Shown: piece by piece, positions 1-64,000 of the stretch
Numbering within the stretch: the stretch's first letter is position 1
Layout: each line of letters begins with the position of its first letter
DNA from: Flavobacteriaceae bacterium GF1
GTDB taxonomy: Bacteria > Bacteroidota > Bacteroidia > Flavobacteriales > Flavobacteriaceae
Reading direction: 5' to 3'
DNA length: 64,000 bases
Assembly (NCBI GenBank): GCA_009797885.1
Contig: WNKP01000012.1
Location: forward strand, 62,001 to 126,000
Made by a program: the position numbers and the translations under genes
The notes under the pieces: generated by a model
Told to the model about the DNA's origin: nothing
Database searches by the model: none
The model's input: the letters and a program-made list of their open reading frames with translations, nothing else

Positions 1-1283
1 TCCAGGGAATCATGGGCAAACTCATTTAAGCGCCCCCCACTGCCCGCATTGTTGTAGGCATCTATAATATTCCCCAGGGAAACCGATTTACTACCATGTT
101 CTTGACGGATCCAATTGTTATTGGGAAGATTTACCCCAATTGGGGTACTTGGAGAAGCGTCCCCGGCTTCCGCGGCCACATTTATGGTCTTATAGGTGAT
201 GCCCACAACATTCTCCTTTTTATGGGCATCCATCAAAGGGGCGTTATCTTCAAACCACTGTGCGTTCGCAGAAATCACGTCCATTTTTTTGGACATTTCA
301 AAGTCTTTTATTTGAACGATATTTTCATACGATCCCTTTATGCCCATGGGATCATTGTACACTTCTATGAACCCGTTGATCCAATCAATATTGCCTTCCG
401 TGGAATTTACCCATGCCACGGCATACGCATCCCAGGTATCCAAGCTTCCCGTTTTATAGTATTCAATCAATAAGCCCAATGTCTTGGCCTGCTGTTCATT
501 TTCAGCAACGGCCTTGGCCTTCTCCAACCATTTGATAATTTCGTCTATGGCCTTGCCATATTTGCCACCAGACTTCCAAACCAATTCCCTTAACTTCCCG
601 TTTTCCTTGACCAATGTTGAATTAAGTCCCAATTCAATGGGTTGGCCAGTAGGCTTACTATCCCTTTTTAGATAAAAAGCTTCTACTTCCGCCGTAGTCA
701 AATCCGGGCCGTAAAAATTGACGGATGAGGCGAGGACATTATCGACCCCCTTCTTTTTATTGACCTTTTTAAGGTCCTTATCATTAAAAATAACGTCCAG
801 GGCCTCCCCTACCAAAGTGGTTTCCGTGGCCTCCAATAATCCCATAAAATACTCCTTATCGAATTCCGGCATAATTTTATCATTGGAATAATGATGGTGT
901 ATTCCGTTGGAGAACCAAACCCTTTTTAAATACGTCTCAAAGTCCTTCCAACTTTTCGTGTTCCTGTCCCCTTCAAATTTTGTGTAAATGGATTCCAATG
1001 CCCTTCTGATGACCAAATTATGGCGATAGTTTTGGTCCCACATAATATCCCTACCCGCAAGACCGGCTTGGGCCAGATAATAGACCAATTGTTTCTCCTT
1101 TAAAGTAAGTCCATCAAATCCAGGCACTTCATATCGTAAAATACGTAGATCGGCAAATTGATCTACAAGGAACTCAAATGACTCTTCCTGTTTTGATACC
1201 CCTGGTGATTCCTTAGGAGCTTCGTTACAAGCGGTTATGATCCCTAAAAATAGGGTAATCACAAAAAAATGCTTTATTCTCAT
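1..1283 (-). CDS. Dipeptidyl-peptidase III-like lipoprotein (M49), 3' part cut by window edge
   Basis: The reading frame starts at the ATG at 1283 (minus strand) and stays open to base 1, so about 427 N-terminal residues are visible. The start MRIKHFFVITLFLG..ITAC is a lipoprotein signal with the lipobox Cys near residue 19. The following stretch (EFLVDQFADLRILRYEVPGF, then YYLAQAGLAGRDI and VWFSNGIHHHY) closely matches Bacteroidota DPP III as I recall it. The zinc motif of M49 (HExxGH) lies beyond the window, so catalytic competence cannot be judged. The enzyme family removes dipeptides from N-termini of oligopeptides; the signal places it in the envelope. Database entries for this family are often misnamed dihydrofolate reductase. 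Confidence 0.85.
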   Translation of the reverse strand, partial: MRIKHFFVITLFLGIITACNEAPKESPGVSKQEESFEFLVDQFADLRILRYEVPGFDGLTLKEKQLVYYLAQAGLAGRDIMWDQNYRHNLVIRRALESIYTKFEGDRNTKSWKDFETYLKRVWFSNGIHHHYSNDKIMPEFDKEYFMGLLEATETTLVGEALDVIFNDKDLKKVNKKKGVDNVLASSVNFYGPDLTTAEVEAFYLKRDSKPTGQPIELGLNSTLVKENGKLRELVWKSGGKYGKAIDEIIKWLEKAKAVAENEQQAKTLGLLIEYYKTGSLDTWDAYAVAWVNSTEGNIDWINGFIEVYNDPMGIKGSYENIVQIKDFEMSKKMDVISANAQWFEDNAPLMDAHKKENVVGITYKTINVAAEAGDASPSTPIGVNLPNNNWIRQEHGSKSVSLGNIIDAYNNAGSGGRLNEFAHDSL

Positions 1284-1409
1284 TTTCAAAGGTTTAAAAT
1301 TGCAAACCTCCAAAAGTAAGGATACTGGGAAAAACAGAAGATGACTTTTGCCATGTTTCATTTGGATCCACAACCGGATTATTTCAAGTGAAGCATTTAA
1401 ATTTGGGCA

Positions 1410-2840
1410 ATGGAGAAATCAATATTTCAAAAACTCTATTCCCCAAAGGATTTCAAGTCCCTGGGGAATGCTGCAGTCCAAGCACTTGGGGACCACATTG
1501 CATCCACGACCTCAGGGAAAAATGAAAAAACCATTAATTGGAATGTCCCTAAAAAAGAGCTGGAATTTTGGAAGGACTTCCTTAAAAATGGGAATAAGGA
1601 AGATTTTATCCCCGAAGTCCTAAAACACACCATACATACCCATAACCCGACATATATGGGACATCAGGTGGCGGCGCCCGCGCCAATTACAGCTTTGACC
1701 GCTATGGTCAGTTCCATTTTAAACAATGGCATGGCGGTCTTTGAAATGGGCATGGCCCCTTCCGCTATTGAGCAGGTTGTGATTGAAAGCATTTGTAAAA
1801 AAATAGGTTATGACGGGAACCCGGGCGGATTTTTAACCTCTGGGGGCACCTTGGCCAATTTAACGGCGCTGCTTTCCGCAAGAAAGGCCATAGTAAAACA
1901 AGACGTTTGGAATGAGGGACATTCCGCACCATTGGGAATCATGGTATGCGAAGAGGCCCATTACTGCGCGGACCGTGCCGCCAAAATAATGGGACTTGGG
2001 GAAAAAGGAATTATTAAGATTCCGGCTTCCGAAAACTTTAGTATGGACACAACGCTGTTGGATAAGTATTACACGGAAGCTGCTTCAAAAGGAATTGAAA
2101 TCTTTGCCATTATTGGGTCGGCTCCTTCCACAGCCACGGGCGCTTATGATAATTTGGACGTCCTTTCAAAATTTGCCCAACAAAAACAAATATGGTTCCA
2201 TGTGGACGGTGCCCATGGTGGGGCAGCCATCTATTCCAAAAAATACAAGCACCTGCTCCAGGGTATTGTACATGCGGATTCCATAGTTATTGATGGTCAT
2301 AAAATGATGCTCATGCCCACCATTACCACTGCCCTACTCTTTAAGGACAAAAAACATGCCCAGGATACCTTTAACCAACGTGCAGACTATTTATTGGATG
2401 ATGTTGAGGAAGAAGACTGGATAAACAGTGGCAAGAAAACCTTTGAATGTACCAAGACCATGATGTGCCTGCATTGGTTCGTTCTATTAAAACATTATGG
2501 GGATGCACTGTTTGATGAGTTTGTGACACGGCAGTACGATTTGGCAAAAACCTTTGAAAAAATGTTGATTGAAGATCCCAAATTTCAATTGGCCACCTCA
2601 CCCCAGTCCAATATCCTATGCTTTAGATGTGTTGAAAAAGGGAAGACCAACGCGCAACTGAATGCTTGGAATGCGGCCATCCGCCAACGGCTTTTGGAAG
2701 ATGGGGAGTTTTACATTGTCCAGACCAAACTGCGCGGTATCCATTATTTAAGGACCACCTTAATGAATCCTTTTACCACAAAGGACCACTTAAGGCAATT
2801 GGTAAAAAAAATCAAAGCCGTTGCGGCATCCATTAACTGA
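1410..2840 (+). CDS. PLP-dependent group II decarboxylase (diaminobutyrate/aspartate/glutamate decarboxylase-like)
   Basis: A 476-residue fold-type I PLP enzyme. The internal aldimine lysine is in DGHKMMLMP (about residue 298), preceded by the cofactor-binding HVDGAHGGAA (about 267) and the early TSGGTLANLTALL segment (about 145). Length and motifs fit group II amino acid decarboxylases, with L-2,4-diaminobutyrate or aromatic amino acid decarboxylases as the closest relatives by eye; the substrate cannot be set from sequence alone. There is no signal peptide, so it is cytosolic. The gene converges with the GH15 gene and the two stop regions overlap by 8 bp. The ATG at 1410 is preferred because a preceding overlapping frame lacks family similarity. 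Confidence 0.85.
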   Translation: MEKSIFQKLYSPKDFKSLGNAAVQALGDHIASTTSGKNEKTINWNVPKKELEFWKDFLKNGNKEDFIPEVLKHTIHTHNPTYMGHQVAAPAPITALTAMVSSILNNGMAVFEMGMAPSAIEQVVIESICKKIGYDGNPGGFLTSGGTLANLTALLSARKAIVKQDVWNEGHSAPLGIMVCEEAHYCADRAAKIMGLGEKGIIKIPASENFSMDTTLLDKYYTEAASKGIEIFAIIGSAPSTATGAYDNLDVLSKFAQQKQIWFHVDGAHGGAAIYSKKYKHLLQGIVHADSIVIDGHKMMLMPTITTALLFKDKKHAQDTFNQRADYLLDDVEEEDWINSGKKTFECTKTMMCLHWFVLLKHYGDALFDEFVTRQYDLAKTFEKMLIEDPKFQLATSPQSNILCFRCVEKGKTNAQLNAWNAAIRQRLLEDGEFYIVQTKLRGIHYLRTTLMNPFTTKDHLRQLVKKIKAVAASIN

Positions 2841-4638
2841 TGGACTCCAAAATTCGCTCCTCGCTTTGTTTCCTTGAAAAATTGATGGCACATTCAATCA
2901 AGGCCAAATGGGAATACGCTTGGGGGAAATTCCCCAACAATCTTTTGGTCTTAAAATCGATATCCTCACTAAAAAGCCCCAAATGGTTGCTGTAGCCCAA
3001 TAAACGTTCAAAATGCTCCAGTGCTTTTTCCTCCTCCCCTATTTTGAACAAGGCATTAATGAACCAAAACGTACAGATTGTAAAGGACGAGGAGGGCAGC
3101 CCAAAATCGTCCTCATTTTTATATCGATACAGTAATCCATCATTGCTCAGATCCTTTTCAATGGCTTTGACCGTTTGTACAAACTTGGGGTCCTTGGCGT
3201 GAATGAACCCGTAAGATTCCATCAACAGCACGGAAGCGTCCAGGTGGTAAGAACCATAGGACTGGGTAAAGGCCTTAACATCCTCGTTCCAGGCATTTTC
3301 CATAATATCGGCCTTGATTTCCTGCTCTATGGTGGACCACTTATCAATTTTCCGATGTTTTCCAAATATCTTGGCCACTTTAATGGCCCTATCCAGCGCT
3401 ACCCAACACAAGACCTTGGAGAACGTAAAATGCCTATCCTCCCCTCTAAACTCCCAAATTCCTTTGTCTGCCTCACGCCAGTGTTTATTGACAATCCAGA
3501 CAATGGCCTTGGTAATGCTCCACAGTTCCTCCCCATTTTCTATATCATTGCTGAACTTCATCAACTGTTCATAAATAACATCCATTAAAATACCATAGAT
3601 GTCGTTCTGCTTTTGTTTATAGGCGGCATTACCCACACGTACCGGCTTTGAACCCCTATATCCCTCCAAATGGTCAAGGCTTTTCTCGGTCAGGGTTTTC
3701 TCGCCATTGATCCCGTACATGATTTGGAGTTTCTCATCCTTATCGGGCATCAAATCAATGATAAACTGTAGAAATCGCTTAGCGGAATTCTTGTGTCCCA
3801 ATTCGGAAACCACTTTAATCACCATGGAGGCATCCCTTATCCAGCAAAACCGATAATCCCAGTTCCTGACCTCTCCAATGGTTTCCGGTAATGAAGTGGT
3901 TGCTGCTGCCAATACCGCGCCCGTTTTATCATAGGTAAGCATTTTGAGCGTTATGGCACTGCGCACGATCTCACGGTTGAATTTCTTGTAGGTCGGGGTC
4001 CGGTCCACCCAATCCAGCCAATAAATTTTGGTACGCTCCAATTCCAAACCTATCTTATCCGTGGTCGGGCGTAAAATCTTTTCGTTATAGCAAACCAGAA
4101 AATACCCATCTTCCCTTAGGGTGATTTCCTCTCCACTCAACACATGGTTTTTATTAAAAGATGTATATAGGAACAGGCTATCGAACTGTTGTTTACTGGT
4201 AATACTTACAATAAATGTCCCATTACCCTTAACATGGTGTGTGGTCTCCCCCTTGGCGTATTCCAATTTAGGGTCGTATTGCACCTTAAATTTTGGAGCC
4301 CCGGAGATATGTTTTACATATCGGATAATTTCGGGAGGTGCATTGTATTTGCCATTGGGTTTATAATACCGTGGCATAAAATCGTGTAGTTCAAATATGT
4401 TCTCCCCATCGGAAAAGCGTGTGACCAAAATGGCCGTTTTTGGATAGTATTGCTGTGTAATTTCGTAATTGTACTTTGTAATCAATTCAAAACTTCCTCC
4501 ATTTTTTTCATCCAAAAGTTTCGCAAAGACTGAAGAAGAATCAAATTGGGGCAAACAACACCAGTCCAACGAACCGGTATCCGAGATTAATGCCGCACTT
4601 CTACAGTTACCAATAATTCCGTAATTTAGGTTATCCAT
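2833..4638 (-). CDS. Glycoside hydrolase family 15 protein (trehalase/glucoamylase-like)
   Basis: About 601 residues beginning MDNLNYGIIGN, with the typical GH15 opening (SLDWCCLPQFDSSSVFAKLL). The (alpha/alpha)6 barrel carries NWDYRFCWIRDASMVIK (about 260-275), and near the C-terminus SEDIDF..LGNFPQAYSHLALI, the usual place of the second catalytic Glu. No signal peptide, so intracellular. It is divergent from the trehalose-6-phosphate synthase/phosphatase gene across about 100 bp, which makes a trehalase-type role attractive, but glucoamylase or dextranase activity is possible. ATG at 4638 is chosen over a TTG two codons upstream. The 3' end overlaps the convergent decarboxylase gene by 8 bp. 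Confidence 0.85.
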   Translation of the reverse strand: MDNLNYGIIGNCRSAALISDTGSLDWCCLPQFDSSSVFAKLLDEKNGGSFELITKYNYEITQQYYPKTAILVTRFSDGENIFELHDFMPRYYKPNGKYNAPPEIIRYVKHISGAPKFKVQYDPKLEYAKGETTHHVKGNGTFIVSITSKQQFDSLFLYTSFNKNHVLSGEEITLREDGYFLVCYNEKILRPTTDKIGLELERTKIYWLDWVDRTPTYKKFNREIVRSAITLKMLTYDKTGAVLAAATTSLPETIGEVRNWDYRFCWIRDASMVIKVVSELGHKNSAKRFLQFIIDLMPDKDEKLQIMYGINGEKTLTEKSLDHLEGYRGSKPVRVGNAAYKQKQNDIYGILMDVIYEQLMKFSNDIENGEELWSITKAIVWIVNKHWREADKGIWEFRGEDRHFTFSKVLCWVALDRAIKVAKIFGKHRKIDKWSTIEQEIKADIMENAWNEDVKAFTQSYGSYHLDASVLLMESYGFIHAKDPKFVQTVKAIEKDLSNDGLLYRYKNEDDFGLPSSSFTICTFWFINALFKIGEEEKALEHFERLLGYSNHLGLFSEDIDFKTKRLLGNFPQAYSHLALIECAINFSRKQSEERILESIS

Positions 4639-4737
4639 ATACAAGTTCTTATCTTTTGATAATTATTGTAGGTTTTTTCTTTCTTTATAATCGAAAAAAC
4701 CTCATTTTTATTTCATTTTCCTTAAAAATTCCAGCTT
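4639..4737. promoter_or_regulatory. Divergent intergenic promoter region, GH15 / trehalose synthesis
   Basis: This 99-bp, very AT-rich spacer lies between two divergently transcribed trehalose-related genes and must hold the promoters of both. No single clear TTG/TAnnTTTG pair stands out, so the assignment rests on gene orientation only. Confidence 0.5.
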
Positions 4738-6951
4738 ATGGGTAAAACTATAATTATTTCCAATAGACTCCCAGTTCAATTGCAAATAAGTGATGGGGGG
4801 CTATCCGCGATACCTAGCGTTGGAGGTCTTGCCACGGGAATGAAATCCGTGCACCATGGCGGGGAAAGTTTATGGATAGGCTGGTCAGGTTTGACCAAAG
4901 AGGACACACCCAAAGAATTGGAAGCCGATATCGATTGTGCCTTAAAGGAACACGGCTGCTCCAAAGTGGTTCTCTCGCAGAAGGAGATCGATGGTTTTTA
5001 TTTTGGCTTTAGCAACCGTACCATTTGGCCCCTGTTCCATTATTTCTTGGAATACACGGAGTTTGAACTGGGTTTTTGGGAAATATACAAAGCCGTGAAC
5101 CAAAAATTTGCCGATGCCATATTGGAAAAAGCCGAAGCCGATGATATTATTTGGGTACACGATTACCAATTACTGCTGGTACCACAGATGGTAAAGGAAA
5201 AGCGTCCCAATGCCACAATTGGTTTCTTCCTCCACATTCCCTTTCCTTCCTACGAAATCTTCCGGACATTGCCTTGGCGTGAAGAAGTCCTTGAAGGTTT
5301 GCTGGGATCGGATCTGATCGGTTTCCACACCTACGATTATGAACGCCATTTTTTGAGTTCCGTGAGGCGTTTATTGGGATTGGACGTGAGCTTTAATGAT
5401 GTCTATCTGGAAAACAGGGTAATTAAGGTCGATTCTTTTCCCATGGGCATTGATTACAACAAATTTCATACGGCAGCCCTAAAGAGTTCTGCCTTAAAGG
5501 GCAAGGAACGGACCGACTTGCAAAGGAAACTGGACAATCATAAAAAATCGGCCCCGGATACCAAATTGATCGTTTCCATTGACCGCTTGGATTATAGTAA
5601 GGGAATTGCAAAACGCATCAACGCCTTTGAGTACTTTCTGAATAAGTACCCCGAATACAAAGAACGTGTCCGACTTATTATCCTCGCCGTGCCATCAAGG
5701 GCGAACGTTCCTCAATATCAATTGCTCAAACGTGAAATTGACGAATTGGTAGGACGAATCAATGGCGAGCTTTCCACCGTGAACTGGACTCCCATTTGGT
5801 ATTTCTATCGCTCCCTACCCTTTTCAAACCTAATCGATCTTTATACCTCTTCGGATATTGCATGGCTTACCCCTTTGCGGGATGGGATGAACCTAGTGGC
5901 CAAGGAGTACATTGCCACTCGTATAGATAAAACCGGGGTCCTTATCCTCAGCGAAATGGCTGGTTCCGCCTATGAGATGAACGAGGCCCTGCTCATTAAC
6001 CCAAATAATTTTGAAGAACAGGCAGATACCCTTAAAAAGGCCATCACCATGCCCAAAGAAGAGCAAATGGCGAGAAATATGTTCCTACAAAACAGATTAA
6101 AGCGCTATAACGTAGAGGTTTGGGCCAATGAGTTTATGGATTCGTTAAAAAGACAACGCAAAGGAAGTGATGATTTTGTCTCACAGAAACTCAATCCCAC
6201 TATCCTAAACGGGTTACAAAAAGACTATGTATCCGCAAAAAAGAGACTGCTCTTTTTGGATTATGACGGTACCCTTACGGGCTTTCATAAAGATCCCCAA
6301 AAAGCCTCCCCAGATAAGGAATTGTACGAGTTGCTCGATGCACTTCACCATCAAGAGAACACCACACTTTTCCTGATAAGTGGACGTGATAAGGCAACGT
6401 TCAGCAAGTGGTTTTTGGATAAAAAATACAATATGATCGTGGAGCATGGGGTTTGGATCTCCAAGGACGGTAACGACTTTAAATTATTGGAAAAGGTCAA
6501 AGGGGAATGGATGGAAAAAATTATGCCCGTATTGGAATCCTTCGTGGACCGTACCCCAGGCTCTTTTATTGAAAAAAAGAATTATTCCCTTGCGTGGCAT
6601 TACCGTAGTACAGACCCGGATTTTGGTGAAAAAAGGGCCAACGAATTAAATACCGTGCTTACCAGTCTTATCGGAAACGATGATATCAGTGTACTCAATG
6701 GCAACAAGGTAATGGAAGTTAAGAGCAGTAATGTCAATAAAGGCAGGGCTGCCGTTCGTATGTTGGGAGAGGATAATTATGATTTTGTTTTTGCCATTGG
6801 TGATGATTGGACGGATGAATTCATGTTCCAAGACCTTCCCCAAACCGCGATAACCGTAAAAGTAGGACTCAAGAAAACCCAGGCCAGATATCATGTGGAA
6901 GGGGTACCAAAAGTTAGGGAATTACTTAAAAAATTTAGCACCGGTACATAA
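4738..6951 (+). CDS. otsAB: Bifunctional trehalose-6-phosphate synthase/phosphatase
   Basis: A 737-residue fusion. The first ~480 residues are a GT20 synthase ([65 protein letters not shown]), joining glucose from UDP-glucose to glucose-6-phosphate. The C-terminal part is a HAD-type trehalose-6-phosphate phosphatase with motif [10 protein letters not shown] (about 508) and the late [10 protein letters not shown] (about 687). Both activities in one chain allow direct conversion to trehalose, a compatible solute fitting a marine organism. Cytosolic. The downstream gene starts 2 bp after the stop, so they may share a transcript. Confidence 0.93.
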
Positions 6952-6952
6952 T

Positions 6953-8137
6953 ATGAAACCTCTATTACTATTGATTTTTGGCCTGGTCATTTCCCAATTT
7001 TCGGTTGCCCAGCCCAATACCGAAGTATACCTGTTTGATTTGGATCGGACAGATGGAAAAATCAACCTGTCCAACCCCAAGAATATTTCCAACAATGAAG
7101 GGTATGACAACCAACCCTCTTTCCTGGATGACAATACCGTATTGTTTTCCGCAATACGGGCCGACCAAACTGATATCATAAAGTTTGACATTACCAAGGG
7201 AAGCGTAAAAACATGGATAACCGACACGCCTACCGGAAGCGAATATTCCCCGCTTAAAATACCGAATAAACCAGCTATTTCGGCAATTCGTTTGGATTTG
7301 GACGGCCTCCAAAGACTATATGCCTATGATCTGGAAACCGGGGACTCCAAAGTTTTACTCAAAGACCTAAAAGTAGGATACCACGTTTGGTTTGCGCCAA
7401 ATATCCTGGTCTGTACCGTTTTAAAGGAAAATCGAATGGACCTGGTAGTGGCGAATCTCCAAAATGGAGAGGTCCGTACCATGGATAAAAACGTGGGACG
7501 TTCCTTACATAAAATTCCCAATACCGATCGTATCAGTTATATTGGAAAAGAAGGGAACTGGACCATCAAATCCTTGGACCCCCTAACCGGAGAGACGGTC
7601 CAATTGATCGCTACCCCCGGAAAGGCCGAAGATATCTGTTGGCTTAATGACGGAACTGTTTTGGCTGGCACGGGCAAAGCAATTGTAAAAGCCAATCCCG
7701 AGGCCGGGTTGTTATGGGAGCAACTAATGTATTTTCAACAAGAGGAAATCCATTCCATAAGCAGGATCAGTACAAATTCAACCAATACAAGATTGGCTTT
7801 TGTTGCGGAAGTATCACCAAGGCATATTGTACAAAAACAGCTTGATGCTTATAACGCAAGGGATATTGAAGGCTTTATTGCTACGTTCAGTGATAATATC
7901 GAACTTTTTAAGTTTCCGAATGAACCCATTGGCAAGGGCAAGGAGTACCTAAGGGAAAGTTATGGGTCGTTTTTTGAAAATACCCCCGACCTTCATTGCG
8001 AAATAAAGAATAGAATCGTAATAGGGGGAAAGGTCATTGATGAGGAATTCCTTACCATAAACGGACAAAACTATTCCGCCGTGGCCATTTATGAGGTGGA
8101 AAACGGTAAAATTGCCAAAGTCACCTTTATTCAATAA
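6953..8137 (+). CDS. Secreted beta-propeller protein with C-terminal NTF2/SnoaL-like domain
   Basis: The ATG at 6953, directly after the otsAB stop, gives MKPLLLLIFGLVISQFSVAQ, a clean Sec signal; 394 residues. Residues ~20-285 show repeated TolB/WD40-like blades (YDNQPSFLDDNTVLFSA, LYAYDLETGDSKVLL, DICWLNDGTVLAGTGKA). The last ~105 residues (VQKQLDAYNARDIEGFIATF to the end) look like a SnoaL/NTF2 polyketide-cyclase-type cone domain. Propeller and NTF2 domain in one exported protein is uncommon. No catalytic residues can be assigned. The ~5-blade length suggests substrate or ligand binding. The function is unknown. Confidence 0.75.
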   Translation: MKPLLLLIFGLVISQFSVAQPNTEVYLFDLDRTDGKINLSNPKNISNNEGYDNQPSFLDDNTVLFSAIRADQTDIIKFDITKGSVKTWITDTPTGSEYSPLKIPNKPAISAIRLDLDGLQRLYAYDLETGDSKVLLKDLKVGYHVWFAPNILVCTVLKENRMDLVVANLQNGEVRTMDKNVGRSLHKIPNTDRISYIGKEGNWTIKSLDPLTGETVQLIATPGKAEDICWLNDGTVLAGTGKAIVKANPEAGLLWEQLMYFQQEEIHSISRISTNSTNTRLAFVAEVSPRHIVQKQLDAYNARDIEGFIATFSDNIELFKFPNEPIGKGKEYLRESYGSFFENTPDLHCEIKNRIVIGGKVIDEEFLTINGQNYSAVAIYEVENGKIAKVTFIQ

Positions 8138-8146
8138 TTTGTCCAT

Positions 8147-8770
8147 GTGAAATTACCCCATAATATATCTCGTATAGAGGCTTTTAGCGATGCGGTCTTT
8201 GCTTTTGCGGCAACCCTGATGGTGGTTAATTTTGACATGGACAGCAACCTGTCCATAACAAAATCCTCGGCAACGGGTTTCCTCAGTTTTTTTGTGAGCT
8301 TTTTTGTTTTGGCCGCACTGTGGTGGGTACATTATAATTTTTTCAGAAGGACCAATTATATGGACAATGGCATCATTGCCCTAAATTCAGTACTCCTTTT
8401 TGTGGTCTTGTATTATGTTTTTCCCTTAAAGGACTTGGTGCAATCTTGGATGGGTGAAGGGGTCACGACCAAAGAGGAACTGGCGAACCTGTTCGTCATG
8501 TATGGAATTGGATTTCTGTTGATTTTCCTCTGTTTTTCGTTGATGTATTACAGGGCCTTTAAACGATCGCGTTCAACAGAAACAGTTACCCTTTTGTACT
8601 TCTATGCAAGGCATTTTTTTATTTTCGTCCTTGTGGCCATCATTTCCGTTATCTTGGCCTTTTTTGAAGTAGGTCTGCAATTTGGTTTTCCCGGATTTGT
8701 TTACGCATTGTTAGGGCCATTATGCTATTCCCATTCCAAGCGATTCTTTAAAAAATTCCAACTGGATTAA
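8147..8770 (+). CDS. TMEM175-family membrane protein (putative potassium channel)
   Basis: 207 residues with about six hydrophobic segments. The opening ISRIEAFSDAVFAFAATLMV carries the FSD signature of the TMEM175/DUF1211 family, whose bacterial members are tetrameric K+-permeable channels. A GTG at 8147 is the only reasonable start in this frame; the overlapping ATG two bases upstream runs straight into a stop. The gene sits 9 bp after the propeller gene and 1 bp before the M28 peptidase gene, implying co-transcription without an obvious functional link. Confidence 0.8.
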   Translation: MKLPHNISRIEAFSDAVFAFAATLMVVNFDMDSNLSITKSSATGFLSFFVSFFVLAALWWVHYNFFRRTNYMDNGIIALNSVLLFVVLYYVFPLKDLVQSWMGEGVTTKEELANLFVMYGIGFLLIFLCFSLMYYRAFKRSRSTETVTLLYFYARHFFIFVLVAIISVILAFFEVGLQFGFPGFVYALLGPLCYSHSKRFFKKFQLD

Positions 8771-8771
8771 T

Positions 8772-10100
8772 ATGAAAAAAATCGTTTTAGGTGTATTCCT
8801 CGTTTCCGTACTGGGTTTTTCCCAAACGGACACCCGAGTGTATGATATTATCAATGCGGTTTCAGCGGAACGCATAGAAAAGGATATTACCACTTTGGCC
8901 AATTTTGGTACACGCCACACCCTTAGTGATACCATTTCCAATACCAGGGGAATTGGAGCAGCAAGACGATGGATAAAATCGGAACTTGATAACATCTCTT
9001 CTGAATGTGATAACTGTTTGGAGGTATTCTATCAAAAGGACTTGGTCAAACAGGGGATCAATCCTCGAATTGCAAAAGATGTTTGGGTAGTTAATGTAGT
9101 CGCCATTAAGCGAGGTACAAAACATCCCAACCGTTTTATTATAATGAGTGGTGATATAGATTCAAGGGTAAGTGACCCCAACGACTATACCTCAGATTCC
9201 CCCGGTGCCAATGACAATGCCAGCGGAATGGCGGGAACTATTGAGGCCGCTCGTGTGCTTTCCAAATATGAATTTGAAAGCAGCATCATGTTTGTTGGGC
9301 TTTCTGGGGAAGAACAAGGGCTTTTTGGTGGAAAGGGCCTGGCAGCATACGCAAAAGGAAAAGAGTGGGATATTGTTGGGGTGCTCAATAATGATATGAT
9401 CGGTAATATTAAGGGTGTAAATGGTGTGGTCAGCAATCGCGATTTTAGAATATTTTCAGAGCCGGTGCCGCCAACGGAGACCACACAACAGCGAAGGGCC
9501 AAACGTTTCTATGGAGGTGAAGTTGATGGTATTTCCCGACAGTTGGCACGTTATATCCACAGTACCACCAAAAGATATATGCCGGAAATGAACCCTATGC
9601 TGATCTATCGCCTTGATCGGTTTGGACGGGGTGGACATCATCGTCCATTCAACGATTTTGGATTTGCCGGTATTCGCATCATGGAAGCCCATGAGAATTA
9701 TACCCAACAGCACCAAGATGTTAGAATTGAAAATGGTATCGCCTACGGCGATGTATTGGAACATGTGAATTTTCAATATGCCAAAAAGTTGACCGCGGTA
9801 AACGCCATTAACCTGGCATCCATTGCTTGGGGTCCACCAGCTCCGAAAAATGTAGAAATTGGAGGTATTGTTGAACCTTCGGCCCGATTGAAATGGGACA
9901 AAGTGGACGGTGCAAAAGGATATAAAATCTATTGGAGGGACACAACTTCACCTACTTGGGACAATTATCGCTATGTAGGAAACGTTTTACAACATACCTT
10001 GGAAGGTATCGTTATAGACAATTATTTCTTTGGAGTAGCCGCCGTAGGCAAAAATGGGCATGAAAGCCCAGTAGTTTTTCCATCTGGAATATTCCGTTAA
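8772..10100 (+). CDS. Secreted M28 family zinc aminopeptidase
   Basis: 442 residues with a signal peptide (MKKIVLGVFLVSVLGFSQ). The two-zinc M28 site is visible in order: GANDNASGMAG (Asp ligand, about 150), LSGEEQGLFGG (catalytic Glu and ligand, about 178), NNDMIGN (Asp), and the late HRPFNDFGFAGIRIMEAHENY region (His). The last ~90 residues (PAPKNVEIGGIVEPSARLKW, YKIYWRDT) resemble a fibronectin type III domain. It should release N-terminal amino acids from peptides outside the cytoplasm. It heads a run with the M1 and M20 peptidases, consistent with peptide scavenging. Confidence 0.9.
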   Translation: MKKIVLGVFLVSVLGFSQTDTRVYDIINAVSAERIEKDITTLANFGTRHTLSDTISNTRGIGAARRWIKSELDNISSECDNCLEVFYQKDLVKQGINPRIAKDVWVVNVVAIKRGTKHPNRFIIMSGDIDSRVSDPNDYTSDSPGANDNASGMAGTIEAARVLSKYEFESSIMFVGLSGEEQGLFGGKGLAAYAKGKEWDIVGVLNNDMIGNIKGVNGVVSNRDFRIFSEPVPPTETTQQRRAKRFYGGEVDGISRQLARYIHSTTKRYMPEMNPMLIYRLDRFGRGGHHRPFNDFGFAGIRIMEAHENYTQQHQDVRIENGIAYGDVLEHVNFQYAKKLTAVNAINLASIAWGPPAPKNVEIGGIVEPSARLKWDKVDGAKGYKIYWRDTTSPTWDNYRYVGNVLQHTLEGIVIDNYFFGVAAVGKNGHESPVVFPSGIFR

Positions 10101-10116
10101 CAAAAGCCGACATTAA

Positions 10117-11751
10117 ATGAGAGTATCGCTTTTAACCTGTTTTGTTCTTTTAACATCCCTGGTGTGTGCCCAAGAAAACTTGAGCTTCACTCAGGACGAA
10201 TTTTTAAGGGGGAGTATTACCCCCGAAAGGGAATGGTGGGATCTTACCTTTTACCATTTGGATATTGAAGTACGGCCCAATGAGAAATTCATTCAGGGCA
10301 AAAACACTATTCGTTATAAGGTGTTAAAAAGCAAGGACATCATGCAAATTGACTTGCAACCACCTTTGAAAATTGAGAAAATCACCCAAAACGACAAAAC
10401 CTTAAGTTATAAAAAGGAAGGGGAAAATGTGTATAGGGTGCTTTTGAGCGAACCACAAAAAAAGGGGGATGAAAACGAAATTGTGGTCCATTATTCAGGA
10501 AATCCCAAAGAGGCGGTTCGGGCGCCCTGGGATGGCGGGTTCTCCTGGAAAAAGGATAAAAATGACAAACATTTTGTAGCTACCTCTTGCCAGGGCCTGG
10601 GCGCCAGTGTCTGGTGGCCCTGCAAGGACCATATGTACGATGAAGTGGATAGCATGGCCATTAGTGTCACCATTCCAAAAGACTTGATGAATGTCTCCAA
10701 TGGCAGGTTAAAAAAAGTTGAGGAAACAGAAACCAACAGGACCACACATTGGTACGTGGACAACCCAATCAACAATTATGGGGTAAATGTGAATATTGGT
10801 GATTACGTTCATTTTGGAGAGACCTATGAGGGTGAAAAAGGAACGTTGGACCTGGATTATTATGTCCTAAGGGATAATCTCGAAAAGGCCAAGGAGCAGT
10901 TTAAACAGACCAAGCCTATGCTGAAAGCGTTTGAGCACTGGTTTGGGCCCTACCCTTTTTATGAAGATGGCTTTAAATTGGTGGAAGTACCCTATCTGGG
11001 CATGGAACATCAAAGTTCGGTCACTTATGGCAATCAATACCTGAATGGCTATTTGGGCAACGATCTGTCAGGAACCGGATGGGGCCTAAAATTCGACTTC
11101 ATCATCATCCATGAAGCAGGACATGAATGGTTCGCCAATAACATTACCTACAAGGACATTGCGGATATGTGGGTCCATGAAGGTTTTACGGCCTACTCCG
11201 AAAACCTGTTTTTGGACTATCATTATGGTACCAAAGCGGCTTCGGAATACGTTATTGGTACAAGAAAAAGAATCCTGAACGACAAACCCATCATTGGGCG
11301 TTACAATCTCAACAAACGGGGTTCCGGGGATATGTACTATAAGGGCGCCAATATGCTTCACACCCTTAGGCAATTGATTGAGGATGATGAACAATGGCGA
11401 CAAATTTTACGGGGATTGAACAAAACCTTTTATCACCAAACGGTGACCACACAGCAAATTGAAAATTACATTTCCAAGAAAACAGGGAAGGATTTAACCG
11501 CATTTTTTGAACAATATTTGAGAACCACCATGATTCCGGTTTTAGAATACCGGGTCAAAGGAAAAGCCCTGGAATATAGGTATGCCAACGTGGTTGAAGG
11601 ATTTGATATGCCGGTCCGGGTCAGCATAAACGACAATCAAGAATGGCTTTTCCCAAAAGCGGAATGGCAACTTTATCAAAATGCGGTCCCACCCCAATCG
11701 GAAATTGTTATCGACCCAAACTTTTATATCGAAGGTAAAACCGTGCAATGA
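10117..11751 (+). CDS. Secreted M1 family metallo-aminopeptidase
   Basis: 544 residues with signal peptide MRVSLLTCFVLLTSLVCAQ. The zinc site is HEAGH (starting about residue 332) followed after exactly 18 residues by the third ligand Glu in WVHEGFTAYSE. The substrate-binding motif usually written GxMEN is here LGMEHQSS, with His in place of Asn. Residue Y in KGANMLHTLR-type context follows. It is shorter than classical aminopeptidase N (about 850-900 aa) and lacks the large C-terminal helical domain, as many Bacteroidota members do. The stop overlaps the next start (ATGA), so translation is likely coupled with the arginase-fold gene. Confidence 0.9.
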   Translation: MRVSLLTCFVLLTSLVCAQENLSFTQDEFLRGSITPEREWWDLTFYHLDIEVRPNEKFIQGKNTIRYKVLKSKDIMQIDLQPPLKIEKITQNDKTLSYKKEGENVYRVLLSEPQKKGDENEIVVHYSGNPKEAVRAPWDGGFSWKKDKNDKHFVATSCQGLGASVWWPCKDHMYDEVDSMAISVTIPKDLMNVSNGRLKKVEETETNRTTHWYVDNPINNYGVNVNIGDYVHFGETYEGEKGTLDLDYYVLRDNLEKAKEQFKQTKPMLKAFEHWFGPYPFYEDGFKLVEVPYLGMEHQSSVTYGNQYLNGYLGNDLSGTGWGLKFDFIIIHEAGHEWFANNITYKDIADMWVHEGFTAYSENLFLDYHYGTKAASEYVIGTRKRILNDKPIIGRYNLNKRGSGDMYYKGANMLHTLRQLIEDDEQWRQILRGLNKTFYHQTVTTQQIENYISKKTGKDLTAFFEQYLRTTMIPVLEYRVKGKALEYRYANVVEGFDMPVRVSINDNQEWLFPKAEWQLYQNAVPPQSEIVIDPNFYIEGKTVQ

Positions 11752-12554
11752 AAGTCTACTTTCCCCAATGGCAAGGTTCCGGTAATGGGATTTCCATAGA
11801 ATATGGGGCAAAAGCTATCCTCAACTATCTGAACAACGATTCCATTGTCCAAATTCCGCTTTCTAAAATCCCAGCTGGGGAATCCGGTGAACAAAAGTAT
11901 CACATCAATAATTTTGAAGCGATTACCGAACAATTGGGTCGTTTTAAACAATTGATTTCAGGGGCCAAGCCATCCAAATTACAAATCATAGGGGGAGACT
12001 GTGGCCTTGAAATTGTTCCGGTATCCTATCTCAATACAATATATCCCAACTTAGGGGTGATTTGGTTTGATGCCCATGCGGACATCAACAGACCTTGCGA
12101 TTCCGCAAGTTGTAATTTTCATGGTATGCCCTTAAGGACCCTCTTGGGCGAAGGGGAGGATACCATGAACCACTTGTTGTTTTCCACCATCAAAACGTCC
12201 CAAATACATTACGTGGGGCTTAGGGACATTGATAAAAGTGAACAAAAGCGAATTAACGAAGGGAATATTTATGCTCCTAAAACGTGGACCACTTTAGAAT
12301 TGATCGGTACGTTGCGACAAAAGGAGATTACCCATTTGTACGTACATTTTGATTTTGATTGTTTGGAGCCTTCGGACTATGACAAAACCTATTACCAAGT
12401 TCCAAACGGCATAACCATTCGAGAAGCCGAAAACTGTATCGGGACTTTGCAAAAAGAATTTACCGTTGTGGGTAGCAGTGTTTTGGAATCAATAACCACC
12501 CATCAAAAAGAATTGGACCCCATCAAGGGAATCATCGACTTACAAATGAGGTGA
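11748..12554 (+). CDS. Arginase/agmatinase-fold hydrolase
   Basis: 268 residues of the ureohydrolase fold. Visible metal-site motifs are GGDCGLEI (about 82), WFDAHADINRP (about 105), and HFDFDCLEPSDY (about 203, the DxD position). The first motif normally reads GGDH; here the His ligand is Cys, a variant that puts the protein in an outlying branch and makes the substrate uncertain (arginine, agmatine, formiminoglutamate or other). It is cytosolic. The ATG overlaps the upstream M1 peptidase stop by 4 bp. The neighbourhood of peptidases and a nitrilase suggests nitrogen release from amino acids. Confidence 0.8.
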   Translation: MKVYFPQWQGSGNGISIEYGAKAILNYLNNDSIVQIPLSKIPAGESGEQKYHINNFEAITEQLGRFKQLISGAKPSKLQIIGGDCGLEIVPVSYLNTIYPNLGVIWFDAHADINRPCDSASCNFHGMPLRTLLGEGEDTMNHLLFSTIKTSQIHYVGLRDIDKSEQKRINEGNIYAPKTWTTLELIGTLRQKEITHLYVHFDFDCLEPSDYDKTYYQVPNGITIREAENCIGTLQKEFTVVGSSVLESITTHQKELDPIKGIIDLQMR

Positions 12555-12636
12555 CCTTGGCAATTAAGACCTGCCAAAATCGGGTGTTTATGGCAACAAT
12601 GCTTAACTTTCCTCCTTTCAAAAAAAAAGAATCCGC

Positions 12637-13563
12637 ATGAAAGTTACCGTTGGTGTTGTACAGGATAATCCCGTTTTTTTCAATAAGGGGAAGACCTTGG
12701 ATAAACTGGAAAACATCGTAGCGGAGTACGCCGCAAAAGGATGTCAGCTTTTGATCTTTCCCGAATCCTTTGTGCCCGGTTACCCCAGGGGATTTGATTT
12801 TGGTGCCAAAATTGGCCGTAGGACACCGGAAGGCAAAGCACTTTATGCGGACTATCATACCAATAGTCTTTCCTTGGAAAGCAAGGATTTAGAACGTTTG
12901 GTCGAACTCTCCAGGAAGCATGAAACCTATTTGGTTGTGGGCATAACCGAAAAACAGGAACACCATGGGAGCTTGTATTGCAGTATGGTGTATCTATCCC
13001 CTACCGATGGATACCTGGGGGTGCACCGAAAAATAAAACCTACGGCCACGGAACGTGTTATTTGGGCAGAAGCCAATGGGGAATCCCTGGTTACCTTCCA
13101 CACCAGGATTGGAAAAATGGGCGGTTTGATCTGCTGGGAGAATTATATGCCCCTGGCGCGAATGGCGATGTACCAAAAGGGAATTGAAATCTATATTGCA
13201 CCCACAGCGGATTCCAGACCGGAATGGACGACCACCATGCAACAAATAGCATTGGAAGGAAGGTGTTTTGTGTTAGGGTGCAATCAATATTTTACTAAAT
13301 CCATGTATCCCGAAAACTATCGGAAGTTTGTTGATCAAGAACCCGAGGAACTTTGTCCCGGAGGGAGTGTTATTGTTTCCCCGCAAGGTAAGGTTCTCGC
13401 TGGACCCCTATTTGGGGAACCCGGAGTGCTGATGGCCGAGTTGGATTTGGAAGATGTCATAAAAGGCAAAATGGATTTTGATGTCAATGGTCATTACGCA
13501 CGCCATGACATTTTTAAATTTGAAGCGATCCATCAACCTGAAATCAAAAAAGAAGCGTTTTAA
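12637..13563 (+). CDS. Nitrilase (carbon-nitrogen hydrolase)
   Basis: 308 residues with the Glu-Lys-Cys triad in order: FPESFVPGYPRG (Glu about 43), HRKIKPTATERVIW (Lys about 132) and GGLICWENYMPLAR (Cys about 166). The CWEN context is that of true nitrilases, which turn nitriles into carboxylic acids plus ammonia, more than of amidases or ureidopropionases. Length is normal. No signal peptide. The acetyltransferase gene starts 4 bp after the stop, so the two form a pair. Natural substrate not deducible. Confidence 0.88.
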   Translation: MKVTVGVVQDNPVFFNKGKTLDKLENIVAEYAAKGCQLLIFPESFVPGYPRGFDFGAKIGRRTPEGKALYADYHTNSLSLESKDLERLVELSRKHETYLVVGITEKQEHHGSLYCSMVYLSPTDGYLGVHRKIKPTATERVIWAEANGESLVTFHTRIGKMGGLICWENYMPLARMAMYQKGIEIYIAPTADSRPEWTTTMQQIALEGRCFVLGCNQYFTKSMYPENYRKFVDQEPEELCPGGSVIVSPQGKVLAGPLFGEPGVLMAELDLEDVIKGKMDFDVNGHYARHDIFKFEAIHQPEIKKEAF

Positions 13564-13567
13564 TCCT

Positions 13568-14089
13568 ATGGTGAACCTACAACCCACTTTGGAGAATGAT
13601 TTGGTCGTGGTACGGCCGCTTCAAGTATCGGATTTTGAGGCATTGTATCAGGTCGCAAGCGACCCTAAAATATGGGAATTGCACCAAAACCCCGACCGAT
13701 GGGAGTTGGAAGTCTTTAAAGATTTCTTCAAGGGAGCTTTGGATTCCAAGGGTGCTTTTGTCATCATCGATAAGGCAACACAAACCATTATTGGAAGTTC
13801 CCGCTTTAAACGACCGGACAATTCCGATGAAGTCGTCGAAATTGGGTGGACCTTCCTTTCCAGGGACTATTGGGGAGGGATATACAATAGATCCTTTAAA
13901 TCATTGATGATAGGTTATGCCTTTGAACAATTTGAATATATTTTGTTCCATGTGGACAAGCACAACTATCGTTCCCAAAGGGCCGTGGAAAAGCTAGGGG
14001 GTGAATTGCTTGACAGAAAGGGAGCGCTAGGTCATCTGCATACCCAACAAAACACGGGACTTACTTTTATCTTAAGGAAGTCGTCTTGA
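13568..14089 (+). CDS. GNAT family N-acetyltransferase
   Basis: The start MVNLQPTLENDLVVVRPLQ at 13568 gives 173 residues; a longer in-frame extension into the nitrilase gene is not supported. Features of the RimJ/RimL-like GNAT fold are present: the early LVVVRPLQVSDFEALY strand-helix, the IGSSRFKRP / EIGWTFLSRDYWG central strands, and HNYRSQRAVEKLGGE acetyl-CoA region near the C-terminus. It likely transfers an acetyl group to a small molecule or protein N-terminus. It is probably co-transcribed with the nitrilase. Confidence 0.85.
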   Translation: MVNLQPTLENDLVVVRPLQVSDFEALYQVASDPKIWELHQNPDRWELEVFKDFFKGALDSKGAFVIIDKATQTIIGSSRFKRPDNSDEVVEIGWTFLSRDYWGGIYNRSFKSLMIGYAFEQFEYILFHVDKHNYRSQRAVEKLGGELLDRKGALGHLHTQQNTGLTFILRKSS

Positions 14090-14129
14090 GTTCAAGGACA
14101 GCTATGGCGTAGTCAAAATAAAAAAGCGT

Positions 14130-15167
14130 ATGAGAGCGGCCATTTTTGAAGAATTCCGGGGAGCTATTTCGGTTAAAAATGTTCCCGATCCAAAACCCAA
14201 GGACGATGGTGTAGTCCTCCAGGTTACCGCAACCGGGTTATGCCGAAGTGATTGGCACGGTTGGATGGGGCACGATCCGGACATTGCCCTGCCCCATGTA
14301 CCAGGACATGAATTGGCAGGCATCATTGTGGAAAAGGGAAAGAAAGTCAAAAACTTTTCGATTGGTGATCGGGTGACCGTTCCCTTTGTTTCTGGCTGCG
14401 GCACCTGTGAACAATGCCGTACCCAAAATCATCAGGTTTGTGATTACCAATCACAGCCAGGTTTTACCCATTGGGGGTCATTTGCAGAATATGTTGCCCT
14501 GGATTATGCGGATATCAATTTGGTTAGGTTGCCCGAATACATATCCGATGTGACGGCTGCCACTTTAGGTTGCCGATTTATAACCTCCTATCGTGCAGTT
14601 GTGGCCCAAGGCCGTGTTAAAAAGGGAACGACTTTGGCCGTACACGGCTGTGGGGGTGTTGGTCTTTCCGCCATCATGATCGGTCATGCCCTGGGTGGGG
14701 ACATCATTGCAGTGGACATTAACCCAGATAATCTTGAACTTGCCAAAGCGTTTGGTGCCCGTAGGACCATAAACCCACTAAAGGATGAGGTAATTGCCGC
14801 GGTAAAAGACTATTCAAAGGGAGGGGTGGAGGTTTCCATAGATGCATTGGGAAGTCAGGAAACCTGTTTCAACTCCATTGCCAATCTTAGAAAAAGGGGG
14901 CGTCACGTTCAGGTAGGATTGGTCACTGGAAATCATATACACCCAAAAATCCCTATGGATAGGGTTATTGCCAATGAATTGGAAGTGGTTGGTAGCCATG
15001 GCATGCAGGCACATCAATATCCAGAGATGCTCACCCTGATCCAAGAGGGGAAACTGCAACCGGAAAAATTGGTCCACCAGACCATTTCTTTGGATGAAGC
15101 CACTTCCCTACTCCCTAAAATGAATGCATTTAAACACACCGGGGTAGTCGTCGTGAATTCCTTTTAA
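14130..15167 (+). CDS. Zinc-dependent alcohol dehydrogenase (MDR superfamily)
   Basis: 345 residues. Catalytic zinc ligands are seen in TGLCRSDWHGWMGHD (Cys about 37) and PHVPGHELAG (His-Glu about 60). The structural zinc loop SGCGTCEQCRTQNHQVCD has four Cys. The Rossmann motif is VHGCGGVGLSAIMIG (about 170), followed by an acidic residue (AVDINPDN), which suggests NAD over NADP. It oxidises an alcohol or reduces an aldehyde in the cytosol. It lies 40 bp after the GNAT gene in the same run. Confidence 0.9.
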   Translation: MRAAIFEEFRGAISVKNVPDPKPKDDGVVLQVTATGLCRSDWHGWMGHDPDIALPHVPGHELAGIIVEKGKKVKNFSIGDRVTVPFVSGCGTCEQCRTQNHQVCDYQSQPGFTHWGSFAEYVALDYADINLVRLPEYISDVTAATLGCRFITSYRAVVAQGRVKKGTTLAVHGCGGVGLSAIMIGHALGGDIIAVDINPDNLELAKAFGARRTINPLKDEVIAAVKDYSKGGVEVSIDALGSQETCFNSIANLRKRGRHVQVGLVTGNHIHPKIPMDRVIANELEVVGSHGMQAHQYPEMLTLIQEGKLQPEKLVHQTISLDEATSLLPKMNAFKHTGVVVVNSF

Positions 15168-15230
15168 AGCCATACTGTACAAAATAGCCTCAGTATTGTT
15201 ACTTTTAGAAAGAACAATTCATACAAGAAC

Positions 15231-16760
15231 ATGAAACCATCCGCTCTTTTCGTCTTTATTCTGGCATGTTCCACATTCCTCAATAGCATGGCCGCATTCG
15301 GTCAAAAGCTTGACCAGAAACAATTGGAAGCCGCAGCAGGGAAATACGCGACCCGTTCTTTTCCATTATTGAAGGAATTGCTGAGTATTCCCAATGATGC
15401 TTTTTATCCCGAGGATATTGAAAAGAATGTCCAATGGTGCGAAAAAGAATTTTCGAAAAGGGGCTTTGCAACCACTAGAATTGAAACCAAAACGGTTCCC
15501 CTGTTATTGGCTGAGCGAAAACATCCAAAGGCAAAAAAGACAGTCCTTATTTATTTGCAAATTGACGGGCAACCGGTGGATTCCACGCGTTGGTTCCAAG
15601 AAACTCCCTACACCCCTACCCTTAAAAAACCGGGCAAATCCGTGGGTTGGGAAGCGCTTCCATGGGGTTCCATCGTGGATTATCAAGACGATTGGCGGGT
15701 TTTTGCGCGGTCCGCAAGTGATGCCAAAGGACCCGTAGCCATGTTTTTGGCAGCTTTGGATGCAACGGGAGAGTTACGGATCGACCCCAACTACAACGTC
15801 AAGGTCATTATGGATTTTGAGGAAGAATTGGGGTCTCCCCAACTTCCCAAAGCAGTTACTGAAAATGTGGACTTGCTAAAAGCGGATATGCTCATTATTT
15901 TTGATGGCCCAAGACATATTAGCAACAGACCCACGCTAACCTTTGGCGCACGTGGTATCGCCACATTACAGTTGACCACCTATGGTCCAGTTGTTCCCCA
16001 ACATAGTGGACATTTTGGAAATTATGCCCCAAATCCCGCATTGCGCCTTTCCAAACTATTGGCCTCCATGAAGGACGATGATGGCAGGGTCACCATTCCC
16101 GGTTTCTATGATGGCATTTCCATTACTCCCGAAACCGAGAAAATTCTTAAATCGGTTCCGGACAACGAAGAACTGATCAACTATCGTCTACAGATTGCAG
16201 AGGCGGACAAAGTTGGCAGCTATTACCAGGCAGCCATTCAATATCCCTCCCTGAATATCAGGGGCATGCAATCGGGGTGGATCGATGAAAAAGTTCGTAC
16301 CATCGTCCCCAGTTGGGCCAGGGCAGAAATTGATGTGCGGTTGGTATTGGAATCGAACCCCAATCGCCTTATTGGACTCATTAAAAATCATATTGTGGAC
16401 CAAGACTATTATCTTTTGGATAGGGTGCCAACCAAAGGGGAGCGATTAAAATATCCTAAAATTGTCACCTTGACCCACGAAGTATCCTATCAATCCTTTC
16501 GAACAGACTTTAATTCAGAAGTAGGCCTGTGGTTGACCAGGGCATTGAACAATGCCTTTGGTGAAGAACCCATAAGAATTCGAATGAGCGGGGGTTCCAT
16601 CCCCATATCCCCCTTTGTGACCACCTTGAATATTCCGGCCGTTACCGTACCTACTGTCAATCGGGATAACAATCAGCACAGCCCCAATGAGAATTTACGA
16701 TTGGGCAATTATCGTGATGGAATTAAAACGATGATAGCTATTTTGGCAGAACCCTTATAA
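15231..16760 (+). CDS. Secreted M20 family metallopeptidase, variant metal site
   Basis: 509 residues with signal peptide ending near AAFGQ. M20 landmarks: ARSASDAKGPVAMFLAAL (bridging Asp), MDFEEELGSPQ (catalytic Glu pair), IIFDGPR (Asp), PQHSGHFGNYAPNPALRL (dimerisation-domain His), and NNQHSPNENL (final His ligand). The first ligand motif, normally HxD as in GHYDVQPVD, reads LQIDGQPVD, so His is replaced by Gln while Asp stays. Such a change could lower or alter metal binding. Other residues are intact, so I call it a likely active dipeptidase or carboxypeptidase of the envelope with moderate certainty about activity. Confidence 0.88.
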   Translation: MKPSALFVFILACSTFLNSMAAFGQKLDQKQLEAAAGKYATRSFPLLKELLSIPNDAFYPEDIEKNVQWCEKEFSKRGFATTRIETKTVPLLLAERKHPKAKKTVLIYLQIDGQPVDSTRWFQETPYTPTLKKPGKSVGWEALPWGSIVDYQDDWRVFARSASDAKGPVAMFLAALDATGELRIDPNYNVKVIMDFEEELGSPQLPKAVTENVDLLKADMLIIFDGPRHISNRPTLTFGARGIATLQLTTYGPVVPQHSGHFGNYAPNPALRLSKLLASMKDDDGRVTIPGFYDGISITPETEKILKSVPDNEELINYRLQIAEADKVGSYYQAAIQYPSLNIRGMQSGWIDEKVRTIVPSWARAEIDVRLVLESNPNRLIGLIKNHIVDQDYYLLDRVPTKGERLKYPKIVTLTHEVSYQSFRTDFNSEVGLWLTRALNNAFGEEPIRIRMSGGSIPISPFVTTLNIPAVTVPTVNRDNNQHSPNENLRLGNYRDGIKTMIAILAEPL

Positions 16761-16768
16761 TTCCCATA

Positions 16769-17344
16769 ATGCCTGAACTTAAGGAAATTTACTTTGAAGA
16801 CGACATAGCCTGGCGCAACTGGCTTCATAAAAACCATGCAAATCCCGAAGGGATCTATCTTATTTTCTATGCGGTTGATCATGAAATGCCTAGCATGCGA
16901 TGGGAAGAAGCGGTTCGAGTAGCTTTGTGCTATGGTTGGATCGATAGTACCGTTAAAAGCCTGGGCAATGGTAAAAGGCGACAGTATTTTTGCCCAAGAA
17001 AACCAAAAAGTGTTTGGAGCAAGGTAAATAAAGATCACATCAAGGAATTGACAAAAGAAGGCCTTATGCATGAAAGTGGATTTAAGGCCATAGCAACAGC
17101 CAAGGAAAATGGTTCTTGGACGGCCTTGGATGATGTGGAAAATGGAATAATCCCCGATGATCTTCAAAAAGCATTCAATCGAAGTAAAAAAGCCTTTGAA
17201 AACTATCAGGGCCTAACCCGTGGACAACGAAAAAGCTATTTGTATTGGCTGAACCAGGCCAAAAGAAAGGAGACCCGACAAAAAAGAATCACAGAAATCA
17301 TCGACCTCTGCAAAAAGGGGGTAAAATCAAGAAATACACGCTAG
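16769..17344 (+). CDS. YdeI/OmpD-associated (OmdA) family protein
   Basis: 191 residues. The N-terminal region (IYLIFYAVDHEMPSMRWEEA, ALCYGWIDS, YFCPRKPKSVWSKVNK) is the signature of the YdeI family, sometimes labelled bacteriocin-protection protein. The C-terminal LTRGQRKSYLYWLNQAKRKE region is the usual helical OmdA end. Soluble and cytosolic. Biochemical role not established. It ends the plus-strand run and converges on the Tricorn-like gene with only 2 bp between them. Confidence 0.85.
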   Translation: MPELKEIYFEDDIAWRNWLHKNHANPEGIYLIFYAVDHEMPSMRWEEAVRVALCYGWIDSTVKSLGNGKRRQYFCPRKPKSVWSKVNKDHIKELTKEGLMHESGFKAIATAKENGSWTALDDVENGIIPDDLQKAFNRSKKAFENYQGLTRGQRKSYLYWLNQAKRKETRQKRITEIIDLCKKGVKSRNTR

Positions 17345-17346
17345 TT

Positions 17347-20300
17347 TTATTGTCCGACATCCAGTAAAAGCTCCTCAATGGAACGTTCCAATTGTTGGTC
17401 CACTCCCTTATCAATGACATCCGGGCTGTTCTTCACCATAATCATCGGTTCGGTCTGGTTATTTTCCATCCATTCCCCTTCCTTATTCTTGGCACTTACG
17501 GGTACCACACCCCAACGCCCGCCATCAGGTAAGCGCTCCCAACCGGCAAAGCTACAGGTTCCCGGTACGGGCATGCCCACAGTTTTTCCAATTTTTAAAT
17601 CCGTGTAACCGCTTGCAAAACAATGACCATCACTATACATGGATTCATTAAAAATGGCCAAGGTGGGCTTTGTCCATCTTGAGGTTGGCTCACCCCCAAC
17701 CTTCCGATCCTCCGTTTCGTAACTTATAAAGGGTTCTCCGGTAAAGAACATGGCCAGATCGGCCACCAAATCCCCTCCACCATTAAATCGAGTATCCACA
17801 ATGACCGCCTTTTTATCGGCAAATTTCCCCAACATCTGTTCATAAATGTTACGGTAAGGACCATCACTCATTCCAGGAATATGAACATAACCTAACTGAC
17901 CCCCACTCTTTTCTTCAACTTCTTTTTCGTTCGTCTTCACCCACCTTTTGTACAACAGCCAGTTTTCCTCTGCCAACGTAATGGGCTTTACCGTGATTTG
18001 CTGTCTTTTTTGGGTTTTGGGATCAAGAACCTCCAATAAGGTAAACGTTCCCGCAATACGATTAAGGTATTTGGCCGGATCCACATTTTCCAGTACGGTC
18101 TCCCCATTTATTTTTTCAATGATACTCCCTTCCGCTATGGAAAAAGAGGCCTTGTCCAACGGACCTCCCCTAATGACCTCGGCAATCCTAATACCATTTC
18201 CCACATGTGCATAATCCATAAAAATGCCCAAACTGGCCGTGGCATCCTCATTGGGGATTTTTCCATTGAACCGCCCTCCGGCATGACTCACATTCAATTC
18301 TCCCAATAGTTCTGATATCATTTCGGCAAATTCATAAGAGTTTCCCAAATGCGGAACGTACTTTTCATACGCTTTTCTGAGCATATCCCAGTCCATACCG
18401 TGAAAATTGGAGTGATAAAAAATGGCATTGGTGCGCAGCCAAACATGTTCAAACATATGTTGACGTTCGGCATCCGTGTCCAATAGCATTTCAGATTTCA
18501 TTGTAATCGGCTTTTTGGATGCCCCGGCCAAATCCACTTTGAAAATCTTCCCGTCACTCAATAGGAAAAGGTTCTCTTGTTTGGAATCCCACTGTAAGCT
18601 CGCCTCTTTTGCTCCAAGGGAAATGAGCATTTTGGTCTTTTTGGTACGCAGTTCCGTTTCCCAGAGGTTCATGTGTTTTTCAAAACGCGCCAGGTAGTAT
18701 AGCTTTTCCCCATCCTTGGATAAAATGGCGTCCCCAAGGGTTGAGGAATGGATGGTGAGGCGTGCCTTACGTTCCCTAATATCATCCCAATCAAACACCA
18801 GGGGTTTTGTTTCCCCCTCATTTTTATTCTCCCCTTTTTTCCCTTTTTTCTTTTTGGAATCGTCGTTTTCATCCTTTTCGTCATTTCCGTTCTCCTCCAA
18901 TAACTTCATCAAATCATACTCTTCTTCGGACATTTTGTAGTTGTCCCATCCTTCCTGTGTTAAGAACATACCGTATACGTCCGCCTGGGTTCTCCCGCTT
19001 GTGGCATAGCTTTTAAGGCCGTCCCTATTACTGAACCAAATGAGTTGTTTACCCCCATCGACCCATTTGGGCATAAAATCATAATAGCCGCTTTGGGTAA
19101 GGTTTTCTTTTCTGGAACCATCCGACGATAGCAATAAAACTTCCCCATTGCTCAAGGTTTTCCCCCATGAGACTACCAACCATTTGCTATCCGGACTCCA
19201 TTTGAAATATTTATCCCCATCTTGAAAATGGTATAATTCATTGGGGGTCAAAAGTGTTTTTTCTTCCTTTGATTTCAGGTTTAGCACTTTTAAGGTTCTT
19301 CTGTCCTCAATAAATGCCATTAGATTCCCGTCCGGAGAAAATTCGGGCAAATAACAATCAACTTCCTTTCCCAAGATCAATTTTTCATTAAGCAGTGTTG
19401 CTGCAAAAAAGTAAGGCTCTTCCTTACGTACTTTTTCCGTTTGATAAATTTGCCATTTCCCTTCACGTTCACTGGCATAGGCAACCGCATTCCCATCTGC
19501 CGTAAATTGCACAAAACGCTCCTGCTCCGGTGTATTGGTCAGGCGCTTGGTAAGTCCGCCCTCCACCGCGGTGACAAAAACCTCGCCCCTGGCAACAAAG
19601 GCAATCTCCTTTCCATTTGGGGCTATGTCCATTTCCCGGATATCGGAATTAATGGAGATAAATTGGTCCGTATTCGCAGCGTCCTGTGTTCGAATTAGAA
19701 TATTTACCTTTTTTGGAGCGTCCCCATCCCTTAAGGTATAAATCTCACCATCATAGCTAAAGGCCATGGTTTCATTACCGTAGGACAACGAACGAACGGG
19801 ATGTGTCGCCAACGTAGTAAGTTGCTGATTCTGGCCCGGATTTTCCAGGCTGAAACGATGCACATTAAAACTACCGCTCTCTTCGCTTAAATAGTATACC
19901 GTTTTTTCATCTTTGGAAAGTACGGGATTTCGGTCCTCCCCCTTAAAGGAGGTAAGCTGGGTATGCCTGTCCTCTTCAAAATTGTATTTCCATAGGTCAC
20001 GGGCTATAGCGGAAACATGATGCTTCCTAAACGCATTTTCATACCCCTTTTGATCATGATACAGCATAAAACGCCCGTCATTGTTTACCTGTACATCTTC
20101 CGTGGGAACCGTCAACACCTGATCTACCTTACCTGCATTGGAGGCCACCTTATACAATTCCGGTTGCACCCGCGTGGGGTACTGACGGTGTTTTACGGCA
20201 TCTTGTCGCACCGCTCCAAAAAAGACGTAGGTGTCGTCATGGGAAAACGTATAGGGGGTTTCATCATTACTGTGGAATGTAAGACGTGTGGCCGCTCCAC

Positions 20301-20586
20301 CTAAGGCGTCCATCACAAAAATGTCAAAATTCCCATACCGATCGGATGCAAAGGCAATCCGTTTTCCATCTTTGCTCCAAACCGCCTTATAATCATGTGC
20401 TTTATGAAAAGTTAGTTGCGTTGCCACTCCCCCATCCGAAGCCACTCGGAACAAATCTCCCTTATAGGTGAAAACAATGGCAGAACCATCTGGTGAAATG
20501 GCCGGATAGCGAGCCCATTTTGGATTGATCTGTCCAAATGAGGCCATAGTGAGGAATAAGGAAAAAACAAGTGTGAGACGTTTCAT
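17347..20586 (-). CDS. Tricorn-like S41 family protease
   Basis: 1079 residues with signal peptide MKRLTLVFSLFLTMASFGQ. The N-terminal two thirds are beta-propeller repeats of PD40/TolB type (YPAISPDGSAIVFTYKGDL, WSKDGKRIAFASDRYG, FSPDGNLMAFIEDR). An acidic/lysine-rich low-complexity linker lies around residues 565-595. Then come a PDZ domain (GPLDKASFSIAEGSIIEKI) and the S41 catalytic core (TRFNGGGDLVADL, FNESMYSDGHCF with the likely nucleophile Ser). It would degrade peptides in the periplasm; the propellers gate access in archaeal Tricorn. A candidate promoter precedes it. Confidence 0.92.
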   Translation of the reverse strand: MKRLTLVFSLFLTMASFGQINPKWARYPAISPDGSAIVFTYKGDLFRVASDGGVATQLTFHKAHDYKAVWSKDGKRIAFASDRYGNFDIFVMDALGGAATRLTFHSNDETPYTFSHDDTYVFFGAVRQDAVKHRQYPTRVQPELYKVASNAGKVDQVLTVPTEDVQVNNDGRFMLYHDQKGYENAFRKHHVSAIARDLWKYNFEEDRHTQLTSFKGEDRNPVLSKDEKTVYYLSEESGSFNVHRFSLENPGQNQQLTTLATHPVRSLSYGNETMAFSYDGEIYTLRDGDAPKKVNILIRTQDAANTDQFISINSDIREMDIAPNGKEIAFVARGEVFVTAVEGGLTKRLTNTPEQERFVQFTADGNAVAYASEREGKWQIYQTEKVRKEEPYFFAATLLNEKLILGKEVDCYLPEFSPDGNLMAFIEDRRTLKVLNLKSKEEKTLLTPNELYHFQDGDKYFKWSPDSKWLVVSWGKTLSNGEVLLLSSDGSRKENLTQSGYYDFMPKWVDGGKQLIWFSNRDGLKSYATSGRTQADVYGMFLTQEGWDNYKMSEEEYDLMKLLEENGNDEKDENDDSKKKKGKKGENKNEGETKPLVFDWDDIRERKARLTIHSSTLGDAILSKDGEKLYYLARFEKHMNLWETELRTKKTKMLISLGAKEASLQWDSKQENLFLLSDGKIFKVDLAGASKKPITMKSEMLLDTDAERQHMFEHVWLRTNAIFYHSNFHGMDWDMLRKAYEKYVPHLGNSYEFAEMISELLGELNVSHAGGRFNGKIPNEDATASLGIFMDYAHVGNGIRIAEVIRGGPLDKASFSIAEGSIIEKINGETVLENVDPAKYLNRIAGTFTLLEVLDPKTQKRQQITVKPITLAEENWLLYKRWVKTNEKEVEEKSGGQLGYVHIPGMSDGPYRNIYEQMLGKFADKKAVIVDTRFNGGGDLVADLAMFFTGEPFISYETEDRKVGGEPTSRWTKPTLAIFNESMYSDGHCFASGYTDLKIGKTVGMPVPGTCSFAGWERLPDGGRWGVVPVSAKNKEGEWMENNQTEPMIMVKNSPDVIDKGVDQQLERSIEELLLDVGQ

Positions 20587-20610
20587 GCAATCAGGGTTTG
20601 ATTAAGGCAA

Positions 20611-20640
20611 GGAAGATACCAAAAATCAAGCTGTTTACAA
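20611..20640 (-). promoter_or_regulatory. Candidate Bacteroidota promoter for the Tricorn-like gene
   Basis: On the minus strand TTG (20640-20638) is followed after 19 bp by TATCTTCC (20618-20611), close to the TTG / TAnnTTTG arrangement used by the Bacteroidota primary sigma factor. It lies about 25 bp upstream of the ATG. This is a pattern match only. Confidence 0.4.
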
Positions 20641-20829
20641 GAGGCAAGTGACGATAAAGCCACTTAAAAAAAAACTCAATAAACACTATTTGTTCAAATG
20701 CCAACAACCTAACCTTCTTTTAAGGTGAATACCTGCGGATTCCTTACAGAATCCAAATCAATACTGTACTTTTCAATAAAGACGTTTTTATGCGCCCCGA
20801 ATCAAAAAAGTTCAGGGAAATGACATTCC

Positions 20830-22077
20830 CTAATTTTTGTTATATAATTTGAAATAGATAAAAGCAGCAATGGCTCCCATTGCTGAAAAACCGGCCAACA
20901 TCCAAAAAACATATTGATGTCCCTGCTCCCCTGGATAGGTATCCAAAAAATAGCCGTAAGCCGGACCAGCAAAAATATCCGGGGTATACCCCACTAAGGA
21001 GATCAGACCTACTGCAGTTCCCGTTAAAACCAATGGAATCCTCCCTTTACGCATTACCCCAAAGTATAATGCCCTGGCCGCATAAACCCCAACACCAATG
21101 ATTACAACCGACATAAAAAACAGTACCGTGGTAGATGGCCCTATCACGCCGGTAGCAAAAAAGATACCGCCAACTACACAAAATACCAAGCTCGATAAAA
21201 GCCAAAAAGTGATACGAAACCTATCCACCAGTAAACCGACCAAAATTCCAGTTGTTGGTCTTAAAAATTGGAGGAAAGTACCCACCTGGGCCGATTTCAC
21301 CTGATCATACAACATTACCTCATTGGCATATTGGGAAATCACATCCGTTATTTTATACCCAACATAGGAGCATAGAATAATGACCATTAAAAGCCACACA
21401 GAGGGCAATTTCAGCACTTGTTTTAGCTCTTTAGCGGTTATTCGGTCGACTAAAATTTTCGTTTCATCAACGTTGGATTTCATAAACAGCCAAACCAATA
21501 TCCCAATGAAAACAATAATAGCGGAGGCAACATAAATTACATAAGCAAAAGCATTTTGCCGTTCTGCGAGTGTAACTTCCTGAACATCGGAGGACAAAAA
21601 AGCAGCAAATACAAAGACACCCAATACCCCAAATAAAGCACCCGTAAGTCCGCGCCCCCCATCCAACAGGCCAAACGCCTTTCCCTGTGAGGTATCACCG
21701 CCCCAAACGCGAGTGGCTTTTATCATGGGTGCCCAAAACAAAAATATGGTGGTAAAACCCCAATATCCATATAGGACTTTTAGGGTATCCAAATCAGGAT
21801 AACGGGCATACAGTATACCTCCCAGGGCTGTAAGCCATAGGGCTACCGCTATTAGTTTTCTTGGCGGAAACCTATCGGCCAGGGGGCCACCAAAAGGGTA
21901 TGAGACCATAGCAATGATACCATAAATGGCCACTCCCAGGTTATAGTCCAAATTGGTCATTTCAAAAACATCCAGTACGGTAGGCCTAAAAATGCGGGGC
22001 AATACAAAGGGGAGGATAAAAACGGCCTCTCCGGCCAAAATCAGAAGTACAAGATAATACCAGGCAGGTTTGTTCAT
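20830..22077 (-). CDS. MFS transporter
   Basis: 415 residues with about 12 hydrophobic segments. The first cytoplasmic loop carries GGPLADRFPPRKLIAV, the MFS loop 2-3 motif (G-x-x-x-D-R-x-x-x-R/K). WGGDTSQGKAFGLLDGGRGL in the middle resembles the sugar-phosphate/nitrate antiporter-like branch, but the substrate is not readable. The ATG abuts the stop of the DUF1272 gene with no gap, so both are translated from one mRNA. Confidence 0.85.
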   Translation of the reverse strand: MNKPAWYYLVLLILAGEAVFILPFVLPRIFRPTVLDVFEMTNLDYNLGVAIYGIIAMVSYPFGGPLADRFPPRKLIAVALWLTALGGILYARYPDLDTLKVLYGYWGFTTIFLFWAPMIKATRVWGGDTSQGKAFGLLDGGRGLTGALFGVLGVFVFAAFLSSDVQEVTLAERQNAFAYVIYVASAIIVFIGILVWLFMKSNVDETKILVDRITAKELKQVLKLPSVWLLMVIILCSYVGYKITDVISQYANEVMLYDQVKSAQVGTFLQFLRPTTGILVGLLVDRFRITFWLLSSLVFCVVGGIFFATGVIGPSTTVLFFMSVVIIGVGVYAARALYFGVMRKGRIPLVLTGTAVGLISLVGYTPDIFAGPAYGYFLDTYPGEQGHQYVFWMLAGFSAMGAIAAFIYFKLYNKN

Positions 22078-22368
22078 TTATCTCTTATTGGGAGGTATTG
22101 ATGAATTTTTATCCTTCAATATTTGAAAAGCCTTAAAATCAATGGGCTTATGAACATGAGTGGAAGAAGCAGGGTAGTTGCTCAACTGTGCTTTGGGACG
22201 CACCGGCCTTTTTTCAAAACCACCACCGCAGTTGGGACATACATTTTCCAATAGGTGTTCCACGCATGTTATGCAAAAGGTACATTCATAGGTGCAGATC
22301 ATGGCCTCTTTACTATCCGGCGGAAGGGACCTATGGCAATGTTCACAACTGGGTCTTAGTTCAAGCAT
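22078..22368 (-). CDS. DUF1272 zinc-ribbon protein
   Basis: 96 residues starting MLELRPSCEHCHRSLPPDS. The Cys pattern CEHC, CTYECTFCITC, NVCPNCGG gives at least two zinc-binding knuckles and matches DUF1272, a short family of unknown function. The C-terminal ~40 residues are basic and not conserved in appearance. It is directly upstream of the MFS gene in the same operon. Confidence 0.85.
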   Translation of the reverse strand: MLELRPSCEHCHRSLPPDSKEAMICTYECTFCITCVEHLLENVCPNCGGGFEKRPVRPKAQLSNYPASSTHVHKPIDFKAFQILKDKNSSIPPNKR

Positions 22369-22717
22369 TTAAAATCGATTTCGCTAAAGGTAACGATTCC
22401 CAATTCGTTTTGGGAAAAACCTCAAAATCGTGTTGAGCTTTTGATCATCTTTAAGATGCCAAAGGATGGTAGAAACGAAAAAACGAAGTTGTGTTATTTT
22501 GATTTTCATAACGATGTACTTTAAAAAGGAAGTCATTCATGCATATACCTTGACAACAACCTATAATCTGGCCATATCTCCGGAAAATGATGCAATTGAT
22601 ATCACTTCAATATTGGTGTTCAAGGGTAGAATTGAACACCTCTACACTATTTATGAAAGGTTGTTCCAACAGGACCCATAATGCTGTGCGGTTATCCTTT
22701 ACATAGCAATTTTGGAA
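22369..22717. other. Intergenic region with a weak small reading frame
   Basis: About 350 bp between the DUF1272 gene and the NTF2-like lipoprotein gene. A plus-strand frame (22466-22681, or from the inner ATG at 22514, 55 residues, ending IYERLFQQDP) is open, but I recognise no family and there is no supporting context. It may be a short gene or a degraded C-terminus. The promoter of the DUF1272-MFS operon must also lie here. Confidence 0.3.
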
Positions 22718-23197
22718 TCAATTCGATATTGGATAATGATCGGCATCTCCGTACAGCACCTTCCATTGTCCATTACGTTTTTCCCATACAAACGTATTGG
22801 GTCCCCTGGATTGGGTAATTGTTCCATCTTTTGCAACTATGGAGTCAATAAATATAAATGAGGAAATCGCATGGTGGTCTCCGGCCGGAATAATGTTTAA
22901 ATCCTTCCATTCCGTATGAAAGGCTTCCAAGGATTCCATAAAAGTTTTTGTGCCCGTTTCCACCTCCTCGTACGTAATGTAATTGCCATCTACCAACATG
23001 GTAAATTCAGGCCACAATAAATCCATCACTCCCTCGGCATTCATGGATGTGTCCGCCGTATGAAAAGCTTTGACCTGACTTTTTACCTGCTCCACCGGTG
23101 CTACGGAACCCAACTCTTTATTTTCAACTTGCTTTCGACAGCATACAAGCAACACCAGTGAACCTATTAGGAGCTTACAAAATAATTTGGAATCCAT
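22718..23197 (-). CDS. NTF2-like (SnoaL/DUF4440-type) lipoprotein
   Basis: 159 residues. MDSKLFCKLLIGSLVLLVCC is a lipoprotein-type signal (lipobox Cys about 19-20). The remainder has the cone-fold pattern of small NTF2-like domains: an N-terminal helix (VKSQVKAFHTADTSMNAEGV), LLWPEFTMLVDGN, and a C-terminal strand pair ending FVWEKRNGQWKVLYGDADH. Family members range from isomerases to binding proteins, so no activity is proposed. It is monocistronic, with the repeat-bearing region upstream. Confidence 0.75.
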   Translation of the reverse strand: MDSKLFCKLLIGSLVLLVCCRKQVENKELGSVAPVEQVKSQVKAFHTADTSMNAEGVMDLLWPEFTMLVDGNYITYEEVETGTKTFMESLEAFHTEWKDLNIIPAGDHHAISSFIFIDSIVAKDGTITQSRGPNTFVWEKRNGQWKVLYGDADHYPISN

Positions 23198-23678
23198 GTT
23201 TTGTACCTTAAAAGGAGTTGTGATTAAAAATCAAAATCCAATAAAATCCAAAAAGGTGTTTGCACAATAAACATTTGCAGTAACTCGCAACCCTATCCCT
23301 TTAACACCTTCAATTTACGCAATCAAAATCAATAATGGACAAAACGGCTTTACGGTATATTGTGATTAGTTTAGCCTTGGGCATTGAACTCCGGCGAGGA
23401 GGGTCATCCAAGTATTGAAATCAAGACCACTACGCCTGAAGAAGAAAGGAATAAGACTCGCTTCATCCCAACTCCTAACTACCAACTACCAACTACTGAC
23501 TCCTGACTCTTAACTCTTAACTCCTAACTCCTAACTCCTAACTTTTAACCTTTAACCTTCAACCCTTAACCTTCAACCCTTAACCTTCAACCCTTAACCT
23601 TCAACCCTTAACCTTCAACCTTTAACCTTCAACCCTTAACTTCCAACCCTTAACCTTCAACCCTTAACCCCTGCTCCC
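23198..23678. other. Intergenic region: promoter, gene remnant, repeats
   Basis: This 481-bp stretch holds the upstream region of the NTF2-like gene, a short plus-strand remnant (23334-23417, reading MDKTALRYIVISLALGI.. then stop, with EEGHPSIEIKTTTPEEERNK continuing in another frame), and the tandem repeats at 23468-23670. The remnant looks like a small secreted or membrane protein broken by a frameshift; I cannot name it. Confidence 0.45.
23468..23670. repeat. Degenerate short tandem repeats (9-bp then 7/14-bp units)
   Basis: The first ~75 bp are variants of a 9-bp unit like AACTCCTAA; from about 23541 the unit becomes ACCTTCAACCCTTA (14 bp, two related heptamers), repeated about nine times with few changes. 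There are no spacers, so this is not a CRISPR array. All pyrimidine-rich units are on the plus strand. The block ends 8 bp before the dipeptidase stop codon. A related block is at 51084-51250. Confidence 0.9.
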
Positions 23679-24743
23679 CTAGGTCCAAGTCCGCCTTAGA
23701 AAATTGATAAAGTTTTGATACATGATATTCTCGATATCTTCTTGGGTGTATCCCCTGTTTTTCAGTAATTGGGGTACCTTTTGCAAATCCGCAATGGTAT
23801 CGAGGTCCGTTGGACATTGTTCCTTCCCAAAGGCGCCGTCCAAGTCCGTACCAATTCCAACATGCAAGGCGTTGCCCGCCAATTGACAGATATGGTCAAT
23901 ATGATGCACCATTCGCTCCAAGGTAACACCCATGTCCTGGGGTGTTGACCTTCCACGCACCCAATGGGGAACCAACATCCAAGCATCCAGAGCCACACCT
24001 ATGACCGCTTTTCTTTCGAGCAATTCTTTGATCTGTTCATTGGAAAACTGTCGGTTATGATCCACCAATTCCCTACAATTGTTATGGCTCGCCCAAATAG
24101 GACCATGGTATACATCCATGGTTTCCCAAAAACTGGTATCACAAAGGTGGGTCACATCCAATATAAGGTCGAGTTCTTCAATTTTTTTTAAAAGCGCTCT
24201 GCCTTTAGCACCGATACCGCCATCCGAATCGGTTCCATAGGCATAGGTGCCAGGACCGTAATGTGCCGGACCTATGGCACGAAGCCCCATTTCATATGAT
24301 TTTTCCAAATGGTCCAAGGTCACTATGGAATCGGCACCTTCAAGGCTTAGGATATAGCCTATTGGTTTTTCGGGAACATTGTCCTGCCACAGTTTCAAAT
24401 GTGTATTTAAGGATTTCAAATCGTTGATCTGTACCATTTCACCAATAGCTTCCATACTTTGGTACCAAGCCAGTTGGCCCTGGGTCTGTGCCCATGCTTG
24501 ATACGGAGAGTTCCAACCTGGCAAATGACTGCCTTTTTTCACGTAGCGTGCTATTTGCGTAGCCACACAAAGTCCGATGTTCCCTTTGCGCATCTCGGGT
24601 AAGGAAACGGTATTCAAACCCCTATCGGGTTTATCGACCATTCCAAGCTCACTTTTTCGAATCTCCTCCACCGACCATCGTAAATCGCGATTCCACTCCA
24701 AAGCGTTCATCGCCAAATCCAAATGCGCATCGAATAGGAACAT
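23679..24743 (-). CDS. Membrane-dipeptidase family (M19) peptidase
   Basis: 354 residues of the renal dipeptidase family. Zinc-site elements: FDAHLDLAMNA (HxD, residues ~5-8), YILSLEGADS (bridging Glu), ILDVTHLCDTSFWE (His) and WASHNNCRELVDHNRQ (His). No signal peptide is evident, so it may be cytosolic. M19 enzymes split dipeptides and tolerate D-residues at the C-terminal side. It is the last gene of the GntP-RidA-DSD-like operon, where it could free D-amino acids from L-D dipeptides such as peptidoglycan fragments. Confidence 0.88.
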   Translation of the reverse strand: MFLFDAHLDLAMNALEWNRDLRWSVEEIRKSELGMVDKPDRGLNTVSLPEMRKGNIGLCVATQIARYVKKGSHLPGWNSPYQAWAQTQGQLAWYQSMEAIGEMVQINDLKSLNTHLKLWQDNVPEKPIGYILSLEGADSIVTLDHLEKSYEMGLRAIGPAHYGPGTYAYGTDSDGGIGAKGRALLKKIEELDLILDVTHLCDTSFWETMDVYHGPIWASHNNCRELVDHNRQFSNEQIKELLERKAVIGVALDAWMLVPHWVRGRSTPQDMGVTLERMVHHIDHICQLAGNALHVGIGTDLDGAFGKEQCPTDLDTIADLQKVPQLLKNRGYTQEDIENIMYQNFINFLRRTWT

Positions 24744-24751
24744 TACAAAAA

Positions 24752-25864
24752 CTAAATGGTTATTTTATTGTTACGCGCGGCAACACTCCAAATCTCCTGT
24801 TCACCATTGGTGGCGATTGAAATTACCTCATGGTATTTGGCCACGGTGGGACAGATATGAAAAGGTACGGCATACAGAATGTCCCCCACCTCATAAGCAC
24901 TGCTTTTTTGGGTGGTCACCACCAGATGTTCCTCACTTTGACCGATTTGTTCAAAATCAACATAACCCAAAAACCTTACTCGTGGTAAAGGCATTTCCGG
25001 GGCGACTGATTTATGCCCGAGGTCCAAACAGAGATATCCTTCTTTGGGCTTACTAATGATACGGCTCAGCAGTACCGCGGCAGGCACAAATCCCATCTCA
25101 GGAAAAAGTGTTCCATACCGATGGTCCCACAGCAACGAAGTGCCCGGGGATACCTCAACGGTCCCCCTTCTGGAATGGATGGGAAAGGAGGGAGTCCCCC
25201 CTGCAACAATGGTGTTGACCGGCATTCCCAAATCTTCGATATCCCGCTTCAATTGGGTCACCAATTCGAAAGCGGCATCACACACTTTAGTTCTAACGGC
25301 GATATCGGGATTCCGGATATGACCATCGTACACATGTATCCCCTTCACCTCTAAATTTGGATTATCGGCAATCCCCCGATACAGTGCAACAGCTTCCGGT
25401 CCCGGCGCAATACCGGTACGATTCATGCCGCTATTGATATCCAGAAACAGTGAAACCACCCTATGTTTCGTAGAAGCGATCTTAGCGACTTCATCCATGG
25501 TTTTGGCATTATCCACAATTGTTGAAAAATGCGTCTCCGGATAGGTGTCCATCAAATCAAAAAAACGGGTGATGTTTGGTCCGGAAGGTTGTATGGCCAA
25601 CAAAACATCCTTGGCCCCTGTTGTCGCCAGAAGCTCGGCCTCCGCAATCGTTGCACATTTGAACTTGTGGATACCATGCCTCAATTGCATTTCAATAATT
25701 TCAGCAATTTTATGGGTCTTGATGTGGGGCCGTAAACGCTGGGGGCCTCCGGCAATTTTAAGCATGGTCCCAATGTTCTTTTCAATCCTGTCAGGAAACA
25801 CCAACAGGGAAGGTGAGATTAGTTGTTCCGTATCCTTTATGTGGTACCAGTTTTCTTTTTCCAT
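24752..25864 (-). CDS. D-serine dehydratase / D-threonine aldolase-like PLP enzyme (alanine-racemase fold)
   Basis: 370 residues from MEKENWYHIKDT at 25864, 1 bp after the RidA stop. The fold-type III PLP barrel is seen in LRPHIKTHK (about 44-52, holding the PLP Lys) and IHVYDGHIRN, and the metal-binding pair is HIC in PFHICPTVAKYHE (about 337-339). HxC is the zinc pair of eukaryotic-type D-serine dehydratase, while D-threonine aldolases studied have HxD, so I favour D-serine dehydratase-like activity (D-serine to pyruvate and ammonia via 2-aminoacrylate). RidA next door, which deaminates 2-aminoacrylate, supports this. Substrate is inferred. Confidence 0.8.
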   Translation of the reverse strand: MEKENWYHIKDTEQLISPSLLVFPDRIEKNIGTMLKIAGGPQRLRPHIKTHKIAEIIEMQLRHGIHKFKCATIAEAELLATTGAKDVLLAIQPSGPNITRFFDLMDTYPETHFSTIVDNAKTMDEVAKIASTKHRVVSLFLDINSGMNRTGIAPGPEAVALYRGIADNPNLEVKGIHVYDGHIRNPDIAVRTKVCDAAFELVTQLKRDIEDLGMPVNTIVAGGTPSFPIHSRRGTVEVSPGTSLLWDHRYGTLFPEMGFVPAAVLLSRIISKPKEGYLCLDLGHKSVAPEMPLPRVRFLGYVDFEQIGQSEEHLVVTTQKSSAYEVGDILYAVPFHICPTVAKYHEVISIATNGEQEIWSVAARNNKITI

Positions 25865-25865
25865 T

Positions 25866-26330
25866 TCAATATAGTTCAAACATCGCTTCAATTTCCACGG
25901 CAATATTGCCCGGCAGCATCATACCGACAGCGCTACGCACCCCGATACCCTTCTCTTTTCCAAAGACGTCTGCCATTAACTCACTAAACCCATTGATGAC
26001 CAGGGGATGTTGTCCAAAATCGGGCGTGGAATTTACCATTCCCAAAACTTTGATTACCCGTTTAATGTTGTCCAAACTACCAAAATGCGTTTGAATGGTA
26101 GAGAGCATGGTCAAGCCCACCTGGCGGGCCGCCAATTTGCCTTGATCCACATCCAAATCATCCCCTACCCTTCCAATCATCAAAGAACCATCCAATTGTA
26201 CAGGGCCTTGCCCAGAGACATACAGGAAGTTATCCACTACCAAGATAGGGCGATATACCCCTGCGGGTTTTGGCGCCGGTGGAAATTCCAAATTCAATTC
26301 AGTTACTTTACTCGTGGGTGTGGTATGCAT
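25866..26330 (-). CDS. RidA/YjgF family enamine/imine deaminase
   Basis: 154 residues; longer than canonical RidA (about 128) because of N-terminal extension. The C-terminal core carries GVRSAVGMMLPGNIAVEIEA, with the conserved active-site Arg and the Glu near the end. RidA proteins hydrolyse reactive 2-aminoacrylate and related imines released by PLP dehydratases. Its placement between a permease and a D-serine dehydratase-like gene (10 bp and 1 bp gaps) fits that role directly. Confidence 0.88.
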   Translation of the reverse strand: MHTTPTSKVTELNLEFPPAPKPAGVYRPILVVDNFLYVSGQGPVQLDGSLMIGRVGDDLDVDQGKLAARQVGLTMLSTIQTHFGSLDNIKRVIKVLGMVNSTPDFGQHPLVINGFSELMADVFGKEKGIGVRSAVGMMLPGNIAVEIEAMFELY

Positions 26331-26340
26331 GCCTTTGAAG

Positions 26341-27654
26341 TTATAAAATTGTACTTAGCACTAAGGTACCCAATAACCCCATAATACCCACCAAAGTTTC
26401 CATTACCGTCCATGTGGATAGGGTATCTTTTATGGAAAGGTTGAAGTATTCCTTAAATAACCAAAAGCCGGAGTCATTGACATGTGAAAGCATTAAACTG
26501 CCCGAACCGATGGCCAATACCATGAGTTCCGTATGTACCCCGGTCGTGGATGCCAGGGGCAGGGCAATCCCTGCAGCCGTTAGGCCGGCTACAGTTGCAG
26601 AACCTACGCATACGCGGATGACCGTGGCGATCAACCATGCCAAAACCAAAGGGGAAAAACTGGAATCCTTAAGTGATTCCGCAATGTAACCACTTACACC
26701 GCTATCGACCAGGACTTCCTTTAATGCCCCCGCACCAGCTATGATCAATAGGATCATAGTGATACTGGTCACGGAGGTGGAAAGGGAATCCATAACGTCC
26801 TTCATCTTTTTGCCCTGGGACAATCCCAAGGTATAAATCGCAACCAAAACGGCAATCAGCATGGCAATAACTGGGTTACCAATAAACTTCAGTATAAACT
26901 TCAGCTGATTATCGGGCAACAATTGTTCTGCTATAATGGCCAGAATAATCAGGATTATGGGCAAAAGGGCCGTAAACACACTTTTAGAAATGCCGGGCAG
27001 CTCTTCTTCCTTAAATTCCACCGTGCTATAAAACTCCTTTAATGGCTTCGCCTTAACTTTCTTTATGGTCCGTGCAAACAGGGGACCTGCCACAATAATT
27101 GCAGGAATGGCAATGATAATTCCGTATAATAGGGTTTTTCCAATATCGGCATTGAACATGGTGGCAATGGCCGTGGGGGCAGGATGCGGAGGCAAATACC
27201 CATGTGTTACAGACAATGAGGTCAACATGGGCAGACCAACATAGAGCAAGGGCAATTTTGTGGAAATGGCAATGGTAAACACGAGCGGAATAAGTATGAC
27301 AAAACCCACGGAGTAAAACATAGGTACCCCTACGATAAAACCGGTCAATACTACGGCCCATTGTACGTATTTTATACCAAAGGCGGAAACCAATTTCGTC
27401 GTAATCTGTTGGGCAGCACCACTATCGGCAACCAATTTGCCCAACATGGCCCCAAGCCCCAAGATCAGCACCAAAAAGCCAAGCGTATTGCCAATACCGG
27501 CCTGAATGGATTTCACCAGGGTTTCAAGTTCCATTCCTTGAAAAATACCTACAAAAAGGGATACGAGAATAAAGCACAAAAAAGCATTGAGTTTGACCTT
27601 AGCAATGAGAATAAACAATATCAATATTCCCAGAGCTACAATTAGAAGTGGCAT
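26341..27654 (-). CDS. GntP family permease (gluconate / D-serine type)
   Basis: 437 residues, highly hydrophobic with about 12-14 membrane segments. Family traits: LGLGAMLGKLVADSGAAQQI near the N-terminus, THGYLPPHPAPTAIA in the middle, and SHVNDSGFWLFKEYFNLS near the C-terminus. GntP members carry gluconate and relatives, and DsdX in E. coli carries D-serine. The company of RidA, a D-serine dehydratase-like enzyme and a dipeptidase argues for D-serine or another D-amino acid. First gene of the operon; its promoter lies within 27655-27826. Confidence 0.88.
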   Translation of the reverse strand: MPLLIVALGILILFILIAKVKLNAFLCFILVSLFVGIFQGMELETLVKSIQAGIGNTLGFLVLILGLGAMLGKLVADSGAAQQITTKLVSAFGIKYVQWAVVLTGFIVGVPMFYSVGFVILIPLVFTIAISTKLPLLYVGLPMLTSLSVTHGYLPPHPAPTAIATMFNADIGKTLLYGIIIAIPAIIVAGPLFARTIKKVKAKPLKEFYSTVEFKEEELPGISKSVFTALLPIILIILAIIAEQLLPDNQLKFILKFIGNPVIAMLIAVLVAIYTLGLSQGKKMKDVMDSLSTSVTSITMILLIIAGAGALKEVLVDSGVSGYIAESLKDSSFSPLVLAWLIATVIRVCVGSATVAGLTAAGIALPLASTTGVHTELMVLAIGSGSLMLSHVNDSGFWLFKEYFNLSIKDTLSTWTVMETLVGIMGLLGTLVLSTIL

Positions 27655-27826
27655 AGTTTGGTTTATGGCAGGATAACGACTCTTTTGTCGAAATCAGTTT
27701 TGCACCAAAGTATCAAATTTTTCTGAAAACGCTGGCGAGTTGGCGCTCTTAAGGGATGACAACACCAAAAATCCACGGAATACCCTGTATCTTTAGCCCA
27801 AGACTTGTTTCAATCACTATTGTCAA

Positions 27827-28432
27827 ATGCATACGGATAAAGAGGAGGATTACTGGACACAACGCTATGATGGAAAAGAAACCGGCTGGGACATTGGCTA
27901 TCCATCAATACCACTTAAAACCTACATAGACCAACTTACGGATAAAACCATAAAAATTCTAATTCCCGGCGCAGGGAATGCTTATGAGGCGGAATACCTT
28001 TGGCAGCAAGGTTTTGCCAATGTGTACGTTTTGGATATTTCGCCGGTGCCCTTAGGGATGTTCCAAAGGCGTAATCCCGATTTTCCCCAAACGCAATTGT
28101 TGTTGGAAAACTTTTTTGAGCATCAGGGTCAATACGATTTGATTTTGGAACAAACCTTTTTCTGTTCCTTTGTCCCTACCGATAAAAACCGTTTTGCCTA
28201 CGCTGAACAAATACAAAAGTTGCTCAAGACCAATGGGAAACTGGTTGGGGTTTGGTTCGATATTCCACTGACCGATTCCATGGAAAAGCGACCTTTTGGT
28301 GGGGATAAGGACTTATATCTTACGTATTTGACCAAATATTTGGAAACCGTGGTCTTTGAACCTTGCCATAATTCCATACCTCCAAGGCAGGGAAACGAGC
28401 TTTTTGGCATATTCAAAAAAAGAGTACACTAA
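27827..28432 (+). CDS. TPMT-family SAM-dependent methyltransferase
   Basis: 201 residues. The N-terminal YWTQRYDGKETGWDIGYPS and the SAM motif ILIPGAGNAYEAEYLWQQGF with VLDISPVPL match thiopurine S-methyltransferase-like proteins of Bacteroidota. The physiological substrate in bacteria is usually unknown; thiol, selenium or halide ions are possible. Cytosolic. Its stop overlaps the end of the convergent membrane-protein gene by 4 bp. Confidence 0.85.
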   Translation: MHTDKEEDYWTQRYDGKETGWDIGYPSIPLKTYIDQLTDKTIKILIPGAGNAYEAEYLWQQGFANVYVLDISPVPLGMFQRRNPDFPQTQLLLENFFEHQGQYDLILEQTFFCSFVPTDKNRFAYAEQIQKLLKTNGKLVGVWFDIPLTDSMEKRPFGGDKDLYLTYLTKYLETVVFEPCHNSIPPRQGNELFGIFKKRVH

Positions 28433-28962
28433 TTGGTTCCTGGTCTTGCCATCTTTTTGACCCATTGCACCAAAGCGTACACCAGGAAGAACAACAAACA
28501 TAGAATACTTCCAAAACCCATGGGTAAAACTGCCCCAAAAGTGTAGGATGACCCCAGCACCCAACCCAATAAATACTCTGATTTATACAATGGGAAAACA
28601 AAGGCCAATAGGAGAATGGTACCCATGATATAATCCACAATTTGAATTCCATTCAGAAAACAAATGGAAATCGTTACAGCAAAGAGCAAACCCGCCAAAA
28701 ACCGCCATCCGACTTTTGTTAGGGTCTCTTTGGTGTTGTAGCCATTCAATCTTTTATGTATTCGATACAGCAAAAACCAGGTGAAAAATGGTAGTATCAA
28801 TGCACCTACCCAGTTAGGAATTCCTGGCATATCCTTGTTATGAAAGAGATAATGGGTAGGAATCCCTCCATGGAAATAATCCCAGGTCACATGCCCCCAA
28901 ACCAATAGGGCAACCAAGAATGTAAGGAGCGTTCGTTGTTTTTTGGAAAACTTCTGGGCCAT
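28429..28962 (-). CDS. Integral membrane protein of unknown function
   Basis: 177 residues with about five to six hydrophobic helices (LLTFLVALLVWGHV, VGALILPFFTWFLLY, FLAGLLFAVTISICF, YIMGTILLLAFVF, GSILCLLFFLVYALV). Short basic loops and a basic C-terminus (VKKMARPGTN). I do not recognise a family. It overlaps the methyltransferase tail by 4 bp (convergent) and is divergent from the sortilin-like gene. Confidence 0.7.
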   Translation of the reverse strand: MAQKFSKKQRTLLTFLVALLVWGHVTWDYFHGGIPTHYLFHNKDMPGIPNWVGALILPFFTWFLLYRIHKRLNGYNTKETLTKVGWRFLAGLLFAVTISICFLNGIQIVDYIMGTILLLAFVFPLYKSEYLLGWVLGSSYTFGAVLPMGFGSILCLLFFLVYALVQWVKKMARPGTN

Positions 28963-29123
28963 AATTGGTTAGGTTTTATGGTTACAACAGTTGGACGCGG
29001 CGAATTGGAATTTGTTACCAAAAAAGGGATTTATTTGGTCACTGCCGATAAGGCCCATTAACACCCTTTTAAGAAATCCACATTCCCATTTCTTTATCTT
29101 TAGCCGACTAATTAGCTCCCACA

Positions 29124-32100
29124 ATGAAAAGATTACTCTCTGTGGCCATCTTTTTGGCAACCACTTTGCTTTGCGCGCAGGATTTCACCATGGATTTGGT
29201 CCAGGACATGAAACCAAGAAACATTGGTCCCGCTGGAATGAGCGGCCGTGTTACGGCCATTGATGTGCAACTTTCCAATCCCGATGTCATGTATGTTGGC
29301 ACAGCCTCGGGAGGACTTTGGAAATCCACGTCCGGGGGAATCAAATGGGAACCCATTTTTGATAAGGAATCCACAGGCTCCATAGGCGCCTTGGCCATAC
29401 AGCAATCCAACCCGTCCGTTATTTGGGTGGGAACCGGTGAGGGCAATCCCAGAAATAGCCTAAACGGAGGTTATGGCGTTTACAAATCCTTGGATGGGGG
29501 AAAATCCTGGAAAAATATGGGCTTGGAAAAAACCCGACATGTCCATAGGATCGTTATAGATCCCACGGACCCCAATACGGTATATGTAGGGGCCATTGGA
29601 TCCCCATGGGGAACACATCCGGAACGTGGCGTATTTAAAACTACGGATGGGGGAAAAACATGGGAGAAAATCCTTTTTGTAAACAATAAAACCGGGGTTG
29701 CGGACATGGTAATGGACCCCACCAATCCCAATAAGCTCATGGTGGCCATGTGGGAGCATAAACGGGACCCATGGTTTTTTAAGTCAGGCGGGGAAGGAAG
29801 CGGATTGTACATGACACATGACGGGGGTAACAACTGGAAGGAAATCAAGGAGGAAGATGGTTTTCCCAAAGGAGATCTGGGGCGTATTGGAATTGCCATT
29901 GCAAAGAACAAACCCAATGTAGTTTATGCTTTGGTCGAGGCCAAAAAAAATGCACTTTATAAATCTGTTGATGGTGGTTTTACCTGGAAGAAAATCAACG
30001 ATAAAAATGATATTGGAAACCGACCTTTCTATTATTCCGAAATTTATGTGGACCCGGAAAATGAGAATCGAGTGTATTCCATTTTTACCTATGTCAATGT
30101 TTCGGAGGATGGCGGCAAGAATTTTAAGGAATTGATGCCCGCCTATGGGGTGAGCAATGGGGTTCACCCGGACCACCATGCCTGGTGGATCCATCCGGAA
30201 AACGGCCAGTTTATGATCGATGGTAATGATGGAGGGGTAAATATTACCAAGGACGGTGGTAAGACCTGGCGCTTTATTGGCAACCTGCCGGTAGCGCAGT
30301 TTTACCACATTAGTACGGACAATGAGTTTCCCTACAATGTCTACGGGGGAATGCAGGACAATGGTTCTTGGAGGGGGCCAGCCTATGTGTGGCGGGCCCA
30401 GGGAATCCGAAATAGCTACTGGCAGGAGATTGCCTTTGGGGATGGTTTTGATGTGGTTCCTGATAAGGATGACAGTCGGTTCGGTTATGCAATGAGCCAA
30501 CAGGGCTCCGTTAGGAGGTATGATTGGAAAACGGGCAATAACTATACCGTGCGGCCTACCCCACCCGATGCCAAAACCAAACTCCGATTCAATTGGAATG
30601 CGGGTATTGGTCAGGATCCTTTTGACAATGCAACAGTGTATTTTGGTAGTCAATTCGTTCATAAATCCACGGATAAGGGGTTGACCTGGACGGTGATTTC
30701 GCCCGATCTCACCACTAATGACCCAGAAAAGCAAAAACAAAGTGAAAGTGGTGGATTGACCATGGACGCCACGGGAGCCGAAAACCATTGTTCCATTCTT
30801 GTCATTGAACCTTCACCAGTGGAAAAGGACATGCTTTGGGTGGGTACCGATGATGGTCGTGTACATTACACCCAAAATGGGGGCAGCACCTGGACCGAAG
30901 TAACCTCAAATATCAAGGGCTTGCCCAAAGGGAGCTGGATTCCACAGATCAAAGCTTCCCAAAACAATAAAGGTGAGGCCCTGCTCATTGCCAATGATTA
31001 CCGTAGATTCAACTATACCCCCTACGCCTATCGTACCAAGGATTATGGAAAAACCTGGACGCGAATTGTGGATGAAAACGATGTACAGAGTTATACGCTG
31101 TCCATTATCGAAGACCCGGAAAATCCAAACTTGCTGTTCCTGGGAACTGATGATGGACTTTACATCTCCTTAAATGAAGGGAGTACCTGGAAAAAATGGG
31201 CGGAAGGTTTTCCAACGGTCTCCACCAAGGATTTGGTCATTCACCCGCGGGAACAGGATTTGGTCATAGGCACATTTGGTCGTGCCGCATGGGTTTTGGA
31301 CGATATCCGACCGCTAAGGGAATTGGCCAGGGATAAATCCGCCCTAAGGCAAGAGGTAGCCTTATTTGAGAGTCCGGACGCCTATTTGGCCGCTTACCAA
31401 CAAGGTACAGGTAGCCGTTTTGGTGGGGATGCCCTTTATAATGCGGAAAACAGAAAGCGTGGTGCAATGATCACCTATTTCATAAAAGAGGGGAAAAAAG
31501 ACCTAAAAAAGGGGGAGGAAAAGAAAGACAAGGAAAAAACAGATACCTCGGAAAAGGAAAACAAAAAAGAGCTAACGGGAGTGCAGAAAAAAGACTCCAT
31601 CCAGTTTGATTTTTATGATGGTGACCGATTGATCCGGACATTGAAATACAAAACCCCTAAAAAGAAAGGGTTTCATAGGATCTACTGGGGGCTAAATGAA
31701 AAAGGTCCCGATCGACCTGCCCGAAAAATCGGCAAGCAAAAGAAGGAACCCAGTGGAGTTACGGTAAAACCAGGAACTTACAAGGTTAAGGTCACTTTTG
31801 GGGAAGCTACGGATTCCACTATGGTAACCGTTAAAACCGACCCGCGTTTGAACATGACCACGGACAACATCAATGCGGTCCATGCTACCAGAAAGCAGTT
31901 GGAACACTTTACCCAAACAGCTGCGGATGCCGTAAAACAATTGGTGGAAAGCAAGGATTTGGCCAATAAGTTCCAAAAGGAAATGAAGGATTTGGACAAG
32001 GATACATACAAAGACCAAATCAAAGCCTCCAAGGAAATTGTAAAACAAATAGACTCGGTCGTGGCCCTTTATATTGGGAAAGAAGATAAACGTCAAGGTA

Positions 32101-32345
32101 TTACGCGAAATCCCAAAATCACGGTCATGCAGCGCATTGGCGTAGCCACACGCTATGTGGCCTCGCGAAAAACAGGTATCACCAAAACGGAAAGGGAGTT
32201 GATCTCCTATGCCAAAGAAGAACTCAAAATGGCATTGGATAAGACCAATGCCTTCTTTACCAAAAAATGGAAACCCTATCGCCAATCCATTGAAGGCCTG
32301 GATTTATCCCCTTTTAAGAAAACAGCGGTTTTTAATTTGGAGTAA
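29124..32345 (+). CDS. VPS10/sortilin-type BNR-repeat protein (secreted)
   Basis: 1073 residues with signal peptide MKRLLSVAIFLATTLLCAQ. About 11 Asp-box motifs (S/T-x-D-x-G-x-x-W) are readable, among them SLDGGKSWK, TTDGGKTWE, SVDGGFTWK, TKDGGKTWR, STDKGLTWT, TQNGGSTWT and TKDYGKTWT; they build a 10-bladed-type propeller as in sortilin and xyloglucanase GH74. A lysine/glutamate-rich linker near residues 790-815 precedes a beta-rich domain (PGTYKVKVTFG) and a helical C-terminus. Often annotated as glycosyl hydrolase, but I see no proof of catalysis. Probably binds or processes extracellular polymers. Confidence 0.88.
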   Translation: MKRLLSVAIFLATTLLCAQDFTMDLVQDMKPRNIGPAGMSGRVTAIDVQLSNPDVMYVGTASGGLWKSTSGGIKWEPIFDKESTGSIGALAIQQSNPSVIWVGTGEGNPRNSLNGGYGVYKSLDGGKSWKNMGLEKTRHVHRIVIDPTDPNTVYVGAIGSPWGTHPERGVFKTTDGGKTWEKILFVNNKTGVADMVMDPTNPNKLMVAMWEHKRDPWFFKSGGEGSGLYMTHDGGNNWKEIKEEDGFPKGDLGRIGIAIAKNKPNVVYALVEAKKNALYKSVDGGFTWKKINDKNDIGNRPFYYSEIYVDPENENRVYSIFTYVNVSEDGGKNFKELMPAYGVSNGVHPDHHAWWIHPENGQFMIDGNDGGVNITKDGGKTWRFIGNLPVAQFYHISTDNEFPYNVYGGMQDNGSWRGPAYVWRAQGIRNSYWQEIAFGDGFDVVPDKDDSRFGYAMSQQGSVRRYDWKTGNNYTVRPTPPDAKTKLRFNWNAGIGQDPFDNATVYFGSQFVHKSTDKGLTWTVISPDLTTNDPEKQKQSESGGLTMDATGAENHCSILVIEPSPVEKDMLWVGTDDGRVHYTQNGGSTWTEVTSNIKGLPKGSWIPQIKASQNNKGEALLIANDYRRFNYTPYAYRTKDYGKTWTRIVDENDVQSYTLSIIEDPENPNLLFLGTDDGLYISLNEGSTWKKWAEGFPTVSTKDLVIHPREQDLVIGTFGRAAWVLDDIRPLRELARDKSALRQEVALFESPDAYLAAYQQGTGSRFGGDALYNAENRKRGAMITYFIKEGKKDLKKGEEKKDKEKTDTSEKENKKELTGVQKKDSIQFDFYDGDRLIRTLKYKTPKKKGFHRIYWGLNEKGPDRPARKIGKQKKEPSGVTVKPGTYKVKVTFGEATDSTMVTVKTDPRLNMTTDNINAVHATRKQLEHFTQTAADAVKQLVESKDLANKFQKEMKDLDKDTYKDQIKASKEIVKQIDSVVALYIGKEDKRQGITRNPKITVMQRIGVATRYVASRKTGITKTERELISYAKEELKMALDKTNAFFTKKWKPYRQSIEGLDLSPFKKTAVFNLE

Positions 32346-32353
32346 TGAAACGA

Positions 32354-32410
32354 ACATGAATTTTTTTAATCAAAAATTCACACGGTGATAATGATTAAAA
32401 AAATTCATGT
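32354..32410. repeat. Perfect 18-bp AT-rich inverted repeat
   Basis: Arms ACATGAATTTTTTTAATC (32354-32371) and its exact reverse complement (32393-32410) flank a 21-bp spacer. It lies 9 bp after the sortilin-like stop and about 80 bp before the DUF2490 start. It could serve as terminator-type hairpin or as a protein-binding site. The spacer also contains a near copy of part of the right arm (AAAATTCACACG against AAAATTCATGTG). Confidence 0.85.
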
Positions 32411-32491
32411 GAGAACGAGTGCAAGGAGTGGTCGCATGAGTTCTTAAATTTTTAAATACCTTATTTATAAGTGATTAAAAATTTTAAACAC

Positions 32492-33226
32492 ATGAAAAAA
32501 CTTCTCATTTCAATAGCGGTAGTGTTGGTTCAACTGCACTGCTTTGCCCAAGAATCTTCACCAGAACCTTTGGGCGAAGATGAAATGGGTATATGGTACA
32601 TGTATTTTGGTATGAACCGAGTCTCGGAAAAATGGAGCATACATACAGAAGCGCAGTTCCGGTACTATGAGACCTCTGGTAACTTCAATCAATTACTATT
32701 GCGAACAGGCGCCAATTACCATATCAATCAAAATGCAATTGCAACTTTGGGATACGCATTCATTGATACCGATCCTTCCTTTTTGGGGTTTCCATTTGCA
32801 GATGCTTCCTTTTCTGGCAATGAAATCTTGGAACATCGGATTTTTGAACAATTCATTCTAACCAACAAGGTGTGGGAGCTCCTCTTTGAGCATCGTTATC
32901 GTTTGGAACAGCGCTTTATTGAAAACCGAGGACTGGGGCTAAACCGGGAGACCCAGCACAGGGCACGTTATCGTATTCAGATGACCCTTCCGTTGACCAA
33001 TACCTTTTTCCTGAATTTCTATGATGAACTTTTCATCAATCTACAGGATAATCTATTTGATCAAAATCGTCTTTATGGGGCAATTGGCATACATATTACC
33101 GAAAATAGCAATTTGCAATTGGGTTACCTGCGTAATCAATTTGCCAATGCCGTGTTTGACCGTTTACAGATAGGTTTCTTCTTTAACCCCGACCTAAGGG
33201 GTATCTTTAAGAACAAGAAAAGTTGA
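32492..33226 (+). CDS. DUF2490 outer-membrane-type protein
   Basis: Starting at MKKLLISIAVVLVQLHCFAQ (32492) gives a proper signal peptide and 244 residues; an upstream in-frame GTG/ATG is less likely. The body alternates hydrophobic residues as beta strands with phrases typical of DUF2490 (SEKWSIHTEAQFRYYE, EHRIFEQFILTN, EHRYRLEQRFIENR, RARYRIQMTLPL). It is predicted as a small outer-membrane beta barrel; role unknown. Confidence 0.82.
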   Translation: MKKLLISIAVVLVQLHCFAQESSPEPLGEDEMGIWYMYFGMNRVSEKWSIHTEAQFRYYETSGNFNQLLLRTGANYHINQNAIATLGYAFIDTDPSFLGFPFADASFSGNEILEHRIFEQFILTNKVWELLFEHRYRLEQRFIENRGLGLNRETQHRARYRIQMTLPLTNTFFLNFYDELFINLQDNLFDQNRLYGAIGIHITENSNLQLGYLRNQFANAVFDRLQIGFFFNPDLRGIFKNKKS

Positions 33227-33291
33227 TTTTTGGTTGCTAAAGTGGCGACCCCAATCAATACATCACCTAATACTGTGTAACGCTTTGCATT

Positions 33292-34512
33292 ATGAATACC
33301 ATAAAAGTTGAATTTGAGAATACGGAAGGACAAAAGCTTATGGGGCGTTTGGAGTTTCCTGTAGATCGTCATCCACATAATTTTGCATTGTTCGCCCATT
33401 GTTTTACCTGTACCAAAAATCTGTCCGCGGTACGGAACATCAGTAAATCCCTTACTGCAAAAGGGTTTGCCGTACTACGTTTCGATTTTACCGGTCTTGG
33501 GGAAAGTGAAGGGGATTTTGCCGATACCAACTTTTCGGGAAATGTGGCCGATTTGGTTGCTGCCGCTGATTTTTTATCCAAAAACTACGACTCCCCAAGT
33601 TTGCTCATTGGCCATTCCTTGGGTGGAGCGGCCGTTATTTTCGCTGCTGCCGAAATTGAATCCGTAAATGCAATTGCCACCATAGGGGCACCCTCCAATC
33701 CAAAACATGTAAAACATCTTTTAAAAAGTGGTCTGGAGGAAATAAACGCAACTGGCGAAGCTGTGGTTAATCTCAGTGGAAGGGATTTTAAGATAAAAAA
33801 ACAGTTTGTTGACGATTTGGATAATAAATCACTTCCGGAAACGGCAAAATCCCTGCGAAAACCACTATTGATCATGCACTCCCCCCAGGATGATACCGTG
33901 GGGATACAAAATGCCGAAGAAATTTACAAAGCGGCACATCACCCCAAAAGCTTTGTTTCATTGGACGGTGCAGACCATTTATTGTCAAACAAAAAGGATT
34001 CCGTCTATGTTGGCGAGGTCATTACCGGCTGGGCAAAACGGTATTTGGACGTTACCGATAAGGTTCCTTCCAATCTAAAGACCACCCACCAGGTGGTGGC
34101 CAGTCTGGATGCGGAAGATGGTTTTACGACTCGGATGAAAGTGGGAAACCATCATATGTTGGCGGATGAGCCCGAAGATTTTGGCGGCAATAATTTTGGG
34201 CCTTCCCCTTACGAACTTGTTTCGGCCGGGTTGGCCGCTTGTACCGTCATGACACTTCATATGTATGCCAAACGAAAAGGATGGCCCCTGGAAAATGTGG
34301 AAGTGCATACTTCCTACAGCAAGACGCATGCCCAGGACTGTGAGGATTGTGAGGACAGTTCCGCTAAAATTGATACGTTCAATCGGGAGTTAAAACTTAT
34401 CGGGACACTGGACGACAAACAACGGGAAAGATTGGTCCAGATTGCGGACAAATGTCCCGTCCACAAAACTTTACACAGCGAAACGCAAGTGATCACTTCA
34501 GTTGTGGATTAG
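33292..34512 (+). CDS. Fusion of alpha/beta hydrolase and OsmC-like peroxidase
   Basis: 406 residues. Residues 1-~250 are an alpha/beta hydrolase: GHSLGG nucleophile elbow (Ser109), an Asp in SPQDDTVGI and HLL His context near residue 227. The remainder is an OsmC/Ohr-type domain with the two reactive cysteines in SAGLAACTVMTLHMYA (about 317) and IADKCPVHKTL (about 391). OsmC proteins reduce organic hydroperoxides; a joined hydrolase could release or handle lipid peroxide substrates. The fusion recurs in bacteria and is annotated as bifunctional. No signal peptide. Not in an operon with the next gene, which is convergent. Confidence 0.9.
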   Translation: MNTIKVEFENTEGQKLMGRLEFPVDRHPHNFALFAHCFTCTKNLSAVRNISKSLTAKGFAVLRFDFTGLGESEGDFADTNFSGNVADLVAAADFLSKNYDSPSLLIGHSLGGAAVIFAAAEIESVNAIATIGAPSNPKHVKHLLKSGLEEINATGEAVVNLSGRDFKIKKQFVDDLDNKSLPETAKSLRKPLLIMHSPQDDTVGIQNAEEIYKAAHHPKSFVSLDGADHLLSNKKDSVYVGEVITGWAKRYLDVTDKVPSNLKTTHQVVASLDAEDGFTTRMKVGNHHMLADEPEDFGGNNFGPSPYELVSAGLAACTVMTLHMYAKRKGWPLENVEVHTSYSKTHAQDCEDCEDSSAKIDTFNRELKLIGTLDDKQRERLVQIADKCPVHKTLHSETQVITSVVD

Positions 34513-34513
34513 A

Positions 34514-34723
34514 CTAAAGTCGCATGTGCAAAACATCAAAATACTTAATTTCCAGCTCAATTGCCGATTTTCGAATGCTCCACAGTTTTTTTAAATATTC
34601 GTGCTGGCTTAAATCCCCATTAAAGAGTTTGGTTTTTGCATTGCGATAATCCTTGCAACATACTTTGCGCTTATTGCAATAGGCAATAAAATTGATATAC
34701 TTGGTCGGTCGGTAAATGGGCAT
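34514..34723 (-). CDS. Small basic protein of unknown function
   Basis: 69 residues from the ATG at 34723 (MPIYRPTKYINFIAYCNKRK); rich in Lys, Arg, Tyr and with three Cys. The stop is 1 bp after the stop of the convergent hydrolase-OsmC gene. No family recognised. The composition looks protein-like and the tight fit between neighbours supports a gene, but a chance frame cannot be excluded. Confidence 0.5.
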   Translation of the reverse strand: MPIYRPTKYINFIAYCNKRKVCCKDYRNAKTKLFNGDLSQHEYLKKLWSIRKSAIELEIKYFDVLHMRL

Positions 34724-34905
34724 CAACAATTACTTTGTACTATGCATTTGAGCAAATGCCATGATTTTTAAAATAAACGGTAAAGAAGAAAAAAAAGTAT
34801 TTCATCGATATTTTTTTACCTCTTGTCGATAATTTAAATCTATCTTGGGGTGTATGGCATTCTTCCAAATTCCGAGTATCTTGTAGCACTTGACGAAGTC
34901 TTCGT

Positions 34906-35388
34906 ATGGAAAGTCCACCATTTGAAATTGCTATTAGGGGAATGCACAGTATTGTTGTTCCCGATCCAATGGCCCTACCTTTTATTGAAAAAGGGCATTC
35001 CAGGGTAAAGGTCAAAGCCACTTTTCAAGATAAATCCATTGAGTTTCACGCCGCTTTGCGAAAGTATCACGGTCAATACACCATGATGTTCAGTAAAAAC
35101 AAACAAAAGGAACTGGGACTATTGCCCAATGATCACTTTACCCTACAATTGTTTGAGGATATCTCCAAGTACGGGGTAGAGGTTCCCGAGGAATTTGAAG
35201 CGGTAATGCTCAGTGATCACGATGCCCATCAAATCTTTGAATCCTTTACCAAGGGGAAACAACGCGGAATTATATATATGATTACCAGATTCAAGGATTC
35301 CCAAAAAAAGATTGATAAAACATTGATTCTTTGCGAGAACTTAAAACGCGGAATTCACGATAACCGGAAATTGCTAAAACCTTTTTAA
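34906..35388 (+). CDS. DUF1905 / YdeI-OmdA domain protein
   Basis: 160 residues. The first ~100 residues (VVPDPMALPFIEKGHSRVKV, YTMMFSKNKQKELGL, FTLQLFEDISKYGVEVPEEF) form a DUF1905-like beta barrel. The end (EAVMLSDHDAHQIFESFTKG, GIIYMITRFKDSQKKIDKT) is the OmdA helical domain also seen in the protein at 16769-17344. Cytosolic, of unknown biochemical role. It precedes the superoxide dismutase gene by 54 bp but that gene has its own candidate promoter. Confidence 0.82.
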   Translation: MESPPFEIAIRGMHSIVVPDPMALPFIEKGHSRVKVKATFQDKSIEFHAALRKYHGQYTMMFSKNKQKELGLLPNDHFTLQLFEDISKYGVEVPEEFEAVMLSDHDAHQIFESFTKGKQRGIIYMITRFKDSQKKIDKTLILCENLKRGIHDNRKLLKPF

Positions 35389-35389
35389 G

Positions 35390-35420
35390 TTGACATGGCC
35401 TTGATTAATCAGTAACTTAG
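35390..35420 (+). promoter_or_regulatory. Candidate promoter for the superoxide dismutase gene
   Basis: TTG at 35390-35392 and TAACTTAG at 35413-35420 with 20 bp between resemble the Bacteroidota -33/-7 elements. The ATG follows 22 bp later. Pattern match only. Confidence 0.4.
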
Positions 35421-35442
35421 ACCAAAACCTAAAAATGATACT

Positions 35443-36174
35443 ATGAATAAGCGCAAGTTTTTAAAAAATACGGTAGTAGCAACCACTGGACTGACGGTGG
35501 CCCCTACTATTTTATTGTCCTCTTGTAAAACCGATCCCAAAAAAGAAGAAAAAATGGAAGCTACCCCTGCAACTGCGGTTACAACATTTACCTTACCGGA
35601 GATTCCCTATGGCTATAATGCCTTCCCGGACACCATTGATGCGATGACCATGGAGATTCACCATTCCAAACATCACCAGGGCTATACCAATAAATTGAAT
35701 GCTGCATTGGAAGAAGCAAACATTTCAGGAAAGACCATAGCGGAAATCCTTTCCATGGATAATTTACCGACCGGTATTCGGAACAATGGGGGCGGCTATT
35801 ATAACCACAGCCTTTATTGGGATATTTTGACCCCCGGAAATTCAGGCATGAGCGATGGTTTAAAGGCGCAAATTGTAAAGGACTTTGGCTCCGAGGAGTC
35901 CTTTAAAAATGAATTGGCAGATGCCGGAGCCAAAAGATTTGGATCGGGATGGGCCTGGGTATGCCAGGACAATGACAAAAAACTTCATATTTGCTCAACC
36001 CCAAATCAGGATAATCCATTAATGGCAGTTGCCGAAAGAATGGGGACGCCGATTTTGGGAATTGATGTATGGGAACATGCGTACTATCTAAAATATCAGA
36101 ACAAGCGTGGTGACTATTTAAAAAATATTATCAAAATCATTAACTGGGATAAGGTCGAATCAAGAATTTCTTGA
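35443..36174 (+). CDS. Exported Mn-type superoxide dismutase (lipoprotein)
   Basis: 243 residues. The N-terminus MNKRKFLKNTVVATTGLTVA..LLSSC combines a basic, Tat-like head with a lipobox (Cys28), so the enzyme is probably anchored outside the cytoplasm. Metal ligands: EIHHSKHHQGY (His), NHSLYWDIL (His), and DVWEHAYYL (Asp, His). The second-sphere residues are Gly in GGGYYNHSLYW and Gln in STPNQDNPLM, as in E. coli MnSOD (Gly77, Gln146) and unlike FeSOD. It would remove superoxide at the cell surface. A terminator follows at 36209-36234. Confidence 0.92.
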   Translation: MNKRKFLKNTVVATTGLTVAPTILLSSCKTDPKKEEKMEATPATAVTTFTLPEIPYGYNAFPDTIDAMTMEIHHSKHHQGYTNKLNAALEEANISGKTIAEILSMDNLPTGIRNNGGGYYNHSLYWDILTPGNSGMSDGLKAQIVKDFGSEESFKNELADAGAKRFGSGWAWVCQDNDKKLHICSTPNQDNPLMAVAERMGTPILGIDVWEHAYYLKYQNKRGDYLKNIIKIINWDKVESRIS

Positions 36175-36208
36175 TTCCAATAATCTCAATTCCAGAAATT
36201 TAATCTTT

Positions 36209-36234
36209 AAAAGCTGCTTATTGCAGCTTTTTTT
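36209..36234. terminator. Rho-independent terminator
   Basis: A 9-bp perfect stem AAAAGCTGC / GCAGCTTTT with a 5-nt TTATT loop and a T run on both strands. It serves the dismutase gene and, in reverse, overlaps the stop of the convergent ABC permease gene. Confidence 0.85.
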
Positions 36235-38788
36235 AGCTCAATTCCTTACGAAGCACCACCAAAGGTGAACTTTGTACCACGGTACGGCTGTTCAACAATC
36301 CAATAAGAAGTACCAGAGCAGTAATACCGGGCAAAACCAAAACGAAAGGCGCCAATGAGGGTACAAAAGGGGTTTCAAAAACAAATTGGGCCAATAAAAA
36401 GCTGCCCAAAAGTGCCAGCACAATTCCCATGGCACTACCCAAAAAGCCCAGGTACAGATATTCCAAGGCTGTAATTTTCAAGATTTGCCGGTCCTTGGCC
36501 CCCAGGGTACGTAGCAGCACGCTCTCCTTCATACGTTGGTATTTACTGGTCCTTACCGACCCAATGAGTACAATGATTCCCGTAAGGATGCTAAAGAACG
36601 CCATGAAGTTGATGACCCATGAAATTTTATTCAAAATATCCTCAATGACCGTAATCACCTGCCGCAAATCAATGATGGATACCGTTGGGAAGAGTCGCAC
36701 CAATTGACGCTGTAATTTGGCCGAGCTGATGGCATCTGGGGTATAGGTGGTCAAAACATGAAATTGGGGTGCGTTTTCCAGAACACCTGAGGGGAACAAA
36801 ATCGAAAAATTAATTTGCATCCTGGCCCAGTCCACCTCCCGCAAGTGCGCCACAATTGTCTTCATGAGTACTCCCTGGACATTAAATACAATGATATCCC
36901 CCACGGCTACCTCGGCATCATCGGCCACATTTTGCGCCAAGGAAATCGGGATGTATCCCTCCTTTTGAATTTTAGCAGGCCAATCCCCACCCTTTGTGGT
37001 TTCCGAAGCTATTAATGAATCCCGATATGTAACCCGAAATTCGTGGTGCAATACCCATGAATTCATAGTCGAGGTAGTGTCCAAAATAATCTCGCGAACG
37101 GCCTTTTCCTTTATCTGTTGCATTCGCATCGTAATGATGGGAATATTGTTCAACACCTCCCTGCCAGAGTCGGAAATACTGGCCACTGCAGCCTCACGCT
37201 GCTCCGTCTGCACATCCATTAGAATAAGATTGGGTGTTTGGGAAGACGTTTCCAATGACGTTCGTGCCAACAGGATATCTTTGGTGAAGTACAATGTACT
37301 GATCAGGAACGTGCCCACCCCAATGGCCAAAATCAATACCGTGGTTTGATTGTTGGGGCGATATAGGTTCAATAAGCTTTGCCTTGCCGTAAACCCCCAG
37401 GAAACTGGGAAAAACCGCTTGATGAGCCGCATAAAAAATGCTGCCAAACCACCCAGCACGGCAAAAACGACCAAAATTGCCAATACAAAGAAAAAAGCAT
37501 ATATCGCGTCGCCCAATAGCCAGAAGGCAAAGGCAAATACAAAGATCAGGATTGCCGTAAAAACCAAAATCATGGGACCTCGGGACTTTTTGGGCAAGTC
37601 TTCCTCAACCCGCAATACCTGCAAGGGAGAAACGTACCATGTTCCCAAAAGAGGGGTCAGGGCAAACAAAACGGACATCAGGACCCCTAAAACCAGACCA
37701 ATCAAAATAGCACCCAAAGCAAGGCTGATCTCCACATCGAACGGAAGGAAATCCCTTAGAAGGAGCGGAAAGGTCTGCTGTAGTGCCAGTCCTGCCAATA
37801 CCCCCATTAACCCACCCAAGAATCCCATTCCGGCTATTTGTATCAAAAAGATGAGAAAGGTTTGTTTTCTGGTGGCCCCAATACATTTCAACACCGCTAC
37901 GGAGCGTAATTTTTCCTTGATATGGATATGAACGGAACTGGCAATACCCACACAGCCCAATAATAACGCAATAAAAGCGACCAGATTCAGGAATTTACCA
38001 AAGTTATCATAACTCCTACCCAATCGCTGCCCAGTTGAAACATGGGTATCCAAATCTGCATTCTCGGCGTCCAGCAAGGGATCGACGAGTTTATCCAATT
38101 CCTTAAGGTCCTGATCCTCTTTGGCCACAAAATAATAATCATAGCCCACCCTACTCCCGGTCTGAATAAGACCCGTTTCGTCCACCATGCGCTCCGGTAT
38201 CCACACGGGTGGGGCTATGGAGGCACCAACACCCCCCGTCCCAGGTGCAGAGATCAGTTCCCCTACAATGGGGAACAAAACGTTCCCAATCTTGATACTA
38301 TCCCCAAGCTTTGCATCGAACTGTAACATTAAAGTGGCATCCACGAGGGCCCCTTCTTTTTCCTGATAGGATGTAGCCGCCGAGATGGGCTGTGTCTCCA
38401 ATTCCCCGTAAAAAGGATAGGCGCCTTGCACACCTTTTACCCCAATTAATCGGGCATCCCCTGTTTTTGGGAAAAGTCCCATAGAGGGAAAATTAATGGC
38501 CTTTGCCTGCGCCCCACCCAGGGAATCCATAATGGCCAGGACCCTTTCATTGGCAGGTTGGTTACTGTCAATTAGAAAGTCCGCCCCCATTAAGGCCTTG
38601 GATTGCAAGGTAATGTTCTCCTTGAGGTTGGCACTGAAGGATTGTATGGACACCACAGCTGCAATTCCCAGGATTATTGAGCCCATAAAAAGCAACAATC
38701 GTTTCCCACTGGCCCTGCTGTCCCGCCAGGCCATCCTAAAAAGCCATTGCCAGCCCGATTTTGATCTGATGGGTTTATCTAAATTCAC
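36233..38788 (-). CDS. FtsX-type ABC transporter permease (YbbP-like)
   Basis: 851 residues with an N-terminal membrane helix, a large periplasmic MacB-type domain (ESIQSFSANLKENI region onward), and about ten membrane helices arranged as two FtsX units (LVAFIALLLGCVGIASSVHI; FSILTGIIVLIGSVRTSKYQ). The order fits YbbP/LolC-like permeases. ATG at 38788 overlaps the upstream ATPase stop by 4 bp, so translation is coupled. With the divergent SGNH esterase the locus mirrors E. coli ybbA-ybbP/tesA. Probably moves lipid-like or envelope substrates; not proven. Confidence 0.88.
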   Translation of the reverse strand: MNLDKPIRSKSGWQWLFRMAWRDSRASGKRLLLFMGSIILGIAAVVSIQSFSANLKENITLQSKALMGADFLIDSNQPANERVLAIMDSLGGAQAKAINFPSMGLFPKTGDARLIGVKGVQGAYPFYGELETQPISAATSYQEKEGALVDATLMLQFDAKLGDSIKIGNVLFPIVGELISAPGTGGVGASIAPPVWIPERMVDETGLIQTGSRVGYDYYFVAKEDQDLKELDKLVDPLLDAENADLDTHVSTGQRLGRSYDNFGKFLNLVAFIALLLGCVGIASSVHIHIKEKLRSVAVLKCIGATRKQTFLIFLIQIAGMGFLGGLMGVLAGLALQQTFPLLLRDFLPFDVEISLALGAILIGLVLGVLMSVLFALTPLLGTWYVSPLQVLRVEEDLPKKSRGPMILVFTAILIFVFAFAFWLLGDAIYAFFFVLAILVVFAVLGGLAAFFMRLIKRFFPVSWGFTARQSLLNLYRPNNQTTVLILAIGVGTFLISTLYFTKDILLARTSLETSSQTPNLILMDVQTEQREAAVASISDSGREVLNNIPIITMRMQQIKEKAVREIILDTTSTMNSWVLHHEFRVTYRDSLIASETTKGGDWPAKIQKEGYIPISLAQNVADDAEVAVGDIIVFNVQGVLMKTIVAHLREVDWARMQINFSILFPSGVLENAPQFHVLTTYTPDAISSAKLQRQLVRLFPTVSIIDLRQVITVIEDILNKISWVINFMAFFSILTGIIVLIGSVRTSKYQRMKESVLLRTLGAKDRQILKITALEYLYLGFLGSAMGIVLALLGSFLLAQFVFETPFVPSLAPFVLVLPGITALVLLIGLLNSRTVVQSSPLVVLRKELS

Positions 38789-39474
38789 ACCGATGCCGTT
38801 AACTCATTAGAAAACACTTTGCCGCCCTTTAAACGTAAAATTCGTTGGTTGCGACGTGCCAATTCCATGTCATGGGTCACAATGACCAAGGTAGTTCCCG
38901 CTTCTTCATTGAGTTCAAAGAGCAATTTCACCACCTTGTCACCCGTTTCTTGATCTAGATTACCTGTAGGTTCATCTGCAAAGAGAATGGAGGGCTTGGC
39001 GGAAAAGGCCCTTGCCAGGGCAACCCGTTGTTGTTCCCCGCCGGATAGTTGCGAAGGATAGTGATGGAATCGATTCTTAAGACCCACCTTGTCCAAAAGT
39101 TCCATTCCAATGGAGCCAGGGTTTTTAATACCCTGTAATTCCAAGGGAACCACTACATTTTCAAGGGCACTTAGAGTAGGTAACAACTGAAAGTTTTGGA
39201 AAATGAACCCTACTTCTTGATTCCGCAATAGGGCCAATCCGTCCTCAGTCAAACCCCCTAAATCCCGACCGCAAAGTTCAACGGTACCGGTATCCGGTCG
39301 GTCCAATCCGGCACAAAGGCCCAGTAACGTGGTCTTTCCGCTTCCGGAAGGTCCCACAATGGCAAAGGTTTCCCCTTCATTTATGCTAAAGGAGACATCC
39401 TCAAGAACGGTTAATTCTTTGGAACCACTGGTATAGCTCTTCCCAAGATGACTCACGTTTAATATCTTTGACAT
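38785..39474 (-). CDS. ABC transporter ATP-binding protein (YbbA/LolD-like)
   Basis: About 229 residues from [14 protein letters not shown]. Walker [15 protein letters not shown]-loop [12 protein letters not shown], signature [14 protein letters not shown] and Walker [13 protein letters not shown] are all intact. The GNLD and the permease type place it in the MacB/LolD/YbbA group. An in-frame extension upstream (to 39516) is less likely because conserved sequence begins at MSKIL. It is the first gene of the two-gene operon, divergent from the esterase gene over about 70 bp. Confidence 0.92.
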
Positions 39475-39544
39475 AGCTGTTTTATTTCCATTCGGATAAA
39501 ATGGGAAAATAGGCAAATGATTTCGATTTTTACATTCAAGTACT

Positions 39545-40234
39545 ATGCGTAGCCTCTTAAAATTTCGTTATTTTTTTCTGCTTCTTCTCTTTGTGCACTG
39601 CAAGGAAGCACCAAAGTCAATTCAGGGTTCCCCCGTATCCGAAAGTGATGGGGAAAATGCTGAAATACCAGGGAATGAAGGTGAACAGGTTATCTTGTTT
39701 TTTGGGGATAGCCTCACGGCAGGTTATGGCATTGAACTGGAGGAAGCGTTTCCGGCACTTATCCAACAACGTTTGGATTCCCTTAATTTGGCCTACACCG
39801 TAATCAATTCGGGATTGAGTGGGGAGACCACTTCGGGGGGGTTGAATAGAATCAATTGGGTCATCAACCAAAAAGTAGATGTATTTGTACTGGAATTAGG
39901 AGCAAATGATGGGCTAAGGGGTATCCCCCTTGCCCAAACCAGGAGTAATCTACAAGCAATCATCGACTATGTAAAAAAGAAGGATCCGGAGACCATAATT
40001 GTTCTTGCGGGGATGCAGATTCCACCCAATATGGGTCCGGAATACACCAGTGAGTTCCGAAGCATCTTTCCAGAGTTGGCCCAAAAAAACCAAATTCCAC
40101 TTATTCCCTTTTTGTTGGAGGGAGTGGCGGGGATACCTGAACTGAACCTGGAGGATGGTATCCATCCCACCCCCGAAGGTCACAAACTGGTTCGGGAAAA
40201 CGTTTGGGCGGTGATGAAAGATGTCCTTAAATAA
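39545..40234 (+). CDS. SGNH/GDSL esterase, TesA-like lipoprotein
   Basis: 229 residues. The start MRSLLKFRYFFLLLLFVHC is a lipoprotein signal. SGNH blocks: FFGDSLTAGYG (Ser), INSGLSGETTSGG (Gly), ELGANDGLRG (Asn), and DGIHPTPEGH (Asp, His). The order and spacing are those of E. coli TesA (thioesterase I/lysophospholipase L1/arylesterase). Its divergent position beside a YbbA-YbbP-like ABC pair is the same as in enterobacteria, implying a linked role in lipid handling. Anchored in the envelope. Confidence 0.9.
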   Translation: MRSLLKFRYFFLLLLFVHCKEAPKSIQGSPVSESDGENAEIPGNEGEQVILFFGDSLTAGYGIELEEAFPALIQQRLDSLNLAYTVINSGLSGETTSGGLNRINWVINQKVDVFVLELGANDGLRGIPLAQTRSNLQAIIDYVKKKDPETIIVLAGMQIPPNMGPEYTSEFRSIFPELAQKNQIPLIPFLLEGVAGIPELNLEDGIHPTPEGHKLVRENVWAVMKDVLK

Positions 40235-40268
40235 AGCTTCATCCAAGCAAAAGTCAAAAAAACATCAG

Positions 40269-40829
40269 ATGGATCATACTACCGGACTTCTTCTAGTTGA
40301 CATTCAAAAGGGACTGGACGATTGGGAATTCTATGGCGGAAACAGGAACAATTTGACCGCAGAGGAAAATGCATCAAAGATTTTGCAAGCCTGGCGTGAA
40401 AGGGCTTGGCCCGTCTTTCATGTTCAACATAGTTCCATGAACCCAGAATCCCCTTTACACGCCTCAAAACCCGGTTTTCAAATCAAGGAAGAGGTGATGC
40501 CCCTGGCCAATGAGCCGGTAATCACAAAAAATGTAAACAGCGCCTTTATTGGAACGGATTTGGAACAACGCCTGAAGGAAATGGGAATCAATACCTTGAT
40601 TATAGTTGGTCTAACCACCAATCATTGTATTTCTACAACCACCAGAATGGCCTCAAATCTCGGGTTCCAAACGTATCTGGTATCAGACGCTACGGCGACC
40701 TTTGATAGAAAGGGATTGGATGGCGGCATTTTCGAAGCCGAGTTGATTCACCAAACCTGTTTGGCAAACCTGAATGAAGAATTTGCAACGATAGTAAGCA
40801 CGGAAGGGTTACTTCATACAATGGCATAA
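40269..40829 (+). CDS. Cysteine hydrolase, isochorismatase family
   Basis: 186 residues from MDHTTGLLLVDIQKG; the upstream in-frame extension would overlap the esterase. Catalytic residues: Asp in LLVDIQKGL, Lys in VITKNVNSAFIG, Cys in LTTNHCISTTTRMA with the cis-peptide region before it. Family members hydrolyse nicotinamide, isochorismate, or N-carbamoyl compounds; substrate unknown. Cytosolic. Terminator follows. Confidence 0.87.
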   Translation: MDHTTGLLLVDIQKGLDDWEFYGGNRNNLTAEENASKILQAWRERAWPVFHVQHSSMNPESPLHASKPGFQIKEEVMPLANEPVITKNVNSAFIGTDLEQRLKEMGINTLIIVGLTTNHCISTTTRMASNLGFQTYLVSDATATFDRKGLDGGIFEAELIHQTCLANLNEEFATIVSTEGLLHTMA

Positions 40830-40860
40830 AAAAAACCACCCCAAATACTTCGGGGCGGCT
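40828..40860 (-). terminator. Terminator between convergent genes
   Basis: The hairpin CCACCCC-AAATACTT-CGGGGCGG (one A/C mismatch in the stem) is followed on the minus strand by eight T residues, best placed to end the OmpW-like gene; it may also act weakly on the plus strand. Confidence 0.75.
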
Positions 40861-40882
40861 TCTTTCTCTATCTGAACAAAAC

Positions 40883-41530
40883 CTAAAGCTTAATACCTAC
40901 GCCAAATCCAAAAATCCATGGATTAATGTCCACATCGGCATTAACGGTTGCCCCCAGGGCCGTGGTAGCATCAACGGTTGCATCCGTGCCCAGGAACAGT
41001 TTTTTTACGTCAACGTTCAAAAACCATTTGTCGCTTAACATAAAATCAAATCCTCCCTGGAGCGCAAATCCCACGGAGGCGTCATACTCAACATCATCCG
41101 CAGTAGGACCTTCATCCACATTATAAAACAAGGTTAGATTTGGTCCGGCTCCTACATAAGGGACAAAGTTCCCTCCCGTGAAATGGTATTGTGCAGTCAA
41201 TGTTGGGGGTAATAACCATACACTTCCTAGATCAATATCACCTGCATTCGTACCAACAGCTTCAACGTCATGTTTGGCAGTGGCCAAAATAAGCTCCACC
41301 GACCAATTCTTATCAAAGAAATACGTAATGTCAAATTCCGGAACAACCGCAGTGGAAATGGACACGTCACCACCAATGGCTTCGATATCCGCACTCTCAT
41401 CCGGGGTAACCACGATTCCCCTTAGTCTAAACTGCCATTTACTGAAATCCCCGTCCGTACTGGTATCCTGGGCAGTAAGGCTTGAAAAGACCAATAGTGC
41501 TGGCAACAAAAAAATAACTACTCTTTTCAT
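40883..41530 (-). CDS. OmpW-like outer membrane protein
   Basis: 215 residues with signal peptide MKRVVIFLLPALLVFSSLTAQ. The body follows the OmpW pattern: an early WQFRLRGIVVTPDES strand, STAVVPEFDITYFFDKNWSV, LLPPTLTAQYHF with PYVGAGPNLTLFY, and a C-terminal strand INPWIFGFGVGIKL. OmpW is an 8-stranded barrel with a hydrophobic channel. Acidic surface turns (DGD, DES, DEG) are consistent with a marine lifestyle. Single-gene transcript with terminator downstream. Confidence 0.9.
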   Translation of the reverse strand: MKRVVIFLLPALLVFSSLTAQDTSTDGDFSKWQFRLRGIVVTPDESADIEAIGGDVSISTAVVPEFDITYFFDKNWSVELILATAKHDVEAVGTNAGDIDLGSVWLLPPTLTAQYHFTGGNFVPYVGAGPNLTLFYNVDEGPTADDVEYDASVGFALQGGFDFMLSDKWFLNVDVKKLFLGTDATVDATTALGATVNADVDINPWIFGFGVGIKL

Positions 41531-41813
41531 GTATTATATTTTAGAATTGGGCAAATCTAAAATTGGCCCAACAAAGAAAATATGACGCATATCATTGTTA
41601 ATTAACCCGGTTTTGTATACCAATTTAGGGTTGCCCCCAGTTGCTGCCAATGAATACCAGATGAAGGTGAATAGCATTGGCCGGTCAGGCTGGGAATAGC
41701 AATACCATTTCCAACAACTTTTTGAACAGGGAAGGTTTTGAATGTTGGTATTCAGTTTGGATGAAAGTCCAAAGGCAAAGCATCGACAAAGTTGAAGAAC
41801 CAAAGGTCAAGAA

Positions 41814-42629
41814 GTGGGAAGAGGCATCAAAAATACAGTTTCAGGATTCCCTATTTTACTAATGGTCTCGGTATTGTTGTTCGGTTGCCATGAAGTTAAA
41901 GAGGTGCGTTCAGGGCATTTTTCAAGTCCCCAAACGGATTTTGCGGAACTTTCGATGGAGTTCTTACAGCAGATCAAAGCAGGGAAGGATACACAATCAA
42001 TACAGGACCGATTGGCAAAAACCTCCATAGTGTCCCTCAAAAACAATCTCAAAACGGATGCACAACGGTTCGCCTTTTGGATCAATGTTTATAATGCCTA
42101 TATTCTCGTCATATTGCGGGAACATCCCGAATACTACGATGACCGAAGCGATTTTTTTTCCAGGGAGCAGATTCCAATCGCAGGGGAAAAAGTGTCCTTT
42201 GCTACCATTGAACACGGCATTCTCAGAAGATCCCAATGGGATAAGGGTTTGGGGTATGTAAGAAAGTGGTTTCCCAGCAAATTTGAACGGAAGCTTCGTG
42301 TAGAAAAAAAGGATTATCGTGTCCATTTTGCACTTAACTGCGGTGCTAAGGACTGCCCCCCGGTTGCCCTTTATACACCTGAACGTATTGAAGGGCAGCT
42401 TACCAAGGGAACGGACCTATACCTTAGACGTACCACCGAATACGATGCCTCCCAAAACAAAGTCAAGGTTACCGCTTTGTTCAGTTGGTTCAGGGGGGAT
42501 TTCGGTGGCAAAAGTGGGGTCAAAAAACTATTGGAATCCCATGACCTTGTACCCTCTGCAAAAAAAGTGAAACTCCATTATAAAAATTACGACTGGACAT
42601 TGGATCTGGATAATTTTATTGAACTGTAA
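41814..42629 (+). CDS. DUF547 lipoprotein
   Basis: 271 residues if started at the GTG at 41814, which gives a basic N-terminus then PILLMVSVLLFGC (lipobox); an ATG at 41862 is the alternative but leaves little signal. The core FAFWINVYNAYILVILREHP, ATIEHGILRR, DYRVHFALNCGAKDCPPV and FSWFRGDFGG is DUF547, a widespread domain with conserved Asn/His/Cys and a papain-like suspicion but no proven activity. Envelope anchored. Confidence 0.82.
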   Translation: MGRGIKNTVSGFPILLMVSVLLFGCHEVKEVRSGHFSSPQTDFAELSMEFLQQIKAGKDTQSIQDRLAKTSIVSLKNNLKTDAQRFAFWINVYNAYILVILREHPEYYDDRSDFFSREQIPIAGEKVSFATIEHGILRRSQWDKGLGYVRKWFPSKFERKLRVEKKDYRVHFALNCGAKDCPPVALYTPERIEGQLTKGTDLYLRRTTEYDASQNKVKVTALFSWFRGDFGGKSGVKKLLESHDLVPSAKKVKLHYKNYDWTLDLDNFIEL

Positions 42630-42705
42630 ACTTGTTAAAAAAAAATTGGCAACATCGTTCAGAGGGTAGAAATTAAAGGTACTTTCGTAGTAAATTTCTT
42701 AGACC

Positions 42706-43893
42706 GTGAATCCTTCGGCCTCAGGGTGGATCAACAAGTTTGGGCACATCAGTACCAGCGGTAACGCCAAGTATACCAGTTACGAAGCACTTTACCATGA
42801 TTTACTGAAAAACGGATTTATTTATGGCGTCCACCTATCCGTCCCCGCATTCATAGAGACCGAGCATCCTTATACCGAGGACGAGGTGGCCAAAACCAAC
42901 CTGTTGACAGCCCTATATTTTTCCTATGTTTTTGAAACTGGGAAAGATGATTTTAACACTTTTGTTGAAACGGTCTTTGAATATTATACCTCCTTGGAGG
43001 TGGGCAAGATTTCTTTCTTGAACAAAATCCTGAGCGGAAAAAAAACCGAATCCCAACTGGAAAAATTACTGGATTCACGAATTTACCTCAACGGAAGTGC
43101 CTTTAACCGTGCCTTTGGCAACAGCCTGACCAACTCCTTGCTCTATGTTGATATCCTTATTTTTAGGAGGTATCTTCAAGACCATGCCGACCTTATTTCG
43201 CATGCCCAGCTGCTGGAATATGTAACCATCAACATTGGGTACCAGGCACTCAACTCCAAGGAAATACAGGAAAGTGATGCCAAATTAATGCAGCTACTGG
43301 CCTCCTCATTGACCTATGTTGATTTAAATGAGGCACGTTTTAGGGAAAGCCATACCCAACTTCTGCAGCAACATTTTAATAGCTGCGAAAAGGATTACCT
43401 CATGGATATTGCCTGCTTGACCGTTTGGGAAGATGCCAATCTGGAGCTAAAGGAATCCACCTTTATTCACGAGATTGGATCTGTACTGGGCAAGGGTCCA
43501 AATGACATAAATACCGCGCTGAAAAACGTGATGGATTTCTTCGATAAAAACAAGGAAAAAATTCCCTATTTAAAGGATGCCAATTTAGCCTCAAAATTTT
43601 ACGAAGGCATGACAAAAAATGTCAGCAAATTAATTTTGAGAAACAGCAAACGGCTCAAAAAGGAACTTTCGGAAAGTAGGGAATTGGTTGCGCTATTGAC
43701 CAAGTCGGCAACTCAGGATCTTAGTTCCGAAGAACGGAAAAAAATTCAACAACAGCTTCTGGATATTTTTAAGACCATCCCTTCCCTGGCCATTTTTATG
43801 TTACCTGGGGGAGCGGTGCTATTGCCAATTTTTATTAAATTAATCCCTAAGTTGTTGCCCTCTGCTTTTGACGACAACAGAGTGGAGGACTAA
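42706..43893 (+). CDS. LETM1-related protein
   Basis: 395 residues, starting at a GTG codon region MNPSASGWINKFGHISTSG. Mostly helical. The C-terminal SLAIFMLPGGAVLLPIFIKL plus IPKLLPSAF matches the hydrophobic core of mitochondrial LETM1, and Bacteroidota copies are annotated LETM1-related biofilm-associated protein. A predicted coiled region (ILRNSKRLKKELSESRELVA) comes just before. The cellular role in bacteria is unsettled; ion homeostasis is an analogy. Single gene, with a possible bidirectional terminator behind it. Confidence 0.8.
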   Translation: MNPSASGWINKFGHISTSGNAKYTSYEALYHDLLKNGFIYGVHLSVPAFIETEHPYTEDEVAKTNLLTALYFSYVFETGKDDFNTFVETVFEYYTSLEVGKISFLNKILSGKKTESQLEKLLDSRIYLNGSAFNRAFGNSLTNSLLYVDILIFRRYLQDHADLISHAQLLEYVTINIGYQALNSKEIQESDAKLMQLLASSLTYVDLNEARFRESHTQLLQQHFNSCEKDYLMDIACLTVWEDANLELKESTFIHEIGSVLGKGPNDINTALKNVMDFFDKNKEKIPYLKDANLASKFYEGMTKNVSKLILRNSKRLKKELSESRELVALLTKSATQDLSSEERKKIQQQLLDIFKTIPSLAIFMLPGGAVLLPIFIKLIPKLLPSAFDDNRVED

Positions 43894-43909
43894 AGGCCGA
43901 AAATCAACT

Positions 43910-43968
43910 AAAAAGCTGGTATAAGAAAAATCTATGATTAAATTCAATTATCTGTTTACCAGTTTTTT
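43910..43968. terminator. Possible bidirectional terminator
   Basis: Between the convergent LETM1-related gene and the response regulator gene: AAAAAGCTGGTA (43910-43921) pairs with TACCAGTTTTTT (43957-43968) with one bulge, a long 35-nt loop and T/A runs on both sides. The loop is long for an efficient terminator. Confidence 0.45.
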
Positions 43969-43976
43969 AATATATT

Positions 43977-44732
43977 TTATTCCAACCAAAGCTTAAAGTC
44001 CTTAACACGTTCCCTACTTACAATGATTTCCTGCTCTTTAAAGGTATTCATTTTAATTTGAAGACGCGAATTGGTGTAGGATATGATGTCTTTGATGTGA
44101 TTGATGTTCACATAAAATTTGCGGCTCACCCTAAAAAAAGTTTTGGGTGACAACTCCCCTTCCAGGTTTTCGAGAGTAGTGTCCAAAAGATAATTTCTAC
44201 CATCAACGGTTGCGGCATAGGTCCCTTTGTTCTCACTGTAAAAGCATTCCACTTCATCCGAATTAATGATTTTTAGGTGCTGCCCCACCCTTACCGTAAA
44301 TCGTTTTTTATACTCCCGTTCCACAGGGTTCACCAACAGCTTTTTAATGTCCTCAAAATCAACGGAAATTTTCTCTTTTTCGGGCCTGAATTCCCGGTAT
44401 TGTTTTACGGCTTTTTCAAGCTCTTCATCATCAATGGGTTTCAACAGATAATCAATGCTATTTAACTTGAATGCCTGGAGTGCATATTCATCATAGGCGG
44501 TGGTAAAAATAATGGCGCTCTTAATGTTCACCATATCAAAAATCTCAAACGAAAGTCCGTCCGAAAGTTGGATATCCAAAAAAATGAGATCGGGATGCTC
44601 GTTGTTCTGAAACCATTCAATGGATTCTTCAACGGAATGCAATAAGGTGGATACTTCCACGTCCAGTTCTTCCAACAATCGGTTTAATCGTCTTGCTGCC
44701 GGTTTTTCGTCTTCTATGATGATGGCCTTCAT
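43977..44732 (-). CDS. LytTR-family response regulator
   Basis: 251 residues from MKAIIIEDEKPAARRL (44732). Receiver domain: acidic pair EDE (7-9), phospho-acceptor Asp53 in LIFLDIQLSDG, TAYDEYA, and the conserved Lys in YLLKPID. From about residue 135 a LytTR DNA-binding domain (KRFTVRVGQHLKIINSDEVE, FFRVSRKFYVNINHI, EIIVSRERVKDFKLWL). LytTR domains bind two direct half-sites about 21 bp apart; such sites occur at 46771, 51039 and 54231. It is last in the 2TM operon, and its partner is very probably the LytS-type kinase at 48984-50306. Confidence 0.92.
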   Translation of the reverse strand: MKAIIIEDEKPAARRLNRLLEELDVEVSTLLHSVEESIEWFQNNEHPDLIFLDIQLSDGLSFEIFDMVNIKSAIIFTTAYDEYALQAFKLNSIDYLLKPIDDEELEKAVKQYREFRPEKEKISVDFEDIKKLLVNPVEREYKKRFTVRVGQHLKIINSDEVECFYSENKGTYAATVDGRNYLLDTTLENLEGELSPKTFFRVSRKFYVNINHIKDIISYTNSRLQIKMNTFKEQEIIVSRERVKDFKLWLE

Positions 44733-44761
44733 ACAAAATGCTTTTGTGCACAATTTAACAA

Positions 44762-45088
44762 TTACTTGTCCTCGTTCAGTATTTTTTGAATCTGTCGTTC
44801 CTCCCATTTCCTAAAAGGGGTATTGCAAAAAACGGATAGGGCATGGATGCCCAACGCAATTCCCCAAATAATGGGAGTTCCCAGCACATTCCAATTGATC
44901 CATTCCAAAAAATCTGTATTTCCAAGGGCTTCCTCACTTAAAAGGACAAACCGTATGCTGCCGGAAAACAGCAACAACACCGCATTTACAATGATATAGA
45001 CCGTCAGGTGCTGGTAAAAGCCCTTTAGGGCATTGACCCTGCTTTTTGCCCTGGCCAATCTTGTGATTTCGTTATTTTGGTTTTTCAT
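44762..45088 (-). CDS. 2TM domain protein (copy 1)
   Basis: 108 residues. Pattern shared with the next five genes: basic helix RLARAKSRVNALKGFYQHLT, two membrane helices (YIIVNAVLLLFSGS; WGIALGIHALSVF), then a basic tail FRKWEERQIQKILNEDK. This is the 2TM family (two transmembrane helices) of Bacteroidota, with no known activity. The first loop is longer than in the others (EEALGNTDFLEWINW). It is immediately upstream of the response regulator gene. Confidence 0.88.
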   Translation of the reverse strand: MKNQNNEITRLARAKSRVNALKGFYQHLTVYIIVNAVLLLFSGSIRFVLLSEEALGNTDFLEWINWNVLGTPIIWGIALGIHALSVFCNTPFRKWEERQIQKILNEDK

Positions 45089-45090
45089 GG

Positions 45091-45420
45091 TTATCGGTAT
45101 TTTTTGGTTTCGTTATTTTCCTTGTCCAAGTACTTTTGGATTTGTCGTTCTTCCCATTTTTTCAGGAAAGGGAGCTTCGCCCTAAAAATATACAGGGTAT
45201 GCACCCCAAGAATCAACAGCCAAATAACTACATGGACATTTACCCAACTAAAATAATAGGCTTCCGTAGGGAATCCATTGGGAAGGACCGAATACAAAAC
45301 ACCACTTTTCAACAAATAAAATAGTCCATTAATGATGATAAACACCTTAATATGCCTATAAAACCCCTTGAGTTCCTTGACCCGCTTTTCTGCACGTTCC
45401 CGTCTGTTTTCAAAATATTC
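45091..45420 (-). CDS. 2TM domain protein (copy 2)
   Basis: 109 residues from MEYFENRRERAEKRV; a longer frame to 45453 would overlap the upstream gene. Motifs KRVKELKGFYRHIKVFIIIN, second helix WLLILGVHTLYIF and tail WEERQIQKYLDKE are as in its neighbours. Stop is 3 bp before the next gene start. Confidence 0.87.
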   Translation of the reverse strand, partial: EYFENRRERAEKRVKELKGFYRHIKVFIIINGLFYLLKSGVLYSVLPNGFPTEAYYFSWVNVHVVIWLLILGVHTLYIFRAKLPFLKKWEERQIQKYLDKENNETKKYR

Positions 45421-45430
45421 CATAGTACTA

Positions 45431-45736
45431 TTATAAGAACCTATCCGCCTCATCCCTATCTTTATCCATATACTTTTTAATTTGGCGCTCTTCCCAGGAT
45501 TTGGAAAACAATAGATTCCAATTAAAGGTTTTTATAGCGTGAAAACCTAGGCCCAAACCCCATAAAAAGGGGGTAAAAAAATGATGAAGCTGCCAAAAGT
45601 TATCGGTATGTTGGGACAGATTTATCAGAATAAAAGTATTGATGATCAGGTATATGGAAAAGTGTATGTAAAACCCTTTGATCTCATCCACACGCTTTTT
45701 TGCCCTTTTTAACTTTTCTTGTTCCAAACTGTCCAT
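45431..45736 (-). CDS. 2TM domain protein (copy 3)
   Basis: 101 residues from MDSLEQEKLKRAKKRVDEIK (45736); an ATG at 45748 would give four more residues and overlap copy 4 by 10 bp. It has IHFSIYLIINTFILINL, WGLGLGFHAIKTF and tail WEERQIKKYMDKDRDEADRFL. Tail acidic at the very end, unlike other copies. Confidence 0.86.
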   Translation of the reverse strand: MDSLEQEKLKRAKKRVDEIKGFYIHFSIYLIINTFILINLSQHTDNFWQLHHFFTPFLWGLGLGFHAIKTFNWNLLFSKSWEERQIKKYMDKDRDEADRFL

Positions 45737-45738
45737 GC

Positions 45739-46044
45739 TTATTGCCATTTTCTTTGATTTTCGTCTTTATCCATCAATTCCTTGATTTTTCGCTTTTCCC
45801 AGTCCTTTCCAAAGAAGGGATTCAGGTTAAACGTGCCTATGGCATGGAAAATCAATCCAATTCCCCAGCCAAAAGCGGCCCATAGGAACCACATATAACT
45901 CCAGCCATTGGTGTAATAGTTTAAAATGGCCAGTCCCGTGATGACCAGTACATAGGATGTAAGGTTGCCATAGAACTTTTTGAGTTCATCCACCCGCTCT
46001 TTGGCCCTTAGGTATTTGTTTTCATCTTTTCGATAGTCCATCAT
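45739..46044 (-). CDS. 2TM domain protein (copy 4)
   Basis: 101 residues. YLRAKERVDELKKFYGNLTS, helices YVLVITGLAILNYY and WGIGLIFHAIGTF, tail WEKRKIKELMDKDE. Here the usual WEERQI is WEKRKI. Confidence 0.87.
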   Translation of the reverse strand: MMDYRKDENKYLRAKERVDELKKFYGNLTSYVLVITGLAILNYYTNGWSYMWFLWAAFGWGIGLIFHAIGTFNLNPFFGKDWEKRKIKELMDKDENQRKWQ

Positions 46045-46071
46045 TATAGTTTTTTGTTGCTATTCCTAGTA

Positions 46072-46365
46072 TTACCACTCATCCTTATCCATCAATTCCC
46101 TGATCTTGCGCCTTTCCCAGTCCCTTCCGAAAAGGCCCCCAATGCCGAAGAGTTTAATGGCTTTTAGTGCAATGCCCAGCCCAACACCAAGTACCACCCA
46201 TAAAAACCAGGGATGGCTCCATTCATTCAAATAATAGTTAATTATAGCGACCACCACTATGGCCAATAGGCCCCGTAGGCAACGGCCATAGAACCTTTTT
46301 AGTTCCGTCACACGTTGGTTTGCTCGCAAATATTTACTGTCATTAATGTTGTTGGGCTCTTCCAT
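46072..46365 (-). CDS. 2TM domain protein (copy 5)
   Basis: 97 residues starting MEEPNNINDSKYLRANQRV. Helices GLLAIVVVAIINYYLNEW and VVLGVGLGIALKAIKLF (the usual H-A of GLxxHA is L-K here). Tail WERRKIRELMDKDEW. Gaps of about 27 bp to the copy downstream and 24 bp to the copy upstream. Confidence 0.87.
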   Translation of the reverse strand: MEEPNNINDSKYLRANQRVTELKRFYGRCLRGLLAIVVVAIINYYLNEWSHPWFLWVVLGVGLGIALKAIKLFGIGGLFGRDWERRKIRELMDKDEW

Positions 46366-46389
46366 TGGTCATCGCTTTTATAAAATTAC

Positions 46390-46668
46390 TTAAAAAGTAT
46401 CGCTGTCCATCAATTCCCTGATCTTGCGTTCCTCCCAGTTTTTACCCAATATTGGATTGTATCCAAAGGCACAAAAACCATGGGCTACCAGGCCTATGCC
46501 CCAGCCCAAAGCTGGAAAAATGACCCAGGGGAAGCTGGTGGTAAAATAATTTAGTATTGCCAATAATGAAATTATGCCAACATACACCGTTGCATGGGTA
46601 TAAAACTCTTTGATTTCCTTTACCCGGGCCTTGGCCTTTTGATATCTGTACTCGTTTGTAGTTTCCAT
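46390..46668 (-). CDS. 2TM domain protein (copy 6, first gene of operon)
   Basis: 92 residues, METTNEYRYQKAKARVKEIK, helices YVGIISLLAILNYF and WGIGLVAHGFCAFGYNP, tail WEERKIRELMDSD. It heads the 2TM-response regulator operon; a LytTR-type element lies about 100 bp upstream. The end FGYNPILGKNWEERKIREL is closest by eye to the domain fused to the kinase (FGYNPLWGKRWEEKKIREL). Confidence 0.88.
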   Translation of the reverse strand: METTNEYRYQKAKARVKEIKEFYTHATVYVGIISLLAILNYFTTSFPWVIFPALGWGIGLVAHGFCAFGYNPILGKNWEERKIRELMDSDTF

Positions 46669-47036
46669 AGTGTTTTGCTTTTAGGTTGACTTGGACTTGA
46701 CCAGCCAACAGGTTGTTTTTTAATTACACTTCAAATATCCGTTAGGAAGGGCATGAAAGAAAAAAGGACTGACCGAACTGTATTTTTTGAGGGATGGGCT
46801 GTTGGGTGGCTTCCGCACTTGGGATTTTACATTGATTCCTTTGCTGAAATCCTTGTAATCCTATTAAATAAATCAACCATAAACACTAATCAAACTGTAT
46901 AAGTTTTTACTATCTTTCATGTAGTCTTTTATATGTTAAAAAATAGGGTTTTGAATTTCCAAACGTTTTTTTAGGGGTTGCCTATTGGCATTCATCTACA
47001 AAATAGGTACAAGAATAGCAATTATTAATAGTTAAG
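46669..47036. other. Divergent intergenic region
   Basis: About 370 bp between the 2TM operon (minus) and the first tail-fibre-like gene (plus). It contains the LytTR-like site at 46771-46806 near the left end and an AT-rich stretch from 46860 on that probably bears the plus-strand promoter (ACTATCTTTCATG around 46910). No other gene seen. Confidence 0.6.
46771..46806 (-). promoter_or_regulatory. Putative LytTR-type operator A
   Basis: On the minus strand ACAGCCCATCCC (from 46802) and ACAGTTCGGTC (from 46781) start exactly 21 bp apart. The same pair occurs at two further sites in the window with the same spacing. Two direct half-sites at two-helical-turn spacing is the binding mode of LytTR domains. 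It lies about 100 bp upstream of the 2TM-response regulator operon. Confidence 0.6.
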
Positions 47037-47924
47037 ATGATACGAAAAATTCTAGCAGCAACGATAGCATTTGGGGCTATTTTTAGCGCAAGTTCCCAAG
47101 AACAAATACAAACAAATCTTGGATTAAAAAATGATTTTACCTATAACAATGGCAACATAAGCATAGGGGGACAAAATAGTTATGATTACCGATTATCAAT
47201 ATCCAAAGGTAATAGCAGTTCTAGACTAGCCTTTACTAATTCAGGATTCCCAGAAAATGCAATTTTGGAATATCACACCTCTGGACAGTTGAGGTTCCAG
47301 AGATGGATCGATGGTATATGGAACAGCAATTTAGTGACTATTGATTACTTAAGTGGTAATCTTGGTATAGGAACAATAGATATTAAACAGAATTTATCCA
47401 TTAAAGACCAAAGACCCAAAATTGCCTTAATTGATGAAAACGGAGACGCAGGAGTAATCGAATTCTATGAGATCTCTAATCAAATTCGTTTCCAAAAATG
47501 GTTAAACAACGGAGGCTCACATGACAAAACTATAATGACACTCAATGGTGATGATGGATTTGTCGGTATAGGAACGATATCTCCCGATATGAAACTAACA
47601 GTAAACGGAAACATTCACGCCAAAGAAGTGAAAATTGACCTTAATATTCCTGTTCCTGATTATGTTTTTAAGGAAAGTTATGAGTTAAAAAGTTTGGAAG
47701 AGGTAGAGAAATTTATAGCGAAAAACAACCATCTCCCTGAAATTCCCTCGGCAATGGAATTTGAAAAAAATGGGATAATGCAAGCCGAAATGGATATGAA
47801 CCTCCTTAAAAAAATTGAGGAACTAACACTCTACACAATCCAACAAGAAAAACAATTGCATAAGCAATCGAAAGAAATCGAGGAATTAAAAAGACTTGTC
47901 CAAAAATTACTCGAATTGGAATAA
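47037..47924 (+). CDS. Tail-fibre-like secreted coiled-coil protein (paralogue 1)
   Basis: 295 residues with signal peptide MIRKILAATIAFGAIFSASS. Middle part holds repeated short beta motifs (GNLGIGTIDIKQNLSI, DGFVGIGTISPDMKLTVNGN), like phage tail-spike/fibre stem repeats. The C-terminus has HAKEVKIDLNIPVPDYVFKE, KFIAKNNHLPEIPSAMEFEK and a coiled coil (LLKKIEELTLYTIQQEKQ). This C-terminal form is common in secreted proteins of Flavobacteriia; role unknown. It is visibly more AT-rich than its surroundings and on the strand opposite to the flanking signalling genes. Confidence 0.78.
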   Translation: MIRKILAATIAFGAIFSASSQEQIQTNLGLKNDFTYNNGNISIGGQNSYDYRLSISKGNSSSRLAFTNSGFPENAILEYHTSGQLRFQRWIDGIWNSNLVTIDYLSGNLGIGTIDIKQNLSIKDQRPKIALIDENGDAGVIEFYEISNQIRFQKWLNNGGSHDKTIMTLNGDDGFVGIGTISPDMKLTVNGNIHAKEVKIDLNIPVPDYVFKESYELKSLEEVEKFIAKNNHLPEIPSAMEFEKNGIMQAEMDMNLLKKIEELTLYTIQQEKQLHKQSKEIEELKRLVQKLLELE

Positions 47925-47988
47925 TAAGAGGCTTATCACAAAACTCAATCCGTTATGTTCAATTTACCCACCGAAAAATCATTGAAAA

Positions 47989-48858
47989 ATGAAAAGATTA
48001 CCAATTCTAATTATCACGATTCTCTTTTGCACTAGAACAACGTCACAAACAGTGGACGCCAACTACCTAAATCCCCAAAGTATAAATGCGGGAACTTATA
48101 AGTTCCTGCGATTTGGAAATTCCTCAGAATTCACCGCTGGATTCATGTACAATGAAACAAGTGTGGACTATGGGGATGGAAACGATTTTTCCATATTCAC
48201 CTATGATAATCGTGACGTCACCATTAGGACCGGAACAGGAAACTTTATTCTTTTCCCAAGTGCGGGCGGAAAAATGGGCATAGGGGTGACAAGCCCTAGG
48301 GAATTATTGGATATTAATGGAACCGGCATGCGCATAGGTTCAAGAGGTTTTAACTTGGTTGCCCAAAGTTATATCAATCTTTACGAAGGTGAAGATCATC
48401 ACGGAGCAAGGCTTTTTTTAAATGGTAATTCGAATAGGTTTATAATTAAGACACGATTACAAAATACCGATAGTGATGTTCTTGTAATTCCCTATGCCGG
48501 TGAATTTGCAGGAAACGTGGGAATAGGGACCTTAAATCCCAGGGCAAAACTTTCAGTTGAAGGCCAAATTCGGGCAACTGAAGTTAAGGTTTTGGCAGAT
48601 ATTAGTGTTCCCGACTATGTTTTCGAACCGAATTATGAGCTTCGAACACTTAAGGAAACCAAGGAATACATAACGAAAAACAAACATCTTCCAGAAATTC
48701 CACCTGCAAGGGAAATTAAAAAAAATGGAATTGACCTTGGTGACATGAACATGCGCCTTTTAAAGAAAATTGAGGAACTCACACTTTATCAAATTGAACT
48801 ACTGGAACGATTGGAAGAAGCCGAACAAAAGATACAGAAACTTGAAAACGAAAAATAA
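47989..48858 (+). CDS. Tail-fibre-like secreted coiled-coil protein (paralogue 2)
   Basis: 289 residues, signal peptide MKRLPILIITILFCTRTTS. It carries GKMGIGVTSPRELLDI and GNVGIGTLNPRAKLSVEG (short fibre repeats), and the same C-terminal block as paralogue 1 (ISVPDYVFEPNYELRTLKE, KNKHLPEIPPAREIKKNG, LLKKIEELTLYQIE). The two genes are 64 bp apart and probably arose by tandem duplication. They end convergently to the histidine kinase gene. Confidence 0.78.
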   Translation: MKRLPILIITILFCTRTTSQTVDANYLNPQSINAGTYKFLRFGNSSEFTAGFMYNETSVDYGDGNDFSIFTYDNRDVTIRTGTGNFILFPSAGGKMGIGVTSPRELLDINGTGMRIGSRGFNLVAQSYINLYEGEDHHGARLFLNGNSNRFIIKTRLQNTDSDVLVIPYAGEFAGNVGIGTLNPRAKLSVEGQIRATEVKVLADISVPDYVFEPNYELRTLKETKEYITKNKHLPEIPPAREIKKNGIDLGDMNMRLLKKIEELTLYQIELLERLEEAEQKIQKLENEK

Positions 48859-48983
48859 ATCGAATAGCTACTAAGGTCAATACGGTTTCCTATTTCCGAT
48901 TGCCATTGTCTTGAAAGCGGCCCTTCCGAACTACCCAAATGAGTGGTTAAACGGTGAATGATGTTGAATATGCCAAAGTGGTT

Positions 48984-50306
48984 TCAAAAATCCTCCTTCT
49001 CCATCAATTCCCGTATCTTTTTCTCCTCCCATCGCTTGCCCCATAGGGGATTGTACCCAAAAGCTTCCATCCCATGGGCCATAACACCAAAACCCCAGCC
49101 CACGGTGGGGAAAATGGCCCAAAGAAAACTGGTGGTCCTAAAATTGAGCCACCACAGAAAGGGAATCACCAGGCCATAGGCAATAAGGTTCCCATAGAAC
49201 CCCTTTATCGCTTCCACCCGCTCCTTGGCCTTCAAGTAGCGTTTTTCCTCAATATGCGTTTCCTGGGTTTCCATTACGGAAATCTGTCTGGACAACATGG
49301 GCAATTGTACACTAAAATCCTTGTTGGTCTTGGCAATGCGGACCTCCCTATCGGTTAAAATGGAATAACGCTGTCGAATATTCTGTAGCCCTACCCCACT
49401 ACTCTTTTTTACCACTTGTTTTTCCTGAAGGTTATTACTTACCGCCAACATTCCTTTGTCCTCATACACTTTTATGTGAAGGGGTTTGGAAGAAGTCACC
49501 ACATTGTGCTTTACCGCGTTTTCCAGCAAAAGCTGAAGGGAAAGGGGGACTATTTTAGCATCGGGATCGGTGGCCTGCTCCGGAATATCAAAAACAATAC
49601 TATCCTCAAACCGCATTTTTAATAAACGTACATACGTACGTGCAAAGTTGAGTTCCTCATCCACCGTGACCAAATCCTTGTTTTTTTGCTCCAATACATA
49701 GCGGTATACCTTGGAAAGCGAAGTGGTGAATTTCTGGGCCTGATGGGGGTCCTCTTCTATTAAACTGGTCAGTACATTGAGGCTATTGAACAGAAAGTGG
49801 GGATCCAATTGGTTTTTAAGGGCATCAAACCGTGCAGAAGCGGTACCGGCAATAATCTTTTGTTCCTTGACTTCCTTTTTCTGTAGCGCCCGATAAAAAT
49901 AAAACGCATGGAAAAATAAAATGGCTATGATGGTAATGACCACCGTAAAGACATAATTCTCCGGTTCTTCCTTTTCAAAAAACTTGACAATACCGTTCCC
50001 CGTGTAATAAAAATAGATAAGGTAACGCAGGACAACTATGGTCAAAACTGAAAAGACAAAAGACCCAAGAGCACCCAGCCAGAGTCTTTTTTTAGGGTCC
50101 GTTTCCCAGTTAAAACGCAAGTTCAGCCCATCGTAATAGTAAGAGTTCACTGCGGTAAGTGAGAAGGAAAAGATAAAGTCCACAAGTATTTGTGGACCAA
50201 TGTTCTCCCAGGAATAATCACCATCGCCATAAACGATAATATCGAAGAAGACGACCACAACCGTGATGACCAGTGAAATCTTTATGACTTTTACGAGGGT
50301 GTTCAT
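48984..50306 (-). CDS. LytS-type histidine kinase with fused C-terminal 2TM domain
   Basis: 440 residues. Four membrane helices in residues 1-140; then HisKA_7TM/His_kinase-type domain with phospho-acceptor His170 in QLDPHFLFNSLN, an ATPase N-box LLLENAVKHN (about 259-268) and GVGLQNIRQRY (about 305). From about residue 345 a complete 2TM domain follows (YLKAKERVEAIKGFYGNL, WAIFPTVGWGFGVMAHG, WEEKKIRELMEKEDF). Partner of the LytTR regulator at 43977-44732. The start is 3 bp from the stop of the TPR-like gene, so they are co-transcribed. A histidine kinase ending in a 2TM domain ties the six free-standing 2TM genes to this pathway. Confidence 0.9.
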   Translation of the reverse strand: MNTLVKVIKISLVITVVVVFFDIIVYGDGDYSWENIGPQILVDFIFSFSLTAVNSYYYDGLNLRFNWETDPKKRLWLGALGSFVFSVLTIVVLRYLIYFYYTGNGIVKFFEKEEPENYVFTVVITIIAILFFHAFYFYRALQKKEVKEQKIIAGTASARFDALKNQLDPHFLFNSLNVLTSLIEEDPHQAQKFTTSLSKVYRYVLEQKNKDLVTVDEELNFARTYVRLLKMRFEDSIVFDIPEQATDPDAKIVPLSLQLLLENAVKHNVVTSSKPLHIKVYEDKGMLAVSNNLQEKQVVKKSSGVGLQNIRQRYSILTDREVRIAKTNKDFSVQLPMLSRQISVMETQETHIEEKRYLKAKERVEAIKGFYGNLIAYGLVIPFLWWLNFRTTSFLWAIFPTVGWGFGVMAHGMEAFGYNPLWGKRWEEKKIRELMEKEDF

Positions 50307-50309
50307 TAT

Positions 50310-50951
50310 TTAGCCTTTACATTGCTCCAAAACCTGCTTGGCCTGATCTTGGCCCCAACTTGGATAAAAGGGCGTATCGTTTTCAAAGGTAGCGAATAGT
50401 TCCAAAGCCCTTTCCACATCTTTGCAATAGGGTGTTGTATCCTTACCAAAATAGCGGGCAGAGCCCATGTCCCAGTTCGCTTTTGAATACACTACCCTTG
50501 GGTTTTCAGGAGCCAATTGTAGGGCACGATTGTACAATTGCATGTTTTTTCCCGATAACATTGGACCATAGGTAGCACCGTCAAAAGCCATCCAGGCCGT
50601 ATTGATCATTGCCTCCTGAACCACAATTTCGGCATTGTCCGGAGCAATTCTCTTGGCAATATCAACAAATTCCTTCGCCTTATCCAAACGCTGCCGCAAC
50701 AGTGCTTCATCTTTTAGTCCAAATGCAGAGGTGGTATTGACCTGTGCCACGTAGTAATAGGGAATCCAATTATCGTGCTCCGCCATGGCAATACGTTCAA
50801 ATAGATTGGAGGCTTCCGTAATCTTCCCCTGGCCCCATAAATCCATGGCCTTGGACATTCCCTTGGTATATTGATCCTGTGCCGTTAGGGCAACCGCAAT
50901 CAATAAGGCGCATACTGTTACAACTGTTCTGATTGATCTTTTGTTTTTCAT
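50310..50951 (-). CDS. Secreted TPR-like protein, first gene of kinase operon
   Basis: 213 residues from MKNKRSIRTVVTVCALLIAV. That start is preferred over ATGs at 50981 and 50966 because it gives a proper signal peptide and because the TonB receptor at 54172 has the same leader sequence before its ATG (ACAGTC-ATGAAAAAC). Helical repeats of TPR type: KAMDLWGQGKITEASNLFER, LDKAKEFVDIAKRIAPDNAE, MQLYNRALQLAPENPRVVYS. Acts outside the cytoplasm; may feed a signal to the kinase. Function not known. Confidence 0.78.
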   Translation of the reverse strand: MKNKRSIRTVVTVCALLIAVALTAQDQYTKGMSKAMDLWGQGKITEASNLFERIAMAEHDNWIPYYYVAQVNTTSAFGLKDEALLRQRLDKAKEFVDIAKRIAPDNAEIVVQEAMINTAWMAFDGATYGPMLSGKNMQLYNRALQLAPENPRVVYSKANWDMGSARYFGKDTTPYCKDVERALELFATFENDTPFYPSWGQDQAKQVLEQCKG

Positions 50952-51038
50952 GACTGTTCGTGTTTCCATTGCTGTATTCATTTATTCTTGATTTCACCGT
51001 AAAATTCGGTGCTCCATTCGATGTTGGGCAATTCCATT

Positions 51039-51073
51039 GACCGAATTGTAAATTTTTGGGGATGGGTTGTAGG
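51039..51073 (-). promoter_or_regulatory. Putative LytTR-type operator B
   Basis: Minus strand: ACAACCCATCCCC (from 51070) and ACAATTCGGTC (from 51049), 21 bp apart, about 90 bp upstream of the TPR-like/kinase operon start. Matches sites A and C. Confidence 0.6.
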
Positions 51074-51083
51074 TTTTACTTTG

Positions 51084-51250
51084 TTTGATGTTGGATGTTA
51101 GAGGTTGGATGCTAGATGCTGGAGATTAGAGGTTGGATGTCCGATTCCTAATTCCTAACTCCTGATTCCTAATTCCTGATTCTTGAAGTTGGAGGTTAGA
51201 TTTCCGATTTCTGATATCTAATGTCTTACGTCTCATATCCCATCTCATAT
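51084..51250. repeat. Degenerate short-unit repeats with strand switches
   Basis: A purine-biased part on the plus strand (GATGTTAGAGGTTGGATGCT.., units of about 7-9 bp) changes near 51140 to pyrimidine-rich units (CCTAATTCCTAACTCCTGA), then a second purine stretch near 51184-51200 and back. The two halves are rough reverse complements, so large imperfect hairpins are possible. Similar in kind to 23468-23670. It lies between the divergent TPR-like and DoxX-like genes. Confidence 0.8.
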
Positions 51251-51275
51251 CTCAAAATTGACAAACTTGTGGGAC

Positions 51276-51301
51276 GTACTACAAGTCCGTAGTACAAATC
51301 C
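51276..51301. repeat. Tandem 13-bp repeat with internal dyad
   Basis: GTACTACAAGTCC followed directly by GTAGTACAAATCC (11 of 13 identical); GTACTAC and GTAGTAC also form a 7-bp inverted repeat with 6-bp spacer. It lies about 70 bp upstream of the DoxX-like gene. Confidence 0.6.
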
Positions 51302-51371
51302 ACAGCTCAAATATTTTCATATCTGCCTTAAAATGAGTATTTTATAAAGGGGTTACAAAAAACGTACGACT

Positions 51372-51794
51372 ATGGGAACTATTAAAAAACTGAATAAGTG
51401 GGCCAATGCCCACACCTACTATCCCTTGGACCTGGTTAGGATAACCTTGGGAGGCTTTCTTTTCTATAAGGGTGTTGAGTTTATGAACAATCAGGGTAGA
51501 ATGCTGGAATTAATGCAACCCTTCGACGGAATGGCATTGGAGATGGTAATCCTTCACTACATTGCCCCGGCACACTTTCTCGGTGGCATTTTGATCGTCC
51601 TGGGATTGTTGACACGTTGGGTAACCATTGCCCAGCTCCCTATTTTGATTGGAGCCGTACTGACCAATTTTTTGGGCACTATGGACATTACCAACCTTAT
51701 TCTTTCCCTGGTCACGTTGTTACTTTGTATTTTCTTTTCCATCTATGGTTCCGGAAAACACTCAGCCGACTATTACCTTAAAATGCAACAGTAA
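51372..51794 (+). CDS. DoxX family membrane protein
   Basis: 140 residues with about four membrane helices (YPLDLVRITLGGFLFYKGVE, HFLGGILIVLGLLTRW, LPILIGAVLTNFLG, LILSLVTLLLCIFFSIYGSG). RITLGGFLFYKG and the GLLTRWVT loop fit DoxX. Role in bacteria ranges from quinone-linked to redox-stress modules; not assigned here. Single gene; no signal peptide. Confidence 0.82.
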   Translation: MGTIKKLNKWANAHTYYPLDLVRITLGGFLFYKGVEFMNNQGRMLELMQPFDGMALEMVILHYIAPAHFLGGILIVLGLLTRWVTIAQLPILIGAVLTNFLGTMDITNLILSLVTLLLCIFFSIYGSGKHSADYYLKMQQ

Positions 51795-52009
51795 GTTTTT
51801 GTCCAGGGTTTTGACAATGGTTGCAAGAAACCGGAGCATTCGCAATCAATATACTCTTTTTAGATCATGGATCAACTAAACCCAGGATGTTGTACAACTA
51901 CGCATCTCCATTGTTGCTTTACCTTCCTTTATCCACCCCCGTCATCCTACATGGCCATTAAAAAGGATTTCGTGCCCCTAATTTTAAGCATCCTTAATCC
52001 AAAAAGATT

Positions 52010-54172
52010 TTACAAATTATCCAACTGATTGCTTTTTTTATCATCGCTCAAGGTCCAAAAGAAGCCCACAAAGAAGAAACTGTCCGCTGCCGGACGTACC
52101 GCCCTACGTTCAAATACCCCAACATTGTTCGGCGCATCCGCATATTGGTAATTATTGATGTTGTTTATTCCCAAAATATTGTTTATTGAAAAGAACAGGA
52201 TCTTTTGCTGATCGATCAAATAGGCCCAATTAAAGCTTAGATTTTGGAACGGTCTGGTCCTTTCGGCCAAAAACTCTGGTGTATTAGGGTTATCATAAGG
52301 TCTCCCTGAACCATGTAGATAGGTTAGCCCTATTTGTGAGCGAAGTTTGTCCGCCCAATATTTGGTCACAATTGAAAAACTGTGCTTAGGTGCAAAATTA
52401 GGCGTGGCCGCTTCGGGAAAGTTGCGAAAATCCCTTTCCGTATCCAAATAACTGTAAGAAATCCAATAATCCAGATTGTCTATACTTTTATTGTCCCGCC
52501 AAAAAATATCCAGTCCAGTGGCATATCCACTTCCGTTATTTGAATATTCAGAGTCGAACTGCGGAAATTGGGTATTGAACTTTACCAAATCATCGTAGTC
52601 TTTGTAAAAGGCCTCAGCGCGAAAGGTCTTCCCGTCGTTCAAATACTGGTAATTAAAGATATAGTGCGATGTTTTTTCCGAGGTCACGCTTCGGTTAAAT
52701 TTAAGTACATCCCGTATCGGGTTCTGGTAAAAGTCACCATAGGCGACGGAAAATTGGGAGAATTCCCCACTTTTATAGGCCAATGATAATCTGGGAGAAA
52801 TGGTCAATTCGTCCAGAACCGAAGGACGCTCTACCCTCCCTCCCAGCTTTAGGGCAAAATCGTTGCTAAAAAAGATATCCGTTTCCAAAAAACCTGCCCA
52901 AAGCACATCATCAAAACTACTTTCAAAAGAAAAACCGTCCGGTTGTTCCACGTTTTCCTCAAAATTGGTATGAAATACTTCTGCTCCCATATTTAACTCA
53001 AATCTATTACTGAAGCTTTTGGAGACCTTCGCTTTTAAATGACCCGCAGTTTCGTTGTTTTCTATGTCATTATCAAAGACCAGAATACTATTGGTGTCCC
53101 TGGATATACTGGCCCCCAAACTCACGCCCCAGTCGCTCTCGAAAAAATGTTTGTAACTGGAATTGAAATAGAGGTTGTTGTTCCGTAAACGAAAGCGGAC
53201 AAAATCCTCGAAATTGATATCTTCCTGGTCAATATCCAAATTGGAATAGTTGAAGCTCGTATACAATTTGAAGATGGTTCTATCGCCCTTGCTTCTAAAG
53301 ACCCCTTCTCCCTGAATCGATTCAAAGGGTTTGTTCCATCGCACGCCTTGAGTGGAAGGTATTAAGGTCTCGTAAGGGGCCAAATTGACGTATTGGGTGC
53401 TGAAACTTAGGGATTCCTTGCCCCAAATTTCGGTATGTCCCAATTGCGCCCCAACGGACATTGCCCCAATATCCGTTTTTTCCATTTCGGGAACATCTAT
53501 GGTATTCAATAACAGTACACTGGACAATGCTTGCCCATATTCGGCGGAATAGCCCCCTGTGCTAAAAGTGATGCCCTTAAAAAGCATTGGGGAAAACCGA
53601 CTTCTTGTCGGTATGTTCTGTGCGGTTCCAAAGAAAGGTTGAAATACCCTTATCCCATCAATAAATACCTGGGTTTCCTCAGCCCCACCACCCCTCACAA
53701 AAAGACGGCCATCCTCGTTTATGGTTGTTGTTCCGGGAAGGGTCTGAAGCGCACCGACCACATCTGCCAAGGCTCCGGCTGTGGTTACAATGTCCAAAGG
53801 CTTTAAAACGGAAACCTTGGAGTTGTCCCCGGCCTCAAAAGTTCCAGCCGTGAGGGTAACTCCGGTTAACTGGTTAATGGCTTCGATCAATTTTATGTCG
53901 AGCTTCTGAAAATAGGAAACATCCCCCATTTCGTAGTGGGGGTCGTACCCCAAAACGGAAACGACCAGGGTTTGCGTTCCCGTTTCACCCGTCTCAAAGA
54001 AGAAAGCCCCGTTTTCATCCGTTGAAGCTCCATCATAGGTGCCTTCCAAGTACACATTGGCACCGGAAATGCCATTTCCGGCCTTATCGGTGACCATTCC
54101 GTTGATAGTGGTTTGGGCGGATGAAACCCAAATGGCAAGTAAGGTGGTTAAAAGTACGGCTAGGTTTTTCAT
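52010..54172 (-). CDS. TonB-dependent receptor with CarboxypepD_reg-like domain
   Basis: 720 residues with signal peptide MKNLAVLLTTLLAIWVSSAQ. Residues ~22-105 form a carboxypeptidase-regulatory-like domain (INGMVTDKAGNGISGANVYL). The plug follows (LKPLDIVTTAGALADVVGAL, LFVRGGGAEETQVFIDGIRV), then a 22-strand-type barrel with many aromatic-ended strands and a last strand FFFVGFFWTLSD. The gene lacks a SusD-like partner, so a polysaccharide-utilisation role is less likely; peptide, cofactor or siderophore import is possible. The upstream region carries operator C, tying it to the LytTR regulator. Confidence 0.92.
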   Translation of the reverse strand: MKNLAVLLTTLLAIWVSSAQTTINGMVTDKAGNGISGANVYLEGTYDGASTDENGAFFFETGETGTQTLVVSVLGYDPHYEMGDVSYFQKLDIKLIEAINQLTGVTLTAGTFEAGDNSKVSVLKPLDIVTTAGALADVVGALQTLPGTTTINEDGRLFVRGGGAEETQVFIDGIRVFQPFFGTAQNIPTRSRFSPMLFKGITFSTGGYSAEYGQALSSVLLLNTIDVPEMEKTDIGAMSVGAQLGHTEIWGKESLSFSTQYVNLAPYETLIPSTQGVRWNKPFESIQGEGVFRSKGDRTIFKLYTSFNYSNLDIDQEDINFEDFVRFRLRNNNLYFNSSYKHFFESDWGVSLGASISRDTNSILVFDNDIENNETAGHLKAKVSKSFSNRFELNMGAEVFHTNFEENVEQPDGFSFESSFDDVLWAGFLETDIFFSNDFALKLGGRVERPSVLDELTISPRLSLAYKSGEFSQFSVAYGDFYQNPIRDVLKFNRSVTSEKTSHYIFNYQYLNDGKTFRAEAFYKDYDDLVKFNTQFPQFDSEYSNNGSGYATGLDIFWRDNKSIDNLDYWISYSYLDTERDFRNFPEAATPNFAPKHSFSIVTKYWADKLRSQIGLTYLHGSGRPYDNPNTPEFLAERTRPFQNLSFNWAYLIDQQKILFFSINNILGINNINNYQYADAPNNVGVFERRAVRPAADSFFFVGFFWTLSDDKKSNQLDNL

Positions 54173-54512
54173 GACTGTTTGTTTTTTGATACCTCAAAAG
54201 TCATGTATTGGCCCAATCGAAGAAATTAAGGTCTACCCAATTGTAGCTTTATAGGGATGGATTGTATCCCATCAAACAACTAAAACCATAGTATATCCAT
54301 GGCTTTCACACATCTTTTTTTGATTCCAACCCTTTAATTATTAGATTTTTAGTATCTTATAAGAATTCAGAGTCATTCTTGCCCCACGCAATCACAGAAG
54401 TTTCCCCGCATTGAATATCCGATCTCCGTAGCTGTACGGAAAATGTTTGGCCAATTCGCCAAATAGAAAGTATATCCTTTTATTTAAACACATAACCAAT
54501 AAATCAAAGTAG
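54173..54512. other. Divergent intergenic region
   Basis: About 340 bp between the TonB receptor (minus) and the gene at 54513 (plus). It contains operator C (54231-54270) and AT-rich sequence towards the plus gene (e.g. TTTAAACACATAACC before 54513). I see nothing else. Confidence 0.55.
54231..54270 (-). promoter_or_regulatory. Putative LytTR-type operator C
   Basis: Minus strand: ACAATCCATCCC (from 54265) and ACAATTGGGTAGAC (from 54244), 21 bp apart, about 60 bp upstream of the TonB receptor start. Second half-site deviates from A and B at one base (TTGGGT for TTCGGT). Confidence 0.55.
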
Positions 54513-55277
54513 ATGAAAAAAGTAGTTTTCGCACTATTGCTAGTGCCCTTATTTGTCTTGGCGCAGGAGCGCCAGGAAGAGCCCGTTTTTATGAACGTAA
54601 TGATCACTCCAAATCCCGCTAAGATTTCGGAGTTCGAAGCAGGTCTTACTGCACACAACAAAAAGTATCATGCCACAGGAGCCAATGCAGTCCGGGTCTA
54701 TTGGATTGCCAGTGGGGAGAATTCCGGTAAGTACATCTGGAGTATGGGTCCCACGACATGGGCGGCATTTGATGAATCCACCAATCCAAGCGGAGATCAC
54801 GTCCAGGATTGGAATGCCAATGTGGCCCCTTACGCCGAAGCCGAAATGGAGACTACCTATTGGAAAGGGGATGCCAAACATTCCAATTTCACCAAGGACT
54901 TTACCATGAAAAATCTGGCCATCTTTTATTTGGACATGAAACGCTTTAAGCAGCAAGAGTTCATGTCCGTTTTGGGAAAAGTAACCCAGGTATTCAAGGA
55001 AAAAGATGCGGATGAGCAATGGGGTGTTTATTGGAATCAGTTGAGCAATAGGGACGGCAAGGATATGGTTTGGGTGAATTTCTTCGAATCCATGACCTGG
55101 ATGGCCGAGGATGATATGTTCCCACAGTGGTATGAAGAGGTCCATGGGGAAGGAACTTTTATGGAATTCCTCAAGGAATTTGAAGCTTCCACCCATGCGG
55201 ACTACCAGGAACTGTGGGCGTTTAGAGGTGATTTAAGTGGCTTGTCCGGAGAGGTGGTCATTACCCAGAATCAATAA
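54513..55277 (+). CDS. Secreted protein of unknown function (possible dimeric alpha/beta barrel)
   Basis: 254 residues, signal peptide MKKVVFALLLVPLFVLAQ. The residues after it (FMNVMITPNPAKISEFEAGL, GKYIWSMGPTTWAAFDE) and again at ~130 (NLAIFYLDMKRFKQQEFMSV, DMVWVNFFESMTWMAEDD) look like two ferredoxin-like/ABM half-barrels, a guess from strand-helix order. Rich in Trp, Met and acidic residues. No known family named. Own terminator behind it. Confidence 0.72.
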   Translation: MKKVVFALLLVPLFVLAQERQEEPVFMNVMITPNPAKISEFEAGLTAHNKKYHATGANAVRVYWIASGENSGKYIWSMGPTTWAAFDESTNPSGDHVQDWNANVAPYAEAEMETTYWKGDAKHSNFTKDFTMKNLAIFYLDMKRFKQQEFMSVLGKVTQVFKEKDADEQWGVYWNQLSNRDGKDMVWVNFFESMTWMAEDDMFPQWYEEVHGEGTFMEFLKEFEASTHADYQELWAFRGDLSGLSGEVVITQNQ

Positions 55278-55299
55278 AAAACGGCTTCCTACCTATTAG

Positions 55300-55323
55300 A
55301 AGGCTCCTTAGGGGGCCTTTTTT
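55300..55323 (+). terminator. Rho-independent terminator
   Basis: Stem AAGGCTCC / GGGGCCTT (one T-G wobble), 4-nt loop TTAG, then a T run. It ends the gene at 54513-55277. Confidence 0.8.
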
Positions 55324-55386
55324 ATGTTCAAACGTAGGTACAGCATTAAATTTCCTATCTTACATACCACACCTAATCCAACCAAA

Positions 55387-56886
55387 ATGAAAAAAATAGC
55401 GCTCCTCACCCTGCTTTTTTTGGCAGCAACCATTGTATACGCCCAGAATTCCGAAAAGGTCAAAATACTTGATGGCATGATCCAACAAGGGATGACCGAT
55501 TGGAAAATACCAGGTTTGGCTGCCGTTGTGGTCAAGGATGGCGAAGTGGTCTTTAAAAAGACCTATGGGGTAAAAAGCATGGCAACTAAAGAAGCCGTAA
55601 ATGGACAGACCCTGTTTGCCATGGCATCCACTACAAAAGCCATGGTGGCCATGGCCCTGGGAATTTTGGTGGATGAGGGCAAATTGGATTGGAACGATAA
55701 GGTTGTGGACCATCTGCCCAACTTTCAACTCTCCGATCCCTATATTACCGCAGATGCCAGGGTAAAGGACCTGCTTACCCATAATCTGGGCATCGCCAAT
55801 GCGGATGTGCTTTGGGTATTGGACAGCATTTCAACCGACCTTACCTTAAAACGGTTCAAACACACCAAAAAAATATATCCGTTACGAGGTGGATTCACCT
55901 ACCAAAACATTATGTATGCCGCTGCAGGAGAAGTCATTGCGGCAGTGAGCGGTATGCCTTGGGACCGTTTTATTGAAATGCGATTGTTCAAACCTTTAAA
56001 TATGAACCGCTCCCAAACCAGGGCGGCCAACATTCCAAAAGTTGAGAATTCCGTAACGCCGCATTATGATTTTGGAGAGGGTGGTGTTCAAGTGGTCGAT
56101 CGAAACTATTCCGACCAAATTGGTGCTGCTGGGATGATGTGGTCCTGTATTGATGATATTTCGAACTATTTGAAGTTCGTTTTGAGCAAGGGCATACAAA
56201 ACCAGGATACCATACTACGACCCAGCACCTTTAAAACCTTGTTCCAACCCCATACCCTCATTCCAAAAAATCAATTTTATCCCACAATAAAACTCACAGA
56301 GCCCAATTGGTTGAGTTATGGCCTGGGATGGTTCCAACATGACTATCGCGGACAGAAATTGGACTTTCATACGGGGAGCCTCCAGGGACTTATTGCAATA
56401 GCAGGGGTGATACATGACAGAAATACCGCAGTTTATGTATTTGGAAATATGGATCATGCAGAATTGCGACATGCCATTATGTATCAAGCCATGGATTTGT
56501 TTGCCTTTGATGATGAGGGTACCAACTGGCATCCCAAAATATTTGAGCTCTATGAAACCCTAAAAAAAGAAAGGATCAAAGGGGCACAAAAGCAAATAGG
56601 GGCCCGTATGCCAAATACCAGTCCTTCTTTGGATTGGAATGCCTATACGGGCAACTACCATCACCCCCTCTGTGGAACCCTGAAAATCACGTCCGATAAT
56701 GAAACCTTGAAACTTGACTTCAATGAATTTCAACAAATAGAGGCCTCCCATTGGCATTTGGATACATTTATGACCAAACCCAATAAACAATGGACATCCG
56801 CTTCGGCAATGGTTTTCCATATCAATGGGAAAGCCAAGGTAGCATCCTTGGAATTCTCTGGATATACCTTCACAAAATCGAATTAA
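55387..56886 (+). CDS. Class C beta-lactamase-family serine hydrolase
   Basis: 499 residues from MKKIALLTLLFLAATIVYAQ (signal peptide). Catalytic motifs: STTK at 81-84 (nucleophile Ser and Lys), YQN at about 172 in GFTYQNIMYAAAG, and HTG in LDFHTGSLQGL (about 330). It has an extra C-terminal domain of ~100 residues (NAYTGNYHHPLCGTLKI) like D-aminopeptidase/esterase members. Could be a D-aminopeptidase, DD-peptidase or esterase. Followed after 11 bp by a D-aminoacylase-like gene, which supports D-peptide work; activity against beta-lactams is not implied. Confidence 0.88.
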   Translation: MKKIALLTLLFLAATIVYAQNSEKVKILDGMIQQGMTDWKIPGLAAVVVKDGEVVFKKTYGVKSMATKEAVNGQTLFAMASTTKAMVAMALGILVDEGKLDWNDKVVDHLPNFQLSDPYITADARVKDLLTHNLGIANADVLWVLDSISTDLTLKRFKHTKKIYPLRGGFTYQNIMYAAAGEVIAAVSGMPWDRFIEMRLFKPLNMNRSQTRAANIPKVENSVTPHYDFGEGGVQVVDRNYSDQIGAAGMMWSCIDDISNYLKFVLSKGIQNQDTILRPSTFKTLFQPHTLIPKNQFYPTIKLTEPNWLSYGLGWFQHDYRGQKLDFHTGSLQGLIAIAGVIHDRNTAVYVFGNMDHAELRHAIMYQAMDLFAFDDEGTNWHPKIFELYETLKKERIKGAQKQIGARMPNTSPSLDWNAYTGNYHHPLCGTLKITSDNETLKLDFNEFQQIEASHWHLDTFMTKPNKQWTSASAMVFHINGKAKVASLEFSGYTFTKSN

Positions 56887-56897
56887 GACCCGTACTT

Positions 56898-58574
56898 ATG
56901 AAAAAGTTTCTCAACCTTTTACCCATTTTTCTTTTGGTGCTGGCATGTAGCAAACCACAAACCTTTGATGTACTCATCAAAAATGGGCAGGTGGTGGATG
57001 GTTCTAGAGAACCCTCGTACTTAGGTAGCGTAGGAATCAATGCGGATACCATAGCCGCCGTCGGAAACCTTGAAAACGCAATTGGGAAAACCGAAATAGA
57101 TGCCGAGGGCCTTACCATTGCCCCAGGATTCATCAATATGCTCAGTTGGGCAACAGAGTCCTTGCTCATCGATGGTAAATCAGAAAGTGATATTCGGCAA
57201 GGGGTAACCCTGGAAGTTATGGGCGAAGGCTGGTCCATGGGGCCTTTGAACGCTAAAATGAAAGCGGAATCCCTAGCCTCCCAAAAAGATTACAAATACA
57301 GTATTGACTGGACCACACTTGGGGGATATCTCCAGTCTTTGGAAAACAGGGGCATCTCCTGCAATGTGGCTTCCTTTGTAGGGGCAACAACCCTACGCAT
57401 CCATGAATTGGAGTCCGAAAATAGACCGCCCACACCCGAAGAATTGGACCGGATGAAGGTATTGGCCAGAACTGCCATGGAAGAAGGTGCCATGGGAATC
57501 GGTTCCTCACTCATCTACGCCCCCGCCTTTTATGCGGATACCGAGGAACTCATTGAACTGTGCAAGGTGGCATCCGAATACGGGGGAATGTACATTTCGC
57601 ATTTGCGCAGTGAAGGGGATTATTGGTTGGAAGCCATTGACGAACTGATCAGTATCGCTGCAGAGGCAAATATCCCAGCAGAAATCTATCACTTAAAAGC
57701 CGGCGGTAAGGACAATTGGGGGAAATGGGATGCTGCAATCGCGAAAATTGATTCGGCCAGAAACGCTGGGCTAAAAATTACCACCGATATGTACACCTAC
57801 ACTGCCGGAGCAACCGGTCTGGACGCTTCCATGCCGCCCTGGGTGCAGGAAGGGGGGTATGGCGAATGGGCCAAACGCTTGCAAGATCCCGCCATACGTA
57901 AAAAAGTAGCCCAGGAAATGCGAGCCAAAGGAGAGGGCTGGGAAAACCTTTATTTTGCCGCAGGGAGCCCCGAGAAATTGCTATTGAACGGGTTTCGAAA
58001 CGATACCTTGCGTTATTTGACGGGAAAAACCTTGGGCGAGGTAGCCAAAATGCGCGGTACTTCCCCAGAGGAAACCGCCATGGACCTGGTAGTACATGAC
58101 AGTAGTCGCGTAGGTACCGTTTATTTCTTGATGTCCGAGAAAAATGTAAAAAAACAGATTGCCCTGCCCTACATGAGTTTTGGTTCTGACGCCGCCTCAA
58201 TAGCTCCCGTTGCCCCTTTTACCAATTACAATCCCCATCCAAGGGCGTATGGAAATTTTTCCAGGTTATTGGGGAAGTATGTCAGGGAAGAACAAATTAT
58301 CCCTTTGGAGGAAGCCGTACGAAAGTTAAGTGCTTTACCCGCAAGTAACCTTAAGCTTAAAAAGCGGGGGATGATCAAGGTGGGCCACTATGCGGACCTG
58401 GCCCTTTTTGATGCCACAACCATTTTGGACAAAGCTACCTTTGAGGAACCACATCAATTTGCCAGAGGTATGGTACATGTATTTGTCAATGGAGGGCACG
58501 TGCTGAAAGATGGCGAACATACGGGAGCAACTCCAGGTAGATTCATTAAGGGACCAGGGTTTCAGGAAAACTAA
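56898..58574 (+). CDS. N-acyl-D-amino-acid deacylase-like amidohydrolase (lipoprotein)
   Basis: 558 residues from MKKFLNLLPIFLLVLACSKP (lipobox Cys at 17). The TIM-barrel amidohydrolase metal sites are partly altered: the first-strand HxH is absent (APGFINMLSWATES), the following motif reads GVTLEVMGEGWSMGP, and His ligands remain in MYISHLRSEGD and EIYHLKAGGKDNWG; catalytic Asp is in SFGSDAASIAP. D-aminoacylases work with one tightly bound zinc and similarly reduced sites. C-terminal GHYADLALFD and ATPGRFIKGPG fit the D-aminoacylase family. Envelope anchored. Confidence 0.85.
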   Translation: MKKFLNLLPIFLLVLACSKPQTFDVLIKNGQVVDGSREPSYLGSVGINADTIAAVGNLENAIGKTEIDAEGLTIAPGFINMLSWATESLLIDGKSESDIRQGVTLEVMGEGWSMGPLNAKMKAESLASQKDYKYSIDWTTLGGYLQSLENRGISCNVASFVGATTLRIHELESENRPPTPEELDRMKVLARTAMEEGAMGIGSSLIYAPAFYADTEELIELCKVASEYGGMYISHLRSEGDYWLEAIDELISIAAEANIPAEIYHLKAGGKDNWGKWDAAIAKIDSARNAGLKITTDMYTYTAGATGLDASMPPWVQEGGYGEWAKRLQDPAIRKKVAQEMRAKGEGWENLYFAAGSPEKLLLNGFRNDTLRYLTGKTLGEVAKMRGTSPEETAMDLVVHDSSRVGTVYFLMSEKNVKKQIALPYMSFGSDAASIAPVAPFTNYNPHPRAYGNFSRLLGKYVREEQIIPLEEAVRKLSALPASNLKLKKRGMIKVGHYADLALFDATTILDKATFEEPHQFARGMVHVFVNGGHVLKDGEHTGATPGRFIKGPGFQEN

Positions 58575-58906
58575 TGTAATTCGCTGGTGGACCCCATACC
58601 CTCATCACCATTATCCTCTTTGCGAGGTTGGGGGTTCGCCTGTATAGGAGGTATCAAAAAACGAAGGACAAGGATAAAACGGGACCTCTTAAGAACAATC
58701 AACTTCCTTGGAAAGCCATCAAAATAGCTGGTACAAAGGCATAAAACCACCGCAGAAACCCTTGATCAACCTTTTGATTCCAGTTGGATGCGGTATAGTT
58801 GCCAGTACTCCAAATCATCGGGTTTCCCACTAGGGTCCTGTTGGGTTCCCCTGCGGTATTGGTTAAATCATTATCTTGAGACCAACGAACCCCAACCCAA
58901 ATAAAT
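58575..58906. other. Intergenic region with a likely gene remnant
   Basis: 332 bp between two plus-strand genes. It starts with the remnant described next (58580-58744). The rest (58745-58906) holds no convincing frame on either strand and presumably includes the promoter of the S9 peptidase gene. Confidence 0.5.
58580..58744 (+). pseudogene. Truncated C-terminal remnant of a membrane protein
   Basis: In one plus frame, open directly after a stop, 54 codons read AGGPHTLITIILFARLGVRL then YRRYQKTKDKDKTGPLKN and end at TAA (58742-58744). A hydrophobic helix followed by a basic tail looks like the end of a membrane protein that has lost its beginning. There is no start codon that leaves the helix intact. 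Parent family not recognised. Confidence 0.35.
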
Positions 58907-60934
58907 ATGAAAAACCTGATTTTCGCCCTCATCTTTTCCGCTGGACTATGCACCACCCTTGGGCAATCCAAATCCAACCTGGAACTATTGGATATATTCA
59001 ATATGGAGTTTATTTCCGAACCGCAAATTTCTCCGGATGGGAATCAAATTCTTTATGTCCGTAACTTCAAGGATGTAATGACCGATAAAAACCTGTCCAA
59101 TATTTGGATGGTAAACGCTGATGGCAGCAAAAATCGACCCATCACCACTGGAAATCACAATGATTCCCACCCCAGATGGTCAAACGATGGAAAGAAGATC
59201 ATTTTCAAATCGAACAGGGAGGATGACCGGACCAAACTTTACCTAATGTGGATGGACACCAAGGAAATGGTTCCCTTGACCAATACACCAAAAGCACCCG
59301 GCCAGATAAGTTGGTCCCCGGATGATCGCTATTTGGCTTTTACCATGTTTGTGCCCAAAGAAAACAAATCAATTATTGAACTGCCCCCTAAACCGGAAGG
59401 GGCACGTTGGAACAAACCACCAACTTATATCGACAAATTAAACTATAGGGGCGATGGCCAGGGGTACCTGAAAAGTGGGAATACGCAACTTTTCACGGTA
59501 TCCATTGATGGGGGTACGCCCAAACAATGGACCTCCCAAAGCTTTGACCACGGGGCACCGGAATGGTCAAAGGATGGTACCAAGCTTTATTTTTCCGCCA
59601 ATTTTAATCCGGACGAGGCACTTGAACCAATGAACAGCGAGCTTTATGAACTCGATTTAAAAGACGGTAAAATTAGGGCATTGACAGACAGGTACGGACC
59701 GGATACCACTCCCAAAATAGCACCGGACGGCTCTAAAATTGCTTATTTGGGCCTGGACGATAAACTTCAAGGATATCAATTGACACAGCTGTACGTTATG
59801 GATGTGGCCGGTGGTACACCACAACTTGTTTCCGGTGATTTTGATCGTAGTATCTCCAATATTCAATGGGCGGATGATGCCAAAGGGATTTATTTTCAAT
59901 ATCATGACAAAGGGGAAACCAAAATTGCACACATTACCTTAAACGGAACCGTTACCGACAAAGTTGGAAAGGTTGGAGGCCTTTCATTGGGGAGGCCCTA
60001 CAATGCCGGGGACTATACCGTATCTTCCTCTGGAAACATTGCCTATACGTTGGGGACCACCCAACATCCTGCGGACTTGGGATTTTACAGCAAACGGGGC
60101 AGCAAGAGGCTTACCTATGTGAACAAGGATCTCTTTTCGTTCAAAGCGGTGGGCAATGTGGAGGAACTCTGGTGGAAATCTTCCCACGACCAAAGGGATA
60201 TTCAAGGTTGGGTCGTCACCCCTCCCAATTTTGATCCCACTAAAAAATATCCGCTTATTCTTGAAATCCATGGGGGACCCTTTCTTAGCTATGGGTCGGT
60301 TTATTCCGCAGAAATCCAAGCCTATGCCGCCGCAGGATATGTAGTGCTCTACGCCAACCCCAGGGGAAGTGCCAGCTATGGCAGTGAATTTGGCAATCTT
60401 ATCCATCACGATTATCCCAATCATGATTATGATGATTTAATGTCCGGTGTGGACGCTGTTATCGCGAAGGGTTTTGTAGACCCCACCAATCTCTTTGTAA
60501 CTGGCGGCAGCGGTGGTGGCGTATTGACCGCATGGATTGTGGGCAAAACAAATCGTTTTAAAGCAGCAGTTGTGGCCAAACCCGTTATCAACTGGACAAG
60601 TTTCGTTTTATATGCCGATGGAGCGGCTTTTTTCTCCAAGTATTGGTTTGGCAAAAAGCCGTGGGAAGACCCGGAAAACTATTTTAGGCGCTCTCCCTTG
60701 TCCTATGTGGCCAATGTCACAACACCGACCATGCTCCTTACGGGCGAAGAGGATTACAGGACCCCAATTGCGGAATCGGAACAATTCTATACGGCCTTGA
60801 AGTTGGAAGGGGTAGAGACTGCCATGGTCCGTATACCGGGCGCTTCACACGGAATTGCCAACAGACCCAGCAATTTAATTGCCAAAATCGCCGGTATCTT
60901 GGCCTGGTTTGATAAGCACAAAGCCCAGAAATAA
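58907..60934 (+). CDS. Secreted S9 family prolyl oligopeptidase-like peptidase
   Basis: 675 residues, signal peptide MKNLIFALIFSAGLCTTLGQ. The N-terminal ~400 residues are PD40/DPP-type propeller blades (ISPDGNQILYVRNFKD, WSNDGKKIIFKSNRED, WSPDDRYLAFTMFVP). The C-terminal alpha/beta-hydrolase domain has Ser in VTGGSGGGVLTAW (about 535), Asp in TGEEDYRTP and His in PGASHGIANRP. Resembles acylaminoacyl-peptidase/DPP IV-like enzymes. Note that the nucleophile elbow reads GGSGGG, within the family rule GxSxG. Confidence 0.92.
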   Translation: MKNLIFALIFSAGLCTTLGQSKSNLELLDIFNMEFISEPQISPDGNQILYVRNFKDVMTDKNLSNIWMVNADGSKNRPITTGNHNDSHPRWSNDGKKIIFKSNREDDRTKLYLMWMDTKEMVPLTNTPKAPGQISWSPDDRYLAFTMFVPKENKSIIELPPKPEGARWNKPPTYIDKLNYRGDGQGYLKSGNTQLFTVSIDGGTPKQWTSQSFDHGAPEWSKDGTKLYFSANFNPDEALEPMNSELYELDLKDGKIRALTDRYGPDTTPKIAPDGSKIAYLGLDDKLQGYQLTQLYVMDVAGGTPQLVSGDFDRSISNIQWADDAKGIYFQYHDKGETKIAHITLNGTVTDKVGKVGGLSLGRPYNAGDYTVSSSGNIAYTLGTTQHPADLGFYSKRGSKRLTYVNKDLFSFKAVGNVEELWWKSSHDQRDIQGWVVTPPNFDPTKKYPLILEIHGGPFLSYGSVYSAEIQAYAAAGYVVLYANPRGSASYGSEFGNLIHHDYPNHDYDDLMSGVDAVIAKGFVDPTNLFVTGGSGGGVLTAWIVGKTNRFKAAVVAKPVINWTSFVLYADGAAFFSKYWFGKKPWEDPENYFRRSPLSYVANVTTPTMLLTGEEDYRTPIAESEQFYTALKLEGVETAMVRIPGASHGIANRPSNLIAKIAGILAWFDKHKAQK

Positions 60935-60938
60935 GTCC

Positions 60939-61637
60939 ATGATCCGTTTTTTTAGAAAAATCAGGGAAAAATTACTCGCCCAAGGCAAAGTTACCAACTA
61001 CTTGGTTTATGCTTCAGGCGAAGTAGTGTTGGTGGTATTGGGTATTTTGATCGCCCTGTATATCAATAATTGGAACGAGACCAGAAAAAATGAAATTGCC
61101 AATACACAACTCTTGGTTCAACTTAAGGAAGAAAACACCTTAAATATCCATGATCTGCAACAGGATTTGGAATATAGGGATACCATCAATGCTACATTGT
61201 ACGCATTTCATCAATTCTTGAAAAAGGAAGATATAGAAAACAAACCTGAAGAACTAAGGAGTTATCTGACCGCCATGCTCAGGGCCACCTCTTACGGGCC
61301 GGCCAACAATTACCTAAAGAAATACATAAGCTCCAATACCGGAAGCAATTCCTATTTGGCCACCCAATTGATAAAGCTTGATATAGACCAATCGTTTTTA
61401 AAGGACGTATCGACCAAAGCATTGGACTTCAAATTTGAAAAATATTATGATTACCTGGCTTCGGATATTGATTTTGAAACCATGGAGATCCATTCCTTTG
61501 ACAAATTGAAAAAACTCGAATTTCGAAACAATGTAATCCTCCTGGAGTCCATTGAAGAGGGAGTTCTTGATAAATTTGAGGATACCTTTGCCCAACAAAA
61601 ACTGGTAGATTCCCTTATAACACTTGAACTTGACTAA
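60939..61637 (+). CDS. DUF6090 family membrane-anchored protein
   Basis: 232 residues from MIRFFRKIREKLLAQGKVTN. The invariant opening (RKIREKLL..GK, YASGEVVLVVLGILIALYIN, NWNE) is the DUF6090 signature found only, as far as I know, in Bacteroidota. One membrane helix, then a long helical extracytoplasmic part. Unknown function. It starts 4 bp after the S9 peptidase stop and overlaps the next start by one base. Confidence 0.87.
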   Translation: MIRFFRKIREKLLAQGKVTNYLVYASGEVVLVVLGILIALYINNWNETRKNEIANTQLLVQLKEENTLNIHDLQQDLEYRDTINATLYAFHQFLKKEDIENKPEELRSYLTAMLRATSYGPANNYLKKYISSNTGSNSYLATQLIKLDIDQSFLKDVSTKALDFKFEKYYDYLASDIDFETMEIHSFDKLKKLEFRNNVILLESIEEGVLDKFEDTFAQQKLVDSLITLELD

Positions 61638-62248
61638 TGTACATACCACACCACTATAAAAATGAAAACCTCGAAGAGGTTCGTGAATTTATAAGGCAAA
61701 ATAGCTTCGGCATTATGGTCAATCAAGTAGACGGTAAGCCCTGGGCAACCCATATTCCCCTGGAATTAGAGAAACATGGAAACAGGGAGGTGCTGGTAGG
61801 CCATATTGCCAAGGCAAACCCCCAATGGAAAAGTTTCCATGCTGATGCCCAGATACTGTGCATATTCAATGGCCCCCATGCCTATGTTTCCTCCTCCTGG
61901 TATACAGAAGAAGAGGTTCCCACATGGGACTATATTGCCGTACATGTGTATGGAAAACTGGAACTATTGAGTGAGGAAGAAACCATGCAGGCCCTACATC
62001 GCTTGGTCGATCATTATGAAACTTCTTCAGAAAAACCACTATCGTTAAACGACCTATCGCCCAAAACCCTAAGACAGGTAAAGGGAGTAGTCGGTTTTAG
62101 AATTGAAATCGAAGAGATTCAAGCCGCATATAAATTAAGCCAAACCAGACAACAGGATCATGCGGCCATCATCCAAAATTTAAAACAGCGCGGTGTAACG
62201 GAAACTGAAATCGCGAGACATATAGAAAAACAATCAGACAACAAATAA
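61637..62248 (+). CDS. PaiB-like FMN-binding split-barrel protein
   Basis: 203 residues. MYIPHHYKNENLEEVREFI, FGIMVNQVDGKPWATHIPLE, FNGPHAYVSSSWYTEEEVPT and WDYIAVHVYGKLELL follow PaiB of Bacillus, a flavin-binding negative transcriptional regulator family. Cytosolic. Whether it acts as regulator or as a flavin-dependent enzyme is open. It is in the S9-DUF6090 operon by tight spacing. Confidence 0.87.
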   Translation: MYIPHHYKNENLEEVREFIRQNSFGIMVNQVDGKPWATHIPLELEKHGNREVLVGHIAKANPQWKSFHADAQILCIFNGPHAYVSSSWYTEEEVPTWDYIAVHVYGKLELLSEEETMQALHRLVDHYETSSEKPLSLNDLSPKTLRQVKGVVGFRIEIEEIQAAYKLSQTRQQDHAAIIQNLKQRGVTETEIARHIEKQSDNK

Positions 62249-62259
62249 ACAACTGCGCT

Positions 62260-62631
62260 ATGATACACAACAAGTTCTGGCAAGGATTTTTCGCCATCAC
62301 TCCCATGGCTTCCTTTGTCCTAATTACAATCGGTTACCTTGTTTTTTTATTTTCAATCTTCAATAATTTACCGGAGCTGGAAAATAATGACGTCCCGCCC
62401 ATGGAGTTCTTTGGAGGATTGGGCTTTTTGATTTTTATGGTTTTTCTGGTCGTCATCATAAGTTTTGCCAGCCTCGTATTTTACATTGTCCATGCCGTGC
62501 AGAATCCTAACCTAAAAGACAACAATATGCTAATTGTGTGGATATTGCTTTTTATTTTTATCAGCGGCATTGGCCAATTTGTCTATTGGCTTGTGGAAAT
62601 TGTGAGCAAGGGAACTAAAAGTACGGCCTAA
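62260..62631 (+). CDS. Small membrane protein
   Basis: 123 residues with about three membrane helices (FVLITIGYLVFLFSIFNN, GFLIFMVFLVVIISFASLVF, MLIVWILLFIFISGIGQFVY). The last helix resembles the PLDc_N-type hydrophobic domain (IVWILLFIF..GIGQFVYWLVE). No further assignment. Starts 11 bp after the PaiB-like stop, likely the same transcript. Confidence 0.7.
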   Translation: MIHNKFWQGFFAITPMASFVLITIGYLVFLFSIFNNLPELENNDVPPMEFFGGLGFLIFMVFLVVIISFASLVFYIVHAVQNPNLKDNNMLIVWILLFIFISGIGQFVYWLVEIVSKGTKSTA

Positions 62632-62750
62632 TTGGCCATGGCCTGGTTACATTTCGTCATGGAAATCCAACAATTGGGTATCTCCCAGTTTTAAACCATG
62701 GTCTTCTCTTCTAGTTTTGGGTCATCATTAACGTTTAAATCAAGAAACCC

Positions 62751-63170
62751 ATGAAAACTTTTGTATTTGTTTTATGTACCCTTATCAGTAGTCTTTTTAT
62801 CAACGCCCAGAAAACGCAGGGCGCTACCATTACCGTAACCATTGACAACATCGTCAATGATGAAGGAAAAGTCATCATTGCGCTGCACAGCAATGAAACC
62901 TTTATGCGGGGGGAAGGAATCATGAGTCAGGAAAGCACCATTACGGATGGTAAAGTGGAATTTACCTTTGAAGGGGTGCCTGTTGGAACGTACGCCATAA
63001 TGGCCTTACATGACGCCAATAACAACAATACAATGGACTATGAAGCGAATGGAATGCCCAAGGAAAGTTATGGTATGAGTGGAAATGAAATGACCATGGG
63101 GCCACCGAGTTTTGAAATGGCCAAATTTAATGTGACCGACGAAGACTTGGAATTCAACATCCGATTCTAA
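62751..63170 (+). CDS. DUF2141 secreted protein
   Basis: 139 residues with signal MKTFVFVLCTLISSLFINAQ. It carries ITVTIDNIVNDEGKVIIALH, GVPVGTYAIMALHDANNNNT and the end DEDLEFNIRF, the pattern of DUF2141, a small beta-sandwich exported protein of Bacteroidota and Proteobacteria. Function unknown. Single gene followed by a strong terminator. Confidence 0.87.
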   Translation: MKTFVFVLCTLISSLFINAQKTQGATITVTIDNIVNDEGKVIIALHSNETFMRGEGIMSQESTITDGKVEFTFEGVPVGTYAIMALHDANNNNTMDYEANGMPKESYGMSGNEMTMGPPSFEMAKFNVTDEDLEFNIRF

Positions 63171-63192
63171 GGCGTTCTTCTTGACAAAAACC

Positions 63193-63224
63193 AAAAGGCC
63201 CTGAAATCTCAGGGCCTTTTGTAT
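63193..63224 (+). terminator. Strong Rho-independent terminator
   Basis: A perfect 12-bp stem AAAAGGCCCTGA / TCAGGGCCTTTT with a 4-nt AATC loop, 22 bp after the DUF2141 stop. Confidence 0.92.
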
Positions 63225-63300
63225 AAGCTATACCAATTTCAACTAAAATTTCTATAACTATTCCTGATAGATTTGTAGCTTTACGAATCAATCCAAAGGT

Positions 63301-64000
63301 ATGACCATTACCCAATTGCAATATGTGCTTGCCGTTGCCGAGTACCAGAATTTCACTCTAGCTGCCGAAAAAAGTTTTGTGACCCAACCCACACTCTCCA
63401 TGCAGGTCCAGAAACTGGAAGACGAGCTGGACATCCTGATTTTTGATCGAAGTAAAAAGCCCATTGCCATTACGGAAATCGGCAAAAAAATTGTAGCCCA
63501 GGCAAAAAATATAGTGGCTGAGGCGGAACGTATGAAAGACGTGGTAGATCAGGACAAAGGATTTGTGGGCGGCGACTTTACCCTGGGCATCATCCCTACG
63601 GTAATGCCCACCTTACTTCCTATGTTCTTGTCGACTTTCATTAAAAAATTTCCGAAGGTCAATCTCATCATTAAAGAGCAGGCCACGGACACCTTGATTC
63701 GGAATCTGGAGGACAATCATTTGGATGCTGCCATAGCTGCCACCCCACTTGGTGTGGACTTTTTAATTGAGCGCCCCTTGTATTATGAACCTTTTGTAGG
63801 GTATGTCCCCCATACCCACAGGTTGGCCAAACTAAAGGAAATCTCTACGTCGGACCTTGATATTTCCGATATTCTACTGCTTCAGGATGGGCATTGTTTT
63901 AGGGATGGGGTAATCAACCTTTGCGGATCTTCAAGGAGTCCCCATAATGAACGTTTCCAAATACAAAGCGGAAGCTTTGAAACCTTGGTCAACCTTTCAA
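63301..64000 (+). CDS. oxyR: OxyR-type LysR regulator, 3' part cut by window edge
   Basis: About 233 residues are visible from MTITQLQYVLAVAEYQNFTL; the frame is open to the window end. N-terminal winged helix (AAEKSFVTQPTLSMQVQKLE) is typical LysR. The redox centre is complete: Cys199 in LLQDGHCFRD and Cys208 in INLCGSS, nine residues apart and at the same numbers as in E. coli OxyR. It should sense H2O2 by disulphide formation and activate peroxide defence genes. Two TAnnTTTG-like boxes (63268-63275 TAGATTTG, 63276-63283 TAGCTTTA) sit just upstream. Confidence 0.9.
   Translation, partial: MTITQLQYVLAVAEYQNFTLAAEKSFVTQPTLSMQVQKLEDELDILIFDRSKKPIAITEIGKKIVAQAKNIVAEAERMKDVVDQDKGFVGGDFTLGIIPTVMPTLLPMFLSTFIKKFPKVNLIIKEQATDTLIRNLEDNHLDAAIAATPLGVDFLIERPLYYEPFVGYVPHTHRLAKLKEISTSDLDISDILLLQDGHCFRDGVINLCGSSRSPHNERFQIQSGSFETLVNLS

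Follow-up and report, generated by a model that had tools for sequence, protein, structure and literature searches.

A LytTR response regulator predicted to activate its own operons and a small envelope regulon in Flavobacteriaceae

Genes and paired elements of the locus

The window, a 64,000-nucleotide stretch of a contig from Flavobacteriaceae bacterium GF1, carries genes for a LytTR response regulator with six small 2TM-domain proteins ahead of it, a LytS-type histidine kinase, a TPR-like protein, a TonB-dependent receptor and a DUF2141 protein (Table 1). The best NCBIfam model for the regulator is BtsR, at 114.9 bits, far under the cut-off of 246, and a search of the PDB returned relatives of its receiver domain only. 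Alignments with most orthologs begin only at residue 24-26, so the true start of the regulator is probably near position 44732.

Table 1. Genes, LytTR-type elements and -7 boxes in the window
Feature	Positions	Strand	Remarks
Response regulator, receiver and LytTR domains	43977-44807	minus	Pfam PF00072 and PF04397, above cut-off
Six small 2TM-domain proteins ahead of the regulator	44762-46668	minus	PF13239 in 6/6; genes at 44762-45088, 45091-45453, 45431-45748, 45739-46044, 46072-46365 and 46390-46668
-7 box GATATTTG	46732-46739	minus	in register with element 1; estimated TSS near 46727
LytTR-type element 1	46772-46802	minus	half-sites start at 46802 and 46781; upstream of 2TM/response regulator operon; PWM 62.8 bits
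LytS-type histidine kinase, C-terminal 2TM domain	48984-50306	minus	PF06580, PF13239
TPR-like secreted protein, first gene of kinase operon	50310-50981	minus	weak TPR matches only
-7 box GAATTTTA	51000-51007	minus	in register with element 2; estimated TSS near 50995
LytTR-type element 2	51040-51070	minus	upstream of TPR/kinase operon; PWM 42.8 bits
TonB-dependent receptor (CarboxypepD_reg-like and Plug)	52010-54172	minus	
-7 box GACTTTTG	54195-54202	minus	in register with element 3; estimated TSS near 54190
LytTR-type element 3	54235-54265	minus	upstream of TonB-dependent receptor; PWM 52.3 bits
LytTR-type element 4	62649-62679	plus	upstream of DUF2141 gene; PWM 40.1 bits
-7 box TAGTTTTG	62712-62719	plus	in register with element 4; estimated TSS near 62724
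Secreted DUF2141 protein	62751-63170	plus	PF09912, 8.6e-32

An earlier, sequence-only reading of this DNA had described three paired elements on the minus strand, each with half-sites offset by exactly 21 bp. All three were found where it had placed them, as 31-bp elements, and the offset was reproduced in each. Its distances of about 100, 90 and 60 bp upstream of the genes mix ends with starts: elements 1, 2 and 3 start 134, 89 and 93 bp, and end 104, 59 and 63 bp, upstream of the ATG. A scan of the window gave three exact matches and none further at up to three mismatches, with a mean of 0.00 in 100 dinucleotide shuffles. The claim that the window holds no more copies did not stand, as element 4 had been missed; its first half is more divergent, it departs from the family pattern at a single position, and its promoter register is the same. 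When the genome scan that had been proposed was run over all 5.28 Mb with a relaxed pattern at up to two mismatches, it returned elements 1-3 only, against one match to a backwards control.

Elsewhere in the same genome, a head-GIN gene (DUF2807, a Toastrack protein) directly behind PadR-PspC (G000:C7) also has a site. Another match, before a DUF2306 gene (G000:C54), is weak (18.8 bits).

Promoter register and conservation in relatives

The family form of the element, as seen in related Flavobacteriaceae, is ACARTTCATCC-N10-ACARTTSGGT, a pair of direct LytTR-type half-sites; the first half-sites in the window, ACARYCC, differ from the ACARTTC of that form. Among start-to-start distances of 6 to 60 bp between ACARTT pairs in 131 loci, 85 pairs fell at 21 bp and at most 8 at any other distance. 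A core promoter lies at a fixed distance from the element, with a T-run 9-10 bp downstream followed by (G/C)AnnTTTG. The second 9-bp half-site ends at +29 and the T-run occupies +39 to +42, with T at +40 in 320 of 322 sites. For 43 sites picked by their half-sites alone, T was present at +40 in all 43, and each position of TTT at +67-69 was kept in 42. The larger set showed AnnTTT at +64-69 in 311 of 324 sites, while the first base of the -7 box was off-consensus, being T in just 26 of 324. Conservation is limited to the two half-sites and the promoter boxes, and the intervening DNA is variable.

The sites consist of direct repeats of about 9 bp, about 21 bp from start to start, that precede the -35/-33 element by about 10 bp, as in LytTR target promoters. 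The 21-bp period, which the earlier reading had given as typical of LytTR sites, and the promoter placement both match the targets described in the accessible portions of two papers (PMC6193735, PMC4227749).

The comparison of related genomes that had also been proposed revealed that the element is kept upstream of orthologous regulator operons, in 47 of 49 regulator loci (L106 and L107 have no site there) and in 63/63 held-out loci with enough upstream DNA. To build the position weight matrix (PWM), 43 sites of fetched loci were used, and the target tests below draw several of their loci from the same genomes; the held-out test is that on the 63 loci just named, which yielded 130 sites versus 0 in a reversed control. 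Because these 63 loci are close relatives, with regulators 75-92% identical, much of their conservation reflects common descent.

Sites also accompany the other targets. They were present at 29/30 TonB-receptor orthologs (the best 30 of 31 matches), 24/25 DUF2141 genes (all 25 matches) and 17/30 PspC-linked head-GIN genes; the other 13 of these head-GIN loci, the best 30 of 47 matches, had no site at the threshold. A reversed control over these target loci gave 0/85. The site stays with the TonB receptor when the receptor is located elsewhere on the chromosome (e.g., G034 and G042), and it lies between PspC and head-GIN in 26 distinct loci, all picked for having a site. The 60 extracted regions are a selection among the matches listed, not a census.

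In a few loci other genes follow a site, encoding serine hydrolase-like, S41-like and ABC ATPase proteins. Loci L117 (12.2 bits), L187 and L188 (both lacking a site) look like chance and were left unused.

Co-occurrence across genera and the reader of the sites

Across relatives, the relaxed pattern at up to two mismatches was noisy, matching in 54 of 99 genomes versus 26 of 99 for the backwards control; outside the family it matched in 8/39 genomes versus 6/39 for the control. We therefore used a promoter-extended pattern, which gave one control match in 159 genomes. The regulator is present in 123 of the 159 sampled genera. Regulator and sites were both found in 113, the regulator only in 10, sites only in 2 and neither in 34 (Fisher p 2.5e-23; 16 of the regulator-lacking genomes entered the table by subtraction). 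As regulator-lacking genomes are mostly small, we counted by hand those of at least 3 Mb, for which the corresponding numbers are 99, 8, 2 and 6 (p 2.6e-5). The 10 genomes with the regulator only had no site in the strict search. In one of the two site-only genomes, G128, the regulator is cut off at the contig end. The other, G016, has strong sites and no detectable regulator ortholog, and just fragments of its TPR and TonB genes remain, which fits remnants of a recently lost system.

These distributions bear on whether the sites are read by a different LytTR regulator or by an unrelated factor, with the neighboring regulator being no more than genetically linked. The genome does encode at least six further LytTR regulators (35-44% identity), and G016 keeps its sites without the regulator. 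Yet the sites track the ortholog group of this regulator over the 159 genera and precede its own operon in nearly every locus, while none lies beside any of the six paralogs in their own genome at up to three mismatches, a result on which we rejected a paralogous reader; the gene fragments of G016 are what recent loss would leave. We regard a different reader as unlikely. Far less credible still, to the point of being hardly conceivable, is an origin of the elements in chance, in a dispersed repeat or in an RNA element. We found no support for any of these: the shuffles contained no copies, which rejects chance; conservation stops at the half-sites and promoter boxes, with variable DNA in between; and the predicted transcription start lies downstream of the sites, which would keep them out of the transcript and rejects an RNA element.

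The regulator might instead bind the sites and repress, giving negative feedback. Activation and repression cannot be told apart from sequence alone, but the sites keep a constant register in which they end before the -33 region and leave the promoter uncovered. In addition, the off-consensus first base of the -7 box is expected of an activator-dependent promoter, and the LytTR targets with the same placement in the parts of the literature available to us are activated (PMC4227749, PMC6193735). Repression therefore appears improbable, to about the same degree as a different reader.

Predicted regulon and related systems

Comparative evidence fits a LytTR regulator acting on elements 1-3 and on its own genes. 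Given where the sites lie and how they are spaced, their promoter register, their conservation and the way they co-occur with the regulator, we predict with high confidence that this regulator switches on its own operons together with a small set of envelope genes; regulator binding, phosphorylation, the direction of regulation and the role of the 2TM proteins are inferred. The proposal that kinase, regulator, 2TM proteins, TPR protein and TonB receptor form one autoregulated unit is borne out in that sites follow the regulator operon and the TonB receptor family-wide, but the unit was drawn too small, as the DUF2141 gene in the window and the head-GIN gene elsewhere in the genome also carry a site.

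In the mechanism we favor, the LytS-type kinase would phosphorylate the regulator, which would bind each element. Within an element the direct half-sites, of 9-10 bp each, are separated by two helical turns, and a LytTR domain would occupy each of them from the same face of the helix. About 9-10 bp farther downstream comes the -33 region of a promoter that is presumably weak, its -7 box lacking the usual first T. There the phosphorylated regulator would recruit RNA polymerase, turning on the TPR-kinase operon, the 2TM-regulator operon (a positive feedback) and the genes for the TonB receptor, DUF2141 and the head-GIN protein behind PadR-PspC. The 2TM proteins probably modulate the kinase from within the membrane; one of them is fused to it.

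The AgrA half-site, ACAGTTAAG, is similar to the half-site ACARTT. Like AgrA of Staphylococcus, which at agr P2/P3 uses direct repeats just upstream of promoters with suboptimal elements, the system described here would pair a LytTR response regulator with two direct repeats just upstream of an off-consensus promoter (PMC4227749, as far as its available text goes). It differs in phylum, in its Bacteroidota -33/-7 promoter, in the CATC(C) tail of the first half-site and the SGGT of the second, and in having 2TM proteins, a TPR protein and a TonB receptor in place of a peptide circuit.

As in E. coli BtsS/BtsR and YpdA/YpdB, insofar as the sources at hand describe them, a LytS-type kinase and a LytTR response regulator would control a membrane protein gene, but the E. 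coli systems are not known to have 2TM, TPR or TonB partners. We know of no family-wide regulon of such make-up. A likeness in spacing is offered by LytTR Regulatory Systems (LRS) such as HdrRM and BrsRM of Streptococcus mutans, whose targets have 9-bp direct repeats, mostly 12 bp apart and commonly about 10 bp upstream of -35, and which combine positive autoregulation with small membrane proteins in the operon (PMC6193735, in part). LRS are defined there as a LytTR regulator with a membrane inhibitor, outside the known signaling types; because a receiver domain and a histidine kinase are present here, we rejected membership in that class.

One predicted target, head-GIN, is a Toastrack protein behind PadR-PspC; PspC and Toastrack domains also occur in Lia/PSP envelope-stress systems, and a PSP study links Toastrack with two-component and LytTR regulators in the sections available (PMC11237479). 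In contrast to those systems, no gene of the LytTR unit itself encodes a PSP protein; the site is internal to the locus, in the stretch from PspC to head-GIN, and does not precede PadR-PspC. A Flavobacteriaceae counterpart of Lia/Psp envelope-stress signaling is a tentative reading, which we think rather less likely than not. The 2TM-anchored kinase might sense membrane state or traffic through the TonB receptor, with the small 2TM proteins as membrane-embedded feedback. The regulator might then fire a family-wide core regulon (kinase operon, TonB receptor, DUF2141 and the head-GIN Toastrack lipoprotein inside the PadR-PspC locus) from promoters held silent by the off-consensus -7 box.

The mechanism is already known in kind. 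The literature searched, as far as accessible, contained no description of this LytTR-2TM regulon, and PMC5399024 (an OmpR-type system), PMC8895600, PMC10269533 and PMC10434189 have little or no bearing on it. For a two-component system of a major marine family, the analysis yields a predicted binding motif together with a promoter architecture and a short list of targets. Four families of which little is understood, namely 2TM, DUF2141, head-GIN/DUF2807 and this TonB receptor, would belong to a single regulon, and a LytTR system would be linked to the PadR-PspC-Toastrack locus.

The element and its promoter

The sequence-only reading had placed three two-part elements, with half-site starts 21 bp apart, upstream of two operons and the TonB receptor gene, and we found them exactly as described. 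Its pattern, allowing up to three mismatches in the window, matched nothing beyond the three elements and gave zero matches in 100 shuffled sequences. In the whole genome (5.28 Mb), where the window spans G000:C3:62001-126000, a relaxed pattern with up to two mismatches again recovered only these three, with one match for the reversed motif. The same reading had seen no further copies in the window, but a pattern extended to include the promoter revealed a fourth, at 62649 (+). With up to three mismatches, this extended pattern matched six places in the genome and the reversed control none (table). DUF2306-like genes in two relatives (G043 and G156) are preceded by stronger sites than the DUF2306 membrane-protein gene on contig C54.

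Genes, elements and sites in the source genome (G000) and in G016, a relative with sites only (window coordinates unless a contig is named)
Feature	Location	Description
Regulator	43977-44807	receiver and LytTR domains
Six small 2TM proteins		ahead of regulator; PF13239 matched in 6/6
Kinase	48984-50306	His_kinase and C-terminal 2TM domain
TonB receptor		CarboxypepD_reg-like and Plug domains
Element 1	46772-46802 (-)	2TM/regulator operon
Element 2	51040-51070 (-)	TPR/kinase operon
Element 3	54235-54265 (-)	TonB receptor
Element 4	62649-62679 (+)	upstream of DUF2141 gene; 1 mismatch
Site on C7	G000:C7	upstream of head-GIN (DUF2807) gene; 3 mismatches, 35.4 bits
Site on C54	G000:C54:230000-241000 (L270), at 5235	upstream of DUF2306 gene; 3 mismatches, weak (18.8 bits)
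Two secreted proteins with coiled tails	47037-48858 (+)	between kinase and 2TM operons
Secreted protein without family match; beta-lactamase-family serine hydrolase (PF00144)	54513-56886 (+)	divergent, beside TonB receptor
G016 loci	L358 (G016:C8:36000-55000), L284, L325

Among 43 sites from the window and fetched relatives, selected by half-site letters only and excluding two near-identical loci, the family form is ACARTTCATCC-N10-ACARTTSGGT. Beyond the selection letters, and counting from the element start, these sites carry T at +40 (43/43), A at +64 (41), T at +67, +68 and +69 (42 each) and G at +70 (35). These conserved positions are a promoter in fixed register, made up of a -7 box and, at the -33 region, a T-run. 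Since the box is close to the published flavobacterial consensus, TAnnTTTG (PMC9723704), we place the putative transcription start site about 5 bp past it. AnnTTT was in register in 311 of 324 distinct sites for which the half-sites were the sole criterion. The box opened with T in 26, G in 173, C in 111 and A in 14, such that G or C replaces T in 284/324 (the window boxes are at 46739, 51007 and 54202); a non-T first base is possibly a mark of activator dependence. The second window box is GAATTTTA, in which A replaces the last G.

As for spacing, 131 loci contained 85 ACARTT pairs at distance 21, whereas no other distance between 6 and 60 had more than 8. The 9-bp half-sites are separated by 12 bp, and the second ends 9-10 bp ahead of the T-run. 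At one locus (L118, G055:C11), two nearly identical copies of site and promoter at 4997 and 6778, 1.8 kb apart, lie ahead of two secreted proteins unrelated to each other, and look like a promoter duplication.

Conservation at the regulator locus and at target genes

By its regulator, which is 99% identical, the nearest named relative is a Croceivirga sp. MAG. The TPR protein of the kinase operon gave only weak TPR matches. When upstream regions in relatives were compared, the element proved conserved: 47 of 49 regulator-carrying loci (the window and L063-L110) had an upstream same-strand site of at least 16 bits, while L106 and L107 had none at that score upstream of the regulator. All 61 loci, part of which trained the matrix, held 100 such sites (reversed control, 0). 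Removal of 8 loci overlapping the training set from 80 named loci left 72 held-out loci. These had 130 sites (reversed control, 0), and a site was present in 63/63 loci whose sequence extended 3.5 kb or more beyond the regulator on its upstream side, although these loci are not independent because they come from close relatives. Nearly all held-out sites (127/130) precede a 2TM (69), TPR (35) or kinase (23) gene by 60-700 bp; the LETM-like gene next door, with 70 starts in these loci, was assigned no site.

For target orthologs from 60 family genomes, we required at least 14 bits within 600 bp upstream. Sites preceded 29/30 TonB receptor genes (best 30 of 31 matches), 24/25 DUF2141 genes (all 25) and 17/30 head-GIN genes (best 30 of 47), with 0/85 in the reversed control. 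Three more head-GIN loci had sites just under threshold or weak (12.8, 11.0 and 7.5 bits). A DUF4440-like gene separates the site from head-GIN in G034 and G039. In some genomes the TonB receptor is distant from the regulator and keeps its site (in G034, 1.1 Mb versus 2.3 Mb on one contig). On C7, PadR, DUF4440 and DUF4870 genes lie ahead of a PspC/LiaI-LiaF-TM/Toast-rack protein, followed by the site and head-GIN; the order PspC-site-head-GIN recurs in 26 distinct loci, all chosen for having a site.

The two coiled-tail secreted proteins are absent from the near-identical relative G002, and G007 keeps a fragment, so their segment looks like a local insertion. The pair beside the TonB receptor comprises conserved neighbours of that gene in several relatives, and no site of its own was seen.

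Co-occurrence of regulator and sites

We sampled 159 family genomes, one per genus, calling sites with the promoter-containing pattern (up to 2 mismatches; 1 control match in all 159) and regulators at E ≤1e-75. Sites occurred in 115 and regulators in 123: 113 had both, 10 the regulator only, 2 the site only and 34 neither (Fisher p 2.5e-23). Genomes of at least 3 Mb gave 99, 8, 2 and 6, respectively (p 2.6e-5). In one site-only genome, G128, the regulator is truncated by a contig end and falls just past threshold. The other, G016, has no regulator at E 1e-30, but strong sites persist upstream of DUF2141 (54.2 bits) and head-GIN (45.1 bits). At L358, a two-frame TPR fragment and a 17-residue TonB tail lie beside a 27.5-bit site, and the 19 kb contain no match to a kinase, 2TM protein or regulator. 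We read these remnants as a recent loss of the system that left sites behind.

A model for LytTR control and its possible role

In published LytTR target promoters, the direct repeats are 9 bp long, are mostly separated by 12 bp and commonly sit 10 bp upstream of the -35 (PMC6193735); the direct repeats bound by AgrA lie immediately ahead of P2 and P3 (PMC4227749). The element promoters resemble the former in their 9-bp half-sites, 12-bp gap and 9-10 bp to the T-run, and probably work like them. This shared layout leads us to a model in which the kinase would phosphorylate the regulator, which would bind both half-sites of each element and activate the weak promoters that drive its own two operons and the TonB, DUF2141 and head-GIN genes. 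What we infer here is the binding, the activation and the part played by the 2TM proteins; positive feedback is described for published LytTR systems (PMC6193735). With its receiver domain and kinase, this system does not belong to the LytTR Regulatory System (LRS) class.

No account of this regulon turned up in the open-access papers searched, a collection that leaves out most subscription papers. A lead to its role comes from a Flavobacterium johnsoniae study in which each of five coevolved isolates was mutated in FJOH_RS09515 (LytTR; isolates 2 and 5) or FJOH_RS09520 (kinase; isolates 1, 3 and 4) (PMC10197871); these adjacently numbered genes are candidate orthologs only. The targets are envelope proteins, one within a PspC-Toastrack locus, a kind discussed for membrane-stress signalling (PMC11237479). 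We hypothesize that the LytTR system may serve in the response to envelope stress.
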